A DNA stretch of 64,000 bases from Rhodoligotrophos defluvii (GTDB lineage Bacteria; Pseudomonadota; Alphaproteobacteria; Rhizobiales; Im1), in the NCBI RefSeq assembly GCF_005281615.1, contig NZ_SZZM01000002.1, forward strand, positions 310,001-374,000, written 5' to 3'. The notes under the pieces were generated by a model that was given only the letters and a program-made list of their open reading frames with translations, was not told the origin of the DNA and made no database searches. This document shows positions 1 through 64,000 of the stretch, in pieces. The position numbers were made by a program, and so were the translations under genes. The stretch's first letter is position 1, and the number at the start of each line of letters is the position of its first letter.

Positions 1-498
1 ATTCGGCCGCCCGTTCCGTTGCCGCGCAACATCGATACGATTCCGATCCTTTTCGAAGATCTCGTGCTTGCCCTTAACGCCAAGCATCCCGCGGCCACGC
101 AACAGGAGGTCGATCTCGCGGATCTGGCGAGCGAAGACTTCATCATTCCGCAGCACTCCTCCCAAATGAGTTTCCACCATCACACCACTGTCGCCTGCAA
201 CAGGGCCGGCTTTCAGCCCCGCTTCGGTCCACGGGGGCGTGATTTCATGACCATCGCCAGCATGGTGTCGATCGGGCTTGGCGCGGCCCTGGTTCCGCAA
301 TCCATCCGCTGCATTCAGCTTCCGTCCCTGGTCTATAAGCCGATCAAGGGGCAGGCCACCAAGGCCGAACTTGCCGTCGCCTTCCGCCGTGGCGACCATT
401 CGCCGATCGTTCGCTCGTTCATCGCGATAACGCGCCATCACACGCAGCAGCAGAATGCGGCCGAGGCGGATCAATTCCCATCGTCCGATAAGTCTTGA
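1..498 (+). CDS. LysR-type transcriptional regulator, C-terminal part (cut by window start)
   Basis: The frame is open from the first base and ends at the TGA at 496-498, so only the last ~165 residues are present. They show the type-2 periplasmic-binding fold of LysR effector domains: a DLASEDFIIP segment (the usual domain-II entry 'dL..e.fi..'), a central FMTIASMVSIGLGAALVPQS stretch (the conserved 'v..G.GvalvP.s' signature) and a late ELAVAFRRGDHSP strand. The helix-turn-helix lies outside the window. It reads in the same direction as the gamma-glutamyltransferase and peptide importer genes that follow and may regulate them; that is inference from position. No effector can be named. Confidence 0.85.
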   Translation: MRPPVPLPRNIDTIPILFEDLVLALNAKHPAATQQEVDLADLASEDFIIPQHSSQMSFHHHTTVACNRAGFQPRFGPRGRDFMTIASMVSIGLGAALVPQSIRCIQLPSLVYKPIKGQATKAELAVAFRRGDHSPIVRSFIAITRHHTQQQNAAEADQFPSSDKS

Positions 499-708
499 TT
501 ATCAATTTAAAGCTACAGCAATATTGTGATGATTGGCCGGGTGTCATTTAATGCCCTCCTGGCGGCCATATCGACCATTTCCAAATGTCTGGCCTGATCG
601 AAATCGCAACAGAATGTGCACCGCGCAATCTCTTCCATGCTTGCGCTTGGCACCATCACCCAGGTGGAAGGCAGCAAGTTGTCTGACTGGACGGAACGCG
701 CAGGATCC

Positions 709-2376
709 ATGTTTGATTGCGAAAAGGGGTCCGTCACGGGCACGCGCGGGGTTGCCGTCACCAATCACCCGCTCGCATCCGCCGCGGCGATGGAGATGCT
801 TGCGGCCGGCGGCAACGCGTTCGACGCCACGGTCGCTTCGCTGTTCGCGCTGACGGTCGTGGAGCCGATGATGGTCGGCATATTCGGTGGCGGAACGGCC
901 GTCGTGCATCTCGCCAACGGCGACATGCATGTCTTCGACGGGCTGGCCACCGCTCCCGCCCAGACGAGGCCGGATATCTATACGCCTCTCTCCGACAGCT
1001 GGCCCGATTACATGGAGACGAAGGGCCGGCAGAACCGGGTAGGTCCAAAGGCAATCGCGGTGCCCGGCAATCTCAAGGCCTGGTGCCAGATGTCGGCGGA
1101 GTTCGGCCGCTTGCCTCTGAAGCAATTGCTCGGCCCTGCCATCCGCTACGCCGAGGACGGCTTCGTGCTGTCTCCCTACCTGGCCACCTGCATAGAGGAA
1201 ATCAGCCCCGATCTTGCGCTCGACGATGCCATCGCGGCCGTCTTCTTGCCGGGCGGCAAGCCGCTGCAGGCCGGAGAGGTGCTCGTTCAGAAAGATTATG
1301 CGAACACCCTCAAGGCTATCGCCACAGGCGGCGCGGCAGCCCTGATGGCCGGCGAACTCGGCGCGCATGTGCGGGCGTTCCTGAACGATTCCGGCACCTG
1401 GGTGACCGAGCGGGACATTGAGGACTATCGCGTGTTGCGGCGCGAGCCGGTTATCGGCACCTATCGGGGTTTTGAGATCATTGGGCCGCCGCCGCCCTGT
1501 TCCGGCGGCGTACAGACCGTGCAGGTGCTGAACCTGCTCGAAGCGTCGGATGTGGCCGAAGCAGGCTTCGGCACCGTGGACACGTTGCACCGGCTCATCG
1601 AGGCGATGAAGATCGCGGCCGCCGACCGGCTCGCGGTCATCGGGGATCCCGCCTTCGTCGACGTGCCGATAGAACGGCTCACGTCGAAGGCATATGCGGA
1701 GGAAAGGCGGAGGGATTTCGATCCGGACCGGGCCCGCAGGCAGGAAGCCCGGATACTGACCAACGAATCCGCCAACACGACCCATGTGACGATCGCCGAC
1801 GGCGAGGGCAATGTCGTGACCTCGACACAGACGATCAACAGCTTGTTCGGTGCGAGAGTGGTTATTCCGGGAACCGGCATCATCGCCAACAACTACATGT
1901 ATCTGTTCGATCCCCATCCTGGAAAGGCGCTGTCGCTTGCGCCCGGCAAGAGGATAACCAGCGGGATCACCGCGCTGATCGCCCGGAAAGACGGCAAGCT
2001 CGCCTTCGCGCTCGGCCTGCCGGGCGCGCACCGCATTCCGGCCTCCGCGATGCAGGCGGTCATCAATCTGATCGATCACGGCATGTCGTTACAGGAAGCG
2101 GTCGAGGCTCCCCGCGTCTTCACGTGGGGGCAAGAAGTGGAAGTGGAAGCCGGCTTCCCGGAAGCTATTCGGGACGGGCTTGCGGAAAGGGGACACCGTG
2201 TCCTGCCCGTCGCCCATGTGGCCGGCGGCATGGGGGCGATCCGGTTCAACCCGGACGGCTCGATGACCGGTGCCGCCTGCTGGCGCGCCGACGGCGTGCC
2301 GATGGCCGCGGGGGGCGGTCCGGCGCGCGCCAATACCTCATTCTGGCCCGATCCGCGCCGCGGCAAGGTCTACTGA
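709..2376 (+). CDS. Gamma-glutamyltransferase family protein
   Basis: Ntn-hydrolase of the gamma-glutamyltranspeptidase family, which hydrolyses or transfers the gamma-glutamyl group of glutathione-like amides after self-cleavage into two subunits. The N-terminal block GGNAFDATVA and the FGGGTAVVHL segment are family hallmarks. The self-cleavage/nucleophile threonine is the first Thr of TTHVTIAD (about T357), followed by the oxyanion/substrate loop GKRITSG. The ATG at 709 is chosen because family similarity starts just after it (TGTRGVAVTNHPLAS); the frame stays open up to a GTG at 616 and an ATG at 637, so the start is uncertain. No signal peptide is visible, suggesting a cytoplasmic YwrD-like member. 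It precedes a family-5 ABC importer, fitting import and cleavage of gamma-glutamyl peptides; that link is inference. Confidence 0.9.
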   Translation: MFDCEKGSVTGTRGVAVTNHPLASAAAMEMLAAGGNAFDATVASLFALTVVEPMMVGIFGGGTAVVHLANGDMHVFDGLATAPAQTRPDIYTPLSDSWPDYMETKGRQNRVGPKAIAVPGNLKAWCQMSAEFGRLPLKQLLGPAIRYAEDGFVLSPYLATCIEEISPDLALDDAIAAVFLPGGKPLQAGEVLVQKDYANTLKAIATGGAAALMAGELGAHVRAFLNDSGTWVTERDIEDYRVLRREPVIGTYRGFEIIGPPPPCSGGVQTVQVLNLLEASDVAEAGFGTVDTLHRLIEAMKIAAADRLAVIGDPAFVDVPIERLTSKAYAEERRRDFDPDRARRQEARILTNESANTTHVTIADGEGNVVTSTQTINSLFGARVVIPGTGIIANNYMYLFDPHPGKALSLAPGKRITSGITALIARKDGKLAFALGLPGAHRIPASAMQAVINLIDHGMSLQEAVEAPRVFTWGQEVEVEAGFPEAIRDGLAERGHRVLPVAHVAGGMGAIRFNPDGSMTGAACWRADGVPMAAGGGPARANTSFWPDPRRGKVY

Positions 2377-2437
2377 CGGAAAAATGTCCTGGCAAAAAAT
2401 AAGCTAACAATAACATGGTCTTCGGAGGAGAGATGCA

Positions 2438-4021
2438 ATGAATATGACCCGCCGTGAAGCGATGCTCTTCACCAGCAGCGCCCTTCTCTTTGCCGCCACC
2501 CGGCCGGGCCCCGCCACTGCCCAGGGGCAAAGCGTCATTCGTTTTGCGCCCCACGCGGCGCTGCGCGTCCTCGATCCGGTGACCACCAACGCCTATGTCA
2601 CGCGCAATCACGCCTACCTCGTATACGACACCCTTTTCGGGATGGATTCGAACTACGTACCGAAGCCGCAGATGGTCGATACCTGGAAGACCTCGGAGGA
2701 CGGCCTCACCTGGGATTTCCACCTCCGGGATGGCCTCGCCTTCCACGACGGCGCCCCGGTGCTTGCCAGCGACGTCATCGCCTCCATCCAGCGCTGGTGG
2801 CAGAAGGACATCGTTGGCCTTCGCCTGAAGGCCGTGACCAAGGACATTTCCGCTTCCGACGACCGCAGCTTCCGCCTCGTCCTTTCCGAACCCTTCGGCA
2901 TCATGCTGGAAGCCTTTGCGCGACCGACCTCGATTCCTCTTTTCGTCATGCCGAAGCGTATAGCGGACCTTCCACCGGCGACCGTTCTTGAGGAGGTCGT
3001 GGGCTCCGGGCCCTTCCGCTTCGTGCAGGAGGATTTCAGGCCGGGCGTCAGCTGGACCTATGTGAAAAACGAGAAATATGTGCCGCGCGAGGAACCCGCA
3101 GACGGGCTTTCCGGCGGCAAGGTGGCCGGTGTCGACCGGATCGAAGTGATCTGGTTCCCGAGCCCGGACACGGCGATGAGCGCGCTGCAGAACAACGAAC
3201 TCGACATCATCGAATCCGTCAGCCCGGATCGCAAACCGATGTTCGACGGCACCGACATCACCGTCATCGCCCGCGCCAGCCCGACGGTTTCCACGATTCG
3301 CTTCAACTGGGCGCAACCACCGTTCGACGACGTTCGCCTGCGCAAGGCGGTACAGGCTGCCGTCACCCAGCGCGACTATCTGGATGTCATCGTCGGTGAT
3401 CCGGAGGCCTACAGCATTTGCGGCGCGCTTTTCGGCTGCGGCACCCCGCTGGAGACGGACGCCGGCTTCGTCGACAGCGGCACGCCGAACCTCGAGCGTG
3501 CCAAGCAACTCGTCAAGGAATCTGGATACAAGGGCGAGAAGGTCGTGATCATCACGCCCGGCGATGTCGCCTCTTTTTCGGCACTGGCGCCGATGACCCA
3601 GCAGATCCTCTCCTCGATCGGAATAGACAGCGAGATTCAGACGATGGAATGGAGTGCCTTTCTCACCAGGCGCGCCAATTCCGGTCCGGTGGCCGAAGGC
3701 GGCTGGAACCTCGCCCACGCCGTTTTCGACGGCATCGATCTGATTTCGCCGCTGGGCAACATGAATTTCGACGCCCGCGGCAAGGCGGGCTATACGGGGT
3801 TCATCGACGACCCCGAAACGGAGACGTTGAAAACGCAGTACCAGCGCGAGCCCGATCCGGCCAAGCAGAAGGCGATTGCTGAAGAGATGCAGAAGCGGGC
3901 CTATGATCAGGTCTTTTACATCCCGCTCGGGACCTACAAACAGTTCATTGCTCTGCGTCCGGAGCTGAAGGACTACGTCAACTCGCCGGTCGTCGTTCTC
4001 TGGAACGTGACCAAGACCTGA
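2438..4021 (+). CDS. ABC transporter substrate-binding protein, family 5 (peptide/glutathione type)
   Basis: Periplasmic binding protein of the DppA/OppA/GsiB type, 527 residues, the usual length. The N-terminus has a twin-arginine-like TRREAML motif followed by a hydrophobic stretch and a likely cleavage near PATAQG, so export by Tat or Sec is expected. Typical family-5 segments follow: a 'W.f.LRdGl.FHDG.P..a.DV' block at about residues 90-110 (here WDFHLRDGLAFHDGAPVLAS) and VVGSGPFRF near 185. A strong ribosome site GGAGGAG lies at 2424-2430, seven bases before the ATG. It is followed with a TGATG overlap by the permease genes. Its ligand (dipeptide, glutathione or another gamma-glutamyl compound) cannot be read from sequence. 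Confidence 0.95.
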   Translation: MNMTRREAMLFTSSALLFAATRPGPATAQGQSVIRFAPHAALRVLDPVTTNAYVTRNHAYLVYDTLFGMDSNYVPKPQMVDTWKTSEDGLTWDFHLRDGLAFHDGAPVLASDVIASIQRWWQKDIVGLRLKAVTKDISASDDRSFRLVLSEPFGIMLEAFARPTSIPLFVMPKRIADLPPATVLEEVVGSGPFRFVQEDFRPGVSWTYVKNEKYVPREEPADGLSGGKVAGVDRIEVIWFPSPDTAMSALQNNELDIIESVSPDRKPMFDGTDITVIARASPTVSTIRFNWAQPPFDDVRLRKAVQAAVTQRDYLDVIVGDPEAYSICGALFGCGTPLETDAGFVDSGTPNLERAKQLVKESGYKGEKVVIITPGDVASFSALAPMTQQILSSIGIDSEIQTMEWSAFLTRRANSGPVAEGGWNLAHAVFDGIDLISPLGNMNFDARGKAGYTGFIDDPETETLKTQYQREPDPAKQKAIAEEMQKRAYDQVFYIPLGTYKQFIALRPELKDYVNSPVVVLWNVTKT

Positions 4022-4962
4022 TGCTGCGGTTGATCGTTCTTCGCGCCGCGTCGTCGGTGCCGGTGATGTTCATCGTCGCCGTGATCGTGTTCCTCCTGCT
4101 CCGGCTCAGCCCGGGCGATCCGGCCACGATCATCGCGGGAGACGCCGCGACCCCCGCACAGATTGAGAATTTGCGGGCGAGCATGGGTTTAGATCAACCT
4201 CTGCCGCTGCAGTTCCTGACCTGGATCGGCAGCGTCATACAGGGCGATCTCGGTCAATCGATCCTGTCACGCATGCCGGTCAGCGAACTCATCGCCGACC
4301 GGCTCGGCCCCACGCTCGTGCTGGCACTTTGTGCGATCGTCGTCACGGTGCTCGTCGCGGTACCGCTGGGAGCGCTCGCCGCATGGCGGCACAACAGCTG
4401 GGTGGACTGGGCGGTCATGACGCTGTCCGTTCTCGGCTTTTCGATCCCCGCCTTCGTGGTCGGCTACCTGTTGATGCTGTTCTTCTCGATCAGCGCCGGG
4501 CTCTTGCCGGTGCAGGGATATGTCAGTCCTCTCGTCGATCTCGGGGCGGCCGCCCGGCATTTGGTTCTGCCTTCGCTGACGCTCGCACTGGTGTTCATGG
4601 CGCTGATCGCCCGCGTCACCCGGTCCAGCCTTCTCGAAGTCCTGGGACAGGATTTCGTGCGGACCGCCAAGGCCAAGGGCAATCCTGACTTCCGCACCTT
4701 GTGGCGCCATGCCCTTCCGAACGCGGCGGTGCCGATCATCACCGTGATCGGGCTCGGTATCGCGATGCTGATTTCCGGTGTGGTCGTCACCGAGAGCGTC
4801 TTCAACATTCCCGGCATCGGCAGGCTGACCATCGATGCCATTCTGGCGCGCGATTATCCGGTGGTGCAGGGGCTGATGCTGTTCTTTGCGCTGATCTATG
4901 TCGGCGTGAACTTACTGATCGACATCGCCTATATCCTTGTCGATCCCCGCATTCGATATTGA
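4021..4962 (+). CDS. ABC transporter permease, DppB/GsiC type
   Basis: First inner-membrane permease of the importer, 313 residues. An N-terminal transmembrane segment (about residues 9-29) leads into the conserved RLSPGDPA motif and the long periplasmic loop typical of DppB. The binding-protein-dependent transport domain occupies roughly residues 95-310. The EAA loop that docks on the ATPase is seen as the region around DFVRTAKAKG and WRHALPNAAVPIITVIG. The start codon overlaps the stop of the binding-protein gene (TGATG at 4019-4023), showing translational coupling. Confidence 0.95.
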   Translation: MLRLIVLRAASSVPVMFIVAVIVFLLLRLSPGDPATIIAGDAATPAQIENLRASMGLDQPLPLQFLTWIGSVIQGDLGQSILSRMPVSELIADRLGPTLVLALCAIVVTVLVAVPLGALAAWRHNSWVDWAVMTLSVLGFSIPAFVVGYLLMLFFSISAGLLPVQGYVSPLVDLGAAARHLVLPSLTLALVFMALIARVTRSSLLEVLGQDFVRTAKAKGNPDFRTLWRHALPNAAVPIITVIGLGIAMLISGVVVTESVFNIPGIGRLTIDAILARDYPVVQGLMLFFALIYVGVNLLIDIAYILVDPRIRY

Positions 4963-4972
4963 GGCACAGGGT

Positions 4973-5854
4973 TTGGCATCTGAAACGACCATGCTTCCGG
5001 ATCGTTCGGCGTCCCGGCAGGCTTTCGTCTCCCGCAATCTCCTGCCGGTCGGCTGCCTCGCGGTGCTGTCGATCATCATCCTCGTGTCGTTGATCGGTTC
5101 CTGGATCATGTCCGGCGAGGCCATGATGGTGCGCCCGCGCATGCGCCTCAAGGCACCGTCCGAACTCGCCTGGTTCGGCACCGACGCCATGGGCCGCGAT
5201 GTCTTCGCGCTCACCCTGGAAGGGGCCAAGCTCTCGTTGCTGGTCGGGCTCCTGACGGCCGTGACCGGCGGCGCGATCGGGACCGTCATTGGACTAATGA
5301 CGGGATATTTCCGCAGGCTCGACGGACTGATCATGCGCGTCATGGACGCGATCATGGCAATCCCGAACATCCTTTTCGCCGTGGCGGTCGTCTCTTTGCT
5401 GGGCCCAAGCCTCGTCACAATCGTCGGCGCGCTGGTGTTCAACGAAATCCCGCGCGTTGCCCGTCTCGTCCGAAGCGTCGTGCTGAGCGTGCGCGAGGAA
5501 CCCTATGTGCAGGCCGCCGTGGGCATGTCGATCCAGACGCCGCTCATTCTCGTGCGTCATATCCTGCCGAGTTGCATCGCGCCGCTGATCGTTCAGACGA
5601 CCTATATTTTCGCGGCGGCCATTCTCTCCGAGGCCGTGCTGGGCTTCCTCGGCGTCGGCTTTCCTCAGGGCACCCCCACCTGGGGCAATGTCGTTGCCGA
5701 GGGACGCGCGGTGTTCCTGCGCGCGCCCTGGACCATCATCGCGCCGGGCATGGTGCTTGCGCTGACGGTGATGTCGGTCAACCTTCTCGGCGACAGCTTG
5801 CGCGACTGGCTCGACCCTACCCTGTCCCGTCGCGCGAAGGTGGTGCATTCATGA
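4973..5854 (+). CDS. ABC transporter permease, DppC/GsiD type
   Basis: Second permease of the importer. It has an N-terminal transmembrane helix followed by the DppC-type 'GTDAMGRDVF' motif and the C-terminal transport domain with an EAA-like region (SVVLSVREEPYVQAAVGMS...). A clear ATG start is missing near the expected place: TTG at 4973 has GAGG at 4961-4964, eight bases upstream, and is preferred; a TTG at 4937 (overlapping the previous gene by 26 bases) and an ATG at 4991 without a good ribosome site are alternatives. It forms the heteromeric channel with the preceding gene and overlaps the ATPase gene by ATGA. Confidence 0.9.
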   Translation: MASETTMLPDRSASRQAFVSRNLLPVGCLAVLSIIILVSLIGSWIMSGEAMMVRPRMRLKAPSELAWFGTDAMGRDVFALTLEGAKLSLLVGLLTAVTGGAIGTVIGLMTGYFRRLDGLIMRVMDAIMAIPNILFAVAVVSLLGPSLVTIVGALVFNEIPRVARLVRSVVLSVREEPYVQAAVGMSIQTPLILVRHILPSCIAPLIVQTTYIFAAAILSEAVLGFLGVGFPQGTPTWGNVVAEGRAVFLRAPWTIIAPGMVLALTVMSVNLLGDSLRDWLDPTLSRRAKVVHS

Positions 5855-7467
5855 CCGCTTCACCTTCAATGGACGTTCCAATCCTCGAGATAAGAAATCT
5901 CAGTGTCGCCCTTCCCAGGGGACTGGACCGCGCCTTTGCGGTGGAGGGCGTTTCGCTGTCGGTCAGGCCGCGGGAGATCGCCTGCGTGGTCGGCGAATCC
6001 GGCTCGGGAAAGTCGGTCACGGCATCCGTCGTAATGGGGCTTCTGCCGAAATCGCTCAGCATCACAAGCGGTTCTGTCAGGCTCGAAGGCGAAGAGATCA
6101 GCCGTGCATCCGAAGCGCGCATGAACACGCTCCGCGGCAATCGCATGGCGATGATCTTCCAGGAGCCACTGACGGCGCTCAATCCAGTCATGCGGCTCGG
6201 CGACCAGATCGCCGAAGTGCTGGCGCTCCACAAGCCGGAGATGAGCAAAGCGGCGGGGCATCAGCGGGTTCTGGAACTGATGGAAGACGTACGCCTACCG
6301 TCGCCAGAGACGATCTACCGGCGGTACCCGCATCAGATTTCCGGTGGGCAGCGCCAGAGGGTGATGATCGCGATGGCGCTCGCCATGGAGCCGGCGCTGA
6401 TCATCGCAGACGAGCCGACGACCGCGCTCGATGTCACCACTCAAGCGCAGATCCTTCGGCTGTTCAAGGAACTGCTGGTAAAGCATGACAGCGGCATCCT
6501 GATGATCACCCATGATTTCGGCGTGGTCGCCGACGTTGCCGACCACGTCACGGTGATGCAGCACGGTCGGGTGGTCGAAAGCGGTGTTCCCGATGAGGTG
6601 CTCGGCAATCCGCAGCATCCCTACACGCGTGAGCTTATCGCGGCCGTGCCCCGGCTGCGCTACCTGCCGGCCGCGGCTCCGGCCGAGCCGACGCTGGAGG
6701 TGAAGAACCTGCATCTCACGTACCGCCAGACCGGCTGGTTTCGGAAGACGCAGGAGGTCCATGCACTGGACGGTGTCAGCTTCGCGCTCGCGCCGCGGGA
6801 GACGTTGGGCATTGTGGGGGAATCGGGATCCGGCAAAAGTACGCTGGCCAAAGCGGTGCTCGGCTTCGAGCAACCGAACGGCGGTGAGATTCTGTTCGGC
6901 AACCACGATCTGCTCTCGCTCTCCGCTAGCGCCCTCGCGAATGTCCGCCACCGTATCCAGATGATTTTCCAGGATCCCTACAGCTCGCTCAACCCGCGCC
7001 GCCGCATCGGGCAGTCGCTTGTCGAAGGCCCGGTACGCCACGGCAAATCGACCGCCGATGCCCGCAGGCGCGCCATCGAGCTGCTTGAGCTGGTGGGCCT
7101 GCAGGCCTCCTCGATGGACCGGTTTCCGCACGAGTTTTCGGGCGGCCAGAGGCAGCGCCTGTGTATCGCCCGGGCGCTAGCGCTCGAACCGGAGGTCATC
7201 GTCGCCGACGAGGCCGTCTCGGCACTGGATGTGACAGTTCAGGCGCAGGTGCTCGACCTGTTCAAGTCGCTCCAGAAAGAGCTCGGCTTCGCCATGCTCT
7301 TCATCACCCACGATCTCAGGGTCGCCTCCAACATCTGCAATCAGATCGCGGTGATGAGGCGCGGCAGGATCGTGGAAATGGGAGAGGCCAAGAGCGTTTT
7401 TGAAAACCCGCAGCATGGCTACACCCGAGAGCTTCTGGCGGCCCTTCCCGGTGCCGAGCTCCGGTGA
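5851..7467 (+). CDS. ABC transporter ATP-binding protein, two fused ATPase domains (GsiA/DppD-DppF type)
   Basis: A 538-residue protein carrying two complete ABC ATPase domains in tandem, each with Walker A GESGSGKS, a signature SGGQRQR and a Walker B ending in DE (ADEPTTALD in the first, ADEAVSALD in the second). Each domain also has the oligopeptide-importer C-terminal tail with [10 protein letters not shown] and [10 protein letters not shown]. Such fused DppD-DppF ATPases are typical of glutathione importers like GsiA but occur in other peptide importers too. The ATG at 5851 overlaps the permease stop (ATGA); an upstream extension of the frame to 5572 is inside the permease gene and is not coding. 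It is the last gene of the ggt/ABC operon. Confidence 0.95.
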
Positions 7468-7519
7468 AACGGTCAGTGCATCCCTTCAGGTCGATGCAAG
7501 CACATCGGCCTATCGGCTT

Positions 7520-7536
7520 GCCTGTTGGCGACAGGC
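7520..7536. terminator. Possible hairpin between convergent genes
   Basis: GCCTGT and ACAGGC form a six-pair stem around TGGCG in the 84-base gap between the ABC operon and the convergent IclR gene. There is no T-run, so termination is only suggested by position. Confidence 0.25.
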
Positions 7537-7551
7537 CGGGCTTGAGGCACG

Positions 7552-8361
7552 CTATGCCAATGTTCCACCGCCGACCCGGTGTCCCAAGTTCTGTGAGATC
7601 TCGCGGGCGGCACCGAGGATGAGAGCAATCAACTCATCGTGGCGGTCCGTGCCGAAGCGGTAGATTGGTACGGTCAGCGTGACCGTCCCAGCCACGTGTC
7701 CTCTGCGGTCCCACACGGCTGCCGACAGGGCGCCGACGTCGCCGTCGAGTTCGCCCCAATTGACGGCATACCCTCTCTCCCGCGCCAGATCGAGCTCACA
7801 TCTCAACACCTCGGGATCGGTGATGGTCTTGTCGTTGAAGCGTTTGAGGCCGGCTGCGCAATAAGCATCGATCGACTTTGCCGATTGGTGGGCAAGCAGC
7901 ATCTTGCCCGCGGCGGTGCAATGACCGGGATCCCGACGGCCCGGCTCAGAGAAGGTCCTAACGGTCCTCGGGCCCACCGCCTGTTCGACGCAGACGGCAT
8001 CCGCGCCGTCCCAGACGCTGTAGCTCGCCGTCTCGAGCGCAGCGTTGGCCAAAGCCTCGAGGGCCGGCCGCACGACGCTCTTGATCTCAAGTTCGAGGAG
8101 AACAGGTGCAGCGAGCGCAACGAGACCCGTTCCCAGCTTTATACGCTCCGTGAGGGGATCACGCTCGACGAAACGCTCTTCCGCCAGCGTGGCGACCAGG
8201 CGTGAAATCGAGCTTTTGTGCAGCCCTACCCGGCGCGCAATTTCATTGACGCCGATCGGTTCGCCGACCTCGGATATGCAGCGCAAGACGCCAATGGCGT
8301 GCTTGACCGCAGCAACACTCGAGCTGCGCGCTGGCACGGTCCTCGTCTCCTTCTTCACCAT
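7552..8361 (-). CDS. IclR-family transcriptional regulator
   Basis: 269-residue regulator with an N-terminal winged helix-turn-helix (about residues 15-80, including EIARRVGLHKSSISRLVATL) and the C-terminal IclR effector domain (about 95-265). Family marks in the latter are PGHCTAAGKMLLA and the late segment VGALSAAVWDRRGHVAGTVTL. It is transcribed divergently from the UbiX/UbiD/ABC operon, and a 19-base perfect dyad (8434-8452) lies in the space between, a likely binding site. IclR proteins commonly control aromatic-acid catabolism and sense the substrate or an intermediate, which fits the decarboxylase operon; the effector is unknown. Confidence 0.95.
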   Translation of the reverse strand: MVKKETRTVPARSSSVAAVKHAIGVLRCISEVGEPIGVNEIARRVGLHKSSISRLVATLAEERFVERDPLTERIKLGTGLVALAAPVLLELEIKSVVRPALEALANAALETASYSVWDGADAVCVEQAVGPRTVRTFSEPGRRDPGHCTAAGKMLLAHQSAKSIDAYCAAGLKRFNDKTITDPEVLRCELDLARERGYAVNWGELDGDVGALSAAVWDRRGHVAGTVTLTVPIYRFGTDRHDELIALILGAAREISQNLGHRVGGGTLA

Positions 8362-8433
8362 GTCTCCGAGCTTATCCGAACGGATTCGCGCTTGACCCGC
8401 CGCAAGGTTAGCAGCAAGCTATATGCACAACAG

Positions 8434-8452
8434 TGTTGCGCATAGCGCAACA
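8434..8452. promoter_or_regulatory. Putative IclR operator, perfect dyad
   Basis: TGTTGCGCATAGCGCAACA has 8-base perfect arms around ATA. It sits 72 bases upstream of the IclR start and about 60 bases upstream of the UbiX-fusion start, the expected place for a regulator of both divergent units. Confidence 0.55.
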
Positions 8453-8510
8453 TGCACATTAGGAGATTTCGTCGTGGCAGGCAAGCTGGTCCTGGTTGCT
8501 ACGCCTGGCG

Positions 8511-9806
8511 ATGTTTTCTCCCGGCCCGTTTGACGGTGCAGAGGGGGCGGTCTTGGGGGCGGATAGAGAACAAAAGCCGCGGCTCATCGTAGGGATCAGC
8601 GGCGCCTCGGGCAGCCTGTATGGCGTTGTCGCCTTGGAGATGTTGCGAAATCTCGGGATCGAGACCCATCTGGTCGTGTCCCGTTCGGCCATGGTGACGC
8701 TCGCGCACGAACTGCCGATGAAGCTGCGCGAGGTGCACGCGCTCGCCACCGTCGTGCATCGTACCGAGGATATCGGCGCCTCTATCTCAAGCGGCTCGTT
8801 TCGCACGATGGGCATGTTGATTGCGCCCTGCTCGATCAGGACTCTGTCGGAGATCGCTTATGGCGTGACATCGAGCCTGCTCACTCGTGCCGCCGACGTC
8901 GTGCTGAAGGAACGGCGCCGGCTGGTGCTGATGGTCCGCGAGACGCCGCTGCATCTCGGGCACCTGAAGGCCATGACGGCGGTCACCGAAGCAGGTGCCA
9001 TTGTCATGCCCCCGGTTCCCGCGCTTTATACCCACCCGGATTCGGTTGAGGACATCGTCCGCCACAGCGTCGGCCGGGCCCTCGATCTCTTCGGTCTCGA
9101 TACGGGCGAGGAGCCACGCTGGGGCGAAGACATCGGCACCGGGACAAAATCTTCAAAGGCGCGCATCGCCGCCTTGAAGATGGATAGAGCCGCCAGAAGC
9201 CGCAATGCTGATGCCGCAGAAGCGCCCGAGCTGGAAGAGCTCGTGTGGCACTTCGCCCTGTCCTTCTACCGGCGGCCGGGCGTAGCTCAAGCATGTCTTG
9301 ATCTCCAGGAGATGCTTCGCGCCGATATCGACATCGTGCTGCTCGGGCTTTTCGCAGCCCTCGAGCGGAACCTTCTGTTGGATGCATCGAGCTATGCCGA
9401 GCTGGATGCGCTGGTGAAGGATTGGCGCCGCGAGATCGTGCAGCCGCTCCGTCGCATTCGCACATCCCTTAAGTCAAAGCCCGAAGCCTCGCCCGCAACC
9501 CGTGAGCTCCGCGAGCGCATCAAGGGGGAAGAATTGGAGGCAGAGAAGATCGAGCTTGCCGTCTTGGCCGGTTGGTTGGACCAGCACGCCCCCCGAATGG
9601 CCAAAGTTGCCGAGCATGTCGACATCGACATCTGCCTTGACCGGATCCGGACCCATTTCGCCGGCGATCATTCGGATGGTCTCGACGATCAGGCGATTGG
9701 CGCTGCGTTGGCCATCCTAGCGGGCGCCGCCCGTGAGCACAGGATCGAGAAATTCCACACGAACAATAGTGACATTGAGGATATTCAGAGATCCCGCCAT
9801 GCGTAA
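8511..9806 (+). CDS. UbiX-like flavin prenyltransferase fused to a DUF2390/TIGR02444 domain
   Basis: N-terminal ~20-210 is a UbiX/Pad1 flavin prenyltransferase, which makes the prenylated FMN cofactor of UbiD decarboxylases: [11 protein letters not shown] (FMN loop), [14 protein letters not shown], and the closing [11 protein letters not shown] and MPPVPALYT segments are all present, so activity is expected. Residues ~235-357 match the uncharacterised DUF2390/TIGR02444 family: [20 protein letters not shown], a hydrophobic helix, [13 protein letters not shown] and [13 protein letters not shown] helical tail of ~75 residues follows. Stand-alone UbiX is about 190-200 residues, so this is a clear fusion. 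The start is uncertain: ATG 8511 is used; TTG 8553 has a GAGGGGG site; TTG 8496 is also in frame. The stop overlaps the UbiD start by eight bases. Confidence 0.9.
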
Positions 9807-11124
9807 TTATCTGCAAAAGTTGAAGGCGAGAGGCGAATTACTGGAAGTTCACCGCGAGGTGAATTGCAAGCACGAGCTGGCGGCCGTCACCGACGCTGCC
9901 CACCGCCGATGGGGCAAGCCCATCTTGTTCCACAATGTGACCGGATCAAAGCTCCCTGTGCTCACCAATATCTATGGCTCGCGCGAACGGCTCGCCGAGA
10001 TCATTGGCATCGGGCCCGACGAATTCTGCAAGCAGTGGAGCAACATCGCGGCGATCGCCGAAAAGCGCTCCATGCCGGCATCGGTGCCCGCGAACGGCGA
10101 CATCAAATATGTCGAGTGCAAATTGTCGGACCTGCCGCTGATCACCTATTCCGAGCGTGATGCCGCGCCTTATTTCACGTCAGCCATGTTCCTGGCCAAG
10201 GAGCCTGAGACCGGCGTTCAGAACCTGTCGTTCCATCGCTCCATGTATGTCAGCGACACCGAGCTGCGCTGCCGTTTGGCGCCGCGTCACCACCTCACGC
10301 TCTATCACGAGAAGGCCGAGCAAAAGGGCGAGTATCTGGAGGCGGCGATGCTTATCGGCCCGCCGCCGACGAGCTTCCTGACCGCGGCCGCGCCTCTGCC
10401 TTATGACAGCGATGAGATGGAGGTGGCGGCCAAACTGCAGGGCGCACCGATCGCCATGCGTCCCTGCAAGCATATCGACCTGATGGTGCCGGCCTCGACC
10501 GAAATCGTGATTGAAGGCCGCTTCATTCCCAACGAGCGTCGGGCGGAGGGACCCTTCGGCGAGTTCATGGGCTATTACACGCCCGTCGGCCAGAACGCGG
10601 TTTTCGAAGTGCTCGGCGTGACCTGCCGCGAGGATGCCATCTTCCATTCGATCCTATGCGGCTCGTCGGAAGAGGTGCTCACGCTCGAGCTTTCGGTCGC
10701 AGCGAACATCTATCAGCGCATCAGCGCGGTGTTGCCCGGCATCGTCGACGTGACGTGTCAGCCTTTCGTGCTGCATACGGTGGTGAAGATCCGTCAGCAA
10801 TATGAAGGGCACGCCCGGCAAGTGCTGCTCGCGGTCTTTGGTGCGGAGCCGACCTGGGCGAAAGTTTGCACCGTCGTCGACGAAGACGTCGATATCTACA
10901 GCATGGACGACGTGATGTGGGCCGTGCTCACCCGCTCGCGGCCTGACAAGGACACCTTGATCATCCCCGAGACGCCGTCCTTCTATCGCGACGAGCACAA
11001 GGAGCATTGGGGGCGCCTCGGCATCGATGCGACCGTTCCTTTCGCACGTCGTCATGAATATGAACGCAAGAAAATTCCCGGTGCCAACACCGTGGATCTC
11101 TCCGCATATTTCGACAGTGAGTGA
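9799..11124 (+). CDS. UbiD-family prFMN-dependent decarboxylase
   Basis: 441-residue member of the UbiD family, which reversibly decarboxylates aromatic or alpha,beta-unsaturated acids with prenylated FMN. Family hallmarks seen are an N-terminal [17 protein letters not shown], the metal/cofactor region near SFHRSMYV, the [14 protein letters not shown] strand and the [13 protein letters not shown] loop containing the catalytic acidic residues, and the C-terminal LTRSRPDKD. The ATG at 9799 overlaps the UbiX-fusion gene by eight bases, so the enzyme and its cofactor maker are translationally coupled. The frame is open to 9733, but that lies inside ubiX. The neighbouring importer suggests the substrate is taken up from outside. 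Substrate unknown; UbiD paralogues act on hydroxybenzoates, phthalate-derived CoA esters and others. Confidence 0.93.
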
Positions 11125-11165
11125 AGATGCGGAGCAACTTCAACAATAAAACCGGAGGGACCGTC

Positions 11166-12155
11166 GTGAAGAGATCGCACGTATTTACCGCGGCCATTAC
11201 CGCTCTTCTTGCTGTCTGCAGCACGTCGTTCGAGGTGCGGGCACAAGAACCCAAGGCCATTACCTTTCTGACTAACTACGTCTACAATGGCCGGCATGCG
11301 CCATTCTTCGTGGGCCTGGAGAAAGGCTTCTACAAGGATGCAGGCTTCGACATAAGGATCGCGCCGGCGACGGGCAGCGGCTTCGTCCTCACGGCGGTAG
11401 ACAGCGGTCAGGCGGATTTTGGCATGGCCGATGTCAGCTCCGTCGTTCAGTCCGTGGCCAAGGGCGCCAAGGTGAAGGCGTTCATGGTCTATACCGACGT
11501 GACGACCAACGGCCTGGCCTCGCTCACGCCCTACCCCACACCGGACACTGTGGTCGGCAAGAAGATCGCGGCCTCCCATACGGACAGTGTGCGGGTCATC
11601 CTTCCGATCATCTTCGACGAGCACAAGCTCGATATCTCCAAAATCGATTGGCAGGCGGCCGATCCCGGGGTCTATTTTTCACTGCTCCTCAGCGGCCAAG
11701 TCGACCTGATCACGGCGAGCTCGGACGGTGACATGCCGGCCCTGTCGAAAGTGGCCGCGGCCCAGGGGAAAAGCGTAGAATTCGCGGGCTTTGACCGCTG
11801 GGGCTACGACATCTTCGGCTATGTACTCGTGACGGACAACGCCAGGATCGAGAAAGACCCCAGCGAGCTGAAGCGTTTTAGCGACGCAACCAAAAAGGCG
11901 GTGGACTACGCCATCGCGCATCCCGAGGAGACGGCCGACATCATGGTCAAATACAATCCCACCATGGATCGCGACACGGTGCTGGCCCAGTGGTCGGGCA
12001 CAATCGCATCGATGCAGACGCCCTATGCCAAGGAGCATGGCTATGGCGTGGCAACCGACGAGCGCATTCAACGATCGATCGACCTGGTGAAGAAAGCCAT
12101 GAAGCTCGACGTCGCCATGACGCCCGATGACCTCTTCGCCCTGAAGGGTCATTGA
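11166..12155 (+). CDS. ABC transporter substrate-binding protein, NMT1/THI5-like
   Basis: 329-residue periplasmic binding protein of the SsuA/TauA/NMT1 superfamily. A signal peptide runs to about VRA|QEP, then comes the family opening 'ItfltnYvyNgrHAPFFVGLEKGFYKdAGF' (two short motifs seen: APFFVGLEKGFYKDAGFDI and DSGQADFGMADVSS). GTG at 11166 is preferred over the ATG at 11121 because GGAGG lies at 11154-11158, seven bases upstream, and the signal peptide begins there. This family binds small organic anions such as taurine, sulfonates, pyrimidines or phthalate; here the UbiX/UbiD context suggests an aromatic or unsaturated carboxylate, by inference. Confidence 0.9.
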   Translation: MKRSHVFTAAITALLAVCSTSFEVRAQEPKAITFLTNYVYNGRHAPFFVGLEKGFYKDAGFDIRIAPATGSGFVLTAVDSGQADFGMADVSSVVQSVAKGAKVKAFMVYTDVTTNGLASLTPYPTPDTVVGKKIAASHTDSVRVILPIIFDEHKLDISKIDWQAADPGVYFSLLLSGQVDLITASSDGDMPALSKVAAAQGKSVEFAGFDRWGYDIFGYVLVTDNARIEKDPSELKRFSDATKKAVDYAIAHPEETADIMVKYNPTMDRDTVLAQWSGTIASMQTPYAKEHGYGVATDERIQRSIDLVKKAMKLDVAMTPDDLFALKGH

Positions 12156-12217
12156 GCCATCGGGTGCCGTGCAAGCACGGCGCCCGATCATTCGAGCTCG
12201 CTACTGCTGAAAAAACC

Positions 12218-12976
12218 ATGGCAACATCCCTCCTTGTCGAAGGTCTCTCAAAGTCGTTCGGTTCGACGCTGGCGGTCGACAATGTCTCGTTCTCGGTGCC
12301 CGAGAACAGTTTCGTGTCGATCGTCGGCCCGAGCGGCTGCGGCAAGTCGACTTTGCTGCGCATCGCGGCGGGGCTCGTGCAGCCCAGCCACGGCCGCCTG
12401 CTGGTCCGCGGCAAGGAAGTGCGCGGGCCCATCCGCGATGTCGGCATGGTGTTCCAGGCCCCGGTACTGCTGCCCTGGCGCACGACGCTTGCCAACATTC
12501 TTTTCGTTGCCGAGATGGGAGGGCTGCGGGCCAACAAATATCAGGCGCGCGCCAAGGAACTGATGGCCTTGGCTGGCTTGACCGGCTTCGAGGCAAGCTA
12601 TCCTCACGAATTGTCAGGCGGCATGCAGCAGCGGGCGGCGATCTGCCGGGCGATGCTTATGAAACCGCCGCTGATCCTCATGGATGAACCGTTCGGCGCG
12701 CTGGACGTCATCACCCGCGAGCGCATGGGCTTTGCCCTGCAGACCCTATGGGAGGAAATCCGCAGCACGGTGCTGTTCGTCACCCACAGCATCACCGAGG
12801 CCGTGCTGCTCTCGGATACGGTGATCGTCATGACACCGCGTCCCGGGCGGATCCGCGACATAGTCTCGGTCGACCTGCCGCGCCCGCGTACCACCGCCAC
12901 CTTGCGCGATCCACGGTTCGTCGACTTGTCGGCTCGGGTGCGCGACGGCATCGAGGCGGGCGAGACGGAGTATTGA
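12218..12976 (+). CDS. ABC transporter ATP-binding protein, SsuB/TauB type
   Basis: 252-residue ATPase with Walker A GPSGCGKST, Q-loop in MVFQAPVLLPWRT, signature LSGGMQQR, Walker B ILMDEPFGALD and the H-loop in FVTHSITEA. The length and the MQQR signature are typical of the nitrate/sulfonate/taurine subfamily, which partners NMT1-type binding proteins. The ATG at 12218 starts the conserved domain; the upstream frame to 12152 is not supported. It is followed by its permease after two bases. Confidence 0.93.
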   Translation: MATSLLVEGLSKSFGSTLAVDNVSFSVPENSFVSIVGPSGCGKSTLLRIAAGLVQPSHGRLLVRGKEVRGPIRDVGMVFQAPVLLPWRTTLANILFVAEMGGLRANKYQARAKELMALAGLTGFEASYPHELSGGMQQRAAICRAMLMKPPLILMDEPFGALDVITRERMGFALQTLWEEIRSTVLFVTHSITEAVLLSDTVIVMTPRPGRIRDIVSVDLPRPRTTATLRDPRFVDLSARVRDGIEAGETEY

Positions 12977-12978
12977 TC

Positions 12979-13731
12979 ATGCAGAATTCGCTCCGGCCCG
13001 TGCTCGCCTTCGCCGCCCTGCTGCTGATCTGGCAGTTCGGCGCTCCGCTCGCCGGAATTCCCAGTTACGTTCTGCCGCTCCCGTCGGCCATCGCCGAGCG
13101 CTTCGCCGAGACTGCCTCGGTGCAGTTTCAGGGTCTGGCGATGACCGCGCTGACCACGCTGGTGGGCCTGGCGATGGCTCTCGTCTCGGGCGTGCTGCTG
13201 GCGCTTGCCGTCGTCTACGTCCCCTCGCTCCGATCCGTGGTCATGCCGCTCCTGGCAGCATTCAACTCCATCCCCAAGATCGCGATCGCGCCTTTATTCG
13301 TGATCTGGTTCGGCTTAGGTATCGAGTCGAAGATCCTGCTGGCTTTCCTGCTCGCCCTGTTTCCGATCTTTGTCAACTCGCTGACCGGGCTCGGCGAGAT
13401 CGATGCAGATGTCATCGATCTGTCGACGCTTTCCGGCGGAACGCGCTGGCGTATCTTCATGAAGGTGCGCTTGATGAACGCTATTCCTTACATCACGGAT
13501 GCGCTCAAGGTGGCATTCCCGCTGGCGCTGGTCGGCTCGATCGTCGGTGAGTTCATCGGCGGGAATGATGGCATAGGGCATCTGATCCTGTCGGGGCAAT
13601 TCAATCTCGACACACCACTGGTCTTTGCTGCGCTGTTCTCGATCACGGCCTTTACGATGCTGGGCATCGGCGCCGTCTCGCTGTTCGAGCGCCTGGTCCT
13701 GACGTGGCGGCCGTCGCAGCGTAAGCGCTGA
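12979..13731 (+). CDS. ABC transporter permease, SsuC/TauC type
   Basis: 250-residue inner-membrane permease with about six transmembrane segments. The EAA loop region appears as DADVIDLSTLSGGTRWRIFMKVRL followed by the helix leading to VGSIVGEFIGG (given here as two motifs: LSGGTRWRIFMKVRL and VGSIVGEFIGG), both typical of SsuC/TauC/ThiX permeases. The ATG lies two bases after the ATPase stop. It closes the UbiX/UbiD/ABC operon, and a 30-base dyad follows it. Confidence 0.93.
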   Translation: MQNSLRPVLAFAALLLIWQFGAPLAGIPSYVLPLPSAIAERFAETASVQFQGLAMTALTTLVGLAMALVSGVLLALAVVYVPSLRSVVMPLLAAFNSIPKIAIAPLFVIWFGLGIESKILLAFLLALFPIFVNSLTGLGEIDADVIDLSTLSGGTRWRIFMKVRLMNAIPYITDALKVAFPLALVGSIVGEFIGGNDGIGHLILSGQFNLDTPLVFAALFSITAFTMLGIGAVSLFERLVLTWRPSQRKR

Positions 13732-13745
13732 TTTGAATGAGATGG

Positions 13746-13775
13746 GTTGCGATCAGGAGGCCTCACGATCGCAAC
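13746..13775. terminator. 30-base dyad between convergent operons, putative terminator
   Basis: GTTGCGATC (13746-13754) and GATCGCAAC (13767-13775) flank the nested palindrome GAGGCCTC (13757-13764), all sharing one centre; only two of the fifteen base pairs are broken. It lies between the permease gene and the convergent hydratase gene. There is no T-run, so a terminator role is inferred from position and stem strength. Confidence 0.45.
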
Positions 13776-13960
13776 AACGGCAGATCGCTATAGAGTGCCG
13801 AAGCGATCGTAGCGGTTCCCTTCGTGATTACCGTCAGCTCGGTCCGACCCCACCACCTCCTCGTTCTCCAGCGAAATCATGCGATTGCGCCTAAACGATA
13901 CCGACTCTGTCCGGGCACGAAGAGATAGCTGCGCGGCACCCCGCGTGGACCGTGTCTCCC

Positions 13961-14812
13961 TCACTTGGCGAACGTCGCTTCGGCCCGCATCGCCAGCTCG
14001 CCTTCAGGCCCGCGCGCCCATACCTTGAGCTTGCCGTCCCTTTCCCCCGCCTTGGCCTCGAGACGGAAGGGCCGGTCCACGAAGAGCGGCGCCTGGCCGC
14101 GAAAGTCGAAGGTTTCGAGCCGTGCCCCGGAGCGGCAGCGGACCGCAAAGCCCTGCAGCAGTGTGGCAATCAGAGGCCCGTGCACCACGAGATCCGGATA
14201 GCCCTCCTCACCCGCCGCATAAGGCTTATCATAGTGGATGCGATGGCCGTTCGAGGTGAGCGCGGAATAGCGGAACAGGAGAACCGTGTCGGGCACCACC
14301 TCCTCCGACCACTCCGCCCCTTCCGGAGCGGGTGCGGGTGCCGGCTTCGGCGCATCGGGTGCGGGGGCCTCGCGGTAGACGATGTCCTGCTCCTCGCTGA
14401 TGCAGGGCTGCCCCTCGCAGGAAATCGTGTGGCGCACCGTCACGAAGACCAGATCGCCGGCGCGCCCCGATTTCGAGACCACATTGGCGATCTCGCTCTC
14501 CTTTACCGCTTCCGCGCCGACGGGAAGCGGCGCGTGATAGTTGAGGCGCCCGCCCGCCCACATCCGGCGCGGCAGCTTCACGTCGGGCAGGAAACCTCCG
14601 CGTTTGGGATGTCCATCATGCCCCAGCCGGCTTCGGGCGACGAACGGATTGAAGTAGAGCCAGTGCCAGCCCGGCGGCAGAGCATCACCCAGCGCGGGCG
14701 CCGGGCCAAGGTCCAGCGTCGCGGCCAGCGCCGCTGCCCGCTCGGGCAGGATCGTCCCGCTCAGCCGCTCGGTCCGGCCGATGGCTTCGGCATAGTCGTT
14801 ACCCGCCGTCAT
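13961..14812 (-). CDS. 3-methylfumaryl-CoA hydratase-like protein (Meh/FAS1-like dehydratase family)
   Basis: 283-residue double-hotdog hydratase resembling mesaconyl-C4-CoA (3-methylfumaryl-CoA) hydratase. Features seen are the early LPPGWHWLYFNPFVARSRLG, the substrate-side stretch LPRRMWAGGRL, a middle Pro/Ala linker (APAPDAPKPAPAPAPE) and, in the C-terminal hotdog, RYSALTSNGHRIHYDKPYA followed by HGPLIATLL, the catalytic-loop region of this family. Known family members hydrate branched unsaturated C5 dicarboxyl-CoA esters. It is the last gene of a four-gene minus-strand operon with two CoA-transferases and a dehydratase. The actual substrate here is not established. Confidence 0.85.
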   Translation of the reverse strand: MTAGNDYAEAIGRTERLSGTILPERAAALAATLDLGPAPALGDALPPGWHWLYFNPFVARSRLGHDGHPKRGGFLPDVKLPRRMWAGGRLNYHAPLPVGAEAVKESEIANVVSKSGRAGDLVFVTVRHTISCEGQPCISEEQDIVYREAPAPDAPKPAPAPAPEGAEWSEEVVPDTVLLFRYSALTSNGHRIHYDKPYAAGEEGYPDLVVHGPLIATLLQGFAVRCRSGARLETFDFRGQAPLFVDRPFRLEAKAGERDGKLKVWARGPEGELAMRAEATFAK

Positions 14813-14833
14813 GGCGTCGGCCTCCCGCTCCGT

Positions 14834-16027
14834 TCAGTAGATGACCCCGTCCTCGACGAGGCGCGCATAGTCGGCCCGTCCCATCCCCAGCAACTCGCCA
14901 TAGACATATTCCTCGTGCTCGCCCAATCCGGGCGTTCCGCGCTCGATGGTCGGATCGTCGCTGCGCGAGAACCGTGCCGGAAACCCCACGGCCAGCCTCT
15001 CGCGGCCACCGGTCTCCCACACGGGCACCACCGCGCGGCGCACCCGCAGGTGGGTGTCCAGCGCCACGTCCCGCATGCTCCATGAGACGTGCGCCGGCAC
15101 CCCCGCCTCCTGGAGCTGATGGGCAGCATCCTCCGCATCGACGCCGGCGCTCCACGCAGAGACGAGCGAATCAACCGCATCACGCGCCTTCACCCGCGCT
15201 TCCGCAGTGGCATAGCGTAAATCCCGTGCCAGCTCCGGCTGCCCCATCACCCGTGCCAGGGCAGCCCATTCTGCATCGTCGGTGACGGCGATGCTCAGCC
15301 AGCGATCCTTCATCCTTGTGGCATAAAGCCCGTGCGGGGCATATTTGGGATGCGCATTGCCCATGCGCTTCACCTGAACACCGGCAGAGCTCGCCGCCAG
15401 CGCCTCACCCACCAAGGATGAGGCGACCTCCCGCGCGGCGATGTCCACATGGCTGCCCTGCCCCGTCCGGCGCCGCTTGTGCAATGCGCCCACCGTCGCC
15501 AGTGCCGCGTTCATGCCGACCGAATGGTCCATCACATGGCGCATCTCGACGGGAGGGCCGTCCTCGTAGCCCGTGAGATGACCCAGCCCGCCCCAGGCGC
15601 CGAACAGGGGCGCATAGCCCGCGAAGTGGGAGTCCGGCCCGGTCTGGCCGGAGGAGGAAACCGAGACCATGACAATGTCCGGTTTCACCTCGCGCAAGAC
15701 CTCGTACCCCAGACCCAGGCGCTTCATCACGCCGGCCCGAAAGCTTTCCGCGGCGACATCGGAAATCGCAACAAGCCGCTTGGCAAGGGCGACCCCTTGC
15801 GGATGCTTGAGGTTGAGCCGCACCGACAGCTTGTTCGACGCCACCTGGTCGAATGTCGCCGGCCCGAACCGGCCATAGACGGCATGGGGCTTGCGAAAGA
15901 TGTCGGGCCGGTGCGCGCTCTCGATCTTGATGCACTCGGCGCCAAGCTGCGAGAGCATATGCGTACAGAACGGACCCGCGGCATGAACGGTGAAATCGGC
16001 TATGCGCACACCCTCCAGAGGCTTCAT
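14834..16027 (-). CDS. CaiB/BaiF-family CoA-transferase
   Basis: 397-residue family-III CoA-transferase, moving CoA between acyl-CoA and a free acid. The start PLEGVRIADFTVHAAGPF, the IKIESAHRPD strand and the GYAPLFGAWGGLGHLTGYEDG loop are typical. At the position aligned with the catalytic Asp of formyl-CoA transferase (VDIAARE) there is Glu (E200), a substitution seen in parts of the family; activity is therefore uncertain. The gene overlaps the second CoA-transferase gene upstream by ATGA (16024-16027), suggesting the two act together, possibly as a heteromer as in SmtAB-type enzymes. Confidence 0.9.
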   Translation of the reverse strand: MKPLEGVRIADFTVHAAGPFCTHMLSQLGAECIKIESAHRPDIFRKPHAVYGRFGPATFDQVASNKLSVRLNLKHPQGVALAKRLVAISDVAAESFRAGVMKRLGLGYEVLREVKPDIVMVSVSSSGQTGPDSHFAGYAPLFGAWGGLGHLTGYEDGPPVEMRHVMDHSVGMNAALATVGALHKRRRTGQGSHVDIAAREVASSLVGEALAASSAGVQVKRMGNAHPKYAPHGLYATRMKDRWLSIAVTDDAEWAALARVMGQPELARDLRYATAEARVKARDAVDSLVSAWSAGVDAEDAAHQLQEAGVPAHVSWSMRDVALDTHLRVRRAVVPVWETGGRERLAVGFPARFSRSDDPTIERGTPGLGEHEEYVYGELLGMGRADYARLVEDGVIY

Positions 16028-17226
16028 GCGCTGACTCTCCCGGCATCCGCGGCCGCCCTTCGCCCGCCTTTTTCCAGCAAAGCCTGGTCCGCCCCTGGCG
16101 CAGGTGCCCCGCCATCGAGCGGCAGGGGCTCCGTCCCGAAGCGGAAGGGAGCGGACTGGACCTTCACCTGCCCTACGCCCGGCACCTCGACATCGCGGAA
16201 GATGCCGCGCGCCGTCTCATGCGCACCGTTCAGGATATCGTCCGGCGTGTTGTAGCGTGCCATGGGTACGCCCAGCTCCTGTGCATGCGCCACCAGCTCC
16301 TGCACATCGTGCGCGCGCGCCCATGCCCTGATATGCTCGTTGATCTCCGCACCACGCCGGCTGCGTTCGGCCGCATCGTCCAGCGCCCCGTCCATCGCCC
16401 ATTCAGGGTTGCCCATCAGGCGGACGAGGCCCTGCCACTGCCGTTCTTCGAGCGTGAGAAGCTCCACATAGCCGTCACGGCACTCGATCACGCCGCCGAA
16501 GCGGAAGGAGCGCGTCAGCCGGTGCTCGAGCGATCCGTCCCCCAGCCGCTGCAGGGCGAAGGCACTCACGGCGAGATTGGCGTCCTGTATGGAAACGTCC
16601 ACGAACTGCCCCTCGCAGCCCTCGTCATTGAGCCCACCGGCCAAAAGGGCCGAAAGCCCGGAGAAAGCGGCAACCACGCCGCCCTGCATCTCCGCGAAAT
16701 GCCCGGCGATCTTGAGAGGCGGTCGGTCGGGAAACATGTCGGCCGACAGGCCATTGGGCAGCAGATAGCCTTCACCTCCGGCGTGGATCAGGTTGATCTC
16801 GCATCCCTTCCACCCGGCCTTCGGCCCCTCCGCCCCGAAGGGCAGCACCGAAACATACACCAGGTGCGGATGACGCGCCGCGACCGCCGCCTGGTCGAGA
16901 CCCAGGGCCGGCCGGCCAGCCAGCGGCGTGTCGTCGATCAGGATCTGTGCCCCGGCCACCAGCCGGTTGAAATCCGTACGCTCCGCCTCGTCGTGCAGGT
17001 CGCAGATCACGCTGCGCTTGCCCGCGGCGAGATAAATGAAAAGCGCACTTTGCCGGGATTCGCCTTCAAGAAAAGGCGGCTCGCGCCGCAACGGGCAGAG
17101 GGAGGGAGACTCAACCATGATGACCTCCGCCCCCATCGCCGCGAGAAGGCGCCCGGCATAGGCCGCAGCCACGCCCGAGGCGTGCTCCACGACCGTCACG
17201 CCCGCGAGGGGTTTGTCCTGCTGCAT
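16024..17226 (-). CDS. CaiB/BaiF-family CoA-transferase
   Basis: 400-residue family-III CoA-transferase. It opens with KPLAGVTVVEHASGVAAAYA and has the AEVIMVES strand. The catalytic Asp is present in VDVSIQDANLAV (about D215), matching the formyl-CoA transferase pattern. The protein lacks the usual long SxxxTGP region in its standard form (it reads SVLPFGAEGPKAGW), so substrate use may differ from its partner. It is translationally coupled to the downstream CoA-transferase and lies 23 bases after the dehydratase gene in the same operon. Confidence 0.9.
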   Translation of the reverse strand: MQQDKPLAGVTVVEHASGVAAAYAGRLLAAMGAEVIMVESPSLCPLRREPPFLEGESRQSALFIYLAAGKRSVICDLHDEAERTDFNRLVAGAQILIDDTPLAGRPALGLDQAAVAARHPHLVYVSVLPFGAEGPKAGWKGCEINLIHAGGEGYLLPNGLSADMFPDRPPLKIAGHFAEMQGGVVAAFSGLSALLAGGLNDEGCEGQFVDVSIQDANLAVSAFALQRLGDGSLEHRLTRSFRFGGVIECRDGYVELLTLEERQWQGLVRLMGNPEWAMDGALDDAAERSRRGAEINEHIRAWARAHDVQELVAHAQELGVPMARYNTPDDILNGAHETARGIFRDVEVPGVGQVKVQSAPFRFGTEPLPLDGGAPAPGADQALLEKGGRRAAADAGRVSA

Positions 17227-17249
17227 CGCCTGAGGCTTTCCTGCCCGGC

Positions 17250-18470
17250 TCAGCGCACGACAGGCAGTTCGAGATCGAGCGCGGAGCCGTCGAAAGACAC
17301 CCTGGCGTTCGGGTCGCGGCTCGGCAAAATTACCGTCGCCAGACCCGGGGTCGTGATCTCGCCGCGCTGGTTCTCACCCCAGATCTCCAGATCGACGAGC
17401 GCGAAACCATCCTTCATGTATTTGCGCGATACCTTGCCCTTGCACCATGTCGTATCGCCCATGGTGTTGAAGCGCCGCATCTCGGTGCGCACCCGTTTGA
17501 GGAAAGCGGCGTCGCCCATCCAGTTGGTGACCAGCGAGCACATCCAGGATGACCGCTGCGGGCCGTAGTCATAGACGCCCGGAACACCGACCTCTTTGGC
17601 AGTCGATTCGCGATGATGTCCAATGCCCGTATATTCGATGCCGCCGCCCGCTTCGGGATTGCGGAAGAAGTGCCCGGGATGCTTCATTGCCGCCTGAAAG
17701 ACGACACCGTGCGTGTGGCCGCGGCCGCTGCCGACGAGGAAACCCATCGTGTCCATGAGCGAGAGCGGTCCACGTACGATCGGATCGAGCTGCTCGCCTT
17801 CCTTCACGTCCTCCCAATAGCGCACGTTGCTGCCGCGGATACGCTCGGGCTCGCGCATGATCGCGTCGTCGATGGCCTCGTATTCCTCGGGCGTGTATTC
17901 ATGCGTCTTGATGTCCTTGTATTTGCCGGCCTCGCGCGCGGCCCTGCGCTCGTGCCGGGTACAGGTGCCAAGCGCGCGCGCGACGATTTCGCCACGCTGG
18001 TTGCTGTAGGTCGCCTCCACATATTGCAGCACCAGGCGGCCGGAGAACTTGCTCTGCTTCTCCTCCACGCCCACCACGCGCTCGATGGCGCTGATGCGGT
18101 CACCCGGCCGTATGTGGCGAAACAGCTCCCAGTCGTTTCCCGCGTAGAAACCGTGCACGCCCGGAAGGCCCCAGCGCGTGCGCCCCACCCAGCCGAAGGC
18201 CATGGGAAACATCGGGTGCCCGATCTGACCGCCATAACGCGAATTGCGGCCGTATTCCTGCTCACGGTACAGCGGGTTCAGGTCGCCTATGCCGTTGCAC
18301 CAGTTGCGCAGAGTATCCGTGGTCGCATCCTGCAGATACGGGCCTTCTGGGCGCAATTGTAGGCCGATCATGGCCCGGGCGGCGGCGACAGCCTCGTCCG
18401 TGATCTTTCCCTCTGCCGGGGCGGTCCCGACATCCTGCTCGGCCTTCTGCTTGGTCGCCATCGTGGTCAC
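17250..18470 (-). CDS. FAS1-like/MaoC-type acyl dehydratase (double hotdog)
   Basis: 406-residue protein with two hotdog domains. The first (about 30-180) contains the MaoC/FAS1-like motif NWCNGIGDLNPLYRE and GHPMFPMAF; the second (about 230-400) starts with an EQLDPIVRGPLSLMDTMGF stretch and ends in GATP-like TTPGLATVILPSR. Such proteins hydrate or dehydrate acyl-CoA or acyl-acid double bonds. The gene heads the four-gene operon running to 13961; two AATGCATT boxes lie upstream at 18544 and 18660, predicted GntR sites. ATG codons at residues 1 and 4 are both possible starts. Substrate unknown. Confidence 0.85.
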   Translation of the reverse strand: MTTMATKQKAEQDVGTAPAEGKITDEAVAAARAMIGLQLRPEGPYLQDATTDTLRNWCNGIGDLNPLYREQEYGRNSRYGGQIGHPMFPMAFGWVGRTRWGLPGVHGFYAGNDWELFRHIRPGDRISAIERVVGVEEKQSKFSGRLVLQYVEATYSNQRGEIVARALGTCTRHERRAAREAGKYKDIKTHEYTPEEYEAIDDAIMREPERIRGSNVRYWEDVKEGEQLDPIVRGPLSLMDTMGFLVGSGRGHTHGVVFQAAMKHPGHFFRNPEAGGGIEYTGIGHHRESTAKEVGVPGVYDYGPQRSSWMCSLVTNWMGDAAFLKRVRTEMRRFNTMGDTTWCKGKVSRKYMKDGFALVDLEIWGENQRGEITTPGLATVILPSRDPNARVSFDGSALDLELPVVR

Positions 18471-18540
18471 GGCACGCGTCTCCCTTCGAATTTCCTGCCC
18501 AGCTTGCCCTCGGGAATGCCGAGGATCGGCTCTTCCGATA

Positions 18541-18554
18541 TTTAATGCATTTTA
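18541..18554. promoter_or_regulatory. Predicted GntR operator (AATGCATT box)
   Basis: TTTAATGCATTTTA contains the palindrome AATGCATT (18544-18551), 74 bases upstream of the dehydratase/CoA-transferase operon. Related boxes occur before every likely transcription unit of the cluster. Confidence 0.5.
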
Positions 18555-18657
18555 TTTTTCACAGTCAATCGGCATTCGGGAAGAGAATTGCGACGCCAGC
18601 AGGAAATTCGGAATTTTAGGAGTTAATTGCTTTCTTGCGCGTTCGACGCGCACAGAA

Positions 18658-18670
18658 ACAATGCATTATT
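18658..18670. promoter_or_regulatory. Predicted GntR operator (AATGCATT box), second copy
   Basis: ACAATGCATTATT with core AATGCATT at 18660-18667, in the 223-base gap between the isochorismatase-fold gene and the dehydratase operon. It lies 116 bases from the box at 18544, so both could serve the same promoter. Confidence 0.45.
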
Positions 18671-18693
18671 TGCGAAGCAGCGAACCGGGGCAG

Positions 18694-19272
18694 TCAGAAT
18701 TCCACCCCCGCCGCAGTCGTGACCTGCGCATAGCGGCGCAATCCGGCCAGAGCATAGTCATGCTCCTCCTTCGTTGCGCCGGCGCAGCAATCTTCCAGGA
18801 CGACACAGGCATAGTCGCGGTCATGCCCTTCCCGCACCGCCGCCGAGACGACGCCATTGGTCGACACCCCGGCCAGGATCAGCCGCCCTATGCCCTGCGC
18901 ACGTAGAAACGGTTCCAGCCTCGTGCCGTAAAAGGGGCTGACCCGGTGCTTGATAATGTCCAAATCGCCTTCCTGCGGAGCGAAATCGGCGAAGACCTCG
19001 GTTCCCCAGGCACCGAGGATGAAGAGCCCGTTCTCGCGTGCCTTGGAGAAAACCGGTGATCCGGGCGGGCATTCGGCATAATCGGGCGAAAACCCGACGC
19101 GCACATAGCCCACCCTTGTGCCGGCCTCGCGCGCCCGCCTGATTGCGAGCACCGTGTTTTCGTAGACCCCGCGCTCCCGGCAGAGCGGCACATATGTCTT
19201 GGCGCCCATCCCTTCGGGGTGGACCAGGTCGTTGATCATGTCCATGACAAGCAGAACGGTGTCGGAAGCCAT
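18694..19272 (-). CDS. Isochorismatase-fold hydrolase without the catalytic cysteine
   Basis: 192-residue alpha/beta protein of the isochorismatase/cysteine-hydrolase superfamily. The catalytic Asp (VMDMINDL, D11) and Lys (DIIKHRVSPF, K108) are present. In the nucleophile loop GVSTNGVV, however, Val141 occupies the place of Cys in the usual TNxC motif; the protein therefore resembles non-cysteine members such as true isochorismatases rather than amidohydrolases like carbamoylsarcosine amidase. ATG 19272 is chosen over the upstream ATG (19311) because GAGGAG precedes it at a good distance. It lies between the GntR gene and the dehydratase operon and probably performs a hydrolytic step in the same pathway; substrate unknown. 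Confidence 0.85.
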   Translation of the reverse strand: MASDTVLLVMDMINDLVHPEGMGAKTYVPLCRERGVYENTVLAIRRAREAGTRVGYVRVGFSPDYAECPPGSPVFSKARENGLFILGAWGTEVFADFAPQEGDLDIIKHRVSPFYGTRLEPFLRAQGIGRLILAGVSTNGVVSAAVREGHDRDYACVVLEDCCAGATKEEHDYALAGLRRYAQVTTAAGVEF

Positions 19273-19351
19273 ATTCCGTCTCCTCGTTTCTTCATTTCTG
19301 CAATCGGGCAAGCCCGCGGAAACGTCGGAACGAGGTCGGCGTTTCTTCGGC

Positions 19352-20023
19352 CTATCCGCTGTAGCTTGCCTTGAATTCTTCCCAGCCGGCGCGGATATGC
19401 GTGCGCAGGGCGGCGAGCATCGCGCCCTCGTCGCGTGCCAGGATCGCGCTCAGCATCTCCCGATGCTCGCGGGAGGCGCGCTCGATGCGATTGTCGAGCT
19501 TGTTGATCAGGTCGAACGGATATCGCGCCCAGAGGGTGCGCACGAACCGCAGCGTCTGCGGCAGATCTGCGGCAAGGTAGAGCAGCTCGTGGAAGCGATA
19601 GTTGATCTTGCGCACGGCATCGCGGTCTCCACGTGCAGCCGCATCGTCCAACTCGCCCTGCAGCGCGCGCAGACCCTCCATCTCGGCCGCCGTCAGGCGC
19701 TGCATCGCCTTCAATGCCAGTTTCGATTCGAGCGTCACGCGCAGGTCGACGATCTCTTCGGTCGCGTTCAGATCGAAGGGCGCCACGACCGCCCCTCGAT
19801 GCGAGGTGCCGAGGATGAAGCCTTCCGCCTCGAGAAGCTTTATCGCCTCGCGCACCGGCGTAATGCTCGTCCCGGTCATTTCCGCGATCTGTGCCTGCTT
19901 CAGCTTCGATCCACGCGGGAATTGACCGGAAATAATGCCTTCTCGAAGGTAATCGGCGATCCGCTCTTCCTTGGTCTGGTGCTTCAACCTGTTGGCCTTC
20001 CGTGCACTTTTCAGACGTCTCAC
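19352..20023 (-). CDS. GntR-family transcriptional regulator, FCD (FadR) subfamily
   Basis: 223-residue regulator with an N-terminal GntR winged helix (about 17-80; AEMTGTSITPVREAIKLLEAEG is split here as AEMTGTSITPVREA and IKLLEAEGF) and an all-helical FCD ligand domain (about 90-220). The FCD metal-type residues are suggested by the Asp in LRVTLESK context, the HELL segment (NYRFHELLY) and REHREML, RTHIRAG. Such proteins are repressors released by organic acids. A TGCATAATGCA dyad just upstream of its own start (20038-20048) and related boxes in front of the other cluster units suggest autoregulation and cluster-wide control. Confidence 0.93.
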   Translation of the reverse strand: MRRLKSARKANRLKHQTKEERIADYLREGIISGQFPRGSKLKQAQIAEMTGTSITPVREAIKLLEAEGFILGTSHRGAVVAPFDLNATEEIVDLRVTLESKLALKAMQRLTAAEMEGLRALQGELDDAAARGDRDAVRKINYRFHELLYLAADLPQTLRFVRTLWARYPFDLINKLDNRIERASREHREMLSAILARDEGAMLAALRTHIRAGWEEFKASYSG

Positions 20024-20037
20024 AGCATGTGGAGAAT

Positions 20038-20048
20038 TGCATAATGCA
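20038..20048. promoter_or_regulatory. Predicted GntR operator (TGCATAATGCA)
   Basis: Perfect odd-centred dyad TGCAT-A-ATGCA, 15 bases upstream of the GntR start and in the 46-base gap to the MBL-fold gene. The same 11-mer occurs at 27300-27310, upstream of the binding-protein gene. Confidence 0.55.
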
Positions 20049-20069
20049 CTCCTTCACAAGGGCATGATC

Positions 20070-20879
20070 TCACCTGCGGGTGGGTGAAACGTCAAGCCGG
20101 AAGATGTTTTGCGTGTTTTCCACGGGATAGATCTCGGCAATCCGCGGATCATGGGCGGGAAGCACGTGGTCGTCGCTGTCGGCAAGCGCCCGGATCCGGT
20201 CGTGGGCGGCGATCATGTCGGAGAGGTTGAAGGCCACCGCAAAGGGTATGCCCCGCTCGTATTCCTCATAGTAATGCAGCGCGTCCGAGGCGAGCACCAC
20301 CCACCCGCGGCCGGTGCGCACCCGCACGACCTCCTGCCCGGCGCAATGCCCGCCTACCCAATGCACACTCACGCCTTGGGCTATGTGCTCGTCCCGCCCG
20401 TGCAGCGAAAGCCGTCCGCCATGCAGGAGATGGACGAGGCGCGAAATCTCATCCGGCTCGTAGGCACGGCGGAACCAGGGCTTTTCCATCCAAGGCCCCG
20501 TGACATAGGCCATCTCCTCCGCCTGCATGTGGAAACGGGCGTGCGGAAAAGCGTCCAGATATCCCAGGTGATCGTAATGAGCATGCGTGAGGATGACCGT
20601 GTCCGCCGTCGCGGCGTCCACGCCCAGTGTGGCCAAAGCCTGCACCGGGCTCAGGAGATGGGTGTGGCCGTGCTTTGCCGCCTTCTGCGGATCCATGCCG
20701 GTATCGACGACAATGGCCCGTCCATCGCCGATCAGAACCCAGGAATAAAAGTCCAACACCTGGGGTGCTGCCGGATCGGCCTCAAGGATGAAGTTCTGGC
20801 CGCGCCTGCGCTCCTTGTTGGTCGCATGGCGGATGCCGTAGATGCGCCACGTCGCTCCCTTCTCTGCGGCCTCAGGCAT
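20070..20879 (-). CDS. Metallo-beta-lactamase-fold hydrolase, AHL-lactonase-like
   Basis: 269-residue MBL-fold protein with the metal motif THAHYDHLG (H99, H101, D103, H104), a second-site His in WVGGHCAGQ and Asp in ASDALHYY, and a C-terminal PAHDPRI. This layout is that of the N-acyl-homoserine-lactone lactonase family, whose members hydrolyse various lactones or esters. Inside a catabolic operon, 27 bases after livF, a role in opening a lactone or ester intermediate is more likely than quorum quenching; that is inference. Confidence 0.88.
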   Translation of the reverse strand: MPEAAEKGATWRIYGIRHATNKERRRGQNFILEADPAAPQVLDFYSWVLIGDGRAIVVDTGMDPQKAAKHGHTHLLSPVQALATLGVDAATADTVILTHAHYDHLGYLDAFPHARFHMQAEEMAYVTGPWMEKPWFRRAYEPDEISRLVHLLHGGRLSLHGRDEHIAQGVSVHWVGGHCAGQEVVRVRTGRGWVVLASDALHYYEEYERGIPFAVAFNLSDMIAAHDRIRALADSDDHVLPAHDPRIAEIYPVENTQNIFRLDVSPTRR

Positions 20880-20906
20880 GCTTTTGCCTCCCCTTCCCTT
20901 CTGCCT

Positions 20907-21635
20907 TCAGGCGCTTGCACCGAGATAGGCTTCGATCGCCTCCTGGCGGGCCGAATCCTCCTTCAGCTCCTCCCTGGTGCGCTGCCCCACCAGGCGCCCC
21001 GCGCGCAGGAAATGCACCTCGTCGCAAAGGCGCATGGTCATCGCCAAATTCTGCTCGACCAGCACGATAGCCAAGTCGCTCTCCTTGCGGATCGCGCTCA
21101 GCCGGTCGAACACCCGGCGCACCAGAAGCGGCGCCAGCCCGAGGGAGGGCTCGTCCAGGAGCAGCAGGCGCGGAGCCGCCATCAATCCCCGCCCGATCGC
21201 CAGCATCTGCTGCTCGCCGCCGCTCAACCGCCAGGCTGATCGCTCGGCCTTGTCGGCGATCTCCGGGAACAGGTCGAGCACCATGTCGATCCGCTGCCGC
21301 CGCCTGCTTCCGGAGAGATGATAGCCCCCCAGGACGAGGTTCTCGCGCACGGTCATGTTGCCGACGATCTCGCGCCCCTCCGGAACGTAGACGATGCCCT
21401 TGCGGACCCGCTCCCGGGCAGGCGCGGCCTCGACCGGCTCGCCTTCGAAGCGGATTTGGCCGCGCGCCGGAATAAGCCCCGCAATGGCCTTCATGATCGA
21501 CGTCTTTCCCGCCCCGTTCGCACCGAGCAGTGCCACGACCGAGCCCGGCCCGACGGAGAAGGAGACCTTCTCCACCGCCTGCGCCGTCGCGCCATAGAAG
21601 ACCGAGAGGTTGGATATGTTGAGCAGGTCAGTCAT
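20907..21635 (-). CDS. Branched-chain-amino-acid-type ABC transporter ATPase, LivF type
   Basis: 242-residue ATPase with Walker A LLGANGAGKTS, signature LSGGEQQML and Walker B LLLLDEPSLGLAP, the last two being the standard LivF forms. It overlaps the LivG-type gene by eight bases. HAAT-family importers like this carry many organic acids and amides besides amino acids; context suggests it feeds the acyl-CoA pathway of this cluster. Confidence 0.95.
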   Translation of the reverse strand: MTDLLNISNLSVFYGATAQAVEKVSFSVGPGSVVALLGANGAGKTSIMKAIAGLIPARGQIRFEGEPVEAAPARERVRKGIVYVPEGREIVGNMTVRENLVLGGYHLSGSRRRQRIDMVLDLFPEIADKAERSAWRLSGGEQQMLAIGRGLMAAPRLLLLDEPSLGLAPLLVRRVFDRLSAIRKESDLAIVLVEQNLAMTMRLCDEVHFLRAGRLVGQRTREELKEDSARQEAIEAYLGASA

Positions 21636-22404
21636 CGTCGCTGCCCAAATAGATCCGCACCACGTCGGGGTCGTTGCGGACCTCTTGCGGCGTGCCGCAG
21701 GCGACGAACTCGCCGAAATTCAGCACGTAGATCCGGTCGCATATGGACATGACGAGATCCATGTCGTGCTCCACGACCACCATGACGAGGCCGGGCGCGG
21801 CAAGGGCGCTGAGGCTAACCATCAGATCCCGCGTCTCGGCATTGTTGAGCCCTGCCGCGGGCTCGTCGAGCAGGAGGACCGAGGGTTTCCCGACAATGGC
21901 GCGGGCGATTTCAACCAGCCGCAGCATGCCGGGCGGCAGCTCGCCCGGCATCCTGTCGCCCACATCCGGCAAGCCCAGCTCGGCAAGAGCCGACCAAGCC
22001 GCCGACCGCATCTCCTCTCGCTCCGCCCGGCCTCGCGGCAGCGGCAGGAAAGCGTCCGGCCATCCGGAGTAGAAATTGCGCGCCACACCGATCATCACAT
22101 TTTCCAGGACCGTCAGATCGGGGCTCAGCGCCACATGCTGGAAGCTGCGCACGATGCCCATACTCGCGCGCGCCGCAGGCGGCAGGCCGTCGAGGCTGTG
22201 CCCGGAATAGGTGATGGTTCCGGATTGGGGCGAATAGGCGCCGGTCAGGCAATTAAATAGGCTCGTCTTCCCCGCGCCGTTGGGGCCGATCAGCCCGGTG
22301 ATTTCCCCCGCGCGGAATTGGACATCCAGCCCCTTCAGCACCTGGATGCCGCCGAATGAAAGGGAAATGCCTTTCCCTTCGAGCGCCGTCACTGCACCGT
22401 TCAT
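21628..22404 (-). CDS. Branched-chain-amino-acid-type ABC transporter ATPase, LivG type
   Basis: 258-residue ATPase with Walker A IGPNGAGKTSLFNC, the LivG-typical GIVRSFQHVALSP loop, a modified signature LPPGMLRLVEIARA in place of LSGGxQR, and Walker B VLLLDEPAAGLNN. LivG proteins often have this divergent signature. The C-terminus carries the LivG tail NFGEFVACGTPQEVRNDPDV. The start overlaps the LivM stop by ATGA. Confidence 0.95.
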   Translation of the reverse strand: MNGAVTALEGKGISLSFGGIQVLKGLDVQFRAGEITGLIGPNGAGKTSLFNCLTGAYSPQSGTITYSGHSLDGLPPAARASMGIVRSFQHVALSPDLTVLENVMIGVARNFYSGWPDAFLPLPRGRAEREEMRSAAWSALAELGLPDVGDRMPGELPPGMLRLVEIARAIVGKPSVLLLDEPAAGLNNAETRDLMVSLSALAAPGLVMVVVEHDMDLVMSICDRIYVLNFGEFVACGTPQEVRNDPDVVRIYLGSDDD

Positions 22405-23378
22405 CGCGCCGCCTCCTTCCGGTGGCCGGCGATCTCCCGAATGCGTGGCAGGTAATGGCCAATGAGGATCATGCCCAGAAGCGCCAGCCCATAGAGCACC
22501 GGTATCCAGGCACCCGAGGCCGACAGGAGCTGCGGCACCAGCGTCAGAAAGGCGCCACCCACCAGCGCACGAGGCAGTGTGAGGCCGTAGAAGCCGACCA
22601 CCGAACCCACCAGCAGGAATATCGAGGACCAGAGCGTGAAGCCGCTGGGCGACACGGTCGAGCCGGCAAAGCCCAGCACGGCGCCATAGAGCGCGGCGAT
22701 ACCGCCGCTGATGCCCATCACGCTCACCCGCGCCCAGACGCGCGATGTCCCGAAAGCGTCCGCAGCAGCCGGATGCGACTTGGCCAGAAGCAGCGCCAGC
22801 CCCTGCCGCGACTGGCGCAGGCGCGCCAGCGCATAGGTGACGGCGACAAGGGCAAGCAAGGCGATGTAGTAACGCTGGTAGGACATGCTCACGCCCGGCA
22901 GGACCGGTTGAGAGACATAGAGCCCCTCATACCCGCCGGTCAGGCTATCCAGATTGTTGATGAGCTCCGGCATCGCCAGCGCCAGCGCCATGGTCGAAAC
23001 GGCGAGATAGATGCCGGAAAGCCTTCGCGAGGGCCATGCGAAGAGCACCCCGGACGCAACGCCGAGCACCACCGCCAGAGGCAGACTCACCGGAAGGGAA
23101 AGCCCGTAACGCGTGTCCAGAATGGCGACGCAATAGGCTCCTATGGCGGCGAAGAAGGCGTGGCCGATGGAAACCTCCCCGCCATAGCGGACAAGCATGC
23201 TGACGGAGAGCACGCCGATCGCATTGGCAAAGCACACGCCCAGCGCAAACACCCACGAGCCGCCAACGAACCACGGCAGGCAGACCAGCACGGCGATGAC
23301 TGCGTAGCCGAGCATCTCCGCCGGCGCGATCCCCTGAACCGGGTTGCGTAGACCAATCGAAGCGGTGCGGTCAGACAC
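22401..23378 (-). CDS. Branched-chain-amino-acid-type ABC transporter permease, LivM type
   Basis: 325-residue permease with about eight to nine transmembrane segments. The GGEVSIGHAFFAAIGAY segment is the LivM hallmark, and the cytoplasmic coupling loop contains AKSHPAAADAFGTS and RVSVMGISGGIAALYGAV. It overlaps livH by eight bases and livG by ATGA. Confidence 0.95.
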   Translation of the reverse strand: MSDRTASIGLRNPVQGIAPAEMLGYAVIAVLVCLPWFVGGSWVFALGVCFANAIGVLSVSMLVRYGGEVSIGHAFFAAIGAYCVAILDTRYGLSLPVSLPLAVVLGVASGVLFAWPSRRLSGIYLAVSTMALALAMPELINNLDSLTGGYEGLYVSQPVLPGVSMSYQRYYIALLALVAVTYALARLRQSRQGLALLLAKSHPAAADAFGTSRVWARVSVMGISGGIAALYGAVLGFAGSTVSPSGFTLWSSIFLLVGSVVGFYGLTLPRALVGGAFLTLVPQLLSASGAWIPVLYGLALLGMILIGHYLPRIREIAGHRKEAAR

Positions 23379-24279
23379 GGCTGCCTCCCACGCGCTCGAG
23401 AATGCCGTTCGGGAAGATGTTCAGCGCCACCAGGATGATCCCCAGGAGAAACGTGCTGCTGAACTCGGGCGACACGTAGAAGGTGAACAGGTTCATCAGG
23501 ATGCCGATGAGGATGCCGCCGATGAGGCTGCCCGGGAGGCTGGCAAATCCGCCGATCACCGCGGCGGCGAAGGCTTGCAGCATGAACGCGGCCACCGTGG
23601 TCACGCTCAGGAAGGTAGTCGGCACGATCAGCAGCGCTCCAACGACGCCCAGAACCGCCGCCACGATCCAGGCGAAAAGATGCACCGAGCGCAGATTCAG
23701 CCCGCAAACCTCGGCGGCGAACGGGTTATCCGAGATGGCTCGAAAGGCGATGCCGAGCTTGGTGTGGTCGATGACGAAGAAGAGAGCGCCGATGGTGACG
23801 ACCGCGACGGCGAGCACCGTCAGGTCGTAGCCCGTGACCAGCAGCCCCAGTACCGACAGGCTGAAGCGCGGCACCGGCAGGTCGAGGCCGACGATGTCGG
23901 CGCCGAAGATCAGCAGCGTCGCCCCCTGTGCGATCAGGCCGACGCCCAAAGTCGCTATCGTCGCCGTGAGGTCGTTCTCGAAGACCAGGGGCGAGATGAT
24001 CGCGTAGGTCAGGAAGGCAATGGCGATCACGGCGACGACCGCCAGGAGCACGGCAGCGCCCCAGCTGAGCTCCAGCAGCACCCCGCTCGAAAAGCCGTAT
24101 ATGAGGAAGGCGGCAAAGCCCGCCACATTGCCGTGCGAGAAATTCACCACCCGCGAGCACTTGAAGATCATGACCAGCCCGAGCGCCCCAAGCGCATAGA
24201 GGCAGCCGGTGATCATTCCCGACCAGATCAGCGGGAAGAGATCGCGCGCCGCCGTGGCAAGAACATCCGGGAGGCTCAT
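23371..24279 (-). CDS. Branched-chain-amino-acid-type ABC transporter permease, LivH type
   Basis: 302-residue permease. SGMITGCLYALGALGLVMIF and the FSHGNVAGFAAF stretch are typical LivH N-terminal motifs; AFRAISDNPFAAEVCGLN is the coupling loop that contacts the ATPase. The start overlaps the dehydrogenase gene's stop by ATGA, placing the importer in the same operon as the SDR and HIBADH-like enzymes. Confidence 0.95.
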   Translation of the reverse strand: MSLPDVLATAARDLFPLIWSGMITGCLYALGALGLVMIFKCSRVVNFSHGNVAGFAAFLIYGFSSGVLLELSWGAAVLLAVVAVIAIAFLTYAIISPLVFENDLTATIATLGVGLIAQGATLLIFGADIVGLDLPVPRFSLSVLGLLVTGYDLTVLAVAVVTIGALFFVIDHTKLGIAFRAISDNPFAAEVCGLNLRSVHLFAWIVAAVLGVVGALLIVPTTFLSVTTVAAFMLQAFAAAVIGGFASLPGSLIGGILIGILMNLFTFYVSPEFSSTFLLGIILVALNIFPNGILERVGGSRV

Positions 24280-25184
24280 GAGGTCTCGGCTCCCCCGCCT
24301 TGTCCCATGACGCCATCCTCCACGAGCTTGATCACGCCCGGGAAGTAGCGCCCGCCCAGCCCGTGCTCGACCGCGGCGCTGTAATAGCGCCGTGCGGTCT
24401 CGGCTGCGGGCAGCGGAATGCCCGCCTCACCTGCCAGCTCGAAGACGTAGCCGATGTCCTTGAGCACATATTCGGGCGAGAAAGCCTTTTCCGGAAAGTT
24501 GCGCGGCAGCATGGCCTTGCGGCCGTGATTGCGCAGAACGAAACTGTCGCCCGATCCCTTGGACACCGCTTCGAGCAGCGTCTCCGGGGCAACGCCCGCC
24601 TTCTCGCCCAGAACCATCATCTCGGCCAAAGCCACTGTGTTGGCGAAAACGAGCATGTTGTTGACGAGCTTCAGCACCTGCCCCGCCCCTACCTCGCCGC
24701 CATGCGTGATGTCGGTGGCGATGTAGTCGAGCATCGGCCGGATACGCGCGTAAAGTGCGTCCGGCGCGCCCACCATGATCGCGAGCTCGCCGCTTTGGGC
24801 CGCCTCGCGCGTGCGCGCCACCGGCGCGTCGGCAAAGCCGATATCCTTCTGCGCAAGGATGCCGGCCATCTTGCGCGCCACGGCAACGGGCATGGTGGAG
24901 AGGTCGACCACCGCCGTCCCCGGCCGTGCATTCGTCAGAATCAGGCCGCAGACCATCTCGACCTGCGGTCCGCCGGGCAGCGACAGGAAGACGAGATCCG
25001 CCTCCGCCGCCAGCGCCTCGATGGAAGCGGCGGTCTCGGCTTTGGTATCGCGCAATGCCGCCAGCGCCTCACTCGAGAGGTCGAAGGCGATCACCCGCCC
25101 GGGGTGCTTCCTGGCCATGTTCCGGCACATGGGGCCGCCCATGACGCCGAGCCCGATGAATCCGATCGTCGCGTCCTTGCTCAT
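24276..25184 (-). CDS. NAD(P)-dependent beta-hydroxyacid dehydrogenase (HIBADH family)
   Basis: 302-residue enzyme of the 3-hydroxyisobutyrate dehydrogenase / tartronate-semialdehyde reductase family. The Rossmann motif GFIGLGVMGGPMCRNM starts at residue 8 and the catalytic lysine motif GAGQVLKLVNNML gives K172. The substrate motif normally read DAPVSGG is here DAPVARTREAA (119-129), a subfamily form that changes the substrate-side loop. ATG 25184 is preferred; the longer open frame to 25622 runs through the upstream SDR gene. It is five bases from the SDR gene and probably oxidises a hydroxy-acid intermediate. Confidence 0.9.
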   Translation of the reverse strand: MSKDATIGFIGLGVMGGPMCRNMARKHPGRVIAFDLSSEALAALRDTKAETAASIEALAAEADLVFLSLPGGPQVEMVCGLILTNARPGTAVVDLSTMPVAVARKMAGILAQKDIGFADAPVARTREAAQSGELAIMVGAPDALYARIRPMLDYIATDITHGGEVGAGQVLKLVNNMLVFANTVALAEMMVLGEKAGVAPETLLEAVSKGSGDSFVLRNHGRKAMLPRNFPEKAFSPEYVLKDIGYVFELAGEAGIPLPAAETARRYYSAAVEHGLGGRYFPGVIKLVEDGVMGQGGGAETS

Positions 25185-25189
25185 GCCGC

Positions 25190-25939
25190 TCAATCCATCA
25201 ACATGCCGCCGTTCACGTCGAGAACGGTTCCGGTGATCCAGTTGGACGCGGGTGAACAGAGAAAGAGGATCGCTTGGGCGATATCTTCCGGCTGCCCGAA
25301 GCGCCCGAGCGGCACGTTGCCATTGGGAGAAGGGGCGGCGCGCTGCGTCACCGTTTCCCACATGGGCGTTTCCACCGGCCCCGGCGCGATGACATTGGCA
25401 AAGACGCCGTGCGAGGCTCCCGCCTTGGCGACCCACTTCATCAGCCCGTGCACGGCCGACTTGGCAGCCACATAGGAGGGGCCGGACGCCACACCGCCGA
25501 TCTTCGCCGCGATGGAACCGAGCGCCACGATTTTGCCCCCGCCCTGCTCGGCCATCACCGGAAAGACGGCACGGACGGGATTGACGACGCCCATCAGGTT
25601 GACATCGAGGATCGTGCGCCACTCTTCATTGGTGGATTGGGTCAGCGAGCGGTGGGAAATCGTCCCGGCACAAAGCACCAGCGCATCGATGCGGCCGTGC
25701 TCCCTGCGGATACCGCCCAGAAGTGCATCGGTTTCCTCCACCGAGGTCACGTCATAGCGACGGTAGACCACCTTGCCGGCGCTGAAGGTCGCCTCTTCCA
25801 CGATGTCGGTGGCGATCACCGTTGCGCCTGCCTCCGCAAGCGCCAAAACCGTCGCCCTGCCGATGCCTCCCGCAGCACCCGTGACTATGGCGACCGATCC
25901 GTCGAGACGCGCCGGCGCGCTGACCGGAACAAGGCCCAT
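25190..25939 (-). CDS. Short-chain dehydrogenase/reductase (SDR)
   Basis: 249-residue classical SDR. The cofactor motif TGAAGGIG begins at residue 20, the NAG-like motif reads LCAGT, and the catalytic set is N114, S142, Y156 and K160 (YVAAK). PGPVETPMWE and the C-terminal ITGTVLDVNGG complete the family pattern. ATG 25939 follows a GGAGG site; the frame continues to 26050 without support. Asp45 after the second strand (ATDI) suggests NAD rather than NADP. Likely oxidises an alcohol step in the imported compound. Confidence 0.92.
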   Translation of the reverse strand: MGLVPVSAPARLDGSVAIVTGAAGGIGRATVLALAEAGATVIATDIVEEATFSAGKVVYRRYDVTSVEETDALLGGIRREHGRIDALVLCAGTISHRSLTQSTNEEWRTILDVNLMGVVNPVRAVFPVMAEQGGGKIVALGSIAAKIGGVASGPSYVAAKSAVHGLMKWVAKAGASHGVFANVIAPGPVETPMWETVTQRAAPSPNGNVPLGRFGQPEDIAQAILFLCSPASNWITGTVLDVNGGMLMD

Positions 25940-26021
25940 TCGATTTCCTCCCGCGTTTTTCCTCTTCGTTCGACAGCATGGGCGCCCGCCGCATTTCTCG
26001 CAGCGGGCACACCGGCACCCC

Positions 26022-27233
26022 TCATTCGGCCATGGGCGCGTCGAAAACAACAGCGGGATAGGGCCTGAATTCCTGCACCAGCTCGAATTCCCCGTTCTTC
26101 ACCTGGATGATACCTTCCTGGCGCGTGCCTCGATGATCACCCGGCTTGAAGGAGACACCCCGCGCTCCGCCCACCGAAACATTGTCCAGCGTCTCAAGCG
26201 CCGCGATGAGATTCTCGCGCGTCAATTCCTTGCCGCTTTTTAGTAGCGCTTCGAAGCCTTTGTGGAAAATCCCGGCATTGCTCCAGCCGTTCAGGCCGAA
26301 CACGCCGATTGGATCCTCCGGGTAGTATTTCTTGATCGACTCGCGATAGGCAACGATCTCCGGATCGTCGCTCGAAACCGGTAGGAGCCAGGAGGAAAAA
26401 TAAACCCCTTCCAGCAGATCGCCTGCAAGCTTTAGGGTCGACGGATCAGCCGTGAAGAACGGCGCGAACCATTTCACGTCCAGCCCCTGCAAGTCCGCCG
26501 CTTTCAGGGCGGCCGCAAGATTCGCGTTCGAGCCAAAGAGGATCACGGCCTCAGCACCGGCGTTGGCGACACGGCGGATATGCGGGCTGAAGCTCGTCGT
26601 CTTGACGTCGAACGGCACGGAGGCCGCGGGCTCGAGCCCGAGCTTCTTCATATAGGCATCGAAACCACGCTTGGCCGACTTGCCGAGCTCGTCATTTTCC
26701 CAGAGAAGGGCGATCTTCTTCAAGCCCAGCGTGTTGACCGCATAGTCCAGGTTGGAAGCCGCCGACCAGCCGTAATCCGGCAAAAGCGGAAAGACATTCG
26801 GCTCCACGAAAAAAGCGCTCGCTCCGCCGATGGGGCTGACCACGGGGAGGCCGACCTCACGCGCATAAGGCAGCACAGCCACATTGGTGGCGGTCCCCAC
26901 GGATGCGGACAGCGCGAAAATGCCGTCATCCTCGACGAGCTGACGTGTCACCGCCACGCTGCGTGCGGGATCATAGCCGTCATCCTTGGTCACATACTTG
27001 ACCGTCCAGCCGTCGATCCCGCCCTGCTCGTTGAGATTGCGGTAATACGCATCGGCGGCATGAGTGAGGATCGCGTAGAAGGGCACAGGGCCGGTTACCG
27101 GCGTAAAGGCGCCGATCGTTACCACTTTCTTCTCTTCATCGATCCCGACATCCGCGGCCCCGGCGGCCCCGGCCACACCCAGAGCAGCCGCCACAAGCGC
27201 AGCCCTGATCCCATATCCGACACGCGAAAGCAT
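26022..27233 (-). CDS. ABC transporter substrate-binding protein, Leu/Ile/Val-binding type
   Basis: 403-residue type-1 periplasmic binding protein. A signal peptide runs to about AGA|ADVG, then comes VVTIGAFTPVTGPVPFYA and NEQGGIDGWTVKYVTKDDGYDP, the normal opening of the amide/branched-chain family (LivK/UrtA-like). ATG 27233 has GGAGGAG at the right distance; ATG 27248 is less likely. It is the first gene of the long minus-strand operon and lies 64 bases from the double operator at 27298. A Trp/Tyr-rich binding region (WFAPFFTAD, YFSSWLLPV) is visible. Ligand unknown. Confidence 0.93.
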   Translation of the reverse strand: MLSRVGYGIRAALVAAALGVAGAAGAADVGIDEEKKVVTIGAFTPVTGPVPFYAILTHAADAYYRNLNEQGGIDGWTVKYVTKDDGYDPARSVAVTRQLVEDDGIFALSASVGTATNVAVLPYAREVGLPVVSPIGGASAFFVEPNVFPLLPDYGWSAASNLDYAVNTLGLKKIALLWENDELGKSAKRGFDAYMKKLGLEPAASVPFDVKTTSFSPHIRRVANAGAEAVILFGSNANLAAALKAADLQGLDVKWFAPFFTADPSTLKLAGDLLEGVYFSSWLLPVSSDDPEIVAYRESIKKYYPEDPIGVFGLNGWSNAGIFHKGFEALLKSGKELTRENLIAALETLDNVSVGGARGVSFKPGDHRGTRQEGIIQVKNGEFELVQEFRPYPAVVFDAPMAE

Positions 27234-27297
27234 CTGCACTCCTCCCATCCGTCACATTGTTCTTGAATCGAGGATATGTGCGTATTTTAAGCCCGTC

Positions 27298-27312
27298 AAT
27301 GCATAATGCATT
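27298..27312. promoter_or_regulatory. Predicted GntR operator (AATGCATAATGCATT)
   Basis: Perfect 15-base odd-centred palindrome AATGCAT-A-ATGCATT, containing the same TGCATAATGCA 11-mer as the site before the GntR gene. It lies in the divergent region between the binding-protein gene (start 27233) and the CoA-transferase gene (start 27521). Confidence 0.6.
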
Positions 27313-27417
27313 AAATATCTACTCTCGAATCGCCAATGCCTCATCACCCAGGAATGATCCCCAAAGTCGCCCTCTTGAAAGCTGCTCAGTTAGGCGATAA
27401 TGAGGTTCATGGGACAA

Positions 27418-27431
27418 AATAATGCATTATT
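27418..27431. promoter_or_regulatory. Predicted GntR operator (AATAATGCATTATT)
   Basis: Perfect 14-base palindrome AATAATGCATTATT, 90 bases upstream of the chosen start of the plus-strand CoA-transferase. It is the best even-centred version of the recurring AATGCATT box. Confidence 0.6.
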
Positions 27432-27520
27432 CGCCATCTGGGGAAAAGTTGCGCACCGCCCTCTCCGCTGCACAGCATCAGGAATGCATCAAACGGGCCG
27501 GGAAGGCCATGGAGGAAACC

Positions 27521-28753
27521 ATGAACCACGGCGTATTGTCCAACAGGACGGTGATCGAGCTGGGCAGCATGATTGCCGCGCCCTACGCCACACACATCCT
27601 GAACCAGCTCGGGGCGGACGTCATCAAGATCGAACCTCCGGCGGGCGAAACCACGCGCAAGCTCGTCCGGGGCGGCCCGAGCGGCAGCTATCTCGCCTTC
27701 AACCGCGGCAAGAAGAGCCTTTGCCTCGACCTGCAGACGGATGCGGGCCAGGAGATATTCCGCAAGCTGGTCGAGCGGGCCGACATCATCGTTCAAAACC
27801 TCTCCCCCTCTGCCGCCCGCAAGATGGGCCTCACTTACGAGGCCTGCAGGGCCCTCAATCGCGATATCGTTTTCTGCCATATCAAGGGCTACGGTCCCGG
27901 CCCACTGCAGGACGAGGTCGCCTCGAACCCCATTGCTGAAGCGGCGACCGGAGTAATGTACGCCAATCGTGTCGACGGTCGGCCATCCCGGCTCGGCCCT
28001 TCCTATCATGACCAATTCGCCGGCTGTTACGCGGTCATTGCAATCCTGTCCGCCCTCCTCGACAACGGCGGCGGCAAATGCCGTAACATCGAGTTCGGCC
28101 TGTACGAAACGGGCTTGCACATCGCTGCCCGCGATATCTTGGGCGTGCAGCTTAAATCACAGCTTCTCGGACGTCCGGAGCAGGAGCCGTCGGCCGAGTT
28201 CAGCATTCCCGGCTATGGCGCCTATGAAACGCAGGATGGCCGCTGGATCTATCTGGTCATGCTGAGCGACGAACACTGGCGCCGCTTCTGCCAGGCCACC
28301 AGCCTTCAGCCGGACCCGGAGCTTGCCAGCCTGCGCCAGAGACGCGCCGCGCGACCGCAGGTGGAAGAATTGGTCCGCACGGCCGTGCACAGCTACAAAT
28401 ACGATGCACTTGCGCAGAAATTGTCGACCCACGGCATCGGCTTCAGCGAAGTTCTCTCGCTGGACAGGGTGCTCGACGCCCCACAGGCACAGGTTCCTGG
28501 GAAGTGTTCCGACTTCCATTTCAGCGGATACAGGTTCCGCTCACCCGATCTGCCGTTCCCAGCTCACATCAAGGATCACGGCCTCGACGCGCCTCCACCC
28601 CTCCTGGGCGAACATACAAACGAGCTGCTGGCCGAGCTCGGGTACAGTGCAGACCAGATCGAGGCGCTGTCCGCCTCAAACATAGCTCTTCAGGCTGAAA
28701 AGAATACCGAACTGTGGGCCAAACCCCGCAGGACCGCAGCATCCGCAGGCTGA
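27521..28753 (+). CDS. CaiB/BaiF-family CoA-transferase
   Basis: 410-residue family-III CoA-transferase, the only plus-strand member of the cluster. NRTVIELGSMIAAPYATHIL, ADVIKIEPP and LDLQTDAGQEIFRKLV are typical; AEAATGVMYANRVDGRPSR resembles the 'qa.sG....tG.pdgpP.r' loop. The residue aligned with the catalytic Asp is Glu196 (IEFGLYETGL). ATG 27521 follows GGAGG at 27511-27515; ATG 27509 and an open frame back to 27422 are less likely because the latter starts inside the palindromic operator. It is divergent from the binding-protein operon and shares the operator region. Confidence 0.9.
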   Translation: MNHGVLSNRTVIELGSMIAAPYATHILNQLGADVIKIEPPAGETTRKLVRGGPSGSYLAFNRGKKSLCLDLQTDAGQEIFRKLVERADIIVQNLSPSAARKMGLTYEACRALNRDIVFCHIKGYGPGPLQDEVASNPIAEAATGVMYANRVDGRPSRLGPSYHDQFAGCYAVIAILSALLDNGGGKCRNIEFGLYETGLHIAARDILGVQLKSQLLGRPEQEPSAEFSIPGYGAYETQDGRWIYLVMLSDEHWRRFCQATSLQPDPELASLRQRRAARPQVEELVRTAVHSYKYDALAQKLSTHGIGFSEVLSLDRVLDAPQAQVPGKCSDFHFSGYRFRSPDLPFPAHIKDHGLDAPPPLLGEHTNELLAELGYSADQIEALSASNIALQAEKNTELWAKPRRTAASAG

Positions 28754-29066
28754 AATCGTGACAACGCGCACGCCAACCCCGCGGTTCACGCCGCGATCGT
28801 TTGTGTCCGGGTGCGCAACTCCGATACCGACATTCGTTGGTGTACCCCACAGGAGTTGGACCCGACGCTCGCGTCCGAGCGAATGGCTCGGCCCTCCAAG
28901 TCGCCATATAAATTTAGTTTCCAGTCGCGCTTGGTGCTGAAGACAATGTGGTAAAGGGGTATCGCTCGCTGCTCCCTTCCCCGGAAGTCGGGCAGCGGCC
29001 GTTTGGTCTTGCCTACGGTACTGCAGCAACTCACCTTCCGCCTTTGCGAGCATTGGCGCCCTGGCC
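28754..29066. other. Intergenic stretch without a recognisable gene
   Basis: No supported gene. A minus-strand open frame here (28786-29034) contains LYHIVFSTKRDWKLNLYG, vaguely like small transposase text, but I cannot identify it. The region leads into the first DUF2274 remnant. Confidence 0.4.
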
Positions 29067-29230
29067 ATGCCGCAGGAGCCGCTCAAGGATGAACTCGACC
29101 AGTATGCAGCCGAACACAGCCGACTGTACGAACCCGTGGACACCGCGGCGCTGATCCCGCACATGCTGGAAGCCTTCGTCCGTTCGGATTGCGGTTGGCG
29201 CAGCCGTAAGGCGAAGGCCGGCCAGGCCGT
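29067..29230 (+). pseudogene. DUF2274 remnant (conjugation-associated), copy 1
   Basis: The translation DELDQYAAEHSRLYEP ... DTAALIPHMLEAFVRSD followed by GWRSRKAKAG matches the central and C-terminal pattern of DUF2274 ('dl.aYAe....ep..LI.pML..Fi.tDr.f.kark'), a small protein encoded beside trbI in conjugative trb operons. The N-terminal part (usually ending PVKLTVELP) is not in the same frame, so the gene is decayed. The frame then runs on without a family match into the 3' end of the antisense NicO gene. Confidence 0.5.
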
Positions 29231-29327
29231 GCTCGTCAACGAGGGGCGTCTCCAGCGAGCAGTACGACTTCGAGCATTGCCGAAGACGGTGGCTCCGCCT
29301 GAAGCTGTCCTAGTAGCGAACGTACCC

Positions 29328-30068
29328 CTACCGTATCAGGATCTCACGCAGGGCAACCGTTACGAGCATGAAACCTGCGACCGCCTCGATCGTACGCGTG
29401 AAGGCGGCAATGAGGCGGGGGCGCGTCTCTAGGAGCCGGGTCACCTCTTGACGGAAAAACACCACTGTCACCGCGACAAGGGATAGCGTCGCCGCCACGC
29501 CCGCCATCATGGCGAAGGTAAAGGCGATGCCGGCTTCGGGCACGCCGCGCGTGATCGCGAAGGTCATGACGAACAGCGTCAGCGGACACGGGATCAGTCC
29601 CGCCATGAAGCCGACGGCGGCTCCTTCCCCAACACCACGAACATGGTTCTCGCGCCTCGACGCCCGCCACAACATCCACAGGCCGATGACGCCGAGGAAG
29701 CCGCGGCTTAAATCCTCGAGCAATGGTGCCCGGCCGACGCTTCCGAGCGCGATTGACACAAGGGGAAGCGACAGCAGCGCGATCAGGACGGCCATGCTCA
29801 CATGCGTGAAGGAGAGCGCCAGCGAAACGATCAGACTGCGGGTCATTCCCGTGGACGATCCCGCGAGGTAGGTGGCAAGCACCGATTTGCTGTGTCCGGG
29901 GGTTATGGCGTGGACGGCGCCGAACACGATGCCCATCGGCAGGAAAGCGGCGAGCGCGGTCCAGCTGCCGCCGCCGGCAAACGCGCCTATGCGGTCGGCG
30001 AACGTCAGATAGATCTCACGTTGGCCCTCAATGACCCATTGTAGCATATAGACCCAATCGTCACTCAT
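29328..30068 (-). CDS. Nickel/cobalt efflux protein, NicO/RcnA family
   Basis: 246-residue membrane protein with about six transmembrane segments. HAITPGHSK (53-61) is the family's metal motif, and a second GLIPCPLTLFVM stretch near residue 155 is the matching C-terminal signature. The His-rich cytoplasmic loop of E. coli RcnA is absent. It forms a unit with the MFS gene seven bases upstream and the CsoR/RcnR-type repressor, a typical Ni/Co resistance module. Confidence 0.9.
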   Translation of the reverse strand: MSDDWVYMLQWVIEGQREIYLTFADRIGAFAGGGSWTALAAFLPMGIVFGAVHAITPGHSKSVLATYLAGSSTGMTRSLIVSLALSFTHVSMAVLIALLSLPLVSIALGSVGRAPLLEDLSRGFLGVIGLWMLWRASRRENHVRGVGEGAAVGFMAGLIPCPLTLFVMTFAITRGVPEAGIAFTFAMMAGVAATLSLVAVTVVFFRQEVTRLLETRPRLIAAFTRTIEAVAGFMLVTVALREILIR

Positions 30069-30074
30069 TGTCGG

Positions 30075-31394
30075 TCATGGCTCGCTCGGCCATTGCGGAT
30101 GGAGGTCGTCGATGACAAAGGCGTGAGCATGGCGACGCTCACCTCGCCGCGATCCTTCCGCCCAATGCGGATCGTCCTCGGCAAGGCCATGATGCCGGTG
30201 CTCGACCACTTCCGGTTCGGAAGCCGGCCACACGAGGGCCGCTACCACGAGGGCGGCGGCCGCGATCGCCGCGAGAATCAGGAACGTCGCGGTGAGCCCG
30301 ACCGAGGCGCCGAGCCATCCTGCCAGGGGATAGGTGACGAGCCAGCAGACATGTGACAGCGCGAACTGTGCGGCGAACAAGGCGGGCCGGTCTTCGGGAT
30401 GCGATGAGCGCCGCAGCAGCCGGCCCGAGGGAGTCTGGGCCGCCGAATAACCGAGACCGAGGACGAACCAGAGCGGCAGAAGGACCTGGTAACCCGAGAC
30501 GGTGGCTCCCGCCACGAGACCAAGGATCATGAGGATGACGCCTGCCAGCATCGCCGCGCGATCGGATACGGCTTCGAGCAGCCTTGGCAGGGCGAGCGCG
30601 GCGACCATCGACCCGCCGCCGAACGCCGCCAGCGCCAGCGCGGTCGCTCGCTGCGACAGGCCGAACTCGCCTTGCACGATGACCACCGTGTTGACGATCG
30701 CCATCGCGCCGGCGGCAGCGACCGCCATATTGACCGCAAGCAGGCCACGCAACCTCGGTGTGGCGAGGTAGAACCGGGAGCCGCGCGTGGTTCGATCGTA
30801 GATGGCCCGTGGCGCGGACGCCCTCGGGCTGGGGAGCAGAACCGAGACGACCAGCGCCGCCGAGGCCAGGAAGCCGATCACGGTGCCGGCAAAAAGCGCA
30901 TGGAAGCTCACCACCGTCAGCAGCACGGCGGCGAGCATCGGGCTGAGAAGGCTTTCCAGATCGTAGGCCAATCGCGACAGGGAGAGCGCCCGCGTGTAGT
31001 CCTTCTCCTGGGGCAGGACGTCCGGAATGGTTGCCTGGAAGGTCGGCGTGAAGCCCGCCGATGCCGACTGCAGCAGGAAAATCAGCACATAGACCTGCCA
31101 GACTTCCGTGACGAAGGGGAGAGCCACCGCCACCGCCGCGCGCACGAGGTCGAGGCTAACCAGCATGACGCGGCGGGGCAGCCGCTCGGCAAAGGCGGCG
31201 GCGACGGGCGCGACGCCGACATAGGCGATCATCTTGATCGCCAGCGCCGTTCCCAGCACCACGCCGGCCTCGCCGCCGGCCAGCTCGAATGCCAGAAGCC
31301 CGAGCGCGACCGTGGCGAGCCCGGTGCCGATCAGCGCGATTACCTGCGCGGCGAACAGATGACGGTAGGTGCGGTTTGCGAGAATGCCGAGCAC
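30075..31394 (-). CDS. MFS transporter, likely metal efflux (NreB-like)
   Basis: 439-residue major-facilitator protein with about 12 transmembrane segments; the N-half loop ERLPRRVMLVSLDLVR is the MFS motif A equivalent. After the last membrane helix there is a cytoplasmic tail rich in His (EHRHHGLAEDDPHW, RRHAHAF, DDLHPQW), as in nickel exporters such as NreB. Its place between a metal-sensing repressor and a NicO exporter supports a nickel or cobalt efflux role; the substrate is inferred. Confidence 0.85.
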   Translation of the reverse strand: MLGILANRTYRHLFAAQVIALIGTGLATVALGLLAFELAGGEAGVVLGTALAIKMIAYVGVAPVAAAFAERLPRRVMLVSLDLVRAAVAVALPFVTEVWQVYVLIFLLQSASAGFTPTFQATIPDVLPQEKDYTRALSLSRLAYDLESLLSPMLAAVLLTVVSFHALFAGTVIGFLASAALVVSVLLPSPRASAPRAIYDRTTRGSRFYLATPRLRGLLAVNMAVAAAGAMAIVNTVVIVQGEFGLSQRATALALAAFGGGSMVAALALPRLLEAVSDRAAMLAGVILMILGLVAGATVSGYQVLLPLWFVLGLGYSAAQTPSGRLLRRSSHPEDRPALFAAQFALSHVCWLVTYPLAGWLGASVGLTATFLILAAIAAAALVVAALVWPASEPEVVEHRHHGLAEDDPHWAEGSRRGERRHAHAFVIDDLHPQWPSEP

Positions 31395-31402
31395 TGGCTG
31401 AC

Positions 31403-31678
31403 CTAAAGGTACTTCGTGATCTCCTTGAACTCCTCGATCGAGCGCTGCTGGCCGGCGGGCAAGGCCTGTGCGGCCTCGCCTAGGCAGTGATCAAGATGGT
31501 CTCGGATAAGCGTCTTCTTGGCTTGGCCTATAGCCTTCTCGACCGCGTGCAGCTGCTGGGCGAGCTCGAGGCAAGGCCGGCCGGCTTCGATCATGGCAAC
31601 GACGCTGCGCAGATGGCCTTCGGCGCGCCTCAGGCGCTTGACGATGGCGGGATGGGAGGCATGGATCGTGTTGGTCAT
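31403..31678 (-). CDS. Metal-sensing repressor, CsoR/RcnR/DmeR family
   Basis: 91-residue all-helical repressor. The metal ligand set can be read directly: Cys36 (RPCLELAQQ), His61 and Cys65 (RDHLDHC), identical in numbering to the copper sensor CsoR, but His64 is also present and the N-terminus carries His6 and His9 as in RcnR-like nickel/cobalt sensors. RRAEGHLRSVVAMIE is the conserved DNA-binding helix. A perfect dyad in the leader (31688-31708) is the probable operator. Given the NicO/MFS partners, nickel or cobalt is favoured over copper. Confidence 0.92.
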   Translation of the reverse strand: MTNTIHASHPAIVKRLRRAEGHLRSVVAMIEAGRPCLELAQQLHAVEKAIGQAKKTLIRDHLDHCLGEAAQALPAGQQRSIEEFKEITKYL

Positions 31679-31687
31679 GCTTCCGGC

Positions 31688-31708
31688 CTATCCTCCCCCG
31701 GAGGATAG
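31688..31708. promoter_or_regulatory. CsoR/RcnR-type operator dyad
   Basis: CTATCCTCC and GGAGGATAG are perfect 9-base arms around CCC, the G/C-tract-with-AT-flanks form known for CsoR/RcnR-family operators. It is ten bases upstream of the repressor's start codon, so binding would block the metal-efflux unit. Confidence 0.65.
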
Positions 31709-31825
31709 AGTCAAGCTCAGCTCCCGTGAACTGCGCCGCAGGCTTCGATGGCGGCGGCAGTGCTCAACTGCCGACCTACTTCCGCTCTTCCGGCGGCTTG
31801 ATGTGCCTACCGTCCAAACGTGAAA

Positions 31826-31983
31826 GACGTGAAGGAGTCCGGATAATGCCGAGGTGCTTTGCCCGCGAAACCGGCCAAACCGCCGGGCCGGTGAAGCTGA
31901 TCGGTCCAATGCTGGCACGTTTTATCGCCACCGACCGCGGATTCCTCAAGGCAAAGCGTGCCGTAGGCCTAGAAAGGTCATAG
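31826..31983 (+). pseudogene. DUF2274 remnant, copy 2
   Basis: FARETGQTAGPVKLIGPMLA followed by RFIATDRGFLKAKRAVG is a strong match to the C-terminal half of DUF2274. Just before it, AEVL is encoded in the neighbouring frame, which indicates a frameshift inside an original AEVLARETG. A possible N-terminal trace (RVKLS) lies near 31710. The copy is in the same orientation as the one at 29067 and flanks the metal-efflux genes on the other side. Confidence 0.55.
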
Positions 31984-32136
31984 GCGCGCAACTGGCCTAA
32001 CATCCCTCCTCGTCGGGCTCCGCGGGAACGGGGCTCGGGACGGAGACTCGACGCTCTCGAAAACTCTGCCCGGGCGCATCATGTGCAGGGGAGAACAATC
32101 GAGTTCTCTCCTCTAGGACATGGTGTTCTGCAGACT

Positions 32137-32943
32137 TCAGAATTCCAGCACGAGCGGCCGGTGGTCCGAAACTTCCGGCTCCACGACAACATCAAACCTG
32201 ATCACGTCGACTGCCGAATTGACCAGCATGTAATCTGCATAACGCCCCGCCTTTTTGTAATGGGAGGTGCGGGTATCCACATGGTTCCGTGCCGTCACAA
32301 GATCCTTCAACCCCAGTCCGCCAAGCACCTCGAAGGTTAGGCTGCTGGGTTCCAGGTTGAAGTCTCCGCACGCGACGATTTGGTCGCCTTGCTCCGCAAC
32401 ATAGGAGATCAGATCTGCGAACCTGCGTGCTTGCGCGAGTCTCTCCGGGGTATCCATCTTGCCGTTCAGGTCCCGCAGCCCGTGCATGTGCGCAACCGTC
32501 ACAGTCCTGGCCTTTCCCATATCCCATATGCGGACCGCATGAGCGTTGCGGGAGCGGGGATGCTCCCCAAAGCCATCGGACGAAAACGACTTATGAACGA
32601 ACACTTGAGCCTGCCCGATGATCGGAAAGGACGCTCGGACAAAGGTCGCAAGTCCCCATTGCGACGGGATAGTCTCTTGGCCGTCCCACAGAACCCCTTG
32701 GGCCGCCGGACAGAAGCTCGCAACATGATCCGGCAGCGCTGCGGCAACCTCGCGAAAAAAATTTGCGCGCTGCGGCAACACGTGGGTGCCATCTCTATAT
32801 TCCAGCCAGTCCCTGGATGCATCCGGTGTATGAACCACTTCCTGCAAGCACAAGACGTCCGGAGACTCAGCCCGGAGATAGGGTATCAGCCGATCGTGCA
32901 ATGTGCCGCCCCAGCCATTGAGACACATGATCCGCACCTTCAA
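32137..32943 (-). CDS. Endonuclease/exonuclease/phosphatase (EEP) family hydrolase
   Basis: 268-residue EEP-fold metal-dependent phosphoesterase. Key residues visible are Asn9 (MCLNGW), Glu35 (CLQEV), the VAHMHGLRD strand, the GDFNLEP motif and the closing SDHRPLVLEF with the catalytic His. The family covers DNases, sphingomyelinases and phosphatases, so the substrate is not known; there is no signal peptide. It ends a three-gene minus-strand unit with the ABM membrane protein (16-base gap) and a LysR regulator. Confidence 0.88.
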   Translation of the reverse strand: MKVRIMCLNGWGGTLHDRLIPYLRAESPDVLCLQEVVHTPDASRDWLEYRDGTHVLPQRANFFREVAAALPDHVASFCPAAQGVLWDGQETIPSQWGLATFVRASFPIIGQAQVFVHKSFSSDGFGEHPRSRNAHAVRIWDMGKARTVTVAHMHGLRDLNGKMDTPERLAQARRFADLISYVAEQGDQIVACGDFNLEPSSLTFEVLGGLGLKDLVTARNHVDTRTSHYKKAGRYADYMLVNSAVDVIRFDVVVEPEVSDHRPLVLEF

Positions 32944-32959
32944 TCCTCCATAGTGCCGC

Positions 32960-33541
32960 CTAGCGATATAGCCATTGAGAGACGAGCTTGGTGTATCGCG
33001 GCATGATCACGTAAATCATGAGAAAGACAATCGCGGCCGTTGCCAGAAGCGAGACGATGTATCTGTGGACTATAACGTCTAGCTGACCGGACACCCAGAT
33101 GATGATTTCGGGTACGATCAACACAAGAGGATAGATAACGGACCACGTTATCAGGAACTGCTTCCAGCGCGTTGGAACCTTGATGGACGCACCTTGAGGC
33201 GTAAACCAGAAGTCTAGGCCACTCCTCACAACGTAGCGATCGTCGGCAGCTAACAACGGCTGCACCTTCGCAATCAGTTGCTCTCGCTCTGGCGAGTTCA
33301 TCCATGCGAGCAGGTGATCGCGCGAGTCGAAGCGGATGAGGTGCGTATACTCTCGCGTAGCGCCGGGCACCGGGCGTATCACCTGTATTCCCAGGTGGCC
33401 CGGGTAGGACTTGCACGCCGGAATGATCTCCTCGAGCCACCTCTCGTAATCGGCTTCGCGTCCGGTGCGTACCCGATGAGAGATGACGACAGTCGCGCCG
33501 TCTTGAGTGTGGGTGGCAACGTCTGGGCGATCGCGCGTCAT
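32960..33541 (-). CDS. Antibiotic biosynthesis monooxygenase (ABM)-domain protein with membrane anchor
   Basis: 193 residues. Residues ~15-100 form an ABM/ferredoxin-like domain (VVISHRVRTGREADYERWL, YPGHLGIQVIRP, YTHLIRFDSRDHLLAWM). A PTRWKQFLITW stretch is followed by two or three hydrophobic helices (about 125-185), so the domain is tethered to the inner membrane. Such anchored ABM proteins are annotated widely but their reaction is unknown. It lies between the LysR and EEP genes in the same direction. Confidence 0.8.
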   Translation of the reverse strand: MTRDRPDVATHTQDGATVVISHRVRTGREADYERWLEEIIPACKSYPGHLGIQVIRPVPGATREYTHLIRFDSRDHLLAWMNSPEREQLIAKVQPLLAADDRYVVRSGLDFWFTPQGASIKVPTRWKQFLITWSVIYPLVLIVPEIIIWVSGQLDVIVHRYIVSLLATAAIVFLMIYVIMPRYTKLVSQWLYR

Positions 33542-33576
33542 CGTTCTCTCCGCTTCTTGTGGTTTCCCGCGGTTGA

Positions 33577-34500
33577 TTACTCAGGCTGGAGAGAACGGGT
33601 GACCAACGGGGGACAGCGCTCCTCTAGGACCCCGATGAAATTTCGCAACGCGGGGTTTTCATTGCGCGCCATCCAATAGGCGCAGAACCCAACTCGGGTT
33701 GAACCGTTGCCGTCGCGAATCTCGCAAAAGATCGTGCCTGGCGGCGTCGACCCCATGCACGACTCGCAGACGACCGTGACGCCGTGGCCAGCGCTGACCA
33801 AGCTCTTCAAGCTCTCCGCGTTGACATCCTGATGATCAATGTCGAGCGACTCTCCCGGCGCGATCAGCTTCGCAATCAGAATAGCCTCGATCTCGGGACC
33901 TGGATCGCGCGTGCTCAGGACGAAACGCTCGCGCTTCAAGTCAGCCCAGCTGAGCACGTCCTTTGTCGCGAGCGGATGGGCGTCAGGAAGGGCAATCAGT
34001 ATCCGCTCGCTCCAGAGCGCCATTGACCGGCAAGCTTCTGCCGTTGGCTCTCCGGTAACGATTGCGATGTCTATCGTACCCTTCCTGAGGCCAGCGCACA
34101 GGCGAGCACGCTCATCCTCGATCGCGCCGATCCGGACCTGCGGAAACCTACGCGAATAGTCGATAAGCACATTGCGAAGGTTGCCAGCTGAAAGTGAGGT
34201 ATAGAAGCCGATACGGAGCTGTCCGGCGGCACCCCGTGCCACAGCTTCCGAGGCGCCAACAATCGTCTGAACGTCATCGAGCACGCGGCGCGCGCCTTCG
34301 AGAAAGCCGCGACCGGCCGATGTTGGCAGCACCCCTCCGTTTGTCCGCTCGAACACTCGATAGCCAAGGCGCTCCTCGAGGTCGCGGATACGCCGGCTCA
34401 AGTTTGACTGCTTGAGCCCAAGAGCGTCGGCGGCTTTACGAAAGCTGCCGAATTGCGCCGCCGCATCGGCATAGCGGAAATGCTTCAGTTCAAGTTGCAC
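33577..34500 (-). CDS. LysR-type transcriptional regulator
   Basis: 307 residues: N-terminal winged HTH (about 1-62) with ALGLKQSNLSRRIRDLEERL and the linker helix, then the effector domain (about 90-300) opening with GQLRIGFYTSLSAGNL. The C-terminal half has the VSAGHGVTVVCES pattern. It is cotranscribed with the ABM and EEP genes (gap 35 bases), so it may control its own operon; effector unknown. Confidence 0.93.
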   Translation of the reverse strand: MQLELKHFRYADAAAQFGSFRKAADALGLKQSNLSRRIRDLEERLGYRVFERTNGGVLPTSAGRGFLEGARRVLDDVQTIVGASEAVARGAAGQLRIGFYTSLSAGNLRNVLIDYSRRFPQVRIGAIEDERARLCAGLRKGTIDIAIVTGEPTAEACRSMALWSERILIALPDAHPLATKDVLSWADLKRERFVLSTRDPGPEIEAILIAKLIAPGESLDIDHQDVNAESLKSLVSAGHGVTVVCESCMGSTPPGTIFCEIRDGNGSTRVGFCAYWMARNENPALRNFIGVLEERCPPLVTRSLQPE

Positions 34501-34866
34501 CTTCGCGTCACCGCATAGTCATTACTCGCCTGGTCAGTCCCTAGTCAGCGCTCCGTGCATAGCCGGTGACGAGCGAGGATCTCGAAACGTGACATCGGTG
34601 GAGAGTTCTTTCGAGCGGCTAGCCGGACACGGGCTTAACGCATCTCAACCGCCCTGATCTTTGCAGTCAGCCATCGAGCACCCGGCGATCGCCTGCTCAA
34701 GCACATCCGTTGCCCGGCGGCATGCGCGGTTCAGATCTCCGCTTCCAGAATGTCGCCCGCACCGGAAAATGCCAACGGGAGATTGGCGAATGGGCGAACG
34801 GGTTTGATGAGTGGGCAACGGGGCTTACGCCTTGATCGAGCCCGGCGCGGCGGTAGACTTCTCCAA
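34501..34866. other. Intergenic stretch, no gene seen
   Basis: No supported gene, RNA or clear repeat. The open frame of the LytTR gene continues into 34750-34866 but that part looks non-coding. Confidence 0.5.
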
Positions 34867-35646
34867 ATGGAAATCGAGGGTTGGAACGGAGAGACGCTGA
34901 GCGTGAGCTGGTGGGCGCGTGCGCTCAGCTTCGGCGCACTTGCGGGGGTCTTCCTTGGCATCATTGGACCGTTTGGTACCTATCCCAATCCGTTGGCTCT
35001 CCGCGTGGTCCACCAATGCATCATCATGCTCGCTGGGACAGTTCTCGCTGGCTCGCTGATCCCCCTCCAGCTGCGGCTCGGCTTGCGCATGGGTCTACCG
35101 AGACCGTTCGTCCTGTCGGTTGCCATCATTGCAACCGCCGCACCAATTGCGTTCGTTGCATTTTCGGTGTCGTCCTGGTTCTGGGGGAACCGCGTGGCAG
35201 GCGTCCGACCCGACGAGTGGTATTCCAATGCACTTTTGATCCTGACGACGACGCTCGTGCTTTGGTTCATTCTGGAGACAGCACGCCGTGCATGGTTTGC
35301 CGTGCCGATCGAAGACCCGCCACCACTGGCCGCCGCCGCCACAGCCAGGCCGTTCAACGGAGAGGTGTTGTGTCTTCAGATGGAGGACAACTATGTGCGC
35401 GTGCACAGAGACAATGGCTCACATCTTGAGCTCATGCCGCTCCGCGATGCGATTCGGAAATTCGGCCAGCCTGGTGGGCTTCAAGTTCATCGCAGCTATT
35501 GGGTTGCCGCGGGAGCAGTCGACGCTGTGGAGCGCAATGGTCGCAACCTATGCCTCCATTTGAAGAACGGAATTATTGTTCCAGTGGCGCGCAACAGAGT
35601 CGCGCATTTACGTGCGCAGGCCTGGATAGGCAACGATAGCCCTTGA
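34867..35646 (+). CDS. LytTR DNA-binding regulator with N-terminal membrane segments
   Basis: About 259 residues. The N-terminal half has roughly four hydrophobic helices (including FGALAGVFLGIIGPFGTYP and LSVAIIATAAPIAFVAFSV); the C-terminal ~100 residues are a LytTR domain (VLCLQMEDNYVRVHRDNG, LMPLRDAIRKF, LQVHRSYWVA, then a final basic strand). Membrane-bound LytTR proteins may bind DNA under control of the membrane part or a partner; no partner gene is adjacent. Start uncertain: ATG 34867, ATG 34807 and ATG 34750 are in frame and none has a good ribosome site. Confidence 0.85.
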   Translation: MEIEGWNGETLSVSWWARALSFGALAGVFLGIIGPFGTYPNPLALRVVHQCIIMLAGTVLAGSLIPLQLRLGLRMGLPRPFVLSVAIIATAAPIAFVAFSVSSWFWGNRVAGVRPDEWYSNALLILTTTLVLWFILETARRAWFAVPIEDPPPLAAAATARPFNGEVLCLQMEDNYVRVHRDNGSHLELMPLRDAIRKFGQPGGLQVHRSYWVAAGAVDAVERNGRNLCLHLKNGIIVPVARNRVAHLRAQAWIGNDSP

Positions 35647-35695
35647 GTGCTGCGCTACCTCCAGCTATCCGATCACCAGAGACAGAACCAACATC

Positions 35696-36151
35696 ATGAC
35701 CCAAAGCAAATTGCTACGAATGGACAATGTCGGCATCGTGGTGGAATCCCTCGATGACGCCGTCTCCTTTTTCACCGAGCTTGGCCTGACGCTCGAGGGG
35801 CGAGGCATGGTTGAAGGAGAATGGGCTGGACGCATTACTGGACTGGGTAATCAGCGCGTCGAGATCGCCATGATGGTCACTCCCGACGGCCATAGCCGCC
35901 TCGAGCTCTCGCGGTTTCTCGCCCCGTCCGTAGTCGCCGATCACCGGAACGCCCCGGTGAACGCGCTCGGCTACCTGCGTGCTATGTTCACCGTGAGCGA
36001 CATCGACGAAACGCTCGACAGACTCCGCAAGCACGGTGCGCAGCTCGTCGGCGAAGTGGTTCAGTACGAGGACTCGTATCGGCTCTGCTACATCCGCGGC
36101 CCTGAAGGACTTCTCATCGGACTGGCAGAACCACTCGGTAGCAATCGATAA
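35696..36151 (+). CDS. VOC (glyoxalase/bleomycin-resistance) family protein
   Basis: 151-residue VOC protein with two beta-alpha-beta-beta-beta halves: MDNVGIVVESLDDAVSFFTE at the start and YLRAMFTVSDIDETLDRLRK in the second half, ending in YIRGPEGLLIGLAE. Metal ligands of glyoxalase type are plausible (H/E pattern LELSRFL and EGLLIGLAE), but the reaction is unknown. Confidence 0.88.
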   Translation: MTQSKLLRMDNVGIVVESLDDAVSFFTELGLTLEGRGMVEGEWAGRITGLGNQRVEIAMMVTPDGHSRLELSRFLAPSVVADHRNAPVNALGYLRAMFTVSDIDETLDRLRKHGAQLVGEVVQYEDSYRLCYIRGPEGLLIGLAEPLGSNR

Positions 36152-36258
36152 CGGTTACCCTTGACGATCGAGCGCGGGCCTCACAACGCCGATCGTTACC
36201 GGCGATGGAGAGCATAGCCGAAAGGTTATCCGATCCGAAGCGGCGTGCTAGTCAGTGA

Positions 36259-36510
36259 AATCTCTCCAAAGCCTATAATCTGGAGCTGCGGCATGGGGGC
36301 TCTAAGCACGTCTGGGGGAACGGCGATCTCGTTGCCGCCATTATGCTCATCAACGCAGGAGGGACTGTGACGCGGGAGCGCCCGGTCAAATATTTGGTGC
36401 GCGCAACGACCTGCTTGGAACGCTCGCACGATGGATGGTCCATCAGCACGAGCATATCTCGCTGCGCGTAGACCTGCAAAAGCGGCCGAGCGGATATGGA
36501 CACGCCCCTA
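36259..36510 (+). pseudogene. SnoaL/NTF2-like protein remnant, truncated and frameshifted
   Basis: The frame from 36259 reads YNLELRHGGSKHVWGNGDLV, then MLINAGGTVTRERPVKYLVR and ATTCLERSHDGWSI, resembling the C-terminal sheet of NTF2-like (SnoaL/DUF4440) proteins. The expected continuation HQHEHISLRV is present but in another frame from about 36442, indicating a one-base loss; the N-terminal half is missing. The identification is by pattern only. Confidence 0.4.
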
Positions 36511-36558
36511 AAGCGGCGAACACTCGGCGGCCGTGCGTTTTGAGCGAAGGAGGCGACG

Positions 36559-37995
36559 ATGCCGGAAACGAATAGCGCCTGGTCTCTGGGCTTCACCACA
36601 CTCGAACGTGAAGTCGACCGGCTGCCGCTTGAGGTCGCAGGTGCGTTGCCGCCATGGCTCACCGGGAGCCTGCTTCGGACCGGTCCTGCAAAATTCGAGG
36701 TCGGGAGCGATGCATATGCCCACTGGTTCGACGGACTCGCAATGCTCCACGCATTCGACTTCAGCGGCGGCGCTGTACATTACACGAACAGGTTCCTCCA
36801 CTCGAAAAGCTACCGCGAGGCTGCACGGAAGGGCCGCATTTCGCGCGGCGAGTTCATGACCGATCCATGCCGCACCATCTTCGGCCGCGTCATGGCGATC
36901 TTCGACCGTAAACCGACGGATAACGCCAACGTCAACGTCATGCAGCTCGCTAACCAAATCGTGGCGATGACCGAGACGCCAATGCCGATCTGCTTCGATC
37001 CGCTCACGCTCGAGACGCGCGGTCGACTCGACTTCAGCCCGTCGATCAAAGGTCAGATCTCAACGGCCCATCCGCACAACGACGGCGAGCGTAGCTACTC
37101 CTACATTATCGAAATTGGGCGCCGGAGCGTCTACCGCGTATTCGCCGACGAGAGCGGTACGCAACGCATCCTAGCCGAGCTTCCCGTCGACCAGCCGAGC
37201 TACATGCATTCGTTCGGCATGTCAGAGCGCTATCTCGTGCTTACGGAGTTTCCGCTGCGGGTGAACCCGCTCAGGCTCGCGTTCTCGGGCAAACCCTTCA
37301 TCACGAACTATCGGTGGCGTCCCAGCCTCGGCACGCAGTTCACGGTGATTGACAAGGCAAGCGGCGCGGTCGTGGCGCGCGCCAGGGCAGCGCCGTGCTT
37401 CAGCTTCCATCATGTCAATGCATACGAGGCAAACGGAGCGCTGCTGATCGATCTGCTCGCCTATCCTGATGCGCAGATCATCGAAGACCTCCGCCTCGAT
37501 CGATTGCGCTCGGGCGCAGCTGTCAACGCGACGTCGACCCTGACGCGATTTCGGATCCCGCTCCGCAGCACGAGAGCGGAAGCAGTGGAGATCGAGCATG
37601 AGCCGCTCTGCGATACGCGCATTGAGCTGCCGCGCATCGATTACTCACGCCGTGCAGGCAAGCCACATCGCTGCGTCTGGGGAGTTGCGCAAAGCGCGAC
37701 GGAACGCTTTCTCGACACCATCACCAAAATCGAACTTTCGGCGGCCGAGCCGGCGACAGTAAAGCGGTGGGCGCGACCGGGAGCCTTCCCAGGCGAAGCT
37801 GTCTTCGTTGCGCGTCCGTTCGGCATGGAGGAAGATGATGGCGTGCTCCTGTCCGTTGTCCTCGATGTTGACGCACGCACTTCCTTCTTACTCGTGCTGA
37901 ACGCCGCAACGCTAGATGAACTCGCCCGGGCATGGGTCCCACATCACATACCGTTCGGCTTCCACGGCAGCTACTTTTCCAACTTGCCAAATTAG
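36559..37995 (+). CDS. Carotenoid cleavage oxygenase (RPE65/CCD family)
   Basis: 478-residue seven-bladed-propeller oxygenase that cleaves carotenoid, apocarotenoid or stilbene double bonds with Fe(II). The four iron-ligand histidines are found at the expected spacing: H171 (TAHPHND), H217 (YMHSFG), H284 or H285 (SFHHVNAYE) and H469 (GFHGSYF). The N-terminal LTGSLLRTGPAKFEVG and HWFDGLAMLHAF motifs are also typical. No signal peptide. Neighbours are not carotenoid genes, so the substrate is open. Confidence 0.93.
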   Translation: MPETNSAWSLGFTTLEREVDRLPLEVAGALPPWLTGSLLRTGPAKFEVGSDAYAHWFDGLAMLHAFDFSGGAVHYTNRFLHSKSYREAARKGRISRGEFMTDPCRTIFGRVMAIFDRKPTDNANVNVMQLANQIVAMTETPMPICFDPLTLETRGRLDFSPSIKGQISTAHPHNDGERSYSYIIEIGRRSVYRVFADESGTQRILAELPVDQPSYMHSFGMSERYLVLTEFPLRVNPLRLAFSGKPFITNYRWRPSLGTQFTVIDKASGAVVARARAAPCFSFHHVNAYEANGALLIDLLAYPDAQIIEDLRLDRLRSGAAVNATSTLTRFRIPLRSTRAEAVEIEHEPLCDTRIELPRIDYSRRAGKPHRCVWGVAQSATERFLDTITKIELSAAEPATVKRWARPGAFPGEAVFVARPFGMEEDDGVLLSVVLDVDARTSFLLVLNAATLDELARAWVPHHIPFGFHGSYFSNLPN

Positions 37996-38139
37996 TCGCC
38001 TGTAAGCGCTGCACGGCGGTCTAAACCAGGCCAGTCCAGGGCTCCTTTCTTCCTAATCGCGCGGTTGGACACGCGACCATGTCGCGCCGCGGAGTCGTCA
38101 TCCTTCGTCGATCCACCGGCATCTTCAACGCGCTCGAAG

Positions 38140-38550
38140 CTATCGCCGGGCCTGCTCATACGCCTGGCTCAGAAGATCGCGACATTTGGCATAGCACCGA
38201 TCGGGGCTGATCGCGCACACCCAGTGCATGCGTCCGTAGACCGGATGCGGGAGGAGCGTGTCGCGAGCCGAGTAGTCGATATCGGCAGCTTCGAGAGCCT
38301 TGCGCGACGCATAAGAGGGAAACAGCGCCGCAAAGGCATCGCGGTTGAGACCAATGTTCAATCGGAATGCCCCATCGATATCGAGCCGCGAGAAGCTGTC
38401 GAATTCGGTGTCTCGCGTGACGATGGTGGCGAAAGGCATGCGCCGCTCTTCGCCGCGGAAGAAGAAGAGATCGGGCGTCGTGGCGTCGACGTGGACGTCC
38501 GAGCCCATGGAAGCGATGTCGTGCCTGATGGCATCGAGTGACGGTGGCAT
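38140..38550 (-). CDS. DUF6194-family protein
   Basis: 136-residue protein of the DUF6194 type: FATIVTRDTEFDSFSRLDID, the GAFRLNIGLNRDAFAALF strand and the LLPHPVYGRMHWVCAISP block are characteristic. The function of the family is unknown; its fold is expected to be a small alpha/beta domain. ATG 38550 is preferred because GGGGAG lies seven bases before it; ATG 38565 is inside the operator palindrome. It is divergent from a PadR regulator with two palindromes between, so it is probably the PadR target. Confidence 0.85.
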   Translation of the reverse strand: MPPSLDAIRHDIASMGSDVHVDATTPDLFFFRGEERRMPFATIVTRDTEFDSFSRLDIDGAFRLNIGLNRDAFAALFPSYASRKALEAADIDYSARDTLLPHPVYGRMHWVCAISPDRCYAKCRDLLSQAYEQARR

Positions 38551-38564
38551 ACGGATACTCCCCA

Positions 38565-38613
38565 TTAGCCAAACTTGGCTAATGGTCCTATAGCATTTAG
38601 CCAAGTTTGGCTA
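38565..38613. promoter_or_regulatory. Tandem palindromes between DUF6194 and PadR genes, putative PadR operator
   Basis: TTAGCCAAACTTGGCTAA at 38565-38582 and TAGCCAAGTTTGGCTA at 38598-38613 are two perfect dyads with the same arm TAGCCAA/TTGGCTA and a 2-base spacer. Their centres are 32 bases apart, three helical turns, so two dimers could sit on one DNA face. They overlap both divergent promoters. Confidence 0.65.
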
Positions 38614-38635
38614 TAGAGGTTTTGCTGCGCAGAAA

Positions 38636-39259
38636 ATGGGGAATTCGGTGAGCGTGGTACGCCTCCTCGTTCTAGGGACAATTCGGCACCTGGGCACCGC
38701 GCATGGCTATGCGGTGCGTCAGCAGCTGGAGGACTGGCGCGTCGAGACGTGGACGACTGTGAGATCGGGCTCGGTCTACCACGCCATTGGGCAGCTCCAA
38801 AAGGAAGGCAAACTCCGGGCTGTCGGCAGCGAAGCCGGGGCGCGAGGCGCAGACCGCGTGGCCTTTTCCTTGACCCGTAACGGCGAAACCGAATTCTTCT
38901 CTCTCCTTGAGGATGCACTGGGCAGCTTCGAGCTGACACATTTGAGCGCCGGCGTGGCTTTCCTCAGCCAATTGCCCGTGGAGCGCTCGCAGGCGCTCCT
39001 CTCCGAATTGCGCGACAAGCTGCGTGCGAACCGCGACTTTCTTAGCCGTCTTGCAGCCGAGGCGCCGAAAGACGGAGCCGTTCCCAACACGGGCGACCTC
39101 CTCGACCTTTGGATCAACTATCTCGATGCAATCGCGAACTCGGTCGAGCGGCTTGTCCAAACATTGTCATCTGGACCTGCGACAGCGGCTGAACCGAGAT
39201 CGCAAAAGGAATCACAGAAGGCAAATCAAAGCTCTTCTCGCGGCCGGCAAAAGCGCTGA
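38636..39259 (+). CDS. PadR-family transcriptional regulator
   Basis: 207 residues. The N-terminal winged helix (about 8-85) has LLVLGTIRHLGTAHGYAVRQ, the recognition region TVRSGSVYHAIGQLQKEGKL and the wing; the C-terminal part (about 95-175) is a helical Vir_act_alpha_C-type dimerisation domain (FLSQLPVERSQALLSELRDK). A basic Ser/Gln-rich tail follows. Twin palindromes upstream suggest autoregulation and control of the DUF6194 gene. Confidence 0.93.
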   Translation: MGNSVSVVRLLVLGTIRHLGTAHGYAVRQQLEDWRVETWTTVRSGSVYHAIGQLQKEGKLRAVGSEAGARGADRVAFSLTRNGETEFFSLLEDALGSFELTHLSAGVAFLSQLPVERSQALLSELRDKLRANRDFLSRLAAEAPKDGAVPNTGDLLDLWINYLDAIANSVERLVQTLSSGPATAAEPRSQKESQKANQSSSRGRQKR

Positions 39260-39266
39260 TGAGCTC

Positions 39267-39490
39267 TCACGAATTATGATCCCTTGCCGCCTCAAGTGCA
39301 TTGAGCAGAGCCGTAGATTCGGCGCGGAGGTATTCGATGGGATCGGGCAGGTCGAACTGCGTCGCCGCGAGGTGTACGATGCCGGTAATCTTATGGCGCC
39401 TGCCGATGTCGAGGAAGGCGGCGCGGTCGGCGAGATCCAAAGGCTCGACGACAACGTGGCTGCCGTCTTCCTGCCCATTAGCTTTGCCAT
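39267..39490 (-). pseudogene. NAD-dependent epimerase/dehydratase remnant
   Basis: A good ribosome site (AAGGAG) and ATG start MAK at 39490, but the family-like text is in another frame: [20 protein letters not shown], then [17 protein letters not shown] and [18 protein letters not shown], ending at the stop at 39267. This matches the region after the cofactor loop of extended SDRs. The Rossmann GxxGxxG part and the catalytic C-terminal half are missing, so this is a deletion relic. Confidence 0.45.
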
Positions 39491-39584
39491 GGGTTTCTCC
39501 TTTCGAAGCGGGATTGAGCTAGGGGTGCTTTTTGCTTCGGCGCGGCCGACGGCTCACACCGCCCTCCGCCGCGGCGAGCGGTGG

Positions 39585-40037
39585 CTAGACCTGGTATGCG
39601 CGCTCGAGGTCGGCGATGATGATCTTCTTCATCTTCTGCATCGCCTGTAGCACCCGGCCAGCCTTCTCCCGGTCGGGGTCAGCCTCCATCTGCATCAGGA
39701 TGGTCGGCGTGACCTGCCAATAGACGCCGAACTTGTCGATCAGCCATCCACACGGCTGCTCTTTGCCACCGTCGGCGGTCAGCGCATCCCAGTAGTAATC
39801 GGTCTCGGCCTGATCAGCGGTTTCGATGAGGAATGAGAACGCCTCGTTGTACTTCACGTGCGAGTTGGTGTTTAGGGCAACGATCGGCAGACCGGCCAAT
39901 TCGAACCGAACGACCGAGACCTCGGGATCGGGCAGCACCGTGCGCCCGAGTGCCTTCGAGTCCTTGAACACGGACATGTAAAATTCCATGGCCTCCTCGG
40001 CCTGGGATGCGAACCAGAGGTGCGGATAGATCTTCAT
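39585..40037 (-). CDS. VOC-family protein, PhnB/3-demethylubiquinone-methyltransferase-like
   Basis: 150-residue PhnB-like VOC protein: IYPHLWFASQAEEAMEFYMS, FELAGLPIVALNTN, the EAFSFLIETADQAETDYYWD block and GWLIDKFGVYWQVTP are all standard for this subfamily, whose reaction is unknown despite the common methyltransferase label. ATG 40037 is chosen; the open frame to 40178 runs through the operator region. It is divergent from a LysR gene. Confidence 0.9.
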   Translation of the reverse strand: MKIYPHLWFASQAEEAMEFYMSVFKDSKALGRTVLPDPEVSVVRFELAGLPIVALNTNSHVKYNEAFSFLIETADQAETDYYWDALTADGGKEQPCGWLIDKFGVYWQVTPTILMQMEADPDREKAGRVLQAMQKMKKIIIADLERAYQV

Positions 40038-40120
40038 GTCATTTGTCCTTCTGTAACTGGACGAGCGCCGGCTAACGCCGCCTGACCAGGGCTGCTGCTT
40101 GCTAAAAGCACCACAATAAG

Positions 40121-40137
40121 TGTGACAAATCCTCACA
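40121..40137. promoter_or_regulatory. Putative LysR site 1 (TGTGA-N7-TCACA)
   Basis: TGTGACAAATCCTCACA, one of two nearly identical 17-base dyads in the divergent region between the VOC gene and the LysR gene. Confidence 0.55.
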
Positions 40138-40225
40138 GCGCCCTCCGATACGAACTTCTGGCGCTTCCGTTGCTGCAAAGTGAGCTAGAGGGCGCTGGAC
40201 GACAACCGAATTTTATTGTATGATT

Positions 40226-40242
40226 TGTGACTAATACTCACA
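40226..40242. promoter_or_regulatory. Putative LysR site 2 (TGTGA-N7-TCACA)
   Basis: TGTGACTAATACTCACA, 105 bases from site 1 (about ten helical turns) and nine bases before the LysR start codon. It fits the T-N11-A dyad rule for LysR boxes. Confidence 0.55.
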
Positions 40243-40250
40243 GGTAAGCT

Positions 40251-41138
40251 ATGCCCCGCCGCCTTCCTCCCCTGACTGCACTGCCGGCGTTTGACGCGGC
40301 CGCCAGGCACCTGAGCTTCACCAAAGCAGCGGCCGAACTGAACGTGACGCACGGCGCGATCAGCCGCGCCATCCGCAACCTCGAGGAGACGCTCGGCACC
40401 CGGCTCTTCGAGCGCGGTACGCGATCGGTAAGCCTGACCCCTGCAGGTGCAGCCTATTGCGCGGAAATCGGCGCTGCCCTTGACCGGATAAGCGTTGCGA
40501 CCATCGCCGCTACTGCCCCGAGATCGGCAGGCGTCCTCAATGTCAGCACGTCGGACGGCTTTGCCGGCAGGTGGCTCGTGCCGCGGCTTCACCGCTTCCA
40601 TCGCACCCATCCGGACATCGACGTGCGCCTCGCCACCTCAGGCGCGTTCGCGGACTTCATCAGAGACGGAATCGACATCGCCATACGCTACGGCACGGGC
40701 GAATATGAGGGCGTGGTGGCGGAGCTCCTTGCTGAAGAGGAGGTGTCTCCAGTCTGCAGTCCTGCGCTGCTGCAGGGCGAGCACCCGCTGCGTGTGCCCG
40801 ACGACCTCCGGCACCACCGGCTCATCCATGACAACTTCCGCATCGGCTGGGCCATGTGGCTGCAACACGTGGGCCTGGATGACATCGATGCCAGCAGCGG
40901 ACTGAGATTCGACGCCGCCGCCTACGCCGTCGAAGCGGCCGTGCAGGGTGAGGGCGTGCTGCTTGGCCGGAGCGCTCTTGTCTCTGCCGATCTGGCGGCT
41001 GGGCGCCTGGTGCGCCCCTTCGATCTGTCGCTGAAGTCGAGATGGAAATACTATGTCGTCTATCCGGATGGCGCGCTCCGGCAGAGGAAGGTCAAGGCAT
41101 TCCGCGATTGGCTGTTTCTCGAAATGGCGGTTGGGTAA
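40251..41138 (+). CDS. LysR-type regulator, GcvA-like subfamily
   Basis: 295 residues. The start LPPLTALPAFDAAARHLSFT with AAELNVTHGAISRAIRNLEE is characteristic of the GcvA/AmpR subgroup, as is SDGFAGRWLVPRLHRFHRTH at the beginning of the effector domain. The second half has DGIDIAIRYGTGEYEG and AAVQGEGVLLGRSALV. It is divergent from the PhnB-like VOC gene and the two repeated dyads lie between, so it probably regulates both. Confidence 0.93.
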   Translation: MPRRLPPLTALPAFDAAARHLSFTKAAAELNVTHGAISRAIRNLEETLGTRLFERGTRSVSLTPAGAAYCAEIGAALDRISVATIAATAPRSAGVLNVSTSDGFAGRWLVPRLHRFHRTHPDIDVRLATSGAFADFIRDGIDIAIRYGTGEYEGVVAELLAEEEVSPVCSPALLQGEHPLRVPDDLRHHRLIHDNFRIGWAMWLQHVGLDDIDASSGLRFDAAAYAVEAAVQGEGVLLGRSALVSADLAAGRLVRPFDLSLKSRWKYYVVYPDGALRQRKVKAFRDWLFLEMAVG

Positions 41139-41543
41139 CGCAAGCGGGCCTTTGCTTTGCAGGTCGCAATCGCCTGGTTCGCCTCTGCACCAATCAAACC
41201 AAGTAGCGGGCGTGGACCCCACGAGATTTCAAATCGGGGAAGACATGGAAGCCCGTCGAGAATTGCCCTTGGCAAGCGTTAGGCCGCGCGGGAATTATCA
41301 GTTACAAGACCCGGATTGGCCTCGCCCTCGTCGCCCGTCAACTCACTGTGGCGTGCCTGCGAGCAGGGATCGTCATCGCAGCCACGCCCACGATGACGCA
41401 CCTCACTCCTATGTTGCACCCACGGGCGCAACCCGCCGATGTGTACGCCACAGCCCGAAAATCGCCGCGCTCCTATCCAAAAGAGCTTCCCCTATCGGCA
41501 GCTATCATTCTCAATCGCCCCGCAGCAGTGAAGGAGATTGAGG
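41139..41543. other. Intergenic stretch, no gene seen
   Basis: About 400 bases between the LysR gene and the broken AlpA gene; no recognisable coding text, RNA or repeat. It lies inside the decayed end of the island. Confidence 0.5.
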
Positions 41544-41826
41544 ATGAGGCAGACGGAGCAAATGACTATCCGGAAGACCATCAGACGGCACCAGTTGCGG
41601 GAGATGGTGCCGCTCGCTGACAGTACGATCTATGAGATGGAGCAGCACGGTGAATTCCCGCGACGCCTTGCGCTTTCCAAGATGCATCGTCTGGGACTTA
41701 GCTGAAGTCGAAGAATGGCTGCTTGCACGGCGGACAGCGCCGATCCGTCGCGCTCAGCACCCGGAGGTCACAAAGCGAAAGACGAGGCCAGTCAAAGGGC
41801 AGGATCCAACTCGACTAGAGGCATAG
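41544..41826 (+). pseudogene. AlpA-type excisionase/regulator, frameshifted
   Basis: ATG 41544 follows an AAGGAG site. The first part reads HQLREMVPLADSTIYEMEQH and GEFPRRLALS, the AlpA/MerR-like helix-turn-helix of phage and island regulators, then stops at 41705. The expected second half, CIVWDLAEVEEWLLARR, is present in the next frame from about 41680, so a single-base change has broken the gene. Such genes usually sit next to an integrase, as here. Confidence 0.6.
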
Positions 41827-42569
41827 CTGGCGGCAAGAGCACTGGCGTGTGCTTACGCCCTTCCATCCAAGCGTCCACGATATCCGACCATTCCTGCATC
41901 ATGTGGCGCCGCTGAACCTCGTACTCAGCCTTGTTATAGATGCCGCGCGACGATCGGCCATCCTCGTGGACCAGGCATTTCTCGATCCAATCGCTGTTGA
42001 AGCCCAACTCGTTCAAAAGCGTGGAACCCGTGCGGCGCAGGTCATGAACGGTAAACGGGGTCCAGCGGAAGCCCCTCCCTTTGAGCCTGCTCGACGACCG
42101 CATAGGTCACCCGGTTGAACGTTGCGCGCGACATCGGCGCGTCGTCATCATACCTGGACGGCAGCAGGTATCGCGAGTTTCCAGCGCAGGTCTTCAGCGC
42201 GATCATGATGAAGGCCTGCCGCGAGAGATAGACATTGTGCGGCTTCGACCGCTTCATCCTCTCCTTCGGTATCGTCCACACAGCATTTTCGAAATCCACC
42301 TCGTCCCAGACCGCATGCTGGAGTTCGCTCTTTCGCACCATTGTCAGCAGGAACAATTTCATACCCAGCCGAATGGTCGGCAACGTCGGTACATGCTCAA
42401 GCTGCTTCAGCATGATCCGGATTTCGGTCGGGGAGAGCGCCCGGTCCCTTGGCGCGAATGTCGCAATCGCGGCGGGTCCGACCTCATCCGCCGGGTTGGG
42501 CACCTTCTCTCGATGCAGGATCGCGAAGCCATAGATCTGCTTTAAAATCGGCGGCGTTCGGCGGGGCAA
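41792..42569 (-). pseudogene. Tyrosine integrase (P4/DUF4102 type), truncated and frameshifted
   Basis: The segment 42569-42042 encodes the end of the core-binding domain and the first catalytic part, with the Arg in TMVRKSELQHAVWDEVDF. The segment 42103-41792 encodes the rest in another frame: FTVHDLRRTGSTLLNELGF (H-x-x-R) and HEDGRSSRGIYNKAEY with the catalytic Tyr. The frames switch near 42070. The arm-type binding domain (about 150-200 residues) is missing because the coding text begins three bases after the guaA stop codon. The enzyme cannot be functional. Confidence 0.8.
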
Positions 42570-42572
42570 AAA

Positions 42573-44120
42573 TCATTCCCACTCGATCGTCCCCGGAGGT
42601 TTGCTGGTGACGTCGTAGACCACGCGGTTGACGCCCCGCACCTCGTTGATGATGCGTGTCGCGGTGCGGCCGAGGAACTCCATGTCGAAATGGTAGAAAT
42701 CCGCGGTCATCCCGTCGCTGGAGGTGACTGCCCTGAGCGCCAGCACGCTCTCATAGGTGCGGCCATCGCCCATCACGCCCACCGTCTGCACGGGGAGAAG
42801 CACCGCAAAGGCCTGCCAAATCGCATCGTAAAGCCCCGCCTTGCGGATCTCGTCGAGATAGATGGCATCCGCTTGCCGCAAGATGTCCAGTTTCTCCCGG
42901 GTGACCCCGCCCGGGCAGCGGATGGCCAGCCCCGGCCCCGGGAAGGGATGCCGGCCGACGAAGCGCTCGGGCAGGCCGAGCTCGCGGCCAAGCGCCCGCA
43001 CCTCGTCCTTGAACAGCTCGCGCAAGGGCTCCACCAGCTTCATGTCCATGCGCTCGGGCAGGCCGCCCACATTGTGATGCGACTTGATGGTCTGCGATGG
43101 TCCACCATGAAAGGACACGCTCTCGATCACATCCGGGTAAAGCGTGCCCTGCGCCAGGAAATCAGCCCCGCCCAGCTTCCGAGCCTCCTCCTCGAACACC
43201 TCGATGAACAGCCGGCCGATGGTCTTGCGCTTCGCCTCGGGATCCGCCACCCCATCGAGCGCCGCAAGGAATTTGTCCGATGCATCCACATGGAGCAGCG
43301 GGATATTGTAGTGGTCACGGAACATCGAGACCACCTCCTGCGCCTCGTTCAGCCGCATGAGCCCGTGGTCCACGAAGACGCAAGTCAGCTGCTCGCCGAT
43401 GGCCTCATGGATCAGAATGGCCGCAACCGAGCTGTCGACCCCGCCCGACAGCGCGCACAGCACCCGCCCGCTGCCCACCTCGCGCCGGATGCGCTCGACG
43501 GCAGCCTCGCGAAACGCCGCCATCGACCAGTCGCCCTTGATGCCCGCGACCTTGTGCACGAAATTGGCGATGAGCTTGGCGCCGTCCGGCGTATGCACCA
43601 CCTCCGGGTGGAACTGAACCGCATAAATCCGCCGTACGTCGTCGGCAATGGCGGCAAATGGCGCGCCGTCCGACACGCCCACCACCCGAAAGCCATCGGG
43701 AATGGCGGTCACCCGGTCGCCATGGCTCATCCACACCTGATGGCGTTCGCCTTGCCGCCATACGCCATCGAACAACAAGCACTCGTCCGTAATGTCCAGA
43801 AATGCCCGGCCGAACTCGCGGTGATGACCACCTTCCACCTTGCCGCCGAGCTGGGCACAGATCGTCTGCTCGCCATAGCAGATGCCGAGCACCGGCAGGC
43901 CCGCTTCGAAGATCGCTTGCGGCGCCCGCGGCGAGCCCATGTCAAGCGCGCTGGCCGGGCTGCCGGACAGGATCACCGCGCGCGGCTTGATCCGGGCGAA
44001 CGCCACCTCCGCCGACTGGAACGGCACGATTTCGGAATAGACCCCCGCCTCGCGCACACGGCGGGCAATCAATTGGGTGACCTGGCTGCCGAAATCGATG
44101 ATCAGTACGGTGTCGGACAT
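42573..44120 (-). CDS. guaA: GMP synthase (glutamine-hydrolysing)
   Basis: 515 residues; aminates XMP to GMP in purine synthesis. N-terminal glutamine amidotransferase (1-200): [15 protein letters not shown], nucleophile Cys81 in GICYGEQT, and the His/Glu pair in VQFHPEV. The ATP-pyrophosphatase domain has the P-loop ALSGGVDSS near residue 230, and the C-terminal dimerisation domain ends in the invariant [14 protein letters not shown] 44120 begins family similarity; the open frame to 44444 is not coding. The 3' end is intact and directly followed by the integrase fragment. Neighbours rsmB and guaB continue upstream. Confidence 0.98.
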
Positions 44121-44205
44121 TGCAACGGTAACCTCAGCCAGCTGTGGTCGATGCGAGGACTTACGCGACCTCGGCGCGAATGACAATGCGCCGTGCGGCC
44201 GGGCA

Positions 44206-45498
44206 TCATTCCCCCCGCTCCATGATGCAGACATAGAATCCATCCGTGCCGTGCCGAGCCGGCGTGAGCAGCAGGCCGTGGCTATCGGCCCCAGCCGAAG
44301 CCGGCACATCAACGCCGAGGGAGGCGCGCCAAACCTCGGCCCATGGCAAAGCCTGGAAGCCTGGATGGCGCGCCAGGAAGCCGGCGATCTGATCGCCATT
44401 CTCTTCCGCCAGCACCGAGCAGGTGATGTACACCAGCCGCCCACCGGGCTTGACCAGCGTCGACGCGCGGTCCAACACCAGTCGTTGCTCCTCCAGGCGC
44501 CGCTCCAAAGCCTGCGGCTTCAGGCGCCATTTCGCATCCGGATGCCGCCGCCACGCACCCGTGCCGGTGCACGGCGCATCGACCACAACCCGGTCGAGCT
44601 TGCCGGCATGGGCATCCAGCCGCTCCGGCTCGTGCGCCCCGATCACCTGCACGTTGCGCGCCGCCGCACGAGTGAGCCGGGCAAAGATCGGCTTGAGTCG
44701 GGTCGCATCCGCATCATGGGCGTAGATCTGCCCCTTGTTGCCCATGGCGGCCGCGAGCGCCAGCGTCTTGCCACCAGCGCCGGCGCAGATATCGGCCACC
44801 TGCATGCCCGGCCGGGTATCGGCAAGCAAAGCGGCGAGCTGCGAGCCCTCGTCCTGCACCTCGAACAGCCCCCGCTCATGGGCGGGATCACTCTCCACAT
44901 TGGGCGAACGCCCCAAGCCCTGAGGCGGCGCGATGCGCAGGCCCACGGGCGACAGCGGTGTCTCTTGCGGCGAGAACCGGGCGAGCGCCCGGGCCACCTT
45001 CTCCCGCGAGCTGCGCAGCGCGTTCACCCGCAGATCGATTGGCGCCCTTACCGCCAATGCCGCCCCCTCTTCCGCGGCCCGATCGCCGAATACCCGAGTG
45101 AACGCGGGGTGCAGCCATTCCGGATAATCGCCCGCAATCCAGGGTGCGGCCGTCCCGTCGAGCTTCCGGGCAAGCCCCGCCTTCTCTGCCTCGCCGAGCG
45201 GCCCGGGCCCATGCGGCACGTCCACCGAGCCGGCCAGGCCATTCGCATCCAGACCAAGCAAGTCGGCGGCCGCCGCGAGCACGAGCGTGCGCGGCCTGCC
45301 ATCCTCCATCCGTGCGGCGAGCGAATTGCGCCGCCGCAGCACGTCAAACACCAAATTGCCGATGGCAGCCCGGTCGCCCGCCCCCGCAAAGCGGTGCATC
45401 CGGCCCCAGTCCTTCAGCGCCTCCGCCGCCGGGCGGTGACGATCCTCGATCTCCGCGATCACCTCGATGGCCGCCTGGATGCGTGCCCCGGGCGTCAT
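44206..45498 (-). CDS. rsmB: 16S rRNA (cytosine-C5)-methyltransferase, RsmB/NOP2 family
   Basis: 430 residues. An N-terminal NusB-like helical domain (about 1-140) precedes the SAM methyltransferase domain with motif [17 protein letters not shown], motif [17 protein letters not shown] (general Cys) and motif [13 protein letters not shown] with the catalytic Cys. C-terminal [17 protein letters not shown] is the family's closing motif. Several RsmB-like paralogues exist in alphaproteobacteria, so the exact target base is uncertain. It lies between guaB and guaA in the same direction. Confidence 0.9.
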
Positions 45499-45529
45499 CG
45501 CACCACCCCCGCAGGTTCAATCCGCACCC

Positions 45530-47071
<1,542 letters not shown>

Positions 47072-47260
47072 TTACGGCGGGAATATGTTTTGCACCGCGC
47101 CGGTTCACAAGGATGGCGAGCGTCTTTAACACCGCCTAGGCGGTTTGGAAAGGGTTTCGCGCGCATAGTGATCCCCGCGCTGAGCGCATAGCTGCCGTAC
47201 ACCGCAGCGCGTTGACGGCGATTGTCAGCAGCGACATTTTCAATTCAGGAATTTTAGTCA

Positions 47261-48721
47261 ATGCCTCGCCAACGCCTTATCGCCTTAATCGTCGCCTGTG
47301 CGCTTTTCATGCAGAACCTGGATTCGACCGTCCTCGGGACGGCGCTGCCGGCCATAGGCAATTCCTTCGGCGTGCACCCGCTCAACCTGCACCTGGCCAT
47401 GACGGCCTATCTGTTGAGCCTCGCCGTGTTCATGCCGATCTCCGGTTGGATGGCGGACCGCTTCGGCGCCCGCCGCGTCTTCTGCTATGCGGTCTGCCTG
47501 TTCACCTTCTCGTCCATCGCCTGCGGCCTGGCGCCCAATGTCGGTACGCTGATTGCTGCGCGCGTGTTGCAGGGCATTGGCGGCGCGATGATGGTGCCGG
47601 TGGCCCGTTTGGTGCTGGTGAAGAATGTACCCAAGGCCGAGCTGGTAGGCGCCATGGCCTGGGTCACCATGCCGGCGCTGGTGGGCCCGGTGGTCGGGCC
47701 GCTGGTCGGCGGCTTTCTTGTCACCTACGCGAGTTGGCACTGGATTTTCTGGATCAATGTGCCCTTCGGACTGATCGCCATCACGATGGCCCTGACCTTC
47801 ATTCCAGAGATGCGCGAGCAGAGCGTGCCCCCGCTCGACATCGGTGGCTTCCTTTTGTCAGGCATCGCGGTTGCCGGCCTCGTCTTCGGGCTCGAGAACA
47901 TCGGGGACGGCGCCATGCCGCTCCATCTCTCCTTGGCGTCGGCCGCCATTGGCGCGATCATGCTCGGCGCCTACATCTATCACGCCCTGCACCGGGAAAA
48001 TCCCATCATCAACCTGCGCCTCCTCCGCTATTCAACCTTCCGCGCCAGCATTCTCGGCGGCAGCCTGTTCCGCATCGGGGTCGGCGCCCTACCCTTCCTG
48101 CTGCCGCTGCTCATGCAGGTCGGCTTCGGCAAGAGCGCACTCGAATCGGGCGCGGTCACCTTCGCGGCCGCGGCGGGCGCGCTGGTGATGAAGGCCGGGG
48201 TCGGCCGGGTGCTCAGCGAGTGGGGCTTCCGCAACGTGCTGATCTGGAACGCTTGGGCGTGCGGAATCAGCATGGCGGCCTGCGCCCTGTTCACGCCATC
48301 CACCCCCTATTGGGTCATGGTGGCCGTGCTGCTGGTCGGCGGCGTGTTCCGCTCCCTCCAATTCACGGCGCTGAACACCATCGCCTTCGCCGACCTGCCC
48401 CAGCGGGCGCTCTCCAATGCCACCGGGTTCATCAGCATGGCACAGCAGCTGTCCTTGAGCCTTGGCATCGCCCTGGGCGCCGCCTTGCTCCAGCTTGCGG
48501 TCCTCTACACAGGCGGGCCCGTCACCACCGAGGAGTTCATCCCGGCCTTTGTGGCAGTGGGCATGATCTCCGCCCTGTCTGCCCTGACATTCATGCGGCT
48601 GCACCAGGATGCCGGGGCGGAAATCTCAGGGCGCGTTGTGGAGGCCGCGGGACATGCCGGCGCCATGGGGGGCACTGCGCCACCGCCTGTCTCGCCGCGG
48701 AAGGGCACTTTGCACGAGTGA
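47261..48721 (+). CDS. MFS drug:H+ antiporter, DHA2 (EmrB/QacA) type
   Basis: 486-residue membrane protein with about 14 transmembrane segments. ALFMQNLDSTVLGTALPAIG is the DHA2 motif D1, GWMADRFGARRVF is motif A, and the antiporter motif C region reads WVTMPALVGPVVGPLVGGF. It is transcribed away from guaB and converges with rlmE, with only nine bases between the stops. No membrane-fusion partner or regulator is adjacent. Confidence 0.92.
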   Translation: MPRQRLIALIVACALFMQNLDSTVLGTALPAIGNSFGVHPLNLHLAMTAYLLSLAVFMPISGWMADRFGARRVFCYAVCLFTFSSIACGLAPNVGTLIAARVLQGIGGAMMVPVARLVLVKNVPKAELVGAMAWVTMPALVGPVVGPLVGGFLVTYASWHWIFWINVPFGLIAITMALTFIPEMREQSVPPLDIGGFLLSGIAVAGLVFGLENIGDGAMPLHLSLASAAIGAIMLGAYIYHALHRENPIINLRLLRYSTFRASILGGSLFRIGVGALPFLLPLLMQVGFGKSALESGAVTFAAAAGALVMKAGVGRVLSEWGFRNVLIWNAWACGISMAACALFTPSTPYWVMVAVLLVGGVFRSLQFTALNTIAFADLPQRALSNATGFISMAQQLSLSLGIALGAALLQLAVLYTGGPVTTEEFIPAFVAVGMISALSALTFMRLHQDAGAEISGRVVEAAGHAGAMGGTAPPPVSPRKGTLHE

Positions 48722-48730
48722 CGGTGCCTC

Positions 48731-49426
48731 TTAGCCACGCCCCCGGAAGCCGGTCGCCAGCACATAGAGCTCGGCCGATTCCGGACGGCTCGCCTTCGGC
48801 TTCACATGGCGCACCGCCTTGAAGGAGCGCTTCATCTGCGCCAGCAGCTCGTGCTCCGTGCCCCCTTGGAAGACCTTGGCCAGAAACGCTCCACCAGGCT
48901 TGAGCACCTCGAACGCAAAGTCCAGAGCGGCTTCGCACAGGGCCATGATCTTCAAATGGTCGGTCTTCGCGTGCCCGGTCGCCGGGGCGGCCATGTCGGA
49001 CATCACGAGATCGGCTTCCCCGCCCAGCGCGTCGATGATCGCGGCCGGGGCGTTACGGTCGAGGAAATCCATGATGACCGACGCGACTCCGGGAAGCGGC
49101 TCGAAGGCATTGATATCGACGGCGACCACGCGGCCGCTCCCCTCGGCCGCCTCGACCTTGTTTGCCGCCACTTGAGACCAGCCGCCCGGCGCCGCTCCGA
49201 GATCGACCACCCGCATGCCGGGCTTCAGCAACCAGTACTTGTCATCGATCTCGATCAGCTTGAAGGCTGCACGCGAACGATAGCCCTGCCGCTTGGCCTC
49301 CGCCACATAAGGGTCGTTCAGCTGCCGTTCGAGCCAAAGCTTGGAGGAGACCGAACGCTTCTTGGCCGTCTTCACCCGGACCGACAGTTGCCGCTGCCCC
49401 CTGGCGCCGCCTTGCGACTTCGGCAT
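48731..49426 (-). CDS. rlmE: 23S rRNA (uridine-2'-O)-methyltransferase, RlmE/FtsJ
   Basis: 231 residues; methylates U2552 of 23S rRNA during late 50S assembly. The catalytic K-D-K-E set is visible: Lys in RSRAAFKLIEID, Asp in MSDMAAPATGH, Lys in AFLAKVFQGG and Glu in SRPESAELYVLA. Motif I is VVDLGAAPGGWSQVA. A basic N-terminal extension (about 30 residues) is usual in alphaproteobacteria. Its start overlaps the stop of the ppx/gppA gene (TGATG), a common pairing in this class. Confidence 0.95.
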   Translation of the reverse strand: MPKSQGGARGQRQLSVRVKTAKKRSVSSKLWLERQLNDPYVAEAKRQGYRSRAAFKLIEIDDKYWLLKPGMRVVDLGAAPGGWSQVAANKVEAAEGSGRVVAVDINAFEPLPGVASVIMDFLDRNAPAAIIDALGGEADLVMSDMAAPATGHAKTDHLKIMALCEAALDFAFEVLKPGGAFLAKVFQGGTEHELLAQMKRSFKAVRHVKPKASRPESAELYVLATGFRGRG

Positions 49427-50688
49427 CACACCGCGCTCGCCTCGGCGAGGGCGCCGGGTACAAGCCCCGGCTCGCAGCCGAAGGTGCCGTCTTCCACCAT
49501 GAGCGTGGTCAAAATGCCTTCCCGCAGCCCTCGGTCGGCGACCCGGATCAGCTCGCTGGGCCACAGCGCCTGGATGCCCTCGAGGATCGCGCAGCCCGCC
49601 AGCACGAGGTCGGCGCGGTCACGGCCGATGCAGGGGCTCGCCGCCCGCTCGCTATAGGACATGGCGAGCAGCTGCCGCGTCACCCGGCGTACGTCGTCCC
49701 GGTGCAGCCAGCATCCGTCGACCTTGCTGCGGTCGTAGCGCATGAGAGCCAGGTGAACCCCGGCAATGGTGGTTACCGTGCCCGAGGTGCCCAGCAGGTG
49801 GTCGGGCGGTGTGCCTGCACCGGCACCACAGGCTTCGGCGAAGCGGTGCAGGGGCTGAGCCACGAAATCGAGCATCGCGTCGAACTGCGCCGGGGTCACG
49901 TCGATGCCCCCGAAGGTTTCCGCCAAGGTCACCACGCCAAACGGTAGCGAGGTCCAGTTGGCGATGCGGTAGCGGCCGTGGTCGAGCTCCAGCCACATCA
50001 GCTCGGTGGAACCGCCGCCGATATCAAAGACCAGAGCCGTCCTCGCGTCGGGAGCCAACAGCGCGGCGGAGCCCGCCACCGCCAGCTCCGCCTCCAGACT
50101 GCGATCTATGATTTCGAGCCGCAACCCCGTCTCGCGCGCCACGCGCTCGATGAAGCTCGCGCCGTTCACCGCCGTGCGGCAGGCCTCGGTGGCGATCAGG
50201 CGGCACCGCGTCACCTTCTGCCAGGCGAGCTTGCTGGCGCAGACGCGAAGCGCCTCGATCGTGCGGCTCATGGCCTGGTCGCTCAGACGGCCGCTGCCCG
50301 TAACGCCTTCACCAAGCCGGACAATACGTGAAAAGGCGTCGATTACCTTGAACCCGCTCGCCGCCGGCCTCGCAATCAGCAGCCGGCAGTTATTGGTGCC
50401 AAGGTCAAGCGCCCCATAGACGGGAACCCTGCCATTGCGCTGCCCCGCGGCGCAGGCCGCAACACCGGGTGCCTTGAAGACGAGCTGGCCGGCCTGCCGC
50501 GGCCGCACCACGAGTCCCTGCCCTGTCTCCCCACTGGTCTCCAGCGCGATGTTCTGCTGGGCTGAGCCCAAGCCGTTCGGGCTGGTATTGACGCTGTGAA
50601 CACCACGGGAGCGGCGCCTCGACCTCCGGCGTCGTTTCGGGCGTTTCCGCGCGTCTTGATCCGCTCCGCTCGTCGCGATCACAGCCAT
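49426..50688 (-). CDS. Ppx/GppA phosphatase family protein
   Basis: 420 residues. The actin-like ATPase fold shows ALDLGTNNCRLLIARP (phosphate 1), FDIGGGSTELMWLEL (phosphate 2) and LGTSGTVTTIAGVHLAL (adenosine). The family hydrolyses polyphosphate or pppGpp; this shorter alphaproteobacterial form without the C-terminal HD domain is usually called exopolyphosphatase. A ~100-residue basic, low-complexity N-terminal extension (RKRPKRRRRSRRRSRG) is unusual. ATG 50688 is preferred to the one at 50718. Confidence 0.92.
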   Translation of the reverse strand: MAVIATSGADQDARKRPKRRRRSRRRSRGVHSVNTSPNGLGSAQQNIALETSGETGQGLVVRPRQAGQLVFKAPGVAACAAGQRNGRVPVYGALDLGTNNCRLLIARPAASGFKVIDAFSRIVRLGEGVTGSGRLSDQAMSRTIEALRVCASKLAWQKVTRCRLIATEACRTAVNGASFIERVARETGLRLEIIDRSLEAELAVAGSAALLAPDARTALVFDIGGGSTELMWLELDHGRYRIANWTSLPFGVVTLAETFGGIDVTPAQFDAMLDFVAQPLHRFAEACGAGAGTPPDHLLGTSGTVTTIAGVHLALMRYDRSKVDGCWLHRDDVRRVTRQLLAMSYSERAASPCIGRDRADLVLAGCAILEGIQALWPSELIRVADRGLREGILTTLMVEDGTFGCEPGLVPGALAEASAV

Positions 50689-50964
50689 CACCCGGCAGCA
50701 GAGCCCTCGACCGCGCATTCAGCCGGGACGGTTCTTGCCGCCTTCAAACCTGTCTTGCCACTGCTCAGTCTAACAGCTTGCGCAGGAAGGTAAAGCGAGC
50801 ACCATGTTTATAGCCCGGCGGCGCGGCATGCCTCTCCCATGGACCACCCCGACCGCCAGAGCCGGAAAGAGCAAGCGCCGCGTGGTGAGATTTTCCCGGA
50901 TTAACGGGCGGTTTATTCCTTTCCCTATAATTCTTTGCCGAATGTACAACTACGGGGCGATGCA

Positions 50965-51831
50965 ATGGGCAGCCAGCATCCTCGCCTGCTCACCGGCGCC
51001 ATGCCGGCTCGCCAGTCTCTGCTCTCTCGCTACGCTCAGGGCCTGCAGCAGGTCATCCTGCACCGGAGCGCCGACCTCACCCACCAAGCTGCGCTGGTCG
51101 AGGTCGAACTCGCTTCCAAGGCCAAATCGGACTTCATCGCCCGGATGAGCCATGAGCTGCGCACGCCCTTAAACGCGATCATGGGCTTTGCCCATATCCT
51201 GTCTCAGCTCCACCAAGCCGACAACCGGACCCAGGAATACACCGGCTATATCAGCGAAGCGGCCGAACACCTGCTGGATACGGTCAATCGCATGCTCGAC
51301 CTTTCGAAGATCCAGGCGGGCAGCATGACCCTGGCGCGCGACCCGTTCCGCATCCAGGAAGTTGTGCCGGCTGCGATCCGGGCCGTCGATCGCCAAGCCC
51401 GGGAGCGCAATCATACGATCACGGCCGACATACCGGAGGAGCTGCCAGCGATCAACGGTGACGTCGTGCGCATCAAGCAGATGCTGGTCAGCTTGCTGTC
51501 CAACGCGGTGAAGTTCACACCGGAAGGCGGCGCGATCACGGTCTCGGCGCGGGTTGAAAACGAGGTGCTCGCACTCCGTGTCGTGGATACCGGCATCGGC
51601 ATGACCCCTGCCCAGGTACAGGCGGCGGTGCTGCCTTTCGGCCAGGGCTATGCCGTGAACCGACGGGGACAAGAGGGCATCGGCCTCGGGCTGGCGCTGT
51701 GCGCGGCGGTTGTCCATCTCCATCGAGGACGGCTCGATATCCGAAGCGTGCCGGGCGAAGGCACGACAGTGACCGTCCACCTGCCCATGGGTACACCCTC
51801 TGTTCCGACGGGTCCTGCCGATGAGCGCTGA
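50965..51831 (+). CDS. Sensor histidine kinase without a sensor domain
   Basis: 288 residues. After a ~50-residue N-terminus comes HisKA with the H-box SHELRTPLNAIMGFAH (His63), then HATPase_c with the N-box SLLSNAVKFTPEGG, G1 DTGIGMT near 207 and G2 GIGLGLALC. No transmembrane segment, PAS or GAF domain is present, so input must come from a partner. The gene overlaps the HerA-like ATPase gene by 11 bases, which suggests a functional pair. No response regulator is adjacent. ATG 50965 is chosen over TTG 50935. Confidence 0.9.
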   Translation: MGSQHPRLLTGAMPARQSLLSRYAQGLQQVILHRSADLTHQAALVEVELASKAKSDFIARMSHELRTPLNAIMGFAHILSQLHQADNRTQEYTGYISEAAEHLLDTVNRMLDLSKIQAGSMTLARDPFRIQEVVPAAIRAVDRQARERNHTITADIPEELPAINGDVVRIKQMLVSLLSNAVKFTPEGGAITVSARVENEVLALRVVDTGIGMTPAQVQAAVLPFGQGYAVNRRGQEGIGLGLALCAAVVHLHRGRLDIRSVPGEGTTVTVHLPMGTPSVPTGPADER

Positions 51832-53647
51832 GATGCAAGACTCCGATCAGGAGAGCAGGTTCGATTTCTCCTCCGCCGCGATCGGCCGCATCGTCGCCCT
51901 GACAGGCTCCCACGCGGTCGTCCTTCTGCAGGCCGAGTCTGGTTCTCCGGTGCAGGCCGGCCGCCCTCCCCAGATCGGATCCTTTGTCAAGTTTGCCGGC
52001 ACCAGCGCGGCAGTGGTCCTGGGCGTGGTCACTGCCATGAACGTGCCGGTGCCCGGAAGCGGCGACGAAATGCGGCTCATCGAAGTGGAACTCCTGGGTG
52101 AGCTGCCGCGTGCCGCCTCACGGGCCGCAGGGCGCTTCCGGCGGGGTGTCTCGGTTTACCCCACCTTGGGCGATCAGGCGCTCCCTGCCGAACCTGCCGA
52201 TCTCGGCCAGATCTTCGGAACCGGCGGAAAGGATGCCCTTTGCATCGGTCATGTCGGGCAGGTGCCGGACGTGGCGGTGTGGGTCGGGATCAATGACCTG
52301 TTCGGCAATCACCTTGGCATTGTCGGTGATCGCAGGGTTGGCAAGTCTCGGCTGCTTGCTGCCTTACTGGGCCGGCTTGCCGAGGCACGTCCCCACGCAC
52401 GCATAGTTCTCTTCGATCAGACGGGCGAGCATGCCGAGGCGCTCGCGGATCTTGCCGAGGTGATCACGCCCAAGGATTTCAACCTGCCCTACTGGCTGCT
52501 GACCGTCGAGGAACTGGCGGCGCTCGTCAGCAATGGCGGAAGCCGAACTGTGGATGCCGCCGTACTGATACCGCTCATTGCCCAGGCCAAGCAGCGCTAC
52601 CTTGCCCAGCAGCACCTCGATCCGGCATCAGACCTTGTCGATACCGGCCAGCCGCTCGCGCCAGAGAATGCAGCCATCCCCGCCGATGCGCCTGTGCCTT
52701 ACCGGCTTGCGGATCTTATCGAGCTTCTGGATGGGCCGCCCCGCCGTTCCGGGCCCGATCTTGCCTATGCCTCCCGGATGCGGCTAAGGGAAGACCTGCA
52801 AAGGATCAGCCGCAACCCGCGCTATGCCACCCTGTTCAGCAGAACTCCAGGGGATGATGCGATGGGCAGTCTGCTGGGCCAGCTGTTCCGCATCTCCCAT
52901 GATGGCAAGGCGATCACGGTGGTTTCGCTGCAGGCGCTGCCGACCGAAGCAGCCGGCGTCCTCGTGGCCGCCCTGTCGCGCCTGGCGCTGGATATCGGCG
53001 TGCTCGCTGGCGGAAAGCTCCCCCTCGTCATCGCCTGCGACAATATCGAGGTGCATGCGGCGGTTGAAGAACGGCACGATCCTTCCCCGGCCGGCAAGGC
53101 CCTGGCCCGCATTGCCAGGGAAGGCCCGGCGCATGGCGTGTCGCTGGCCTGGACGAGTGCGCGCCCGGCTGAGCTTGACCCGGCTATTTCATCCCAGTGC
53201 GGCACCGTGTTTTCGATGAGGCTGACCCGGCAGCACGATCTGCAGGCTATTCGCGACATCGCTTCGGCGGCCCTGCCCAGTCTTCTGGATTCCCTGCCGA
53301 CATTGGCGCCGGAGGAAGGCGCAGTGTTCGGAGATGGCCTTACGCTGCCCTGCCGAGTGCGACTGGACGATTTGCCCGCCGCCATCCCGCGCGAGCAGGC
53401 GGGCGCTTTGGCGGCAAGCGGCGCGGCGATGGACACTGACCAGGAGCACCTTGCCGAGGCGGTGCGGTACGGGCTGCTGCCGCCCCTGTCGGAGCTGACC
53501 AGGGAAACCAGCTCTCGGAGCATTTCCCAACCGCATGAAGCCACAGCCCCGGGCAGCCCCCCCGCCCAAGAGCCGATCGACTGGCGCAGCCTGCGCGCCC
53601 GCATCGTCGCCACCGCTGGATCGAAAACACCCGACCCATCGGAATAG
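51821..53647 (+). CDS. HerA/DUF87-like ATPase
   Basis: 608 residues. An N-terminal HAS-barrel-like region (about 17-95: IGRIVALTGSHAVVLL, GSFVKFAGTSAAVVLG) precedes a HerA/FtsK-type ATPase. The P-loop is degenerate but keeps the key Lys-Ser: GDRRVGKS at 169-176. The Walker B strand reads LPLVIACDN (about 400-408), with Asn where the catalytic Glu is expected. RISRNPRYATLF and ITVVSLQALPTEAAGVLVAA match the HerA middle part. HerA proteins move DNA or peptides as hexamers; no NurA nuclease is adjacent. The overlap with the histidine kinase gene suggests a signalling-linked role. Confidence 0.8.
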   Translation: MSAEMQDSDQESRFDFSSAAIGRIVALTGSHAVVLLQAESGSPVQAGRPPQIGSFVKFAGTSAAVVLGVVTAMNVPVPGSGDEMRLIEVELLGELPRAASRAAGRFRRGVSVYPTLGDQALPAEPADLGQIFGTGGKDALCIGHVGQVPDVAVWVGINDLFGNHLGIVGDRRVGKSRLLAALLGRLAEARPHARIVLFDQTGEHAEALADLAEVITPKDFNLPYWLLTVEELAALVSNGGSRTVDAAVLIPLIAQAKQRYLAQQHLDPASDLVDTGQPLAPENAAIPADAPVPYRLADLIELLDGPPRRSGPDLAYASRMRLREDLQRISRNPRYATLFSRTPGDDAMGSLLGQLFRISHDGKAITVVSLQALPTEAAGVLVAALSRLALDIGVLAGGKLPLVIACDNIEVHAAVEERHDPSPAGKALARIAREGPAHGVSLAWTSARPAELDPAISSQCGTVFSMRLTRQHDLQAIRDIASAALPSLLDSLPTLAPEEGAVFGDGLTLPCRVRLDDLPAAIPREQAGALAASGAAMDTDQEHLAEAVRYGLLPPLSELTRETSSRSISQPHEATAPGSPPAQEPIDWRSLRARIVATAGSKTPDPSE

Positions 53648-53791
53648 GCGAAGCTCGTAGTCCCTCCGGCCAAGCAATCGATCATTACCCTATTTTCTCT
53701 ACCGTAAGTAGATAGACAACTCTTTACGCACGATATTGGAGTTCAGGTCCAACATGATGTTGGCCCATGGTTCACCTCGTACGAGCGATAC

Positions 53792-54109
53792 ATGGCGGGA
53801 CTGACGGAGCTTTGGAGCGGTCTCTCCGATTACTTTGAGAGCGACAGCTGGGCTGAGGCCAAGGCTAGGTACCAGCAGATGAAGTGGATATCCCAAATGC
53901 AGCAACGGCTAGCGGATGCTCATGGAATCAACGCTAGCAAAAGCTTGTTCGAGCACGGCTCGAATATCGATTTGTTCCACAGCACCTCCTATTCGCCATG
54001 GACACACGAAGCCGCGCCGCATTTCAGCTCCGTATCGACGTTTGATCATCACGTCGCCCCTTCCATTGAGGCTTCCGTCCTCGACAGCAAAGTGTTTACC
54101 ATTTTCTGA
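53792..54109 (+). CDS. Small hypothetical protein
   Basis: 105 residues, no recognised family. The N-terminal part is amphipathic (LTELWSGLSDYFESDSWAEA), the C-terminal part rich in His, Ser and Phe. There is no convincing ribosome site before the ATG at 53792, so coding is uncertain; it fills an otherwise empty 500-base gap between the HerA-like gene and the META/MliC gene. Confidence 0.35.
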   Translation: MAGLTELWSGLSDYFESDSWAEAKARYQQMKWISQMQQRLADAHGINASKSLFEHGSNIDLFHSTSYSPWTHEAAPHFSSVSTFDHHVAPSIEASVLDSKVFTIF

Positions 54110-54164
54110 TCAGTGCAACTGAAAGTCGATCAACCCAGCATCCGCGTTCCTCCTGAGAACGCCC

Positions 54165-54881
54165 CTACTTCTTCGCCGCGCACGCGATGGGATCGGCATC
54201 CTCGCCGCGCATGAGATCATAGAGATTGGCACTGTCGCCTTTTGACCACCAGATGTACTGCGCTCCTGCGTATTTGGCTCCGGAGCCCGAGAGGACGCTG
54301 GAGGCCACCACGAACTCGTCTTTCATGGTGAGCAGCGCCAGAGAGACCGGACCGGCAGTGAGATAGGTGACCTCCACATCGGCAGGCCCGCAGCCATAGG
54401 TCACCGTCTGGCTGTCTACCGTCTCAGCCCCGGGCACCGCAAAGCTGATGGACGCACCACGCTGCAGGCCTGCAAGGCGGATGACAGGTTTCCCGCTCTC
54501 ATCGAGAAGAACGAGCTTGCCGTGCGGTCCCTTCCGCCAGCTGCGCACGGCTTCCAATGCGCGAAAGAACCTCGCCTCCTGGTCCATGACCGCCGGTATG
54601 CAGGCTTTGCGCGTGGCAATCGGCGGACTGAACCGTATCGCATCGGCCGTGATCTGCGCCTGGCCGCTGTAGCCGTTGCAGCCGCCGAACCCGGAATAGC
54701 TGCCGTCCGCCGCAATCTCCAACGTGGTCTGCACCCGGTCGATGACGCCGGCCCCGTTGATGTCCTCCGCGAGCCACCGTCCGGCCGGATCGCCCTGCGC
54801 CGCGTAGGTTTCGGCCGCAAAACCGACCACGCACATGATTGCCACAGTCACCTGCGCAAACCCCACAGCCATTCTGATCAT
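54165..54881 (-). CDS. Secreted META-domain protein fused to a MliC/PliC lysozyme-inhibitor domain
   Basis: 238 residues. A signal peptide runs to about TYA|AQG. Residues ~30-145 are a META/HslJ domain: AGRWLAEDINGAG, the GFGGCNGYSGQA motif and ATRKACIPAVMDQEARFF. Residues ~155-238 match MliC: VTYGCGPADVEVTYL, SSVLSGSGAKYAG and QYIWWSKGDSANLYDL, the SGxxY loop that plugs the lysozyme active site. The mature protein should be periplasmic; no lipobox Cys is seen at the cleavage site. ATG 54881 has GGAG six bases upstream; ATG 54893 is possible. Confidence 0.85.
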   Translation of the reverse strand: MIRMAVGFAQVTVAIMCVVGFAAETYAAQGDPAGRWLAEDINGAGVIDRVQTTLEIAADGSYSGFGGCNGYSGQAQITADAIRFSPPIATRKACIPAVMDQEARFFRALEAVRSWRKGPHGKLVLLDESGKPVIRLAGLQRGASISFAVPGAETVDSQTVTYGCGPADVEVTYLTAGPVSLALLTMKDEFVVASSVLSGSGAKYAGAQYIWWSKGDSANLYDLMRGEDADPIACAAKK

Positions 54882-55029
54882 GGGATGCTCCATCTCTGTC
54901 TTTGGCCGTTGCTATCGCCTTTTCGCATGTTCCGCCGCGGCAGCAAAGGCAACATGAGCACCGGCAGGGCGAAAAGCGCCCGTTGCAGGCCACGGCGCAA
55001 ATGACGACACGCCCTCGCAAACAGAAGGC

Positions 55030-55593
55030 TTATGCGGGCCCCTGGCGCGGCGTGCGCGGGGAACGGCGAGCAAGCTCGGCCGCATAGCCGAGGTGCCAGC
55101 CCAAGGGGGGTTTCCAGTCTGGTGCCAGCAGGCGCGGCACGAACAGGGCATCGGTCATCTCGACCGCGATCGCCTGCCCACGCAGGATCTCACCCCATAA
55201 GGCGCGACCGACAGCCAGCAGCCCGTCCGCATCCCGAACGCAGCGGATGGAGTGGGCCAGTGTCATGAGACCTGCATTCACCATCACGGCATTGGCCGCC
55301 TGCTCGCCGCGGATCGCCTTTCGCAGCTCGATGAGCTCGGCAATGTAGTTGGAGAGCACATCCTTGTCCTCGGGCAGCTCCGCTGGACGCTCGCCGGAAA
55401 GATACACTTCAGGAAAGCGCAGCTTGGTCATGGACGTGACCTGTAGCCATTGCGCCGCCACGCTGGTCGCAACCAGGACTTGCGCACATTCCTCCTCAGA
55501 GGCCTCGCGCATCCGGTTCACATAGGCGTCAAGATCTTTCGCCGGCCGCCCGACCACCCAGCCATAGAGGGCCCGCTGCACCAGGCTCACCAT
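55030..55593 (-). CDS. Conserved-looking hypothetical protein
   Basis: 187 residues, mostly helical, not recognised. Segments such as RALYGWVVGRPAKDLDAYVN, ASEEECAQVLVATSVAAQWL and DVLSNYIAELIELRKAIRGE look like a soluble helical bundle. GGAGGGGACC precedes the ATG at 55593; the upstream ATG at 55623 is less likely. It is divergent from the enoyl-CoA hydratase gene. Confidence 0.7.
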   Translation of the reverse strand: MVSLVQRALYGWVVGRPAKDLDAYVNRMREASEEECAQVLVATSVAAQWLQVTSMTKLRFPEVYLSGERPAELPEDKDVLSNYIAELIELRKAIRGEQAANAVMVNAGLMTLAHSIRCVRDADGLLAVGRALWGEILRGQAIAVEMTDALFVPRLLAPDWKPPLGWHLGYAAELARRSPRTPRQGPA

Positions 55594-55766
55594 GGTCCCC
55601 TCCCTCTTTTTGTCGGTCAGCATAGCACCGACGGCTTCGGTTGCCCAGCTGGGGCGATCGAGGAAGCCGGTGAAAGTCTGTTGACGGAGAAAATAATCCG
55701 GCTGGACGCCGCATCGCTAACACACCTAAATGCAGCGCACCAATGTGATCAGCTCAGGGAGGTATC

Positions 55767-56528
55767 ATGGCGGAAGTCAACTTTTCCGAGCGGGACGGGA
55801 TTGCGATCATCGAGATCAATCGTCCCGAGGCCCGCAACGCGGTCAATCGCGCCGTGGCGGAGGGCATCGCCCAAGCGGTGCAGACGCTCGATCGCCGCGA
55901 CGATCTCCGTGTCGGCATCCTGACCGGGGCGGGCGGCACCTTCTGCTCCGGGATGGATCTCAAGGCGTTCCTGCGGGGCGAGAAGGTGACGATCGAAGGC
56001 CGCGGCTTTGCCGGTCTCGTGCAGGCGCCGCCGAAGAAGCCGCTGATTGCAGCGGCGGAAGGCTATGTGCTGGCCGGCGGCTTCGAACTGGCGCTGACCT
56101 GCGATCTCATCGTCGCCTCCCGCGAGGCGAAGTTCGGCTTGCCCGAGGTGAAGCGCGGCCTCGTGGCCAATGCCGGCGGCATGATCAGGCTGCCGCGCCA
56201 GATCCCTCAGCGCATCGCCATGGAGCTGGTGCTCACCGGCGACATGATCTCCGCCGAGCGCGCCGAGCGCTACGGGCTGGTCAATCGCGTGGTCGAGCCC
56301 GGAACCGCCCTGGAGGAAGCGCTGAAGCTGGCCAGGGCCATCGTGGAGAACGGCCCGATGGCCGTTGCGGTGAGCAAGCGCGTGGTCCTGGAATCCCAGG
56401 ACTGGTCGACCACCGAGATGTTCCAGCGCCAGCAGGAGATCACGGCGCCCATTTTCACCTCCGAGGACGCGCGCGAAGGCGCCACCGCCTTTGCCGAGAA
56501 GCGCAAGCCGGTGTGGAAAGGCCGTTGA
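55767..56528 (+). CDS. Enoyl-CoA hydratase/isomerase (crotonase) family protein
   Basis: 253 residues. The oxyanion-hole motifs are VGILTGAGGTFCSGMDLKAF and GYVLAGGFELALTCD; the position of the first catalytic Glu of enoyl-CoA hydratase lies in AGGFELAL and the second in FGLPEVKRGLVANAGG (Glu in PEVKRGL). RLPRQIPQRIAMELVLTGD is the usual CoA-side helix. A good GGGAGG site lies before the ATG. Likely acts in fatty-acid or aromatic acyl-CoA breakdown; it stands alone here. Confidence 0.92.
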   Translation: MAEVNFSERDGIAIIEINRPEARNAVNRAVAEGIAQAVQTLDRRDDLRVGILTGAGGTFCSGMDLKAFLRGEKVTIEGRGFAGLVQAPPKKPLIAAAEGYVLAGGFELALTCDLIVASREAKFGLPEVKRGLVANAGGMIRLPRQIPQRIAMELVLTGDMISAERAERYGLVNRVVEPGTALEEALKLARAIVENGPMAVAVSKRVVLESQDWSTTEMFQRQQEITAPIFTSEDAREGATAFAEKRKPVWKGR

Positions 56529-56548
56529 CCCGCCGATATGTCTCGGGA

Positions 56549-56568
56549 GGCGCCGGCTGCTCGGCGCC
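56549..56568. terminator. Hairpin between convergent genes, putative bidirectional terminator
   Basis: GGCGCCG and CGGCGCC form a 7-pair GC stem around GCTGCT, in the 70-base gap between the crotonase gene and the convergent small hypothetical gene. There is no long T-run on either strand. Confidence 0.45.
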
Positions 56569-56598
56569 CCCTGGACTGAACGTCCACACGCTGCCGGC

Positions 56599-56919
56599 CT
56601 AGTGCCGCACCCCGAGCTCCTCGGCCAGCTGCTCGAATTCCTCCCTGACGTCCTTGAGGGTCGGCAGATTGAGGTCGCGCAGCTCCCGGTCAACCTCTTG
56701 TGCGGGTTCCGAGGACAAGTCGTCCCGATACATCTGATAGACCTTCTCGGCGGACTCGTAGTTGCGGAACCGCTCCCGCTCGCTTTCCGTCGCCCGCTTC
56801 ACATCCTCGAGCTTGGCGCGCTGGCTTTCGGAATATCGATCCGGGTCGGCCCTCAGCACCGGCTCGAATGCCTTCCGGTCGAGAAAGTCGACCAGCTTTG
56901 CCTTGGCATCGCTTGCCAT
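56599..56919 (-). CDS. Small conserved-looking hypothetical protein
   Basis: 106 residues, highly charged and helical (AKLVDFLDRKAFEPVLRADP, RYSESQRAKLEDVKRATESE, LKDVREEFEQLAEELGVRH), cytoplasmic, family unknown to me. A GAGGAG site precedes the ATG at 56919 by eight bases; ATG 56925 is an alternative. Confidence 0.75.
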   Translation of the reverse strand: MASDAKAKLVDFLDRKAFEPVLRADPDRYSESQRAKLEDVKRATESERERFRNYESAEKVYQMYRDDLSSEPAQEVDRELRDLNLPTLKDVREEFEQLAEELGVRH

Positions 56920-57151
56920 TGTCATCTCTCCTCGTTGTGTTGCTTGGCCCTGCCCGCGGCAGACCACGGCGAAATCCACAACCGCCGGGGCCGCGAGCGC
57001 TGATGCTCGATTAACATCGAGGCTCGCGCTATGTTCCGAACGCGGGCGTGCCGGGATCGGTCCCCAAGCCGTGGAGGGGATCGAGGATCAGGGGGACTTC
57101 AGCCAGCCCTGGGCCGGCAAGCTTCGAACATGGGAAAGGGAGGCTTGCAGC

Positions 57152-59020
57152 ATGACGGCTGCCGAGAACGAACCCATGGCGGTGGAGACGCAGGCCGAAG
57201 TTATGGATGCTCGGCCCGGATCGCTGCTGATGCGCCCGGTGGAATTCGTGGCGGCGCTTCTGCTCCTTGCCGTCATCGGACTGCTGCTTGTCGGCGTCGC
57301 CTCGCGCTATCTCCTGTCTCTACCCATCATCTGGATCGATGAAGCGGCGTCCATCTGCTTTCTGTGGCTCGCCATGCTGGGCGCGGCAATCGCCATCGAC
57401 CGCAACGAGCATCTGCGGCTGACCCTCTTTCTCGGCAAGATCCCGGAGCGCGCCCGCGGCTTCGTGTCGACCCTGGCGCTGCTCCTTGTCGCCGCGGTCA
57501 TCCTGGTGCTCATTCCGCCCGCGGTCGAATACGTGCAGGAAGAGTGGTACGTCACCTCGGCCGCCCTCAACATCCCGATGAGCTTCCGGGCGGCCGCCAT
57601 CGTCGCCGGCCTGGGCCTGATGTTCCTGATTGCGGTCACCCATGCGCTGCGCATGTCCACTCTGCCAAACCTGATCGGCGCACTCGCTGTCATTGTGGCC
57701 CTGAGCGCGCTCGGCTGGCTGCTCTCTCCGCTGCTGCCCGCCCTTGGCTATGCCAATATCGTTATTTTCCTGGTCGGCGTGGTGGCGGTCTGCCTGCTCC
57801 TGGGGGTGCCGATCGCCTTCTGCTTCGGCCTGGGCACCATTGCCTTCATCGCCTTCACCACGTCCGTGCCTCTGATCGTGCTGGTCGGCCGGATGGACGA
57901 GGGCATGTCGAGCCTCATCCTGCTGTCCGTTCCGGTCTTCGTGCTGCTGGGCTGCATCCTCGACGCGACCGGCATGGGCAAGGCCATTGTCGAGTTCCTG
58001 GCATCGCTCCTGGGCCATGTGAAGGCCGGCATGTCCTACGTGCTCTTGGGCTCGCTGTTCCTGGTCTCCGGCATCTCCGGCTCGAAGGTGTCCGACATGG
58101 CAACCGTCGCCCCCGCGCTGTTCCCGGAGATGAAGCGCCGCGGCCACAAGCCCAGGGAGATGATAGCCCTGTTGGCCACCGGCGCCGCCATGGCCGACAC
58201 GGTGCCCCCCAGCATCGTGCTGATCGTGCTCGGCTCGGTGGCAGGCGTTTCCATCGCCGCCCTGTTCACCAGCGGCTTCGTGATCGCCATGGTCCTGCTG
58301 TTGGCGCTCGCCGTGCTCGCCCGCTGGAAAGCCTCGGGGGAAAACATGGACGCCGTCCACCGCGCGCCGTCCTCGCTTATCCGCAGCACCTTGCTCATCG
58401 CCGCCCCGGCATTGGTGCTGCCCTTCCTGATCCGCGGTGCTGTGGGCGGCGGCATCGCCACGGCCACGGAGGTCTCGACCATCGCCGTGCTCTATGCGGT
58501 GATCATCGGCATCGCCTTGTATGGCGGCTTCAGCCTCAAGACCTTCTATTCCATGCTGATCGAGACGGCAGCCCTGTCCGGCGCCATCCTGCTCATCCTC
58601 GGCACCGCCTCGGCCATGGCTTGGGCCTTGACCCAGACCGGCTTTGCCAACCAGCTCGCCACCCACATGACGGAGCTTCCCGGCGGCTGGTTCTCCTTCA
58701 TGCTGGTCTCCATAGCCGTGTTTCTGGTGCTCGGCTGCGTTCTCGAAGGGCTTCCCGCCATCGTGCTGATGGCGCCGATCATGTTTCCCATCGCCGGCCG
58801 GCTCGGCATCAACGATATCCACTATTCCATGGTGATCGTCACCGCCATGAACATAGGTCTGATGGCGCCGCCGATCGGGATCGGCTTCTATATCGCTTGC
58901 AAGATCGGCAACGTCTCGCCGGACGAAGCCATGGGTGCGATGTGGCCCTATCTCGCCGCGCTGCTGATTGGCTTGTTGGTGATTGCCGCCGTGCCCGCCT
59001 TGTCCATTGCCTATCTTTGA
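57152..59020 (+). CDS. TRAP transporter, fused DctQ-DctM membrane subunits
   Basis: 622 residues. Residues ~20-165 are the small DctQ subunit (four helices, with WIDEAASICFLWLAMLGAAI), and ~190-620 the large DctM subunit with about 12 helices (SGSKVSDMATVAPALFPEMK, GAAMADTVPPSIVLIVLG, the late MAPPIGIGFYIACKIG). The fusion of Q and M is common in TRAP systems of proteobacteria. ATG 57152 follows GGGAGG; longer open frames upstream run over the neighbouring gene. The binding protein follows after 26 bases. Confidence 0.93.
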   Translation: MTAAENEPMAVETQAEVMDARPGSLLMRPVEFVAALLLLAVIGLLLVGVASRYLLSLPIIWIDEAASICFLWLAMLGAAIAIDRNEHLRLTLFLGKIPERARGFVSTLALLLVAAVILVLIPPAVEYVQEEWYVTSAALNIPMSFRAAAIVAGLGLMFLIAVTHALRMSTLPNLIGALAVIVALSALGWLLSPLLPALGYANIVIFLVGVVAVCLLLGVPIAFCFGLGTIAFIAFTTSVPLIVLVGRMDEGMSSLILLSVPVFVLLGCILDATGMGKAIVEFLASLLGHVKAGMSYVLLGSLFLVSGISGSKVSDMATVAPALFPEMKRRGHKPREMIALLATGAAMADTVPPSIVLIVLGSVAGVSIAALFTSGFVIAMVLLLALAVLARWKASGENMDAVHRAPSSLIRSTLLIAAPALVLPFLIRGAVGGGIATATEVSTIAVLYAVIIGIALYGGFSLKTFYSMLIETAALSGAILLILGTASAMAWALTQTGFANQLATHMTELPGGWFSFMLVSIAVFLVLGCVLEGLPAIVLMAPIMFPIAGRLGINDIHYSMVIVTAMNIGLMAPPIGIGFYIACKIGNVSPDEAMGAMWPYLAALLIGLLVIAAVPALSIAYL

Positions 59021-59046
59021 ACCCACCACAACTGGAGGAAACGCAA

Positions 59047-60060
59047 ATGAACCTTTCCCGCCGCGGTCTGCTCCTGGGCAGCGCGTCAGTCTCTTTGCTC
59101 GGCACGCTCCGCTACGCCGGCGCGCAGACGCCCGAGTTCAACTACAAATACGCGAACAACCTGCCGGTCTCCCATCCCATGAACATCCGGGCGCAGGAAG
59201 CGGCCGACAAGATCCGCGAGGAGACCGGCGGGCGTATGGCGATCCAGATCTTCCCCAGCAACCAGCTCGGCGCCGACACCGACATGCTGAGCCAGCTGCG
59301 CTCGGGCGGGGTCGAGTTCTTCACCCTCTCGCCTCTGATCCTCTCGACCCTCGTGCCCAATGCCTCGATCAGCGGCATCGGCTTCGCCTTCCCCAATGAT
59401 GCCGCCGTGTGGTCGGCTATGGACGGCGAGCTTGGCCGGTATGTCCGCGGCCAAATCGAGAAATCGAACCTGGTGGTCATGGACAAGATCTGGGACAACG
59501 GCTTCCGCCAGATCACCAGCTCCACGAAGCCGATCAGCACGCCTGAGGACCTTAAGGGCTTCAAGATCCGCGTGCCCGTCAGCCCGTTGTGGACCTCCAT
59601 GTTCTCCGCCTTCGGCGCTGCCCCGGCCAGCATCAACTTTGCCGAGGTCTATTCGGCCCTGCAGACGAAGATCGTGGACGGCCAGGAAAACCCGCTTGCC
59701 ATCATCTCCACCGCCAAGCTCTACGAGGTGCAGCAATATTGCTCGATCACCAACCACATGTGGGACGGTTTTTGGTTCCTGGCCAATCGCCGCGCCTGGG
59801 AACGTCTGCCCGAGGATATCCGCGAGATCGTCGCCCGCAACATCAACGAAGCCGGCGTCAAGGAACGCGAGGACGTGGCCAAGCTCAACGCCACCCTCAA
59901 GGAGGAACTGGCGGCCAAGGGCATGAAGATAAACGAGCCCGATACCGCACCCTTCCGCCAGGCGCTGAAGGATGCCGGCTTCTACGCCGAGTGGAAGGGC
60001 AAATACGGTGACGAGGCCTGGGCCATTCTCGAAAAGGCCGTCGGCACCCAGCTGACCTGA
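59047..60060 (+). CDS. TRAP transporter substrate-binding protein, DctP family
   Basis: 337 residues. The signal sequence carries LSRRGLLLGSASVSLLG, a twin-arginine motif, cleaved near GAQTPE. The mature part shows HPMNIRAQEAADKIREETGG and IFPSNQLGADTDMLSQLRSG, and DLKGFKIRVPVSPLW with the Arg that binds the substrate carboxylate in this family. TRAP systems import carboxylates or sugar acids; here the ligand is unknown. GGAGG lies before the ATG. Confidence 0.95.
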   Translation: MNLSRRGLLLGSASVSLLGTLRYAGAQTPEFNYKYANNLPVSHPMNIRAQEAADKIREETGGRMAIQIFPSNQLGADTDMLSQLRSGGVEFFTLSPLILSTLVPNASISGIGFAFPNDAAVWSAMDGELGRYVRGQIEKSNLVVMDKIWDNGFRQITSSTKPISTPEDLKGFKIRVPVSPLWTSMFSAFGAAPASINFAEVYSALQTKIVDGQENPLAIISTAKLYEVQQYCSITNHMWDGFWFLANRRAWERLPEDIREIVARNINEAGVKEREDVAKLNATLKEELAAKGMKINEPDTAPFRQALKDAGFYAEWKGKYGDEAWAILEKAVGTQLT

Positions 60061-60097
60061 AGCGGGAGGTGCGGCGACCCCGCCGGAGCTATTCGGC

Positions 60098-61597
60098 CTA
60101 CAGCGACATGATGACCGATTTCACCTCGGTGTAGAGGTTCAGGCCTTCATGGCCCTTTTCGCGTCCCCAGCCCGACTGCTTGAAGCCGCCGGTGGGCAGC
60201 GCCGCGTCCACAGAGCCGTGAATGTTGATGCCGATGCGGCCGGCGCGAATGCGGCGGGCCATCTTGTGGGCGATGCTGAGATCGCGCGTCCAGATGCTGC
60301 CGGCTAGGCCATAGATGGTATCGTTGGCCTGCTTGGCGATGCGGTCGAGATCGTCGTCATCGAAGCTCATGGCACACAGCACCGGCCCGAAGATCTCCTC
60401 CTGCACCACCGACATTTCGGGATTGGTATCGGTCAGGATGGTCGGCGCGATGAAATAGCCCTCGTTGCCGACCCGCCGGCCGCCGGCCGCAACCGTGGCA
60501 CCCGCCGCCTTACCCTGCTCGATATAGCCGGTTACCCTTTCGAGCTGCTCCTGGGAGATGACGGGCCCCATCTGGGTGCCCTCGCTCAGCCCGTGGCCGA
60601 CGCGGATCTTCTGGGCTTCCTGGGCAATGCCATCGACGATGCGGTCGAAGACCTTCCTATGCGCGAAGAGCCGCGACCCCGCCGTGCAGACCTGGCCGCT
60701 ATTGGCGAAGATCGCCTGGGTCGCGCCCGGCACGGCGACCGACATGTCGGCATCCGGAAAGACGATGACCGGCGATTTGCCGCCCAATTCGAGCGACACT
60801 TTCTTCAGATTGCCGGCGGCCGCCTTGACGATGATGCGGCCGACCTCGCTGGAGCCGGTGAACGCGACCTTGTCGATATCGGGATGGGCGGCGATGGCGG
60901 CGCCAGCGGTTGGGCCAAAGCCCGTCACGATGTTGACGACGCCATCGGGAATCCCGGCCTCCTGGATCAGCTCGCCGAGGCGCAGCGCCGTGAGCGGTGT
61001 CTGTTCAGCCGGCTTCAGCACGACCGTGCAGCCGGTAGCAAGCGCCGGTGCGAGTTTCCAGGCGGCCATCAGCAATGGTGCGTTCCAGGGAATGATCTGC
61101 CCGACCACACCGATCGGCTCCCGCACGGTGAAGGCGTGGAAAGTGCCCGGTGTAGAGATGCTGAGCGTCTCACCCGTGATTTTGGTGGCCCAGCCCGCCA
61201 TGTACCGGAACATGTCGGCGCTGAGCGGCACGTCGCCGTTCCGCGCCGTGGCAAGCGGCTTGCCGTTGTTCAGCGCTTCGAGCTCGGCGAGCTCGTCGGC
61301 ATTCTGCTCCAGGAGCTCGGCCAGCTTCCAGATCATCCGGCCTCGTTCGCTCGGCGTGATCCGGTTCCATGGTCCGCTTTCGAACGCCTGCCGGGCCGCC
61401 CTGACAGCGAGGTCGATATCGGCAGCGTCTCCCTCCGCCACCCGTGCAACAACCCGCCCGGTGCCGGGATCGTAAGTATCGAACATCTTGCCGGAGACGG
61501 CAGAGACCCACTTCCCATCGATCAGGAGCCGGTGCTCACGGGCGAGAAACTCCGCTGCCTTTTGCCCAATTCGGGGATGAACGACAGGTTTATTCAT
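60098..61597 (-). CDS. Aldehyde dehydrogenase family protein
   Basis: 499 residues; NAD(P)-dependent oxidation of an aldehyde. The catalytic Cys304 lies in NSGQVCTAGSR, the general base Glu in VSLELGGKSP and the Asn in IIPWNAPLLMAAWKLAPAL. FTGSSEVGRII is the cofactor loop. ATG 61597 follows GGAGGTCACC; the longer open frame to 61723 is in the divergent promoter region with the nitrile hydratase genes. It could oxidise an aldehyde formed from an imported compound. Confidence 0.95.
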   Translation of the reverse strand: MNKPVVHPRIGQKAAEFLAREHRLLIDGKWVSAVSGKMFDTYDPGTGRVVARVAEGDAADIDLAVRAARQAFESGPWNRITPSERGRMIWKLAELLEQNADELAELEALNNGKPLATARNGDVPLSADMFRYMAGWATKITGETLSISTPGTFHAFTVREPIGVVGQIIPWNAPLLMAAWKLAPALATGCTVVLKPAEQTPLTALRLGELIQEAGIPDGVVNIVTGFGPTAGAAIAAHPDIDKVAFTGSSEVGRIIVKAAAGNLKKVSLELGGKSPVIVFPDADMSVAVPGATQAIFANSGQVCTAGSRLFAHRKVFDRIVDGIAQEAQKIRVGHGLSEGTQMGPVISQEQLERVTGYIEQGKAAGATVAAGGRRVGNEGYFIAPTILTDTNPEMSVVQEEIFGPVLCAMSFDDDDLDRIAKQANDTIYGLAGSIWTRDLSIAHKMARRIRAGRIGINIHGSVDAALPTGGFKQSGWGREKGHEGLNLYTEVKSVIMSL

Positions 61598-61857
61598 GGT
61601 GACCTCCACTATCGCGCCATGCACAGCGGCCCGCGATGAATCCATCCCTGGCAGATGCACCCGGCAACCGCGCCCTTGCTGAACGACCGGCGCAGTTGAT
61701 ACGCGACCTTCGCCGCCCGTCAATCAAGGCACACTGCCGCATCCACCAGCTCGTCGAAGAATAATACCCGGCCGCAGGCGCCCGGGCGAGCTCGACATCG
61801 CCAGCGAGGTCCGCGCAAACGCTTGTTTCGCAGCGCTTCAGCAACTACTCTTCCGCA

Positions 61858-62475
61858 ATGTCGCACGATCATGATCATGACCACGACAATCAGCTTGATC
61901 CCATGACGGCGCGGGTGCGCGCCCTCGAGACGATATTGGTCCAGAAAGGCCTGATTGATCCCGCGGCGGTCGATGCCATCATCGAGACGTACGAGTCGAA
62001 GGTCGGTCCCCGAAACGGCGCGAAAGTTGTCGCGAAGGCCTGGAGCGATCCGGAATACGCCGAATGGCTGAAGCGAGATGCCACGGCCGCGATCGCATCG
62101 CTCGGCTTCACCGGGCGGCAGGGCGAGCACATGCAGGCCGTCTTCAACACCGAAGATACCCATAACCTCGTCGTCTGCACCCTGTGTTCCTGCTATCCCT
62201 GGCCCGTGCTGGGGCTTCCGCCCGTCTGGTACAAGTCCCCCGCCTATCGCAGCCGCGCCGTTATCGATCCGCGCAGCGTCCTAGAAGAATTCGGCGTTCG
62301 GCTTCCGCCAGAGACAAGGATCCGAGTGTGGGATTCGACTGCTGAGCTGCGCTATCTTGTCGTGCCGCTGAGACCGAGAGGTTCGGATGGCTTGGACGAA
62401 AGCCAGTTGGCCGAATTGGTCACCAGGGATTGCATGATCGGCACCGGTCTGCCGCTGGAGCCAGTTTCGCCATGA
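61858..62475 (+). CDS. Nitrile hydratase, alpha subunit (cobalt type)
   Basis: 205 residues; together with the beta subunit hydrates nitriles to amides. The metal-binding claw [11 protein letters not shown] gives C107, C110, S111 and C112; Thr108 between the first two Cys residues is the mark of the non-corrin cobalt type rather than the iron type (Ser). The N-terminus [15 protein letters not shown] is His/Asp-rich, common in cobalt-type enzymes. ATG overlap with the beta gene is ATGA at 62472-62475. Confidence 0.95.
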
Positions 62476-63131
62476 ATGGTCCGCAGGATCTCGGCGGCCA
62501 GATGGGGTTTGGCCCCATCTTGCCCGAAGCAAACGAGCCCGTTTTCCATGCCGGGTGGGAAAAGCGCGCGTTTGGCGTCACCCTGGCGGCCAGCGCCACG
62601 GGAGCATGGAACATTGACGAAGGCCGCCATGCGCGGGAATCTCTCCATCCGGCGGACTACTATAGCTCGAGCTATTACGAGATCTGGCTCAAGGGGCTGG
62701 AATCCTTGCTCGAACGCCATGGCTTCGTCAGTGCGGACGAGTTGAAGGCGGGCCGCATGCTGAGCAAGGGCGCTGTTCCGAAGCGCGTCCTCAAGGCAGC
62801 GGACGTGGCAGCTGGCCTTGCCAGAGGCGGACCATGCGACAGGCCGGTTGCGGCCCCCGCCCGCTTCAAACCAGGGGATCGGGTCAGGACGCGGAATTTC
62901 CACCCGAAGGAACACACGCGCTTGCCACGCTATGCGCGGGGCAGGTCTGGCACGATCGAAGCGGTGCGAGGCGGCTTCGTCTTTCCAGATAGCAACGCGC
63001 ACGGACGGGGAGAGAACCCGCAATGGCTCTATACCGTCGTCTTTGATGGGCGGGAGATCTGGGGGGAAGGGAGCGATCCGACACTCACGGTCTCCATCGA
63101 CGCGTGGGAGAGCTATCTTGAACCGGCGTGA
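62472..63131 (+). CDS. Nitrile hydratase, beta subunit
   Basis: 219 residues. [20 protein letters not shown] opens as in known beta subunits; the N-terminal helical part (to about 115) has [20 protein letters not shown], and the C-terminal SH3-like barrel (about 125-219) contains [20 protein letters not shown] and [15 protein letters not shown], whose Arg residues contact the modified cysteines of the alpha subunit. Translationally coupled to the alpha gene. Confidence 0.95.
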
Positions 63132-63477
63132 TGTGCCGCTGCCTCCGCTGCTCGCCGGCCAAGATGAAGTCTTTCCCGAGCCGTGGCAGGCACAAGCCTT
63201 CGCAATTGTGATCGCGCTCCACCAGAACGGCCTGTTTTCCTGGAGGGAATGGACCGACAGCTTATCCGTTGAACTGAAGACATCCGGCGCAGCGGAAAAC
63301 GGCAGCGGTTACTACCGATGCTGGCTCTCCACTCTCGAGAGACTTCTTGCCAATAAGGGCGTTGCCGCGAGGGATGAGATCGACAGCCTGACTGCGGCTT
63401 GGCAGCGCGCAGCGCATGCGACGCCGCATGGCAAGCCTATTCTGCTCGAGAACGATCCCCAGATCGGAAGACAGTAG
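63118..63477 (+). CDS. Nitrile hydratase accessory (activator) protein
   Basis: 119 residues, the P14K/NhlE-type activator that helps insert cobalt into the alpha subunit by subunit exchange; its FPEPWQAQAFAIVIALHQNG, LFSWREWTDSL and YYRCWLSTLERLLANKG segments resemble the N-terminal half of beta subunits, as known for the family. TTG 63118 has GGGAG eight bases upstream and overlaps the beta gene by 14 bases; GTG 63133 is an alternative. Confidence 0.85.
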   Translation: MNRRDVPLPPLLAGQDEVFPEPWQAQAFAIVIALHQNGLFSWREWTDSLSVELKTSGAAENGSGYYRCWLSTLERLLANKGVAARDEIDSLTAAWQRAAHATPHGKPILLENDPQIGRQ

Positions 63478-63521
63478 CTGTCCTACAAGCCCTGATTGCG
63501 CTCGCCCGCGAGCGGCCGTTT

Positions 63522-64000
63522 ATGGGTCTCTTGCCTCGCCCGAATGACAGCCCAGGCTGGACACAAAACGACCGCGATGGCGCGGTTGATCGGCTCAGGA
63601 TCCCTATTCGGCTGGAGACGAACGTGAGTGAGGCAGACACAAGAACCCTCGTGAACGAGGACGCACGCAGCCATGCGCTGAAGCATATGCAGGAAACCGG
63701 GCACCCCACTCTCTGTGGGGTTCGGGAGGATGGGAAAAGCCTCTTCTGCGCCGTTGTCCTGGCGAATGGCCGCTCTGATGCCATGACTGTCGATGCGCTC
63801 GAAAGGTCCCACGTGAAATACACGTACTCAATCGACCTTCGTCTCGACAGCGTCAAGTTCACTCTGCCCGAAGGCACCGTCCTCCCGGATCGTGGAGCAT
63901 ACAAGCCGCTTGGGACGCCTGCAGACAAGCCATATGTCGAGTTCCTGTTTCGGTACGAGTCGATCGAGCTTCAAGATGGTTCGTCCACCGAGATTCCCCC
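63522..64000 (+). CDS. Unrecognised protein, cut by window end
   Basis: The frame starting at ATG 63522 is open to the last base. GTG 63624 with GGAG six bases upstream is the more probable start, giving VSEADTRTLVNEDARSHALK, then HPTLCGVREDGKSLFCAVVL and YTYSIDLRLDSVKFTLPEGT. It looks soluble, with alternating beta strands; I do not recognise the family. It follows the nitrile hydratase activator gene in the same direction by 45 or 147 bases. Confidence 0.55.
   Translation, partial: MGLLPRPNDSPGWTQNDRDGAVDRLRIPIRLETNVSEADTRTLVNEDARSHALKHMQETGHPTLCGVREDGKSLFCAVVLANGRSDAMTVDALERSHVKYTYSIDLRLDSVKFTLPEGTVLPDRGAYKPLGTPADKPYVEFLFRYESIELQDGSSTEIP

Follow-up and report, generated by a model that had tools for sequence, protein, structure and literature searches.

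Atu1419 of Agrobacterium fabrum is a VanR-type FCD GntR repressor, for which looping through a tetramer is described, and its operator contains an essential G, with a G-to-A change abolishing binding (consulted parts of PMC7797058). For the FadR subfamily of GntR regulators, motifs of the type TKGT-N2/3-ACMA have been reported, and a GT..AC core is usual for GntR sites (consulted parts of PMC4494728).

The regulator analysed here is encoded in a catabolic gene cluster within the 64-kb window, i.e. the whole stretch of DNA under study. Its Pfam matches (PF00392, 50.2 bits; PF07729, 73 bits; both above the cut-offs) assign it to the FCD-type GntR class, and its structure model agrees with an N-terminal GntR winged helix followed by a C-terminal FCD domain. 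In a Foldseek search with its model, McbR ranked first and Atu1419 second; both belong to the VanR subgroup, of which the regulator may be a member, although all of the top 25 matches are just 16-27% identical. McbR/YncC of E. coli (4p9f), the best match with 23% identity, controls different genes. Atu1419, with about 26% identity, resembles the regulator and its predicted sites in fold, in an Asn-His3 metal site, in an even palindrome of similar length, in paired sites and in the location of sites over the -10 element or between -35 and -10 (PMC7797058, parts consulted). The putative metal site (N141/H145/H187/H209, aligned to TM0439) is invariant in 28 of 28 GntR sequences. The differences concern the reading of DNA: the recognition helix SITPVRE carries Ile54, again in all 28 sequences, in contrast to the base-reading Arg45 of Atu1419, and the predicted operator is TAATGCATTA here versus ATGTATACAT in Atu1419. 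Position 3 of TAATGCATTA is an A, which is the same G-to-A change as the one described as abolishing binding of Atu1419 (PMC7797058, parts consulted). Compared to the FadR-subfamily motifs (PMC4494728, parts consulted), the boxes are likewise short AT-rich palindromes with double sites and extra half-sites 7-12 bases away, whereas the GT/AC core is absent; the predicted operator core is AAT-GC-ATT and not of the GT-Nx-AC type. The switch type of the regulator is ordinary, and its predicted DNA code is unusual.

Results

Five boxes in the intergenic gaps of the cluster

A sequence-only reading of the window had placed five palindromic sites (18544, 18660, 20038, 27298 and 27418) in the gaps before the dehydratase operon, gntR, the binding-protein operon and the plus-strand CoA-transferase gene. 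All five are real, lie in these gaps and exceed chance expectation in shuffles and Markov controls. The 8-mer AATGCATT has just four copies in the window, starting at 18544, 18660, 27305 and 27421; shuffled windows contained 0.75 copies on average, and four copies were reached in 2 of 100. Scored with an extended motif model built solely from other genomes, the window has four sites of at least 18 bits (mean 0.035 and maximum 2 in 200 first-order Markov sequences) and five of at least 13 bits (mean 0.345, maximum 3). The perfect 11-mer that had been said to recur in two sites is TGCATAATGCA, whose exact copies in the window are those at 20038 and 27300 only, and the perfect 14-base palindrome was confirmed as AATAATGCATTATT (box 5), which contains the sole exact copy of ATAATGCATTAT genome-wide. 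Boxes 1 and 2 share one gap, upstream of the dehydratase gene and on the downstream side of the isochorismatase-like gene, and are spaced by 116 bases, as are boxes 4 and 5 in the divergent gap. Box 3 is located in a 46-base gap inside a same-strand gene run, which may represent one operon.

Table 1 Boxes, predicted promoters and genes of the cluster. Box scores are from a motif model built from other genomes only, with the window excluded.
Feature	Coordinates	Strand	Sequence or basis	Location or remark	Score (bits)
Box 1	18541-18552		core AATGCATT 18544-18551	dehydratase -35/-10 spacer	31.7
Box 2	18658-18669		core 18660-18667	second box of dehydratase gap	21.2
Box 3	20038-20048		TGCATAATGCA	just upstream of gntR, candidate autoregulatory site	13.5
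Box 4	27298-27312		AATGCATAATGCATT, read as two overlapping units	upstream edge of binding-protein promoter	29.6
Box 5	27418-27431		AATAATGCATTATT	upstream of plus-strand CoA-transferase	27.0
Predicted dehydratase promoter	18540-18568	-	TTGACT (18568-18563), 17 bases, TTAAAT (18545-18540)
Predicted binding-protein promoter	27271-27299	-	TTGACG-17-TATCCT	-35 touches box 4
Two class III CoA-transferases, MaoC-like protein	13961-17226	-		rest of left operon
MaoC/FAS1-type dehydratase	17250-18461	-	Pfam; model	first gene of left operon
Isochorismatase-like (cysteine) hydrolase	18694-19272	-
FCD-type GntR regulator	19352-20023	-	Pfam GntR + FCD; conservation; model, fold
ABC substrate-binding protein, SDR, HIBADH-like dehydrogenase, four ABC genes, metallo-hydrolase	20070-27248	-		right operon
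Class III CoA-transferase	27521-28753	+	start codon by eye	divergent

The CoA-transferase at 14834-16027 was named by its relation and by orthologue annotation, without Pfam, and the ABC genes of the right operon were named from the plasmid annotation of orthologues. For the divergent CoA-transferase, a start at 27521, behind a GGAGG found by eye, is better than the mechanical ATG at 27422, which falls inside the box. Among solved relatives, the binding protein matches generic branched-chain-type binding proteins only. For the dehydratase, a sequence search of the PDB found nothing at 0.001; its model is similar to MaoC-like enzymes of 8-16% identity, itaconyl- and mesaconyl-CoA hydratases among them. 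Routes of the itaconate/mesaconate type share the CoA-transferase, MaoC-like hydratase and CoA-ester lyase types with most orthologous clusters; in comparison, the cluster comprises three CoA-transferases, two hydratases, two hydrolases and two dehydrogenases, and, unlike these routes, the window's cluster has no CoA-ester lyase. No paper on the gene set emerged from literature word searches, and matches to the box sequence were unrelated as judged by title or start of the abstract. An Acinetobacter alkane paper holds both AATGCATT and GntR in the part of its text consulted.

Genome-wide occurrence and shape of the motif

The sequence-only reading had expected an enrichment of the boxes in this region of the genome, which holds for the strong form of the box but not for the bare AATGCATT, present in 29 copies in the 5.49-Mb genome. 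Outside the window, 23 of 25 copies score below 10 bits on the extended motif. With up to one mismatch, ATAATGCATTAT occurs at three genomic places, and AATGCATAATGCATT with up to two mismatches at two, all of them inside the cluster; box 4 is the best 15-mer match in the genome. The odd form TGCATNATGCA has five genomic sites, with an A/T centre only in the two at 20038 and 27300. Two further AATGCATT sites score high, C1:429788 (23.3 bits, in a gap next to a gene of LysR type) and C9:46753 (18.4 bits, in a gap between dnaG-like and yqeY-like genes; all three labels by eye), but both are single sites, and a wider regulon in this genome was rejected.

Concerning the shape of the motif, the proposed recurring box was retained in altered form: over 122 sites, the best overall fit is not that of TGCATAATGCA but that of the even dyad ATAATGCATTAT, with a clear lead at the dehydratase boxes and a near tie elsewhere. 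The odd 11-mer TGCATNATGCA was rejected as primary dyad: at maximal width, the even model outscored its odd counterpart in each of the three gap classes. In the divergent gap, the 12-base even model reached 21.7 bits per site and the 15-base odd model 21.3; in the gntR gap, the values were 15.76 and 15.73, and in these two gap classes the shortest odd model was slightly better than the shortest even one. TGCANNNTGCA, which may be read as two overlapping units, is concentrated in the gaps, where 34 of the 37 copies counted across the 27 loci described below are located, and it occurs in the gntR gap of 14 of these loci.

Conservation of the boxes across related loci

Footprinting beside orthologous gntR genes covered 26 loci with an orthologous FCD-type GntR and the window, i.e. 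27 loci, which are not independent because they are related. It bore out the predicted conservation: all 27 loci carry a box in the dehydratase gap, all 24 testable ones carry a box in the divergent transporter/CoA-transferase gap, and boxes are also found in Cupriavidus clusters, whose GntR is 52-53% identical. Held-out sites numbered 99 in 16.6 kb of gaps versus 15 in 510 kb elsewhere, a density in the gaps about 200 times that in the rest of the loci. The box at gntR is present at 20038 in the window, but it is the weakest element, and autoregulation is correspondingly the less supported part of the earlier proposal: this gap reaches at least 10 bits in 18 of the 27 loci and at least 16 bits in 7, and it scores below 0 in L033, L039 and L053.

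Presence of the box was then compared with the regulator lineage. A box is present at 10 of 11 loci with a SITPVRE-type GntR, a set which includes the window and two repeats. The loci L118 and L119 have the box sequences of L029 and L044, respectively or in part of the same pairings, and do not count as independent. At L120 the SITPVRE helix is kept in a GntR of 46% identity, yet the cluster is missing and 3.6 kb of sequence contain no box. Among paralogous GntR loci whose residue 54 differs, 0 of 10 have a box, and paralogous dehydratase loci have a box at 16 bits in 0 of 18. Two genomes carry dehydratase orthologues without a box. In G087 (82% identity), the genome's own GntR (53%) sits on another contig, adjoining isochorismatase-like and binding-protein genes, and the boxes are located there, too. 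In G053 (64%), the nearest GntR is only 34% identical. The boxes thus appear, as judged from these sequences, to follow the regulator lineage across two proteobacterial classes.

Placement of the boxes relative to predicted promoters

Box 1 fills the -35/-10 spacer of the predicted dehydratase promoter, overlapping the -10; this promoter was absent from the output of the consensus scanner. All 27 dehydratase promoters have a TTGAC that precedes a box by 8-14 bases. In the divergent gap, a box stands directly before TTGAC in 15 of 24 loci, a layout not shown in the other 9. At box 5, no promoter was recognised. Phase concentration of the paired-box spacings at 10.5 bases gave p 0.012 in the dehydratase gap (18 unique spacings) and p 0.18 in the divergent gap (14 spacings), and 10.5 was not the best-fitting period; helical phasing was not accepted as proof of looping and is suggestive only.

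The boxes had also been thought to delimit the pathway. They mark promoters instead, because the left end of the cluster is boxless and boxes in five relatives also precede an acetyl-CoA hydrolase/transferase-like gene, for which a search of this genome, run without positive control, gave no match at 1e-20.

Discussion

We consider it highly probable that the boxes are operators of the FCD-type GntR of the cluster, which is most likely a repressor released by an effector. The genome-wide concentration and the footprint support the operator set as it had been predicted from the letters of the window. In the proposed mechanism, a GntR dimer would bind the palindrome ATAATGCATTAT, and the bound protein would cover, at the dehydratase gene, the spacer between -35 and -10 and, at the binding-protein gene, the upstream edge of the -35. 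Since GntR would lie over both promoters, RNA polymerase would be kept off. Paired boxes would raise occupancy, possibly by tetramer looping as in Atu1419. The effector that releases GntR would be an acid taken up by the cell or an intermediate of the pathway, probably a carboxylate bound at the FCD metal site, and the release would open the transporter and catabolic operons together.

The position of box 4, abutting the upstream edge of the -35, would also permit activation, and FCD activators exist, e.g. CitO of Enterococcus faecalis (source consulted in part). That GntR binds the boxes mainly as an activator, or as activator and repressor, is nevertheless unlikely, as all 27 loci have their dehydratase boxes over the promoter elements or between them, like the sites of the repressor Atu1419 (PMC7797058, parts consulted). 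We regard it as slightly less probable still that the boxes serve as operators for some other transcription factor, encoded elsewhere, with the resident GntR reading a different site. This would agree with the weakest box being that of gntR itself, with the absence from AATGCATT of the GT..AC core that GntR sites usually have (PMC4494728, parts consulted) and with the GntR-box pairing being a predicted one, but it is at odds with the boxes going with this GntR lineage in two proteobacterial classes, with the enzyme that lacks both this GntR and the boxes in G053, and with the boxes beside the relocated gntR in G087.

Each dehydratase box is tied to TTGAC and the flanks of the boxes are AT-rich, so the repeats could merely be AT-rich conserved promoter elements with no dedicated regulator. 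This explanation is very improbable, since the GC centre and the dyad are conserved even in second boxes away from the promoter and paralogous dehydratase promoters have no boxes. A chance accumulation of a common 8-mer in AT-rich gaps, which the 29 genomic copies and the two shuffles reaching four would by themselves allow, is refuted by the footprint in 27 loci; the Markov controls and the failure of 23 of 25 other genomic copies on the extended motif speak against it as well.

Going beyond the operator assignment, we tentatively propose, at somewhat below an even chance, that a VanR-like GntR lineage with a changed DNA code (Arg to Ile; GT-N2-AC to AAT-GC-ATT) controls, by occlusion and paired-operator looping, an uncharacterised pathway which two proteobacterial classes share and whose substrate is an imported acid, possibly one resembling itaconate or mesaconate. 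For the catabolic cluster, the analysis provides a testable regulon prediction that names operator, promoters and regulator; the predicted regulon is conserved across the alphaproteobacterial loci covered and also occurs in Cupriavidus. The replacement of Arg45 by Ile, paired with that of the operator G by A, is a natural experiment on how GntR specificity changes, and the substrate could be sought with a reporter based on release of the regulator from its boxes.

Concentration of the boxes in the gene cluster

The proposal of the sequence-only reading that recurring boxes mark a cluster-wide GntR regulon is supported with corrections, since a strong motif is concentrated here, the gaps carry a footprint and the boxes follow the lineage of the regulator. 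The data support a predicted local FCD-GntR regulon, which is a known kind of system; its operator is the unusual part. All five palindromic sites were found at their claimed positions by exact sequence match in the window, and all copies of AATGCATT (four in 64 kb) and TGCATAATGCA (two) are confined to three gaps.

Predicted operator sites and related features. Positions are window coordinates unless a locus (L) or contig (C) of another place is named; scores of boxes 1-5 are from a model built without the window.
Feature	Position	Core copies	Location	Score (bits)
Box 1	18541-18552	AATGCATT at 18544	dehydratase/isochorismatase-like gap	31.7
Box 2	18658-18669	AATGCATT at 18660	dehydratase/isochorismatase-like gap	21.2
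Box 3	20038-20048	TGCATAATGCA at 20038	metallo-hydrolase/gntR gap	13.5
Box 4	27298-27312	TGCATAATGCA at 27300, AATGCATT at 27305	binding protein/CoA-transferase gap	29.6
Box 5	27418-27431	AATGCATT at 27421	binding protein/CoA-transferase gap	27.0
gntR	19352..20023 (-)
Two or three boxes each, relatives	L033:1083/1178; L034:1129/1215; L036:1110/1204; L037:1121-1222; L042:20006/20080		before acetyl-CoA hydrolase/transferase-like gene
Single high-scoring box, same genome	C1:429788 (L055)	AATGCATT	gap beside LysR-like gene
Single high-scoring box, same genome	C9:46753 (L076)	AATGCATT	gap between dnaG-like and yqeY-like genes
P. caribensis box	L112:12777		~300 bases before tandem pair of SITPVRE GntR genes	36.6

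The predicted genome-wide enrichment held for the extended motif, but bare AATGCATT is not rare, with 29 copies in the genome (5.49 Mb, 20 contigs). Four copies were reached in 2 of 100 window shuffles, and the 8-mer by itself is modest evidence. The extended motif provides strong evidence: the window has four sites of at least 18 bits, whereas 200 Markov sequences average 0.035 such sites and never exceed 2. With the window left out of the model, the genome's remaining 25 AATGCATT copies score below 10 bits in 23 cases, the exceptions being the C1 and C9 sites. TGCATNATGCA occurs five times genome-wide, and the two copies with an A/T centre are the 20038 and 27300 sites. ATAATGCATTAT with 0-1 mismatch has three genome places, every one in the window; when 2 are allowed, it becomes common, with 29 places in total.

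Footprint across orthologous loci

One GntR protein search of genome contigs yielded 26 orthologous loci with regulators 53-83% identical, of which 22 hold the complete 15-gene order: a CoA-transferase gene divergent from binding protein, SDR, HIBADH-like, four ABC, metallo-hydrolase, gntR and isochorismatase-like genes, followed by dehydratase, two CoA-transferase and MaoC-like genes. The CoA-transferase gene has changed place in L046, the stretches of L047 and L050 begin inside the cluster, and L053 is rearranged. The motif was learnt from the gaps, and the best site per gap was scored leave-one-locus-out, the window being one of 27 loci. Phylogenetic footprinting bore out the boxes at orthologous gntR loci, with a best site of at least 16 bits in all 27 dehydratase gaps (minimum 24.6) and in every divergent gap of the 24 loci that have one (minimum 22.1). 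Before gntR the best site is weaker, at least 16 bits in 7/27 and at least 10 bits in 18/27 loci. Under two-fold held-out scoring, sites of at least 16 bits number 99 in 16.6 kb of gaps versus 15 in 510 kb elsewhere, although the loci share kinship and neither the footprint nor these counts are independent. Eleven of the 15 precede an acetyl-CoA hydrolase/transferase-like gene, named by eye from its sequence, in five loci, which is likely an extra regulon member in some relatives; two precede the CoA-transferase gene in L053, and two are left over, in L035 (near the locus edge) and L041.

Association of the boxes with the regulator

Around paralogous dehydratases (34-41%, 18 loci) no site reached 16 bits, one scoring 15.1, and none reached 12 bits at 10 loci of paralogous FCD-GntR regulators whose residue 54 is not Ile. 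Loci of GntR regulators sharing the recognition helix SITPVRE carry boxes in 10 of 11 cases (the 11 count the window, and two others repeat earlier loci); the sole boxless one, L120, has a 46% GntR and the cluster is absent nearby. In genome G087 the dehydratase orthologue (82%) has no box in the 467 bases covered upstream; its 53% GntR, with boxes, is encoded on a different contig, next to genes for an isochorismatase-like protein and a binding protein. The orthologue in G053 (64%) has no box either, and the nearest GntR is 34% identical. So the boxes follow the GntR lineage more than the dehydratase.

Of nine matching plasmid records, five were examined and all contain sites of at least 14 bits; those from Qingshengfaniella and Agrobacterium pusense hold the usual cluster. 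Cupriavidus pinatubonensis and C. necator (GntR 52-53%) have boxes before the dehydratase gene and also between the binding-protein and CoA-transferase genes; one additional site (17.6) lies within a gene of C. pinatubonensis. Paraburkholderia caribensis has two GntR genes (44-45%), and no dehydratase gene was found in the 28.6 kb stretch around its box.

Operator shape and promoter overlap

Symmetric models with an even or odd dyad were fitted on 122 sites. The widest models favour the even dyad (bits per site, even versus odd: dehydratase gap 27.4/20.2, divergent gap 25.0/23.4, gntR gap 18.6/16.5); at 12 (even) versus 15 bases (odd), the divergent and gntR gaps are almost equal. Box 4 comprises two overlapping units offset by 7 bases, which resembles the additional half-sites 7-12 bases away that passages of PMC4494728 describe for GntR regulators. 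Paired boxes lie 116 bases apart in both window gaps and 41 to 203 apart in other loci (222 and 227 in L032); helical phasing across loci is not proven.

TTGAC lies 8-14 bases ahead of a box in 27/27 dehydratase gaps, which with a 17-base spacer would place the box end at or in the -10 element; L031 and L051 have a poor -10 hexamer at this spacing. The predicted dehydratase promoter of the window, TTGACT-17-TTAAAT, is absent from the list of a consensus scanner. In 15/24 divergent gaps a box immediately precedes TTGAC, and the predicted binding-protein promoter of the window is TTGACG-17-TATCCT. This arrangement is that of a putative repressor. Promoters looked for before the plus-strand CoA-transferase gene and gntR of the window were not identified. 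By eye, the gntR gaps of L029, L030, L042, L045 and L048 show a TATAGT/TATAAG-like hexamer at a near-constant distance after a weak box, suggesting that gntR has its own promoter in this clade.

Likeness of the regulator to Atu1419

The regulator has Pfam GntR and FCD domains, and the folds nearest to its AlphaFold model (mean pLDDT 85) are McbR and Atu1419/VanR. According to passages of PMC7797058, Atu1419 is a tetramer with the operator ATGTATACAT, its sites lie over a -10 or between -35 and -10, and it forms a DNA loop between two sites spaced by 190 bases; in another pair the spacing is 109. By alignment on the S-x-T-x-x-R pattern, the Atu1419 zinc ligands given there (Asn137, His141, His192, His214) are answered by N141, H145, H187 and H209, each of which, like Ile54, is invariant in 28/28 sequences of the window's GntR family. 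Ile54 answers the base-reading Arg45, and the inner ten operator bases, TAATGCATTA, have A at position 3, where the Atu1419 operator needs a G and loses binding if this is made an A; thus regulator and operator would depart from the family pattern at one shared contact.

Controlled genes and candidate substrate

The neighbouring block (7552-13731) has no boxes; judged by eye, it appears to hold genes for an IclR-type regulator, for UbiX- and UbiD-like decarboxylases and for an NMT1-like ABC importer. The gene set itself comprises a branched-chain-type ABC importer, hydrolases, dehydrogenases, class III CoA-transferases and MaoC-like hydratases. A CoA-ester lyase gene follows the MaoC-like gene in 22/26 orthologous loci and two complete plasmid clusters; it is absent from the window (around 13961), and the closest homologues in the genome (37% and 35% identical) lie on other contigs. 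The gene set suggests that an acid is imported, activated by CoA transfer, then hydrated and cleaved, a putative route that resembles those for itaconate or mesaconate, the substrate here being a candidate acid.
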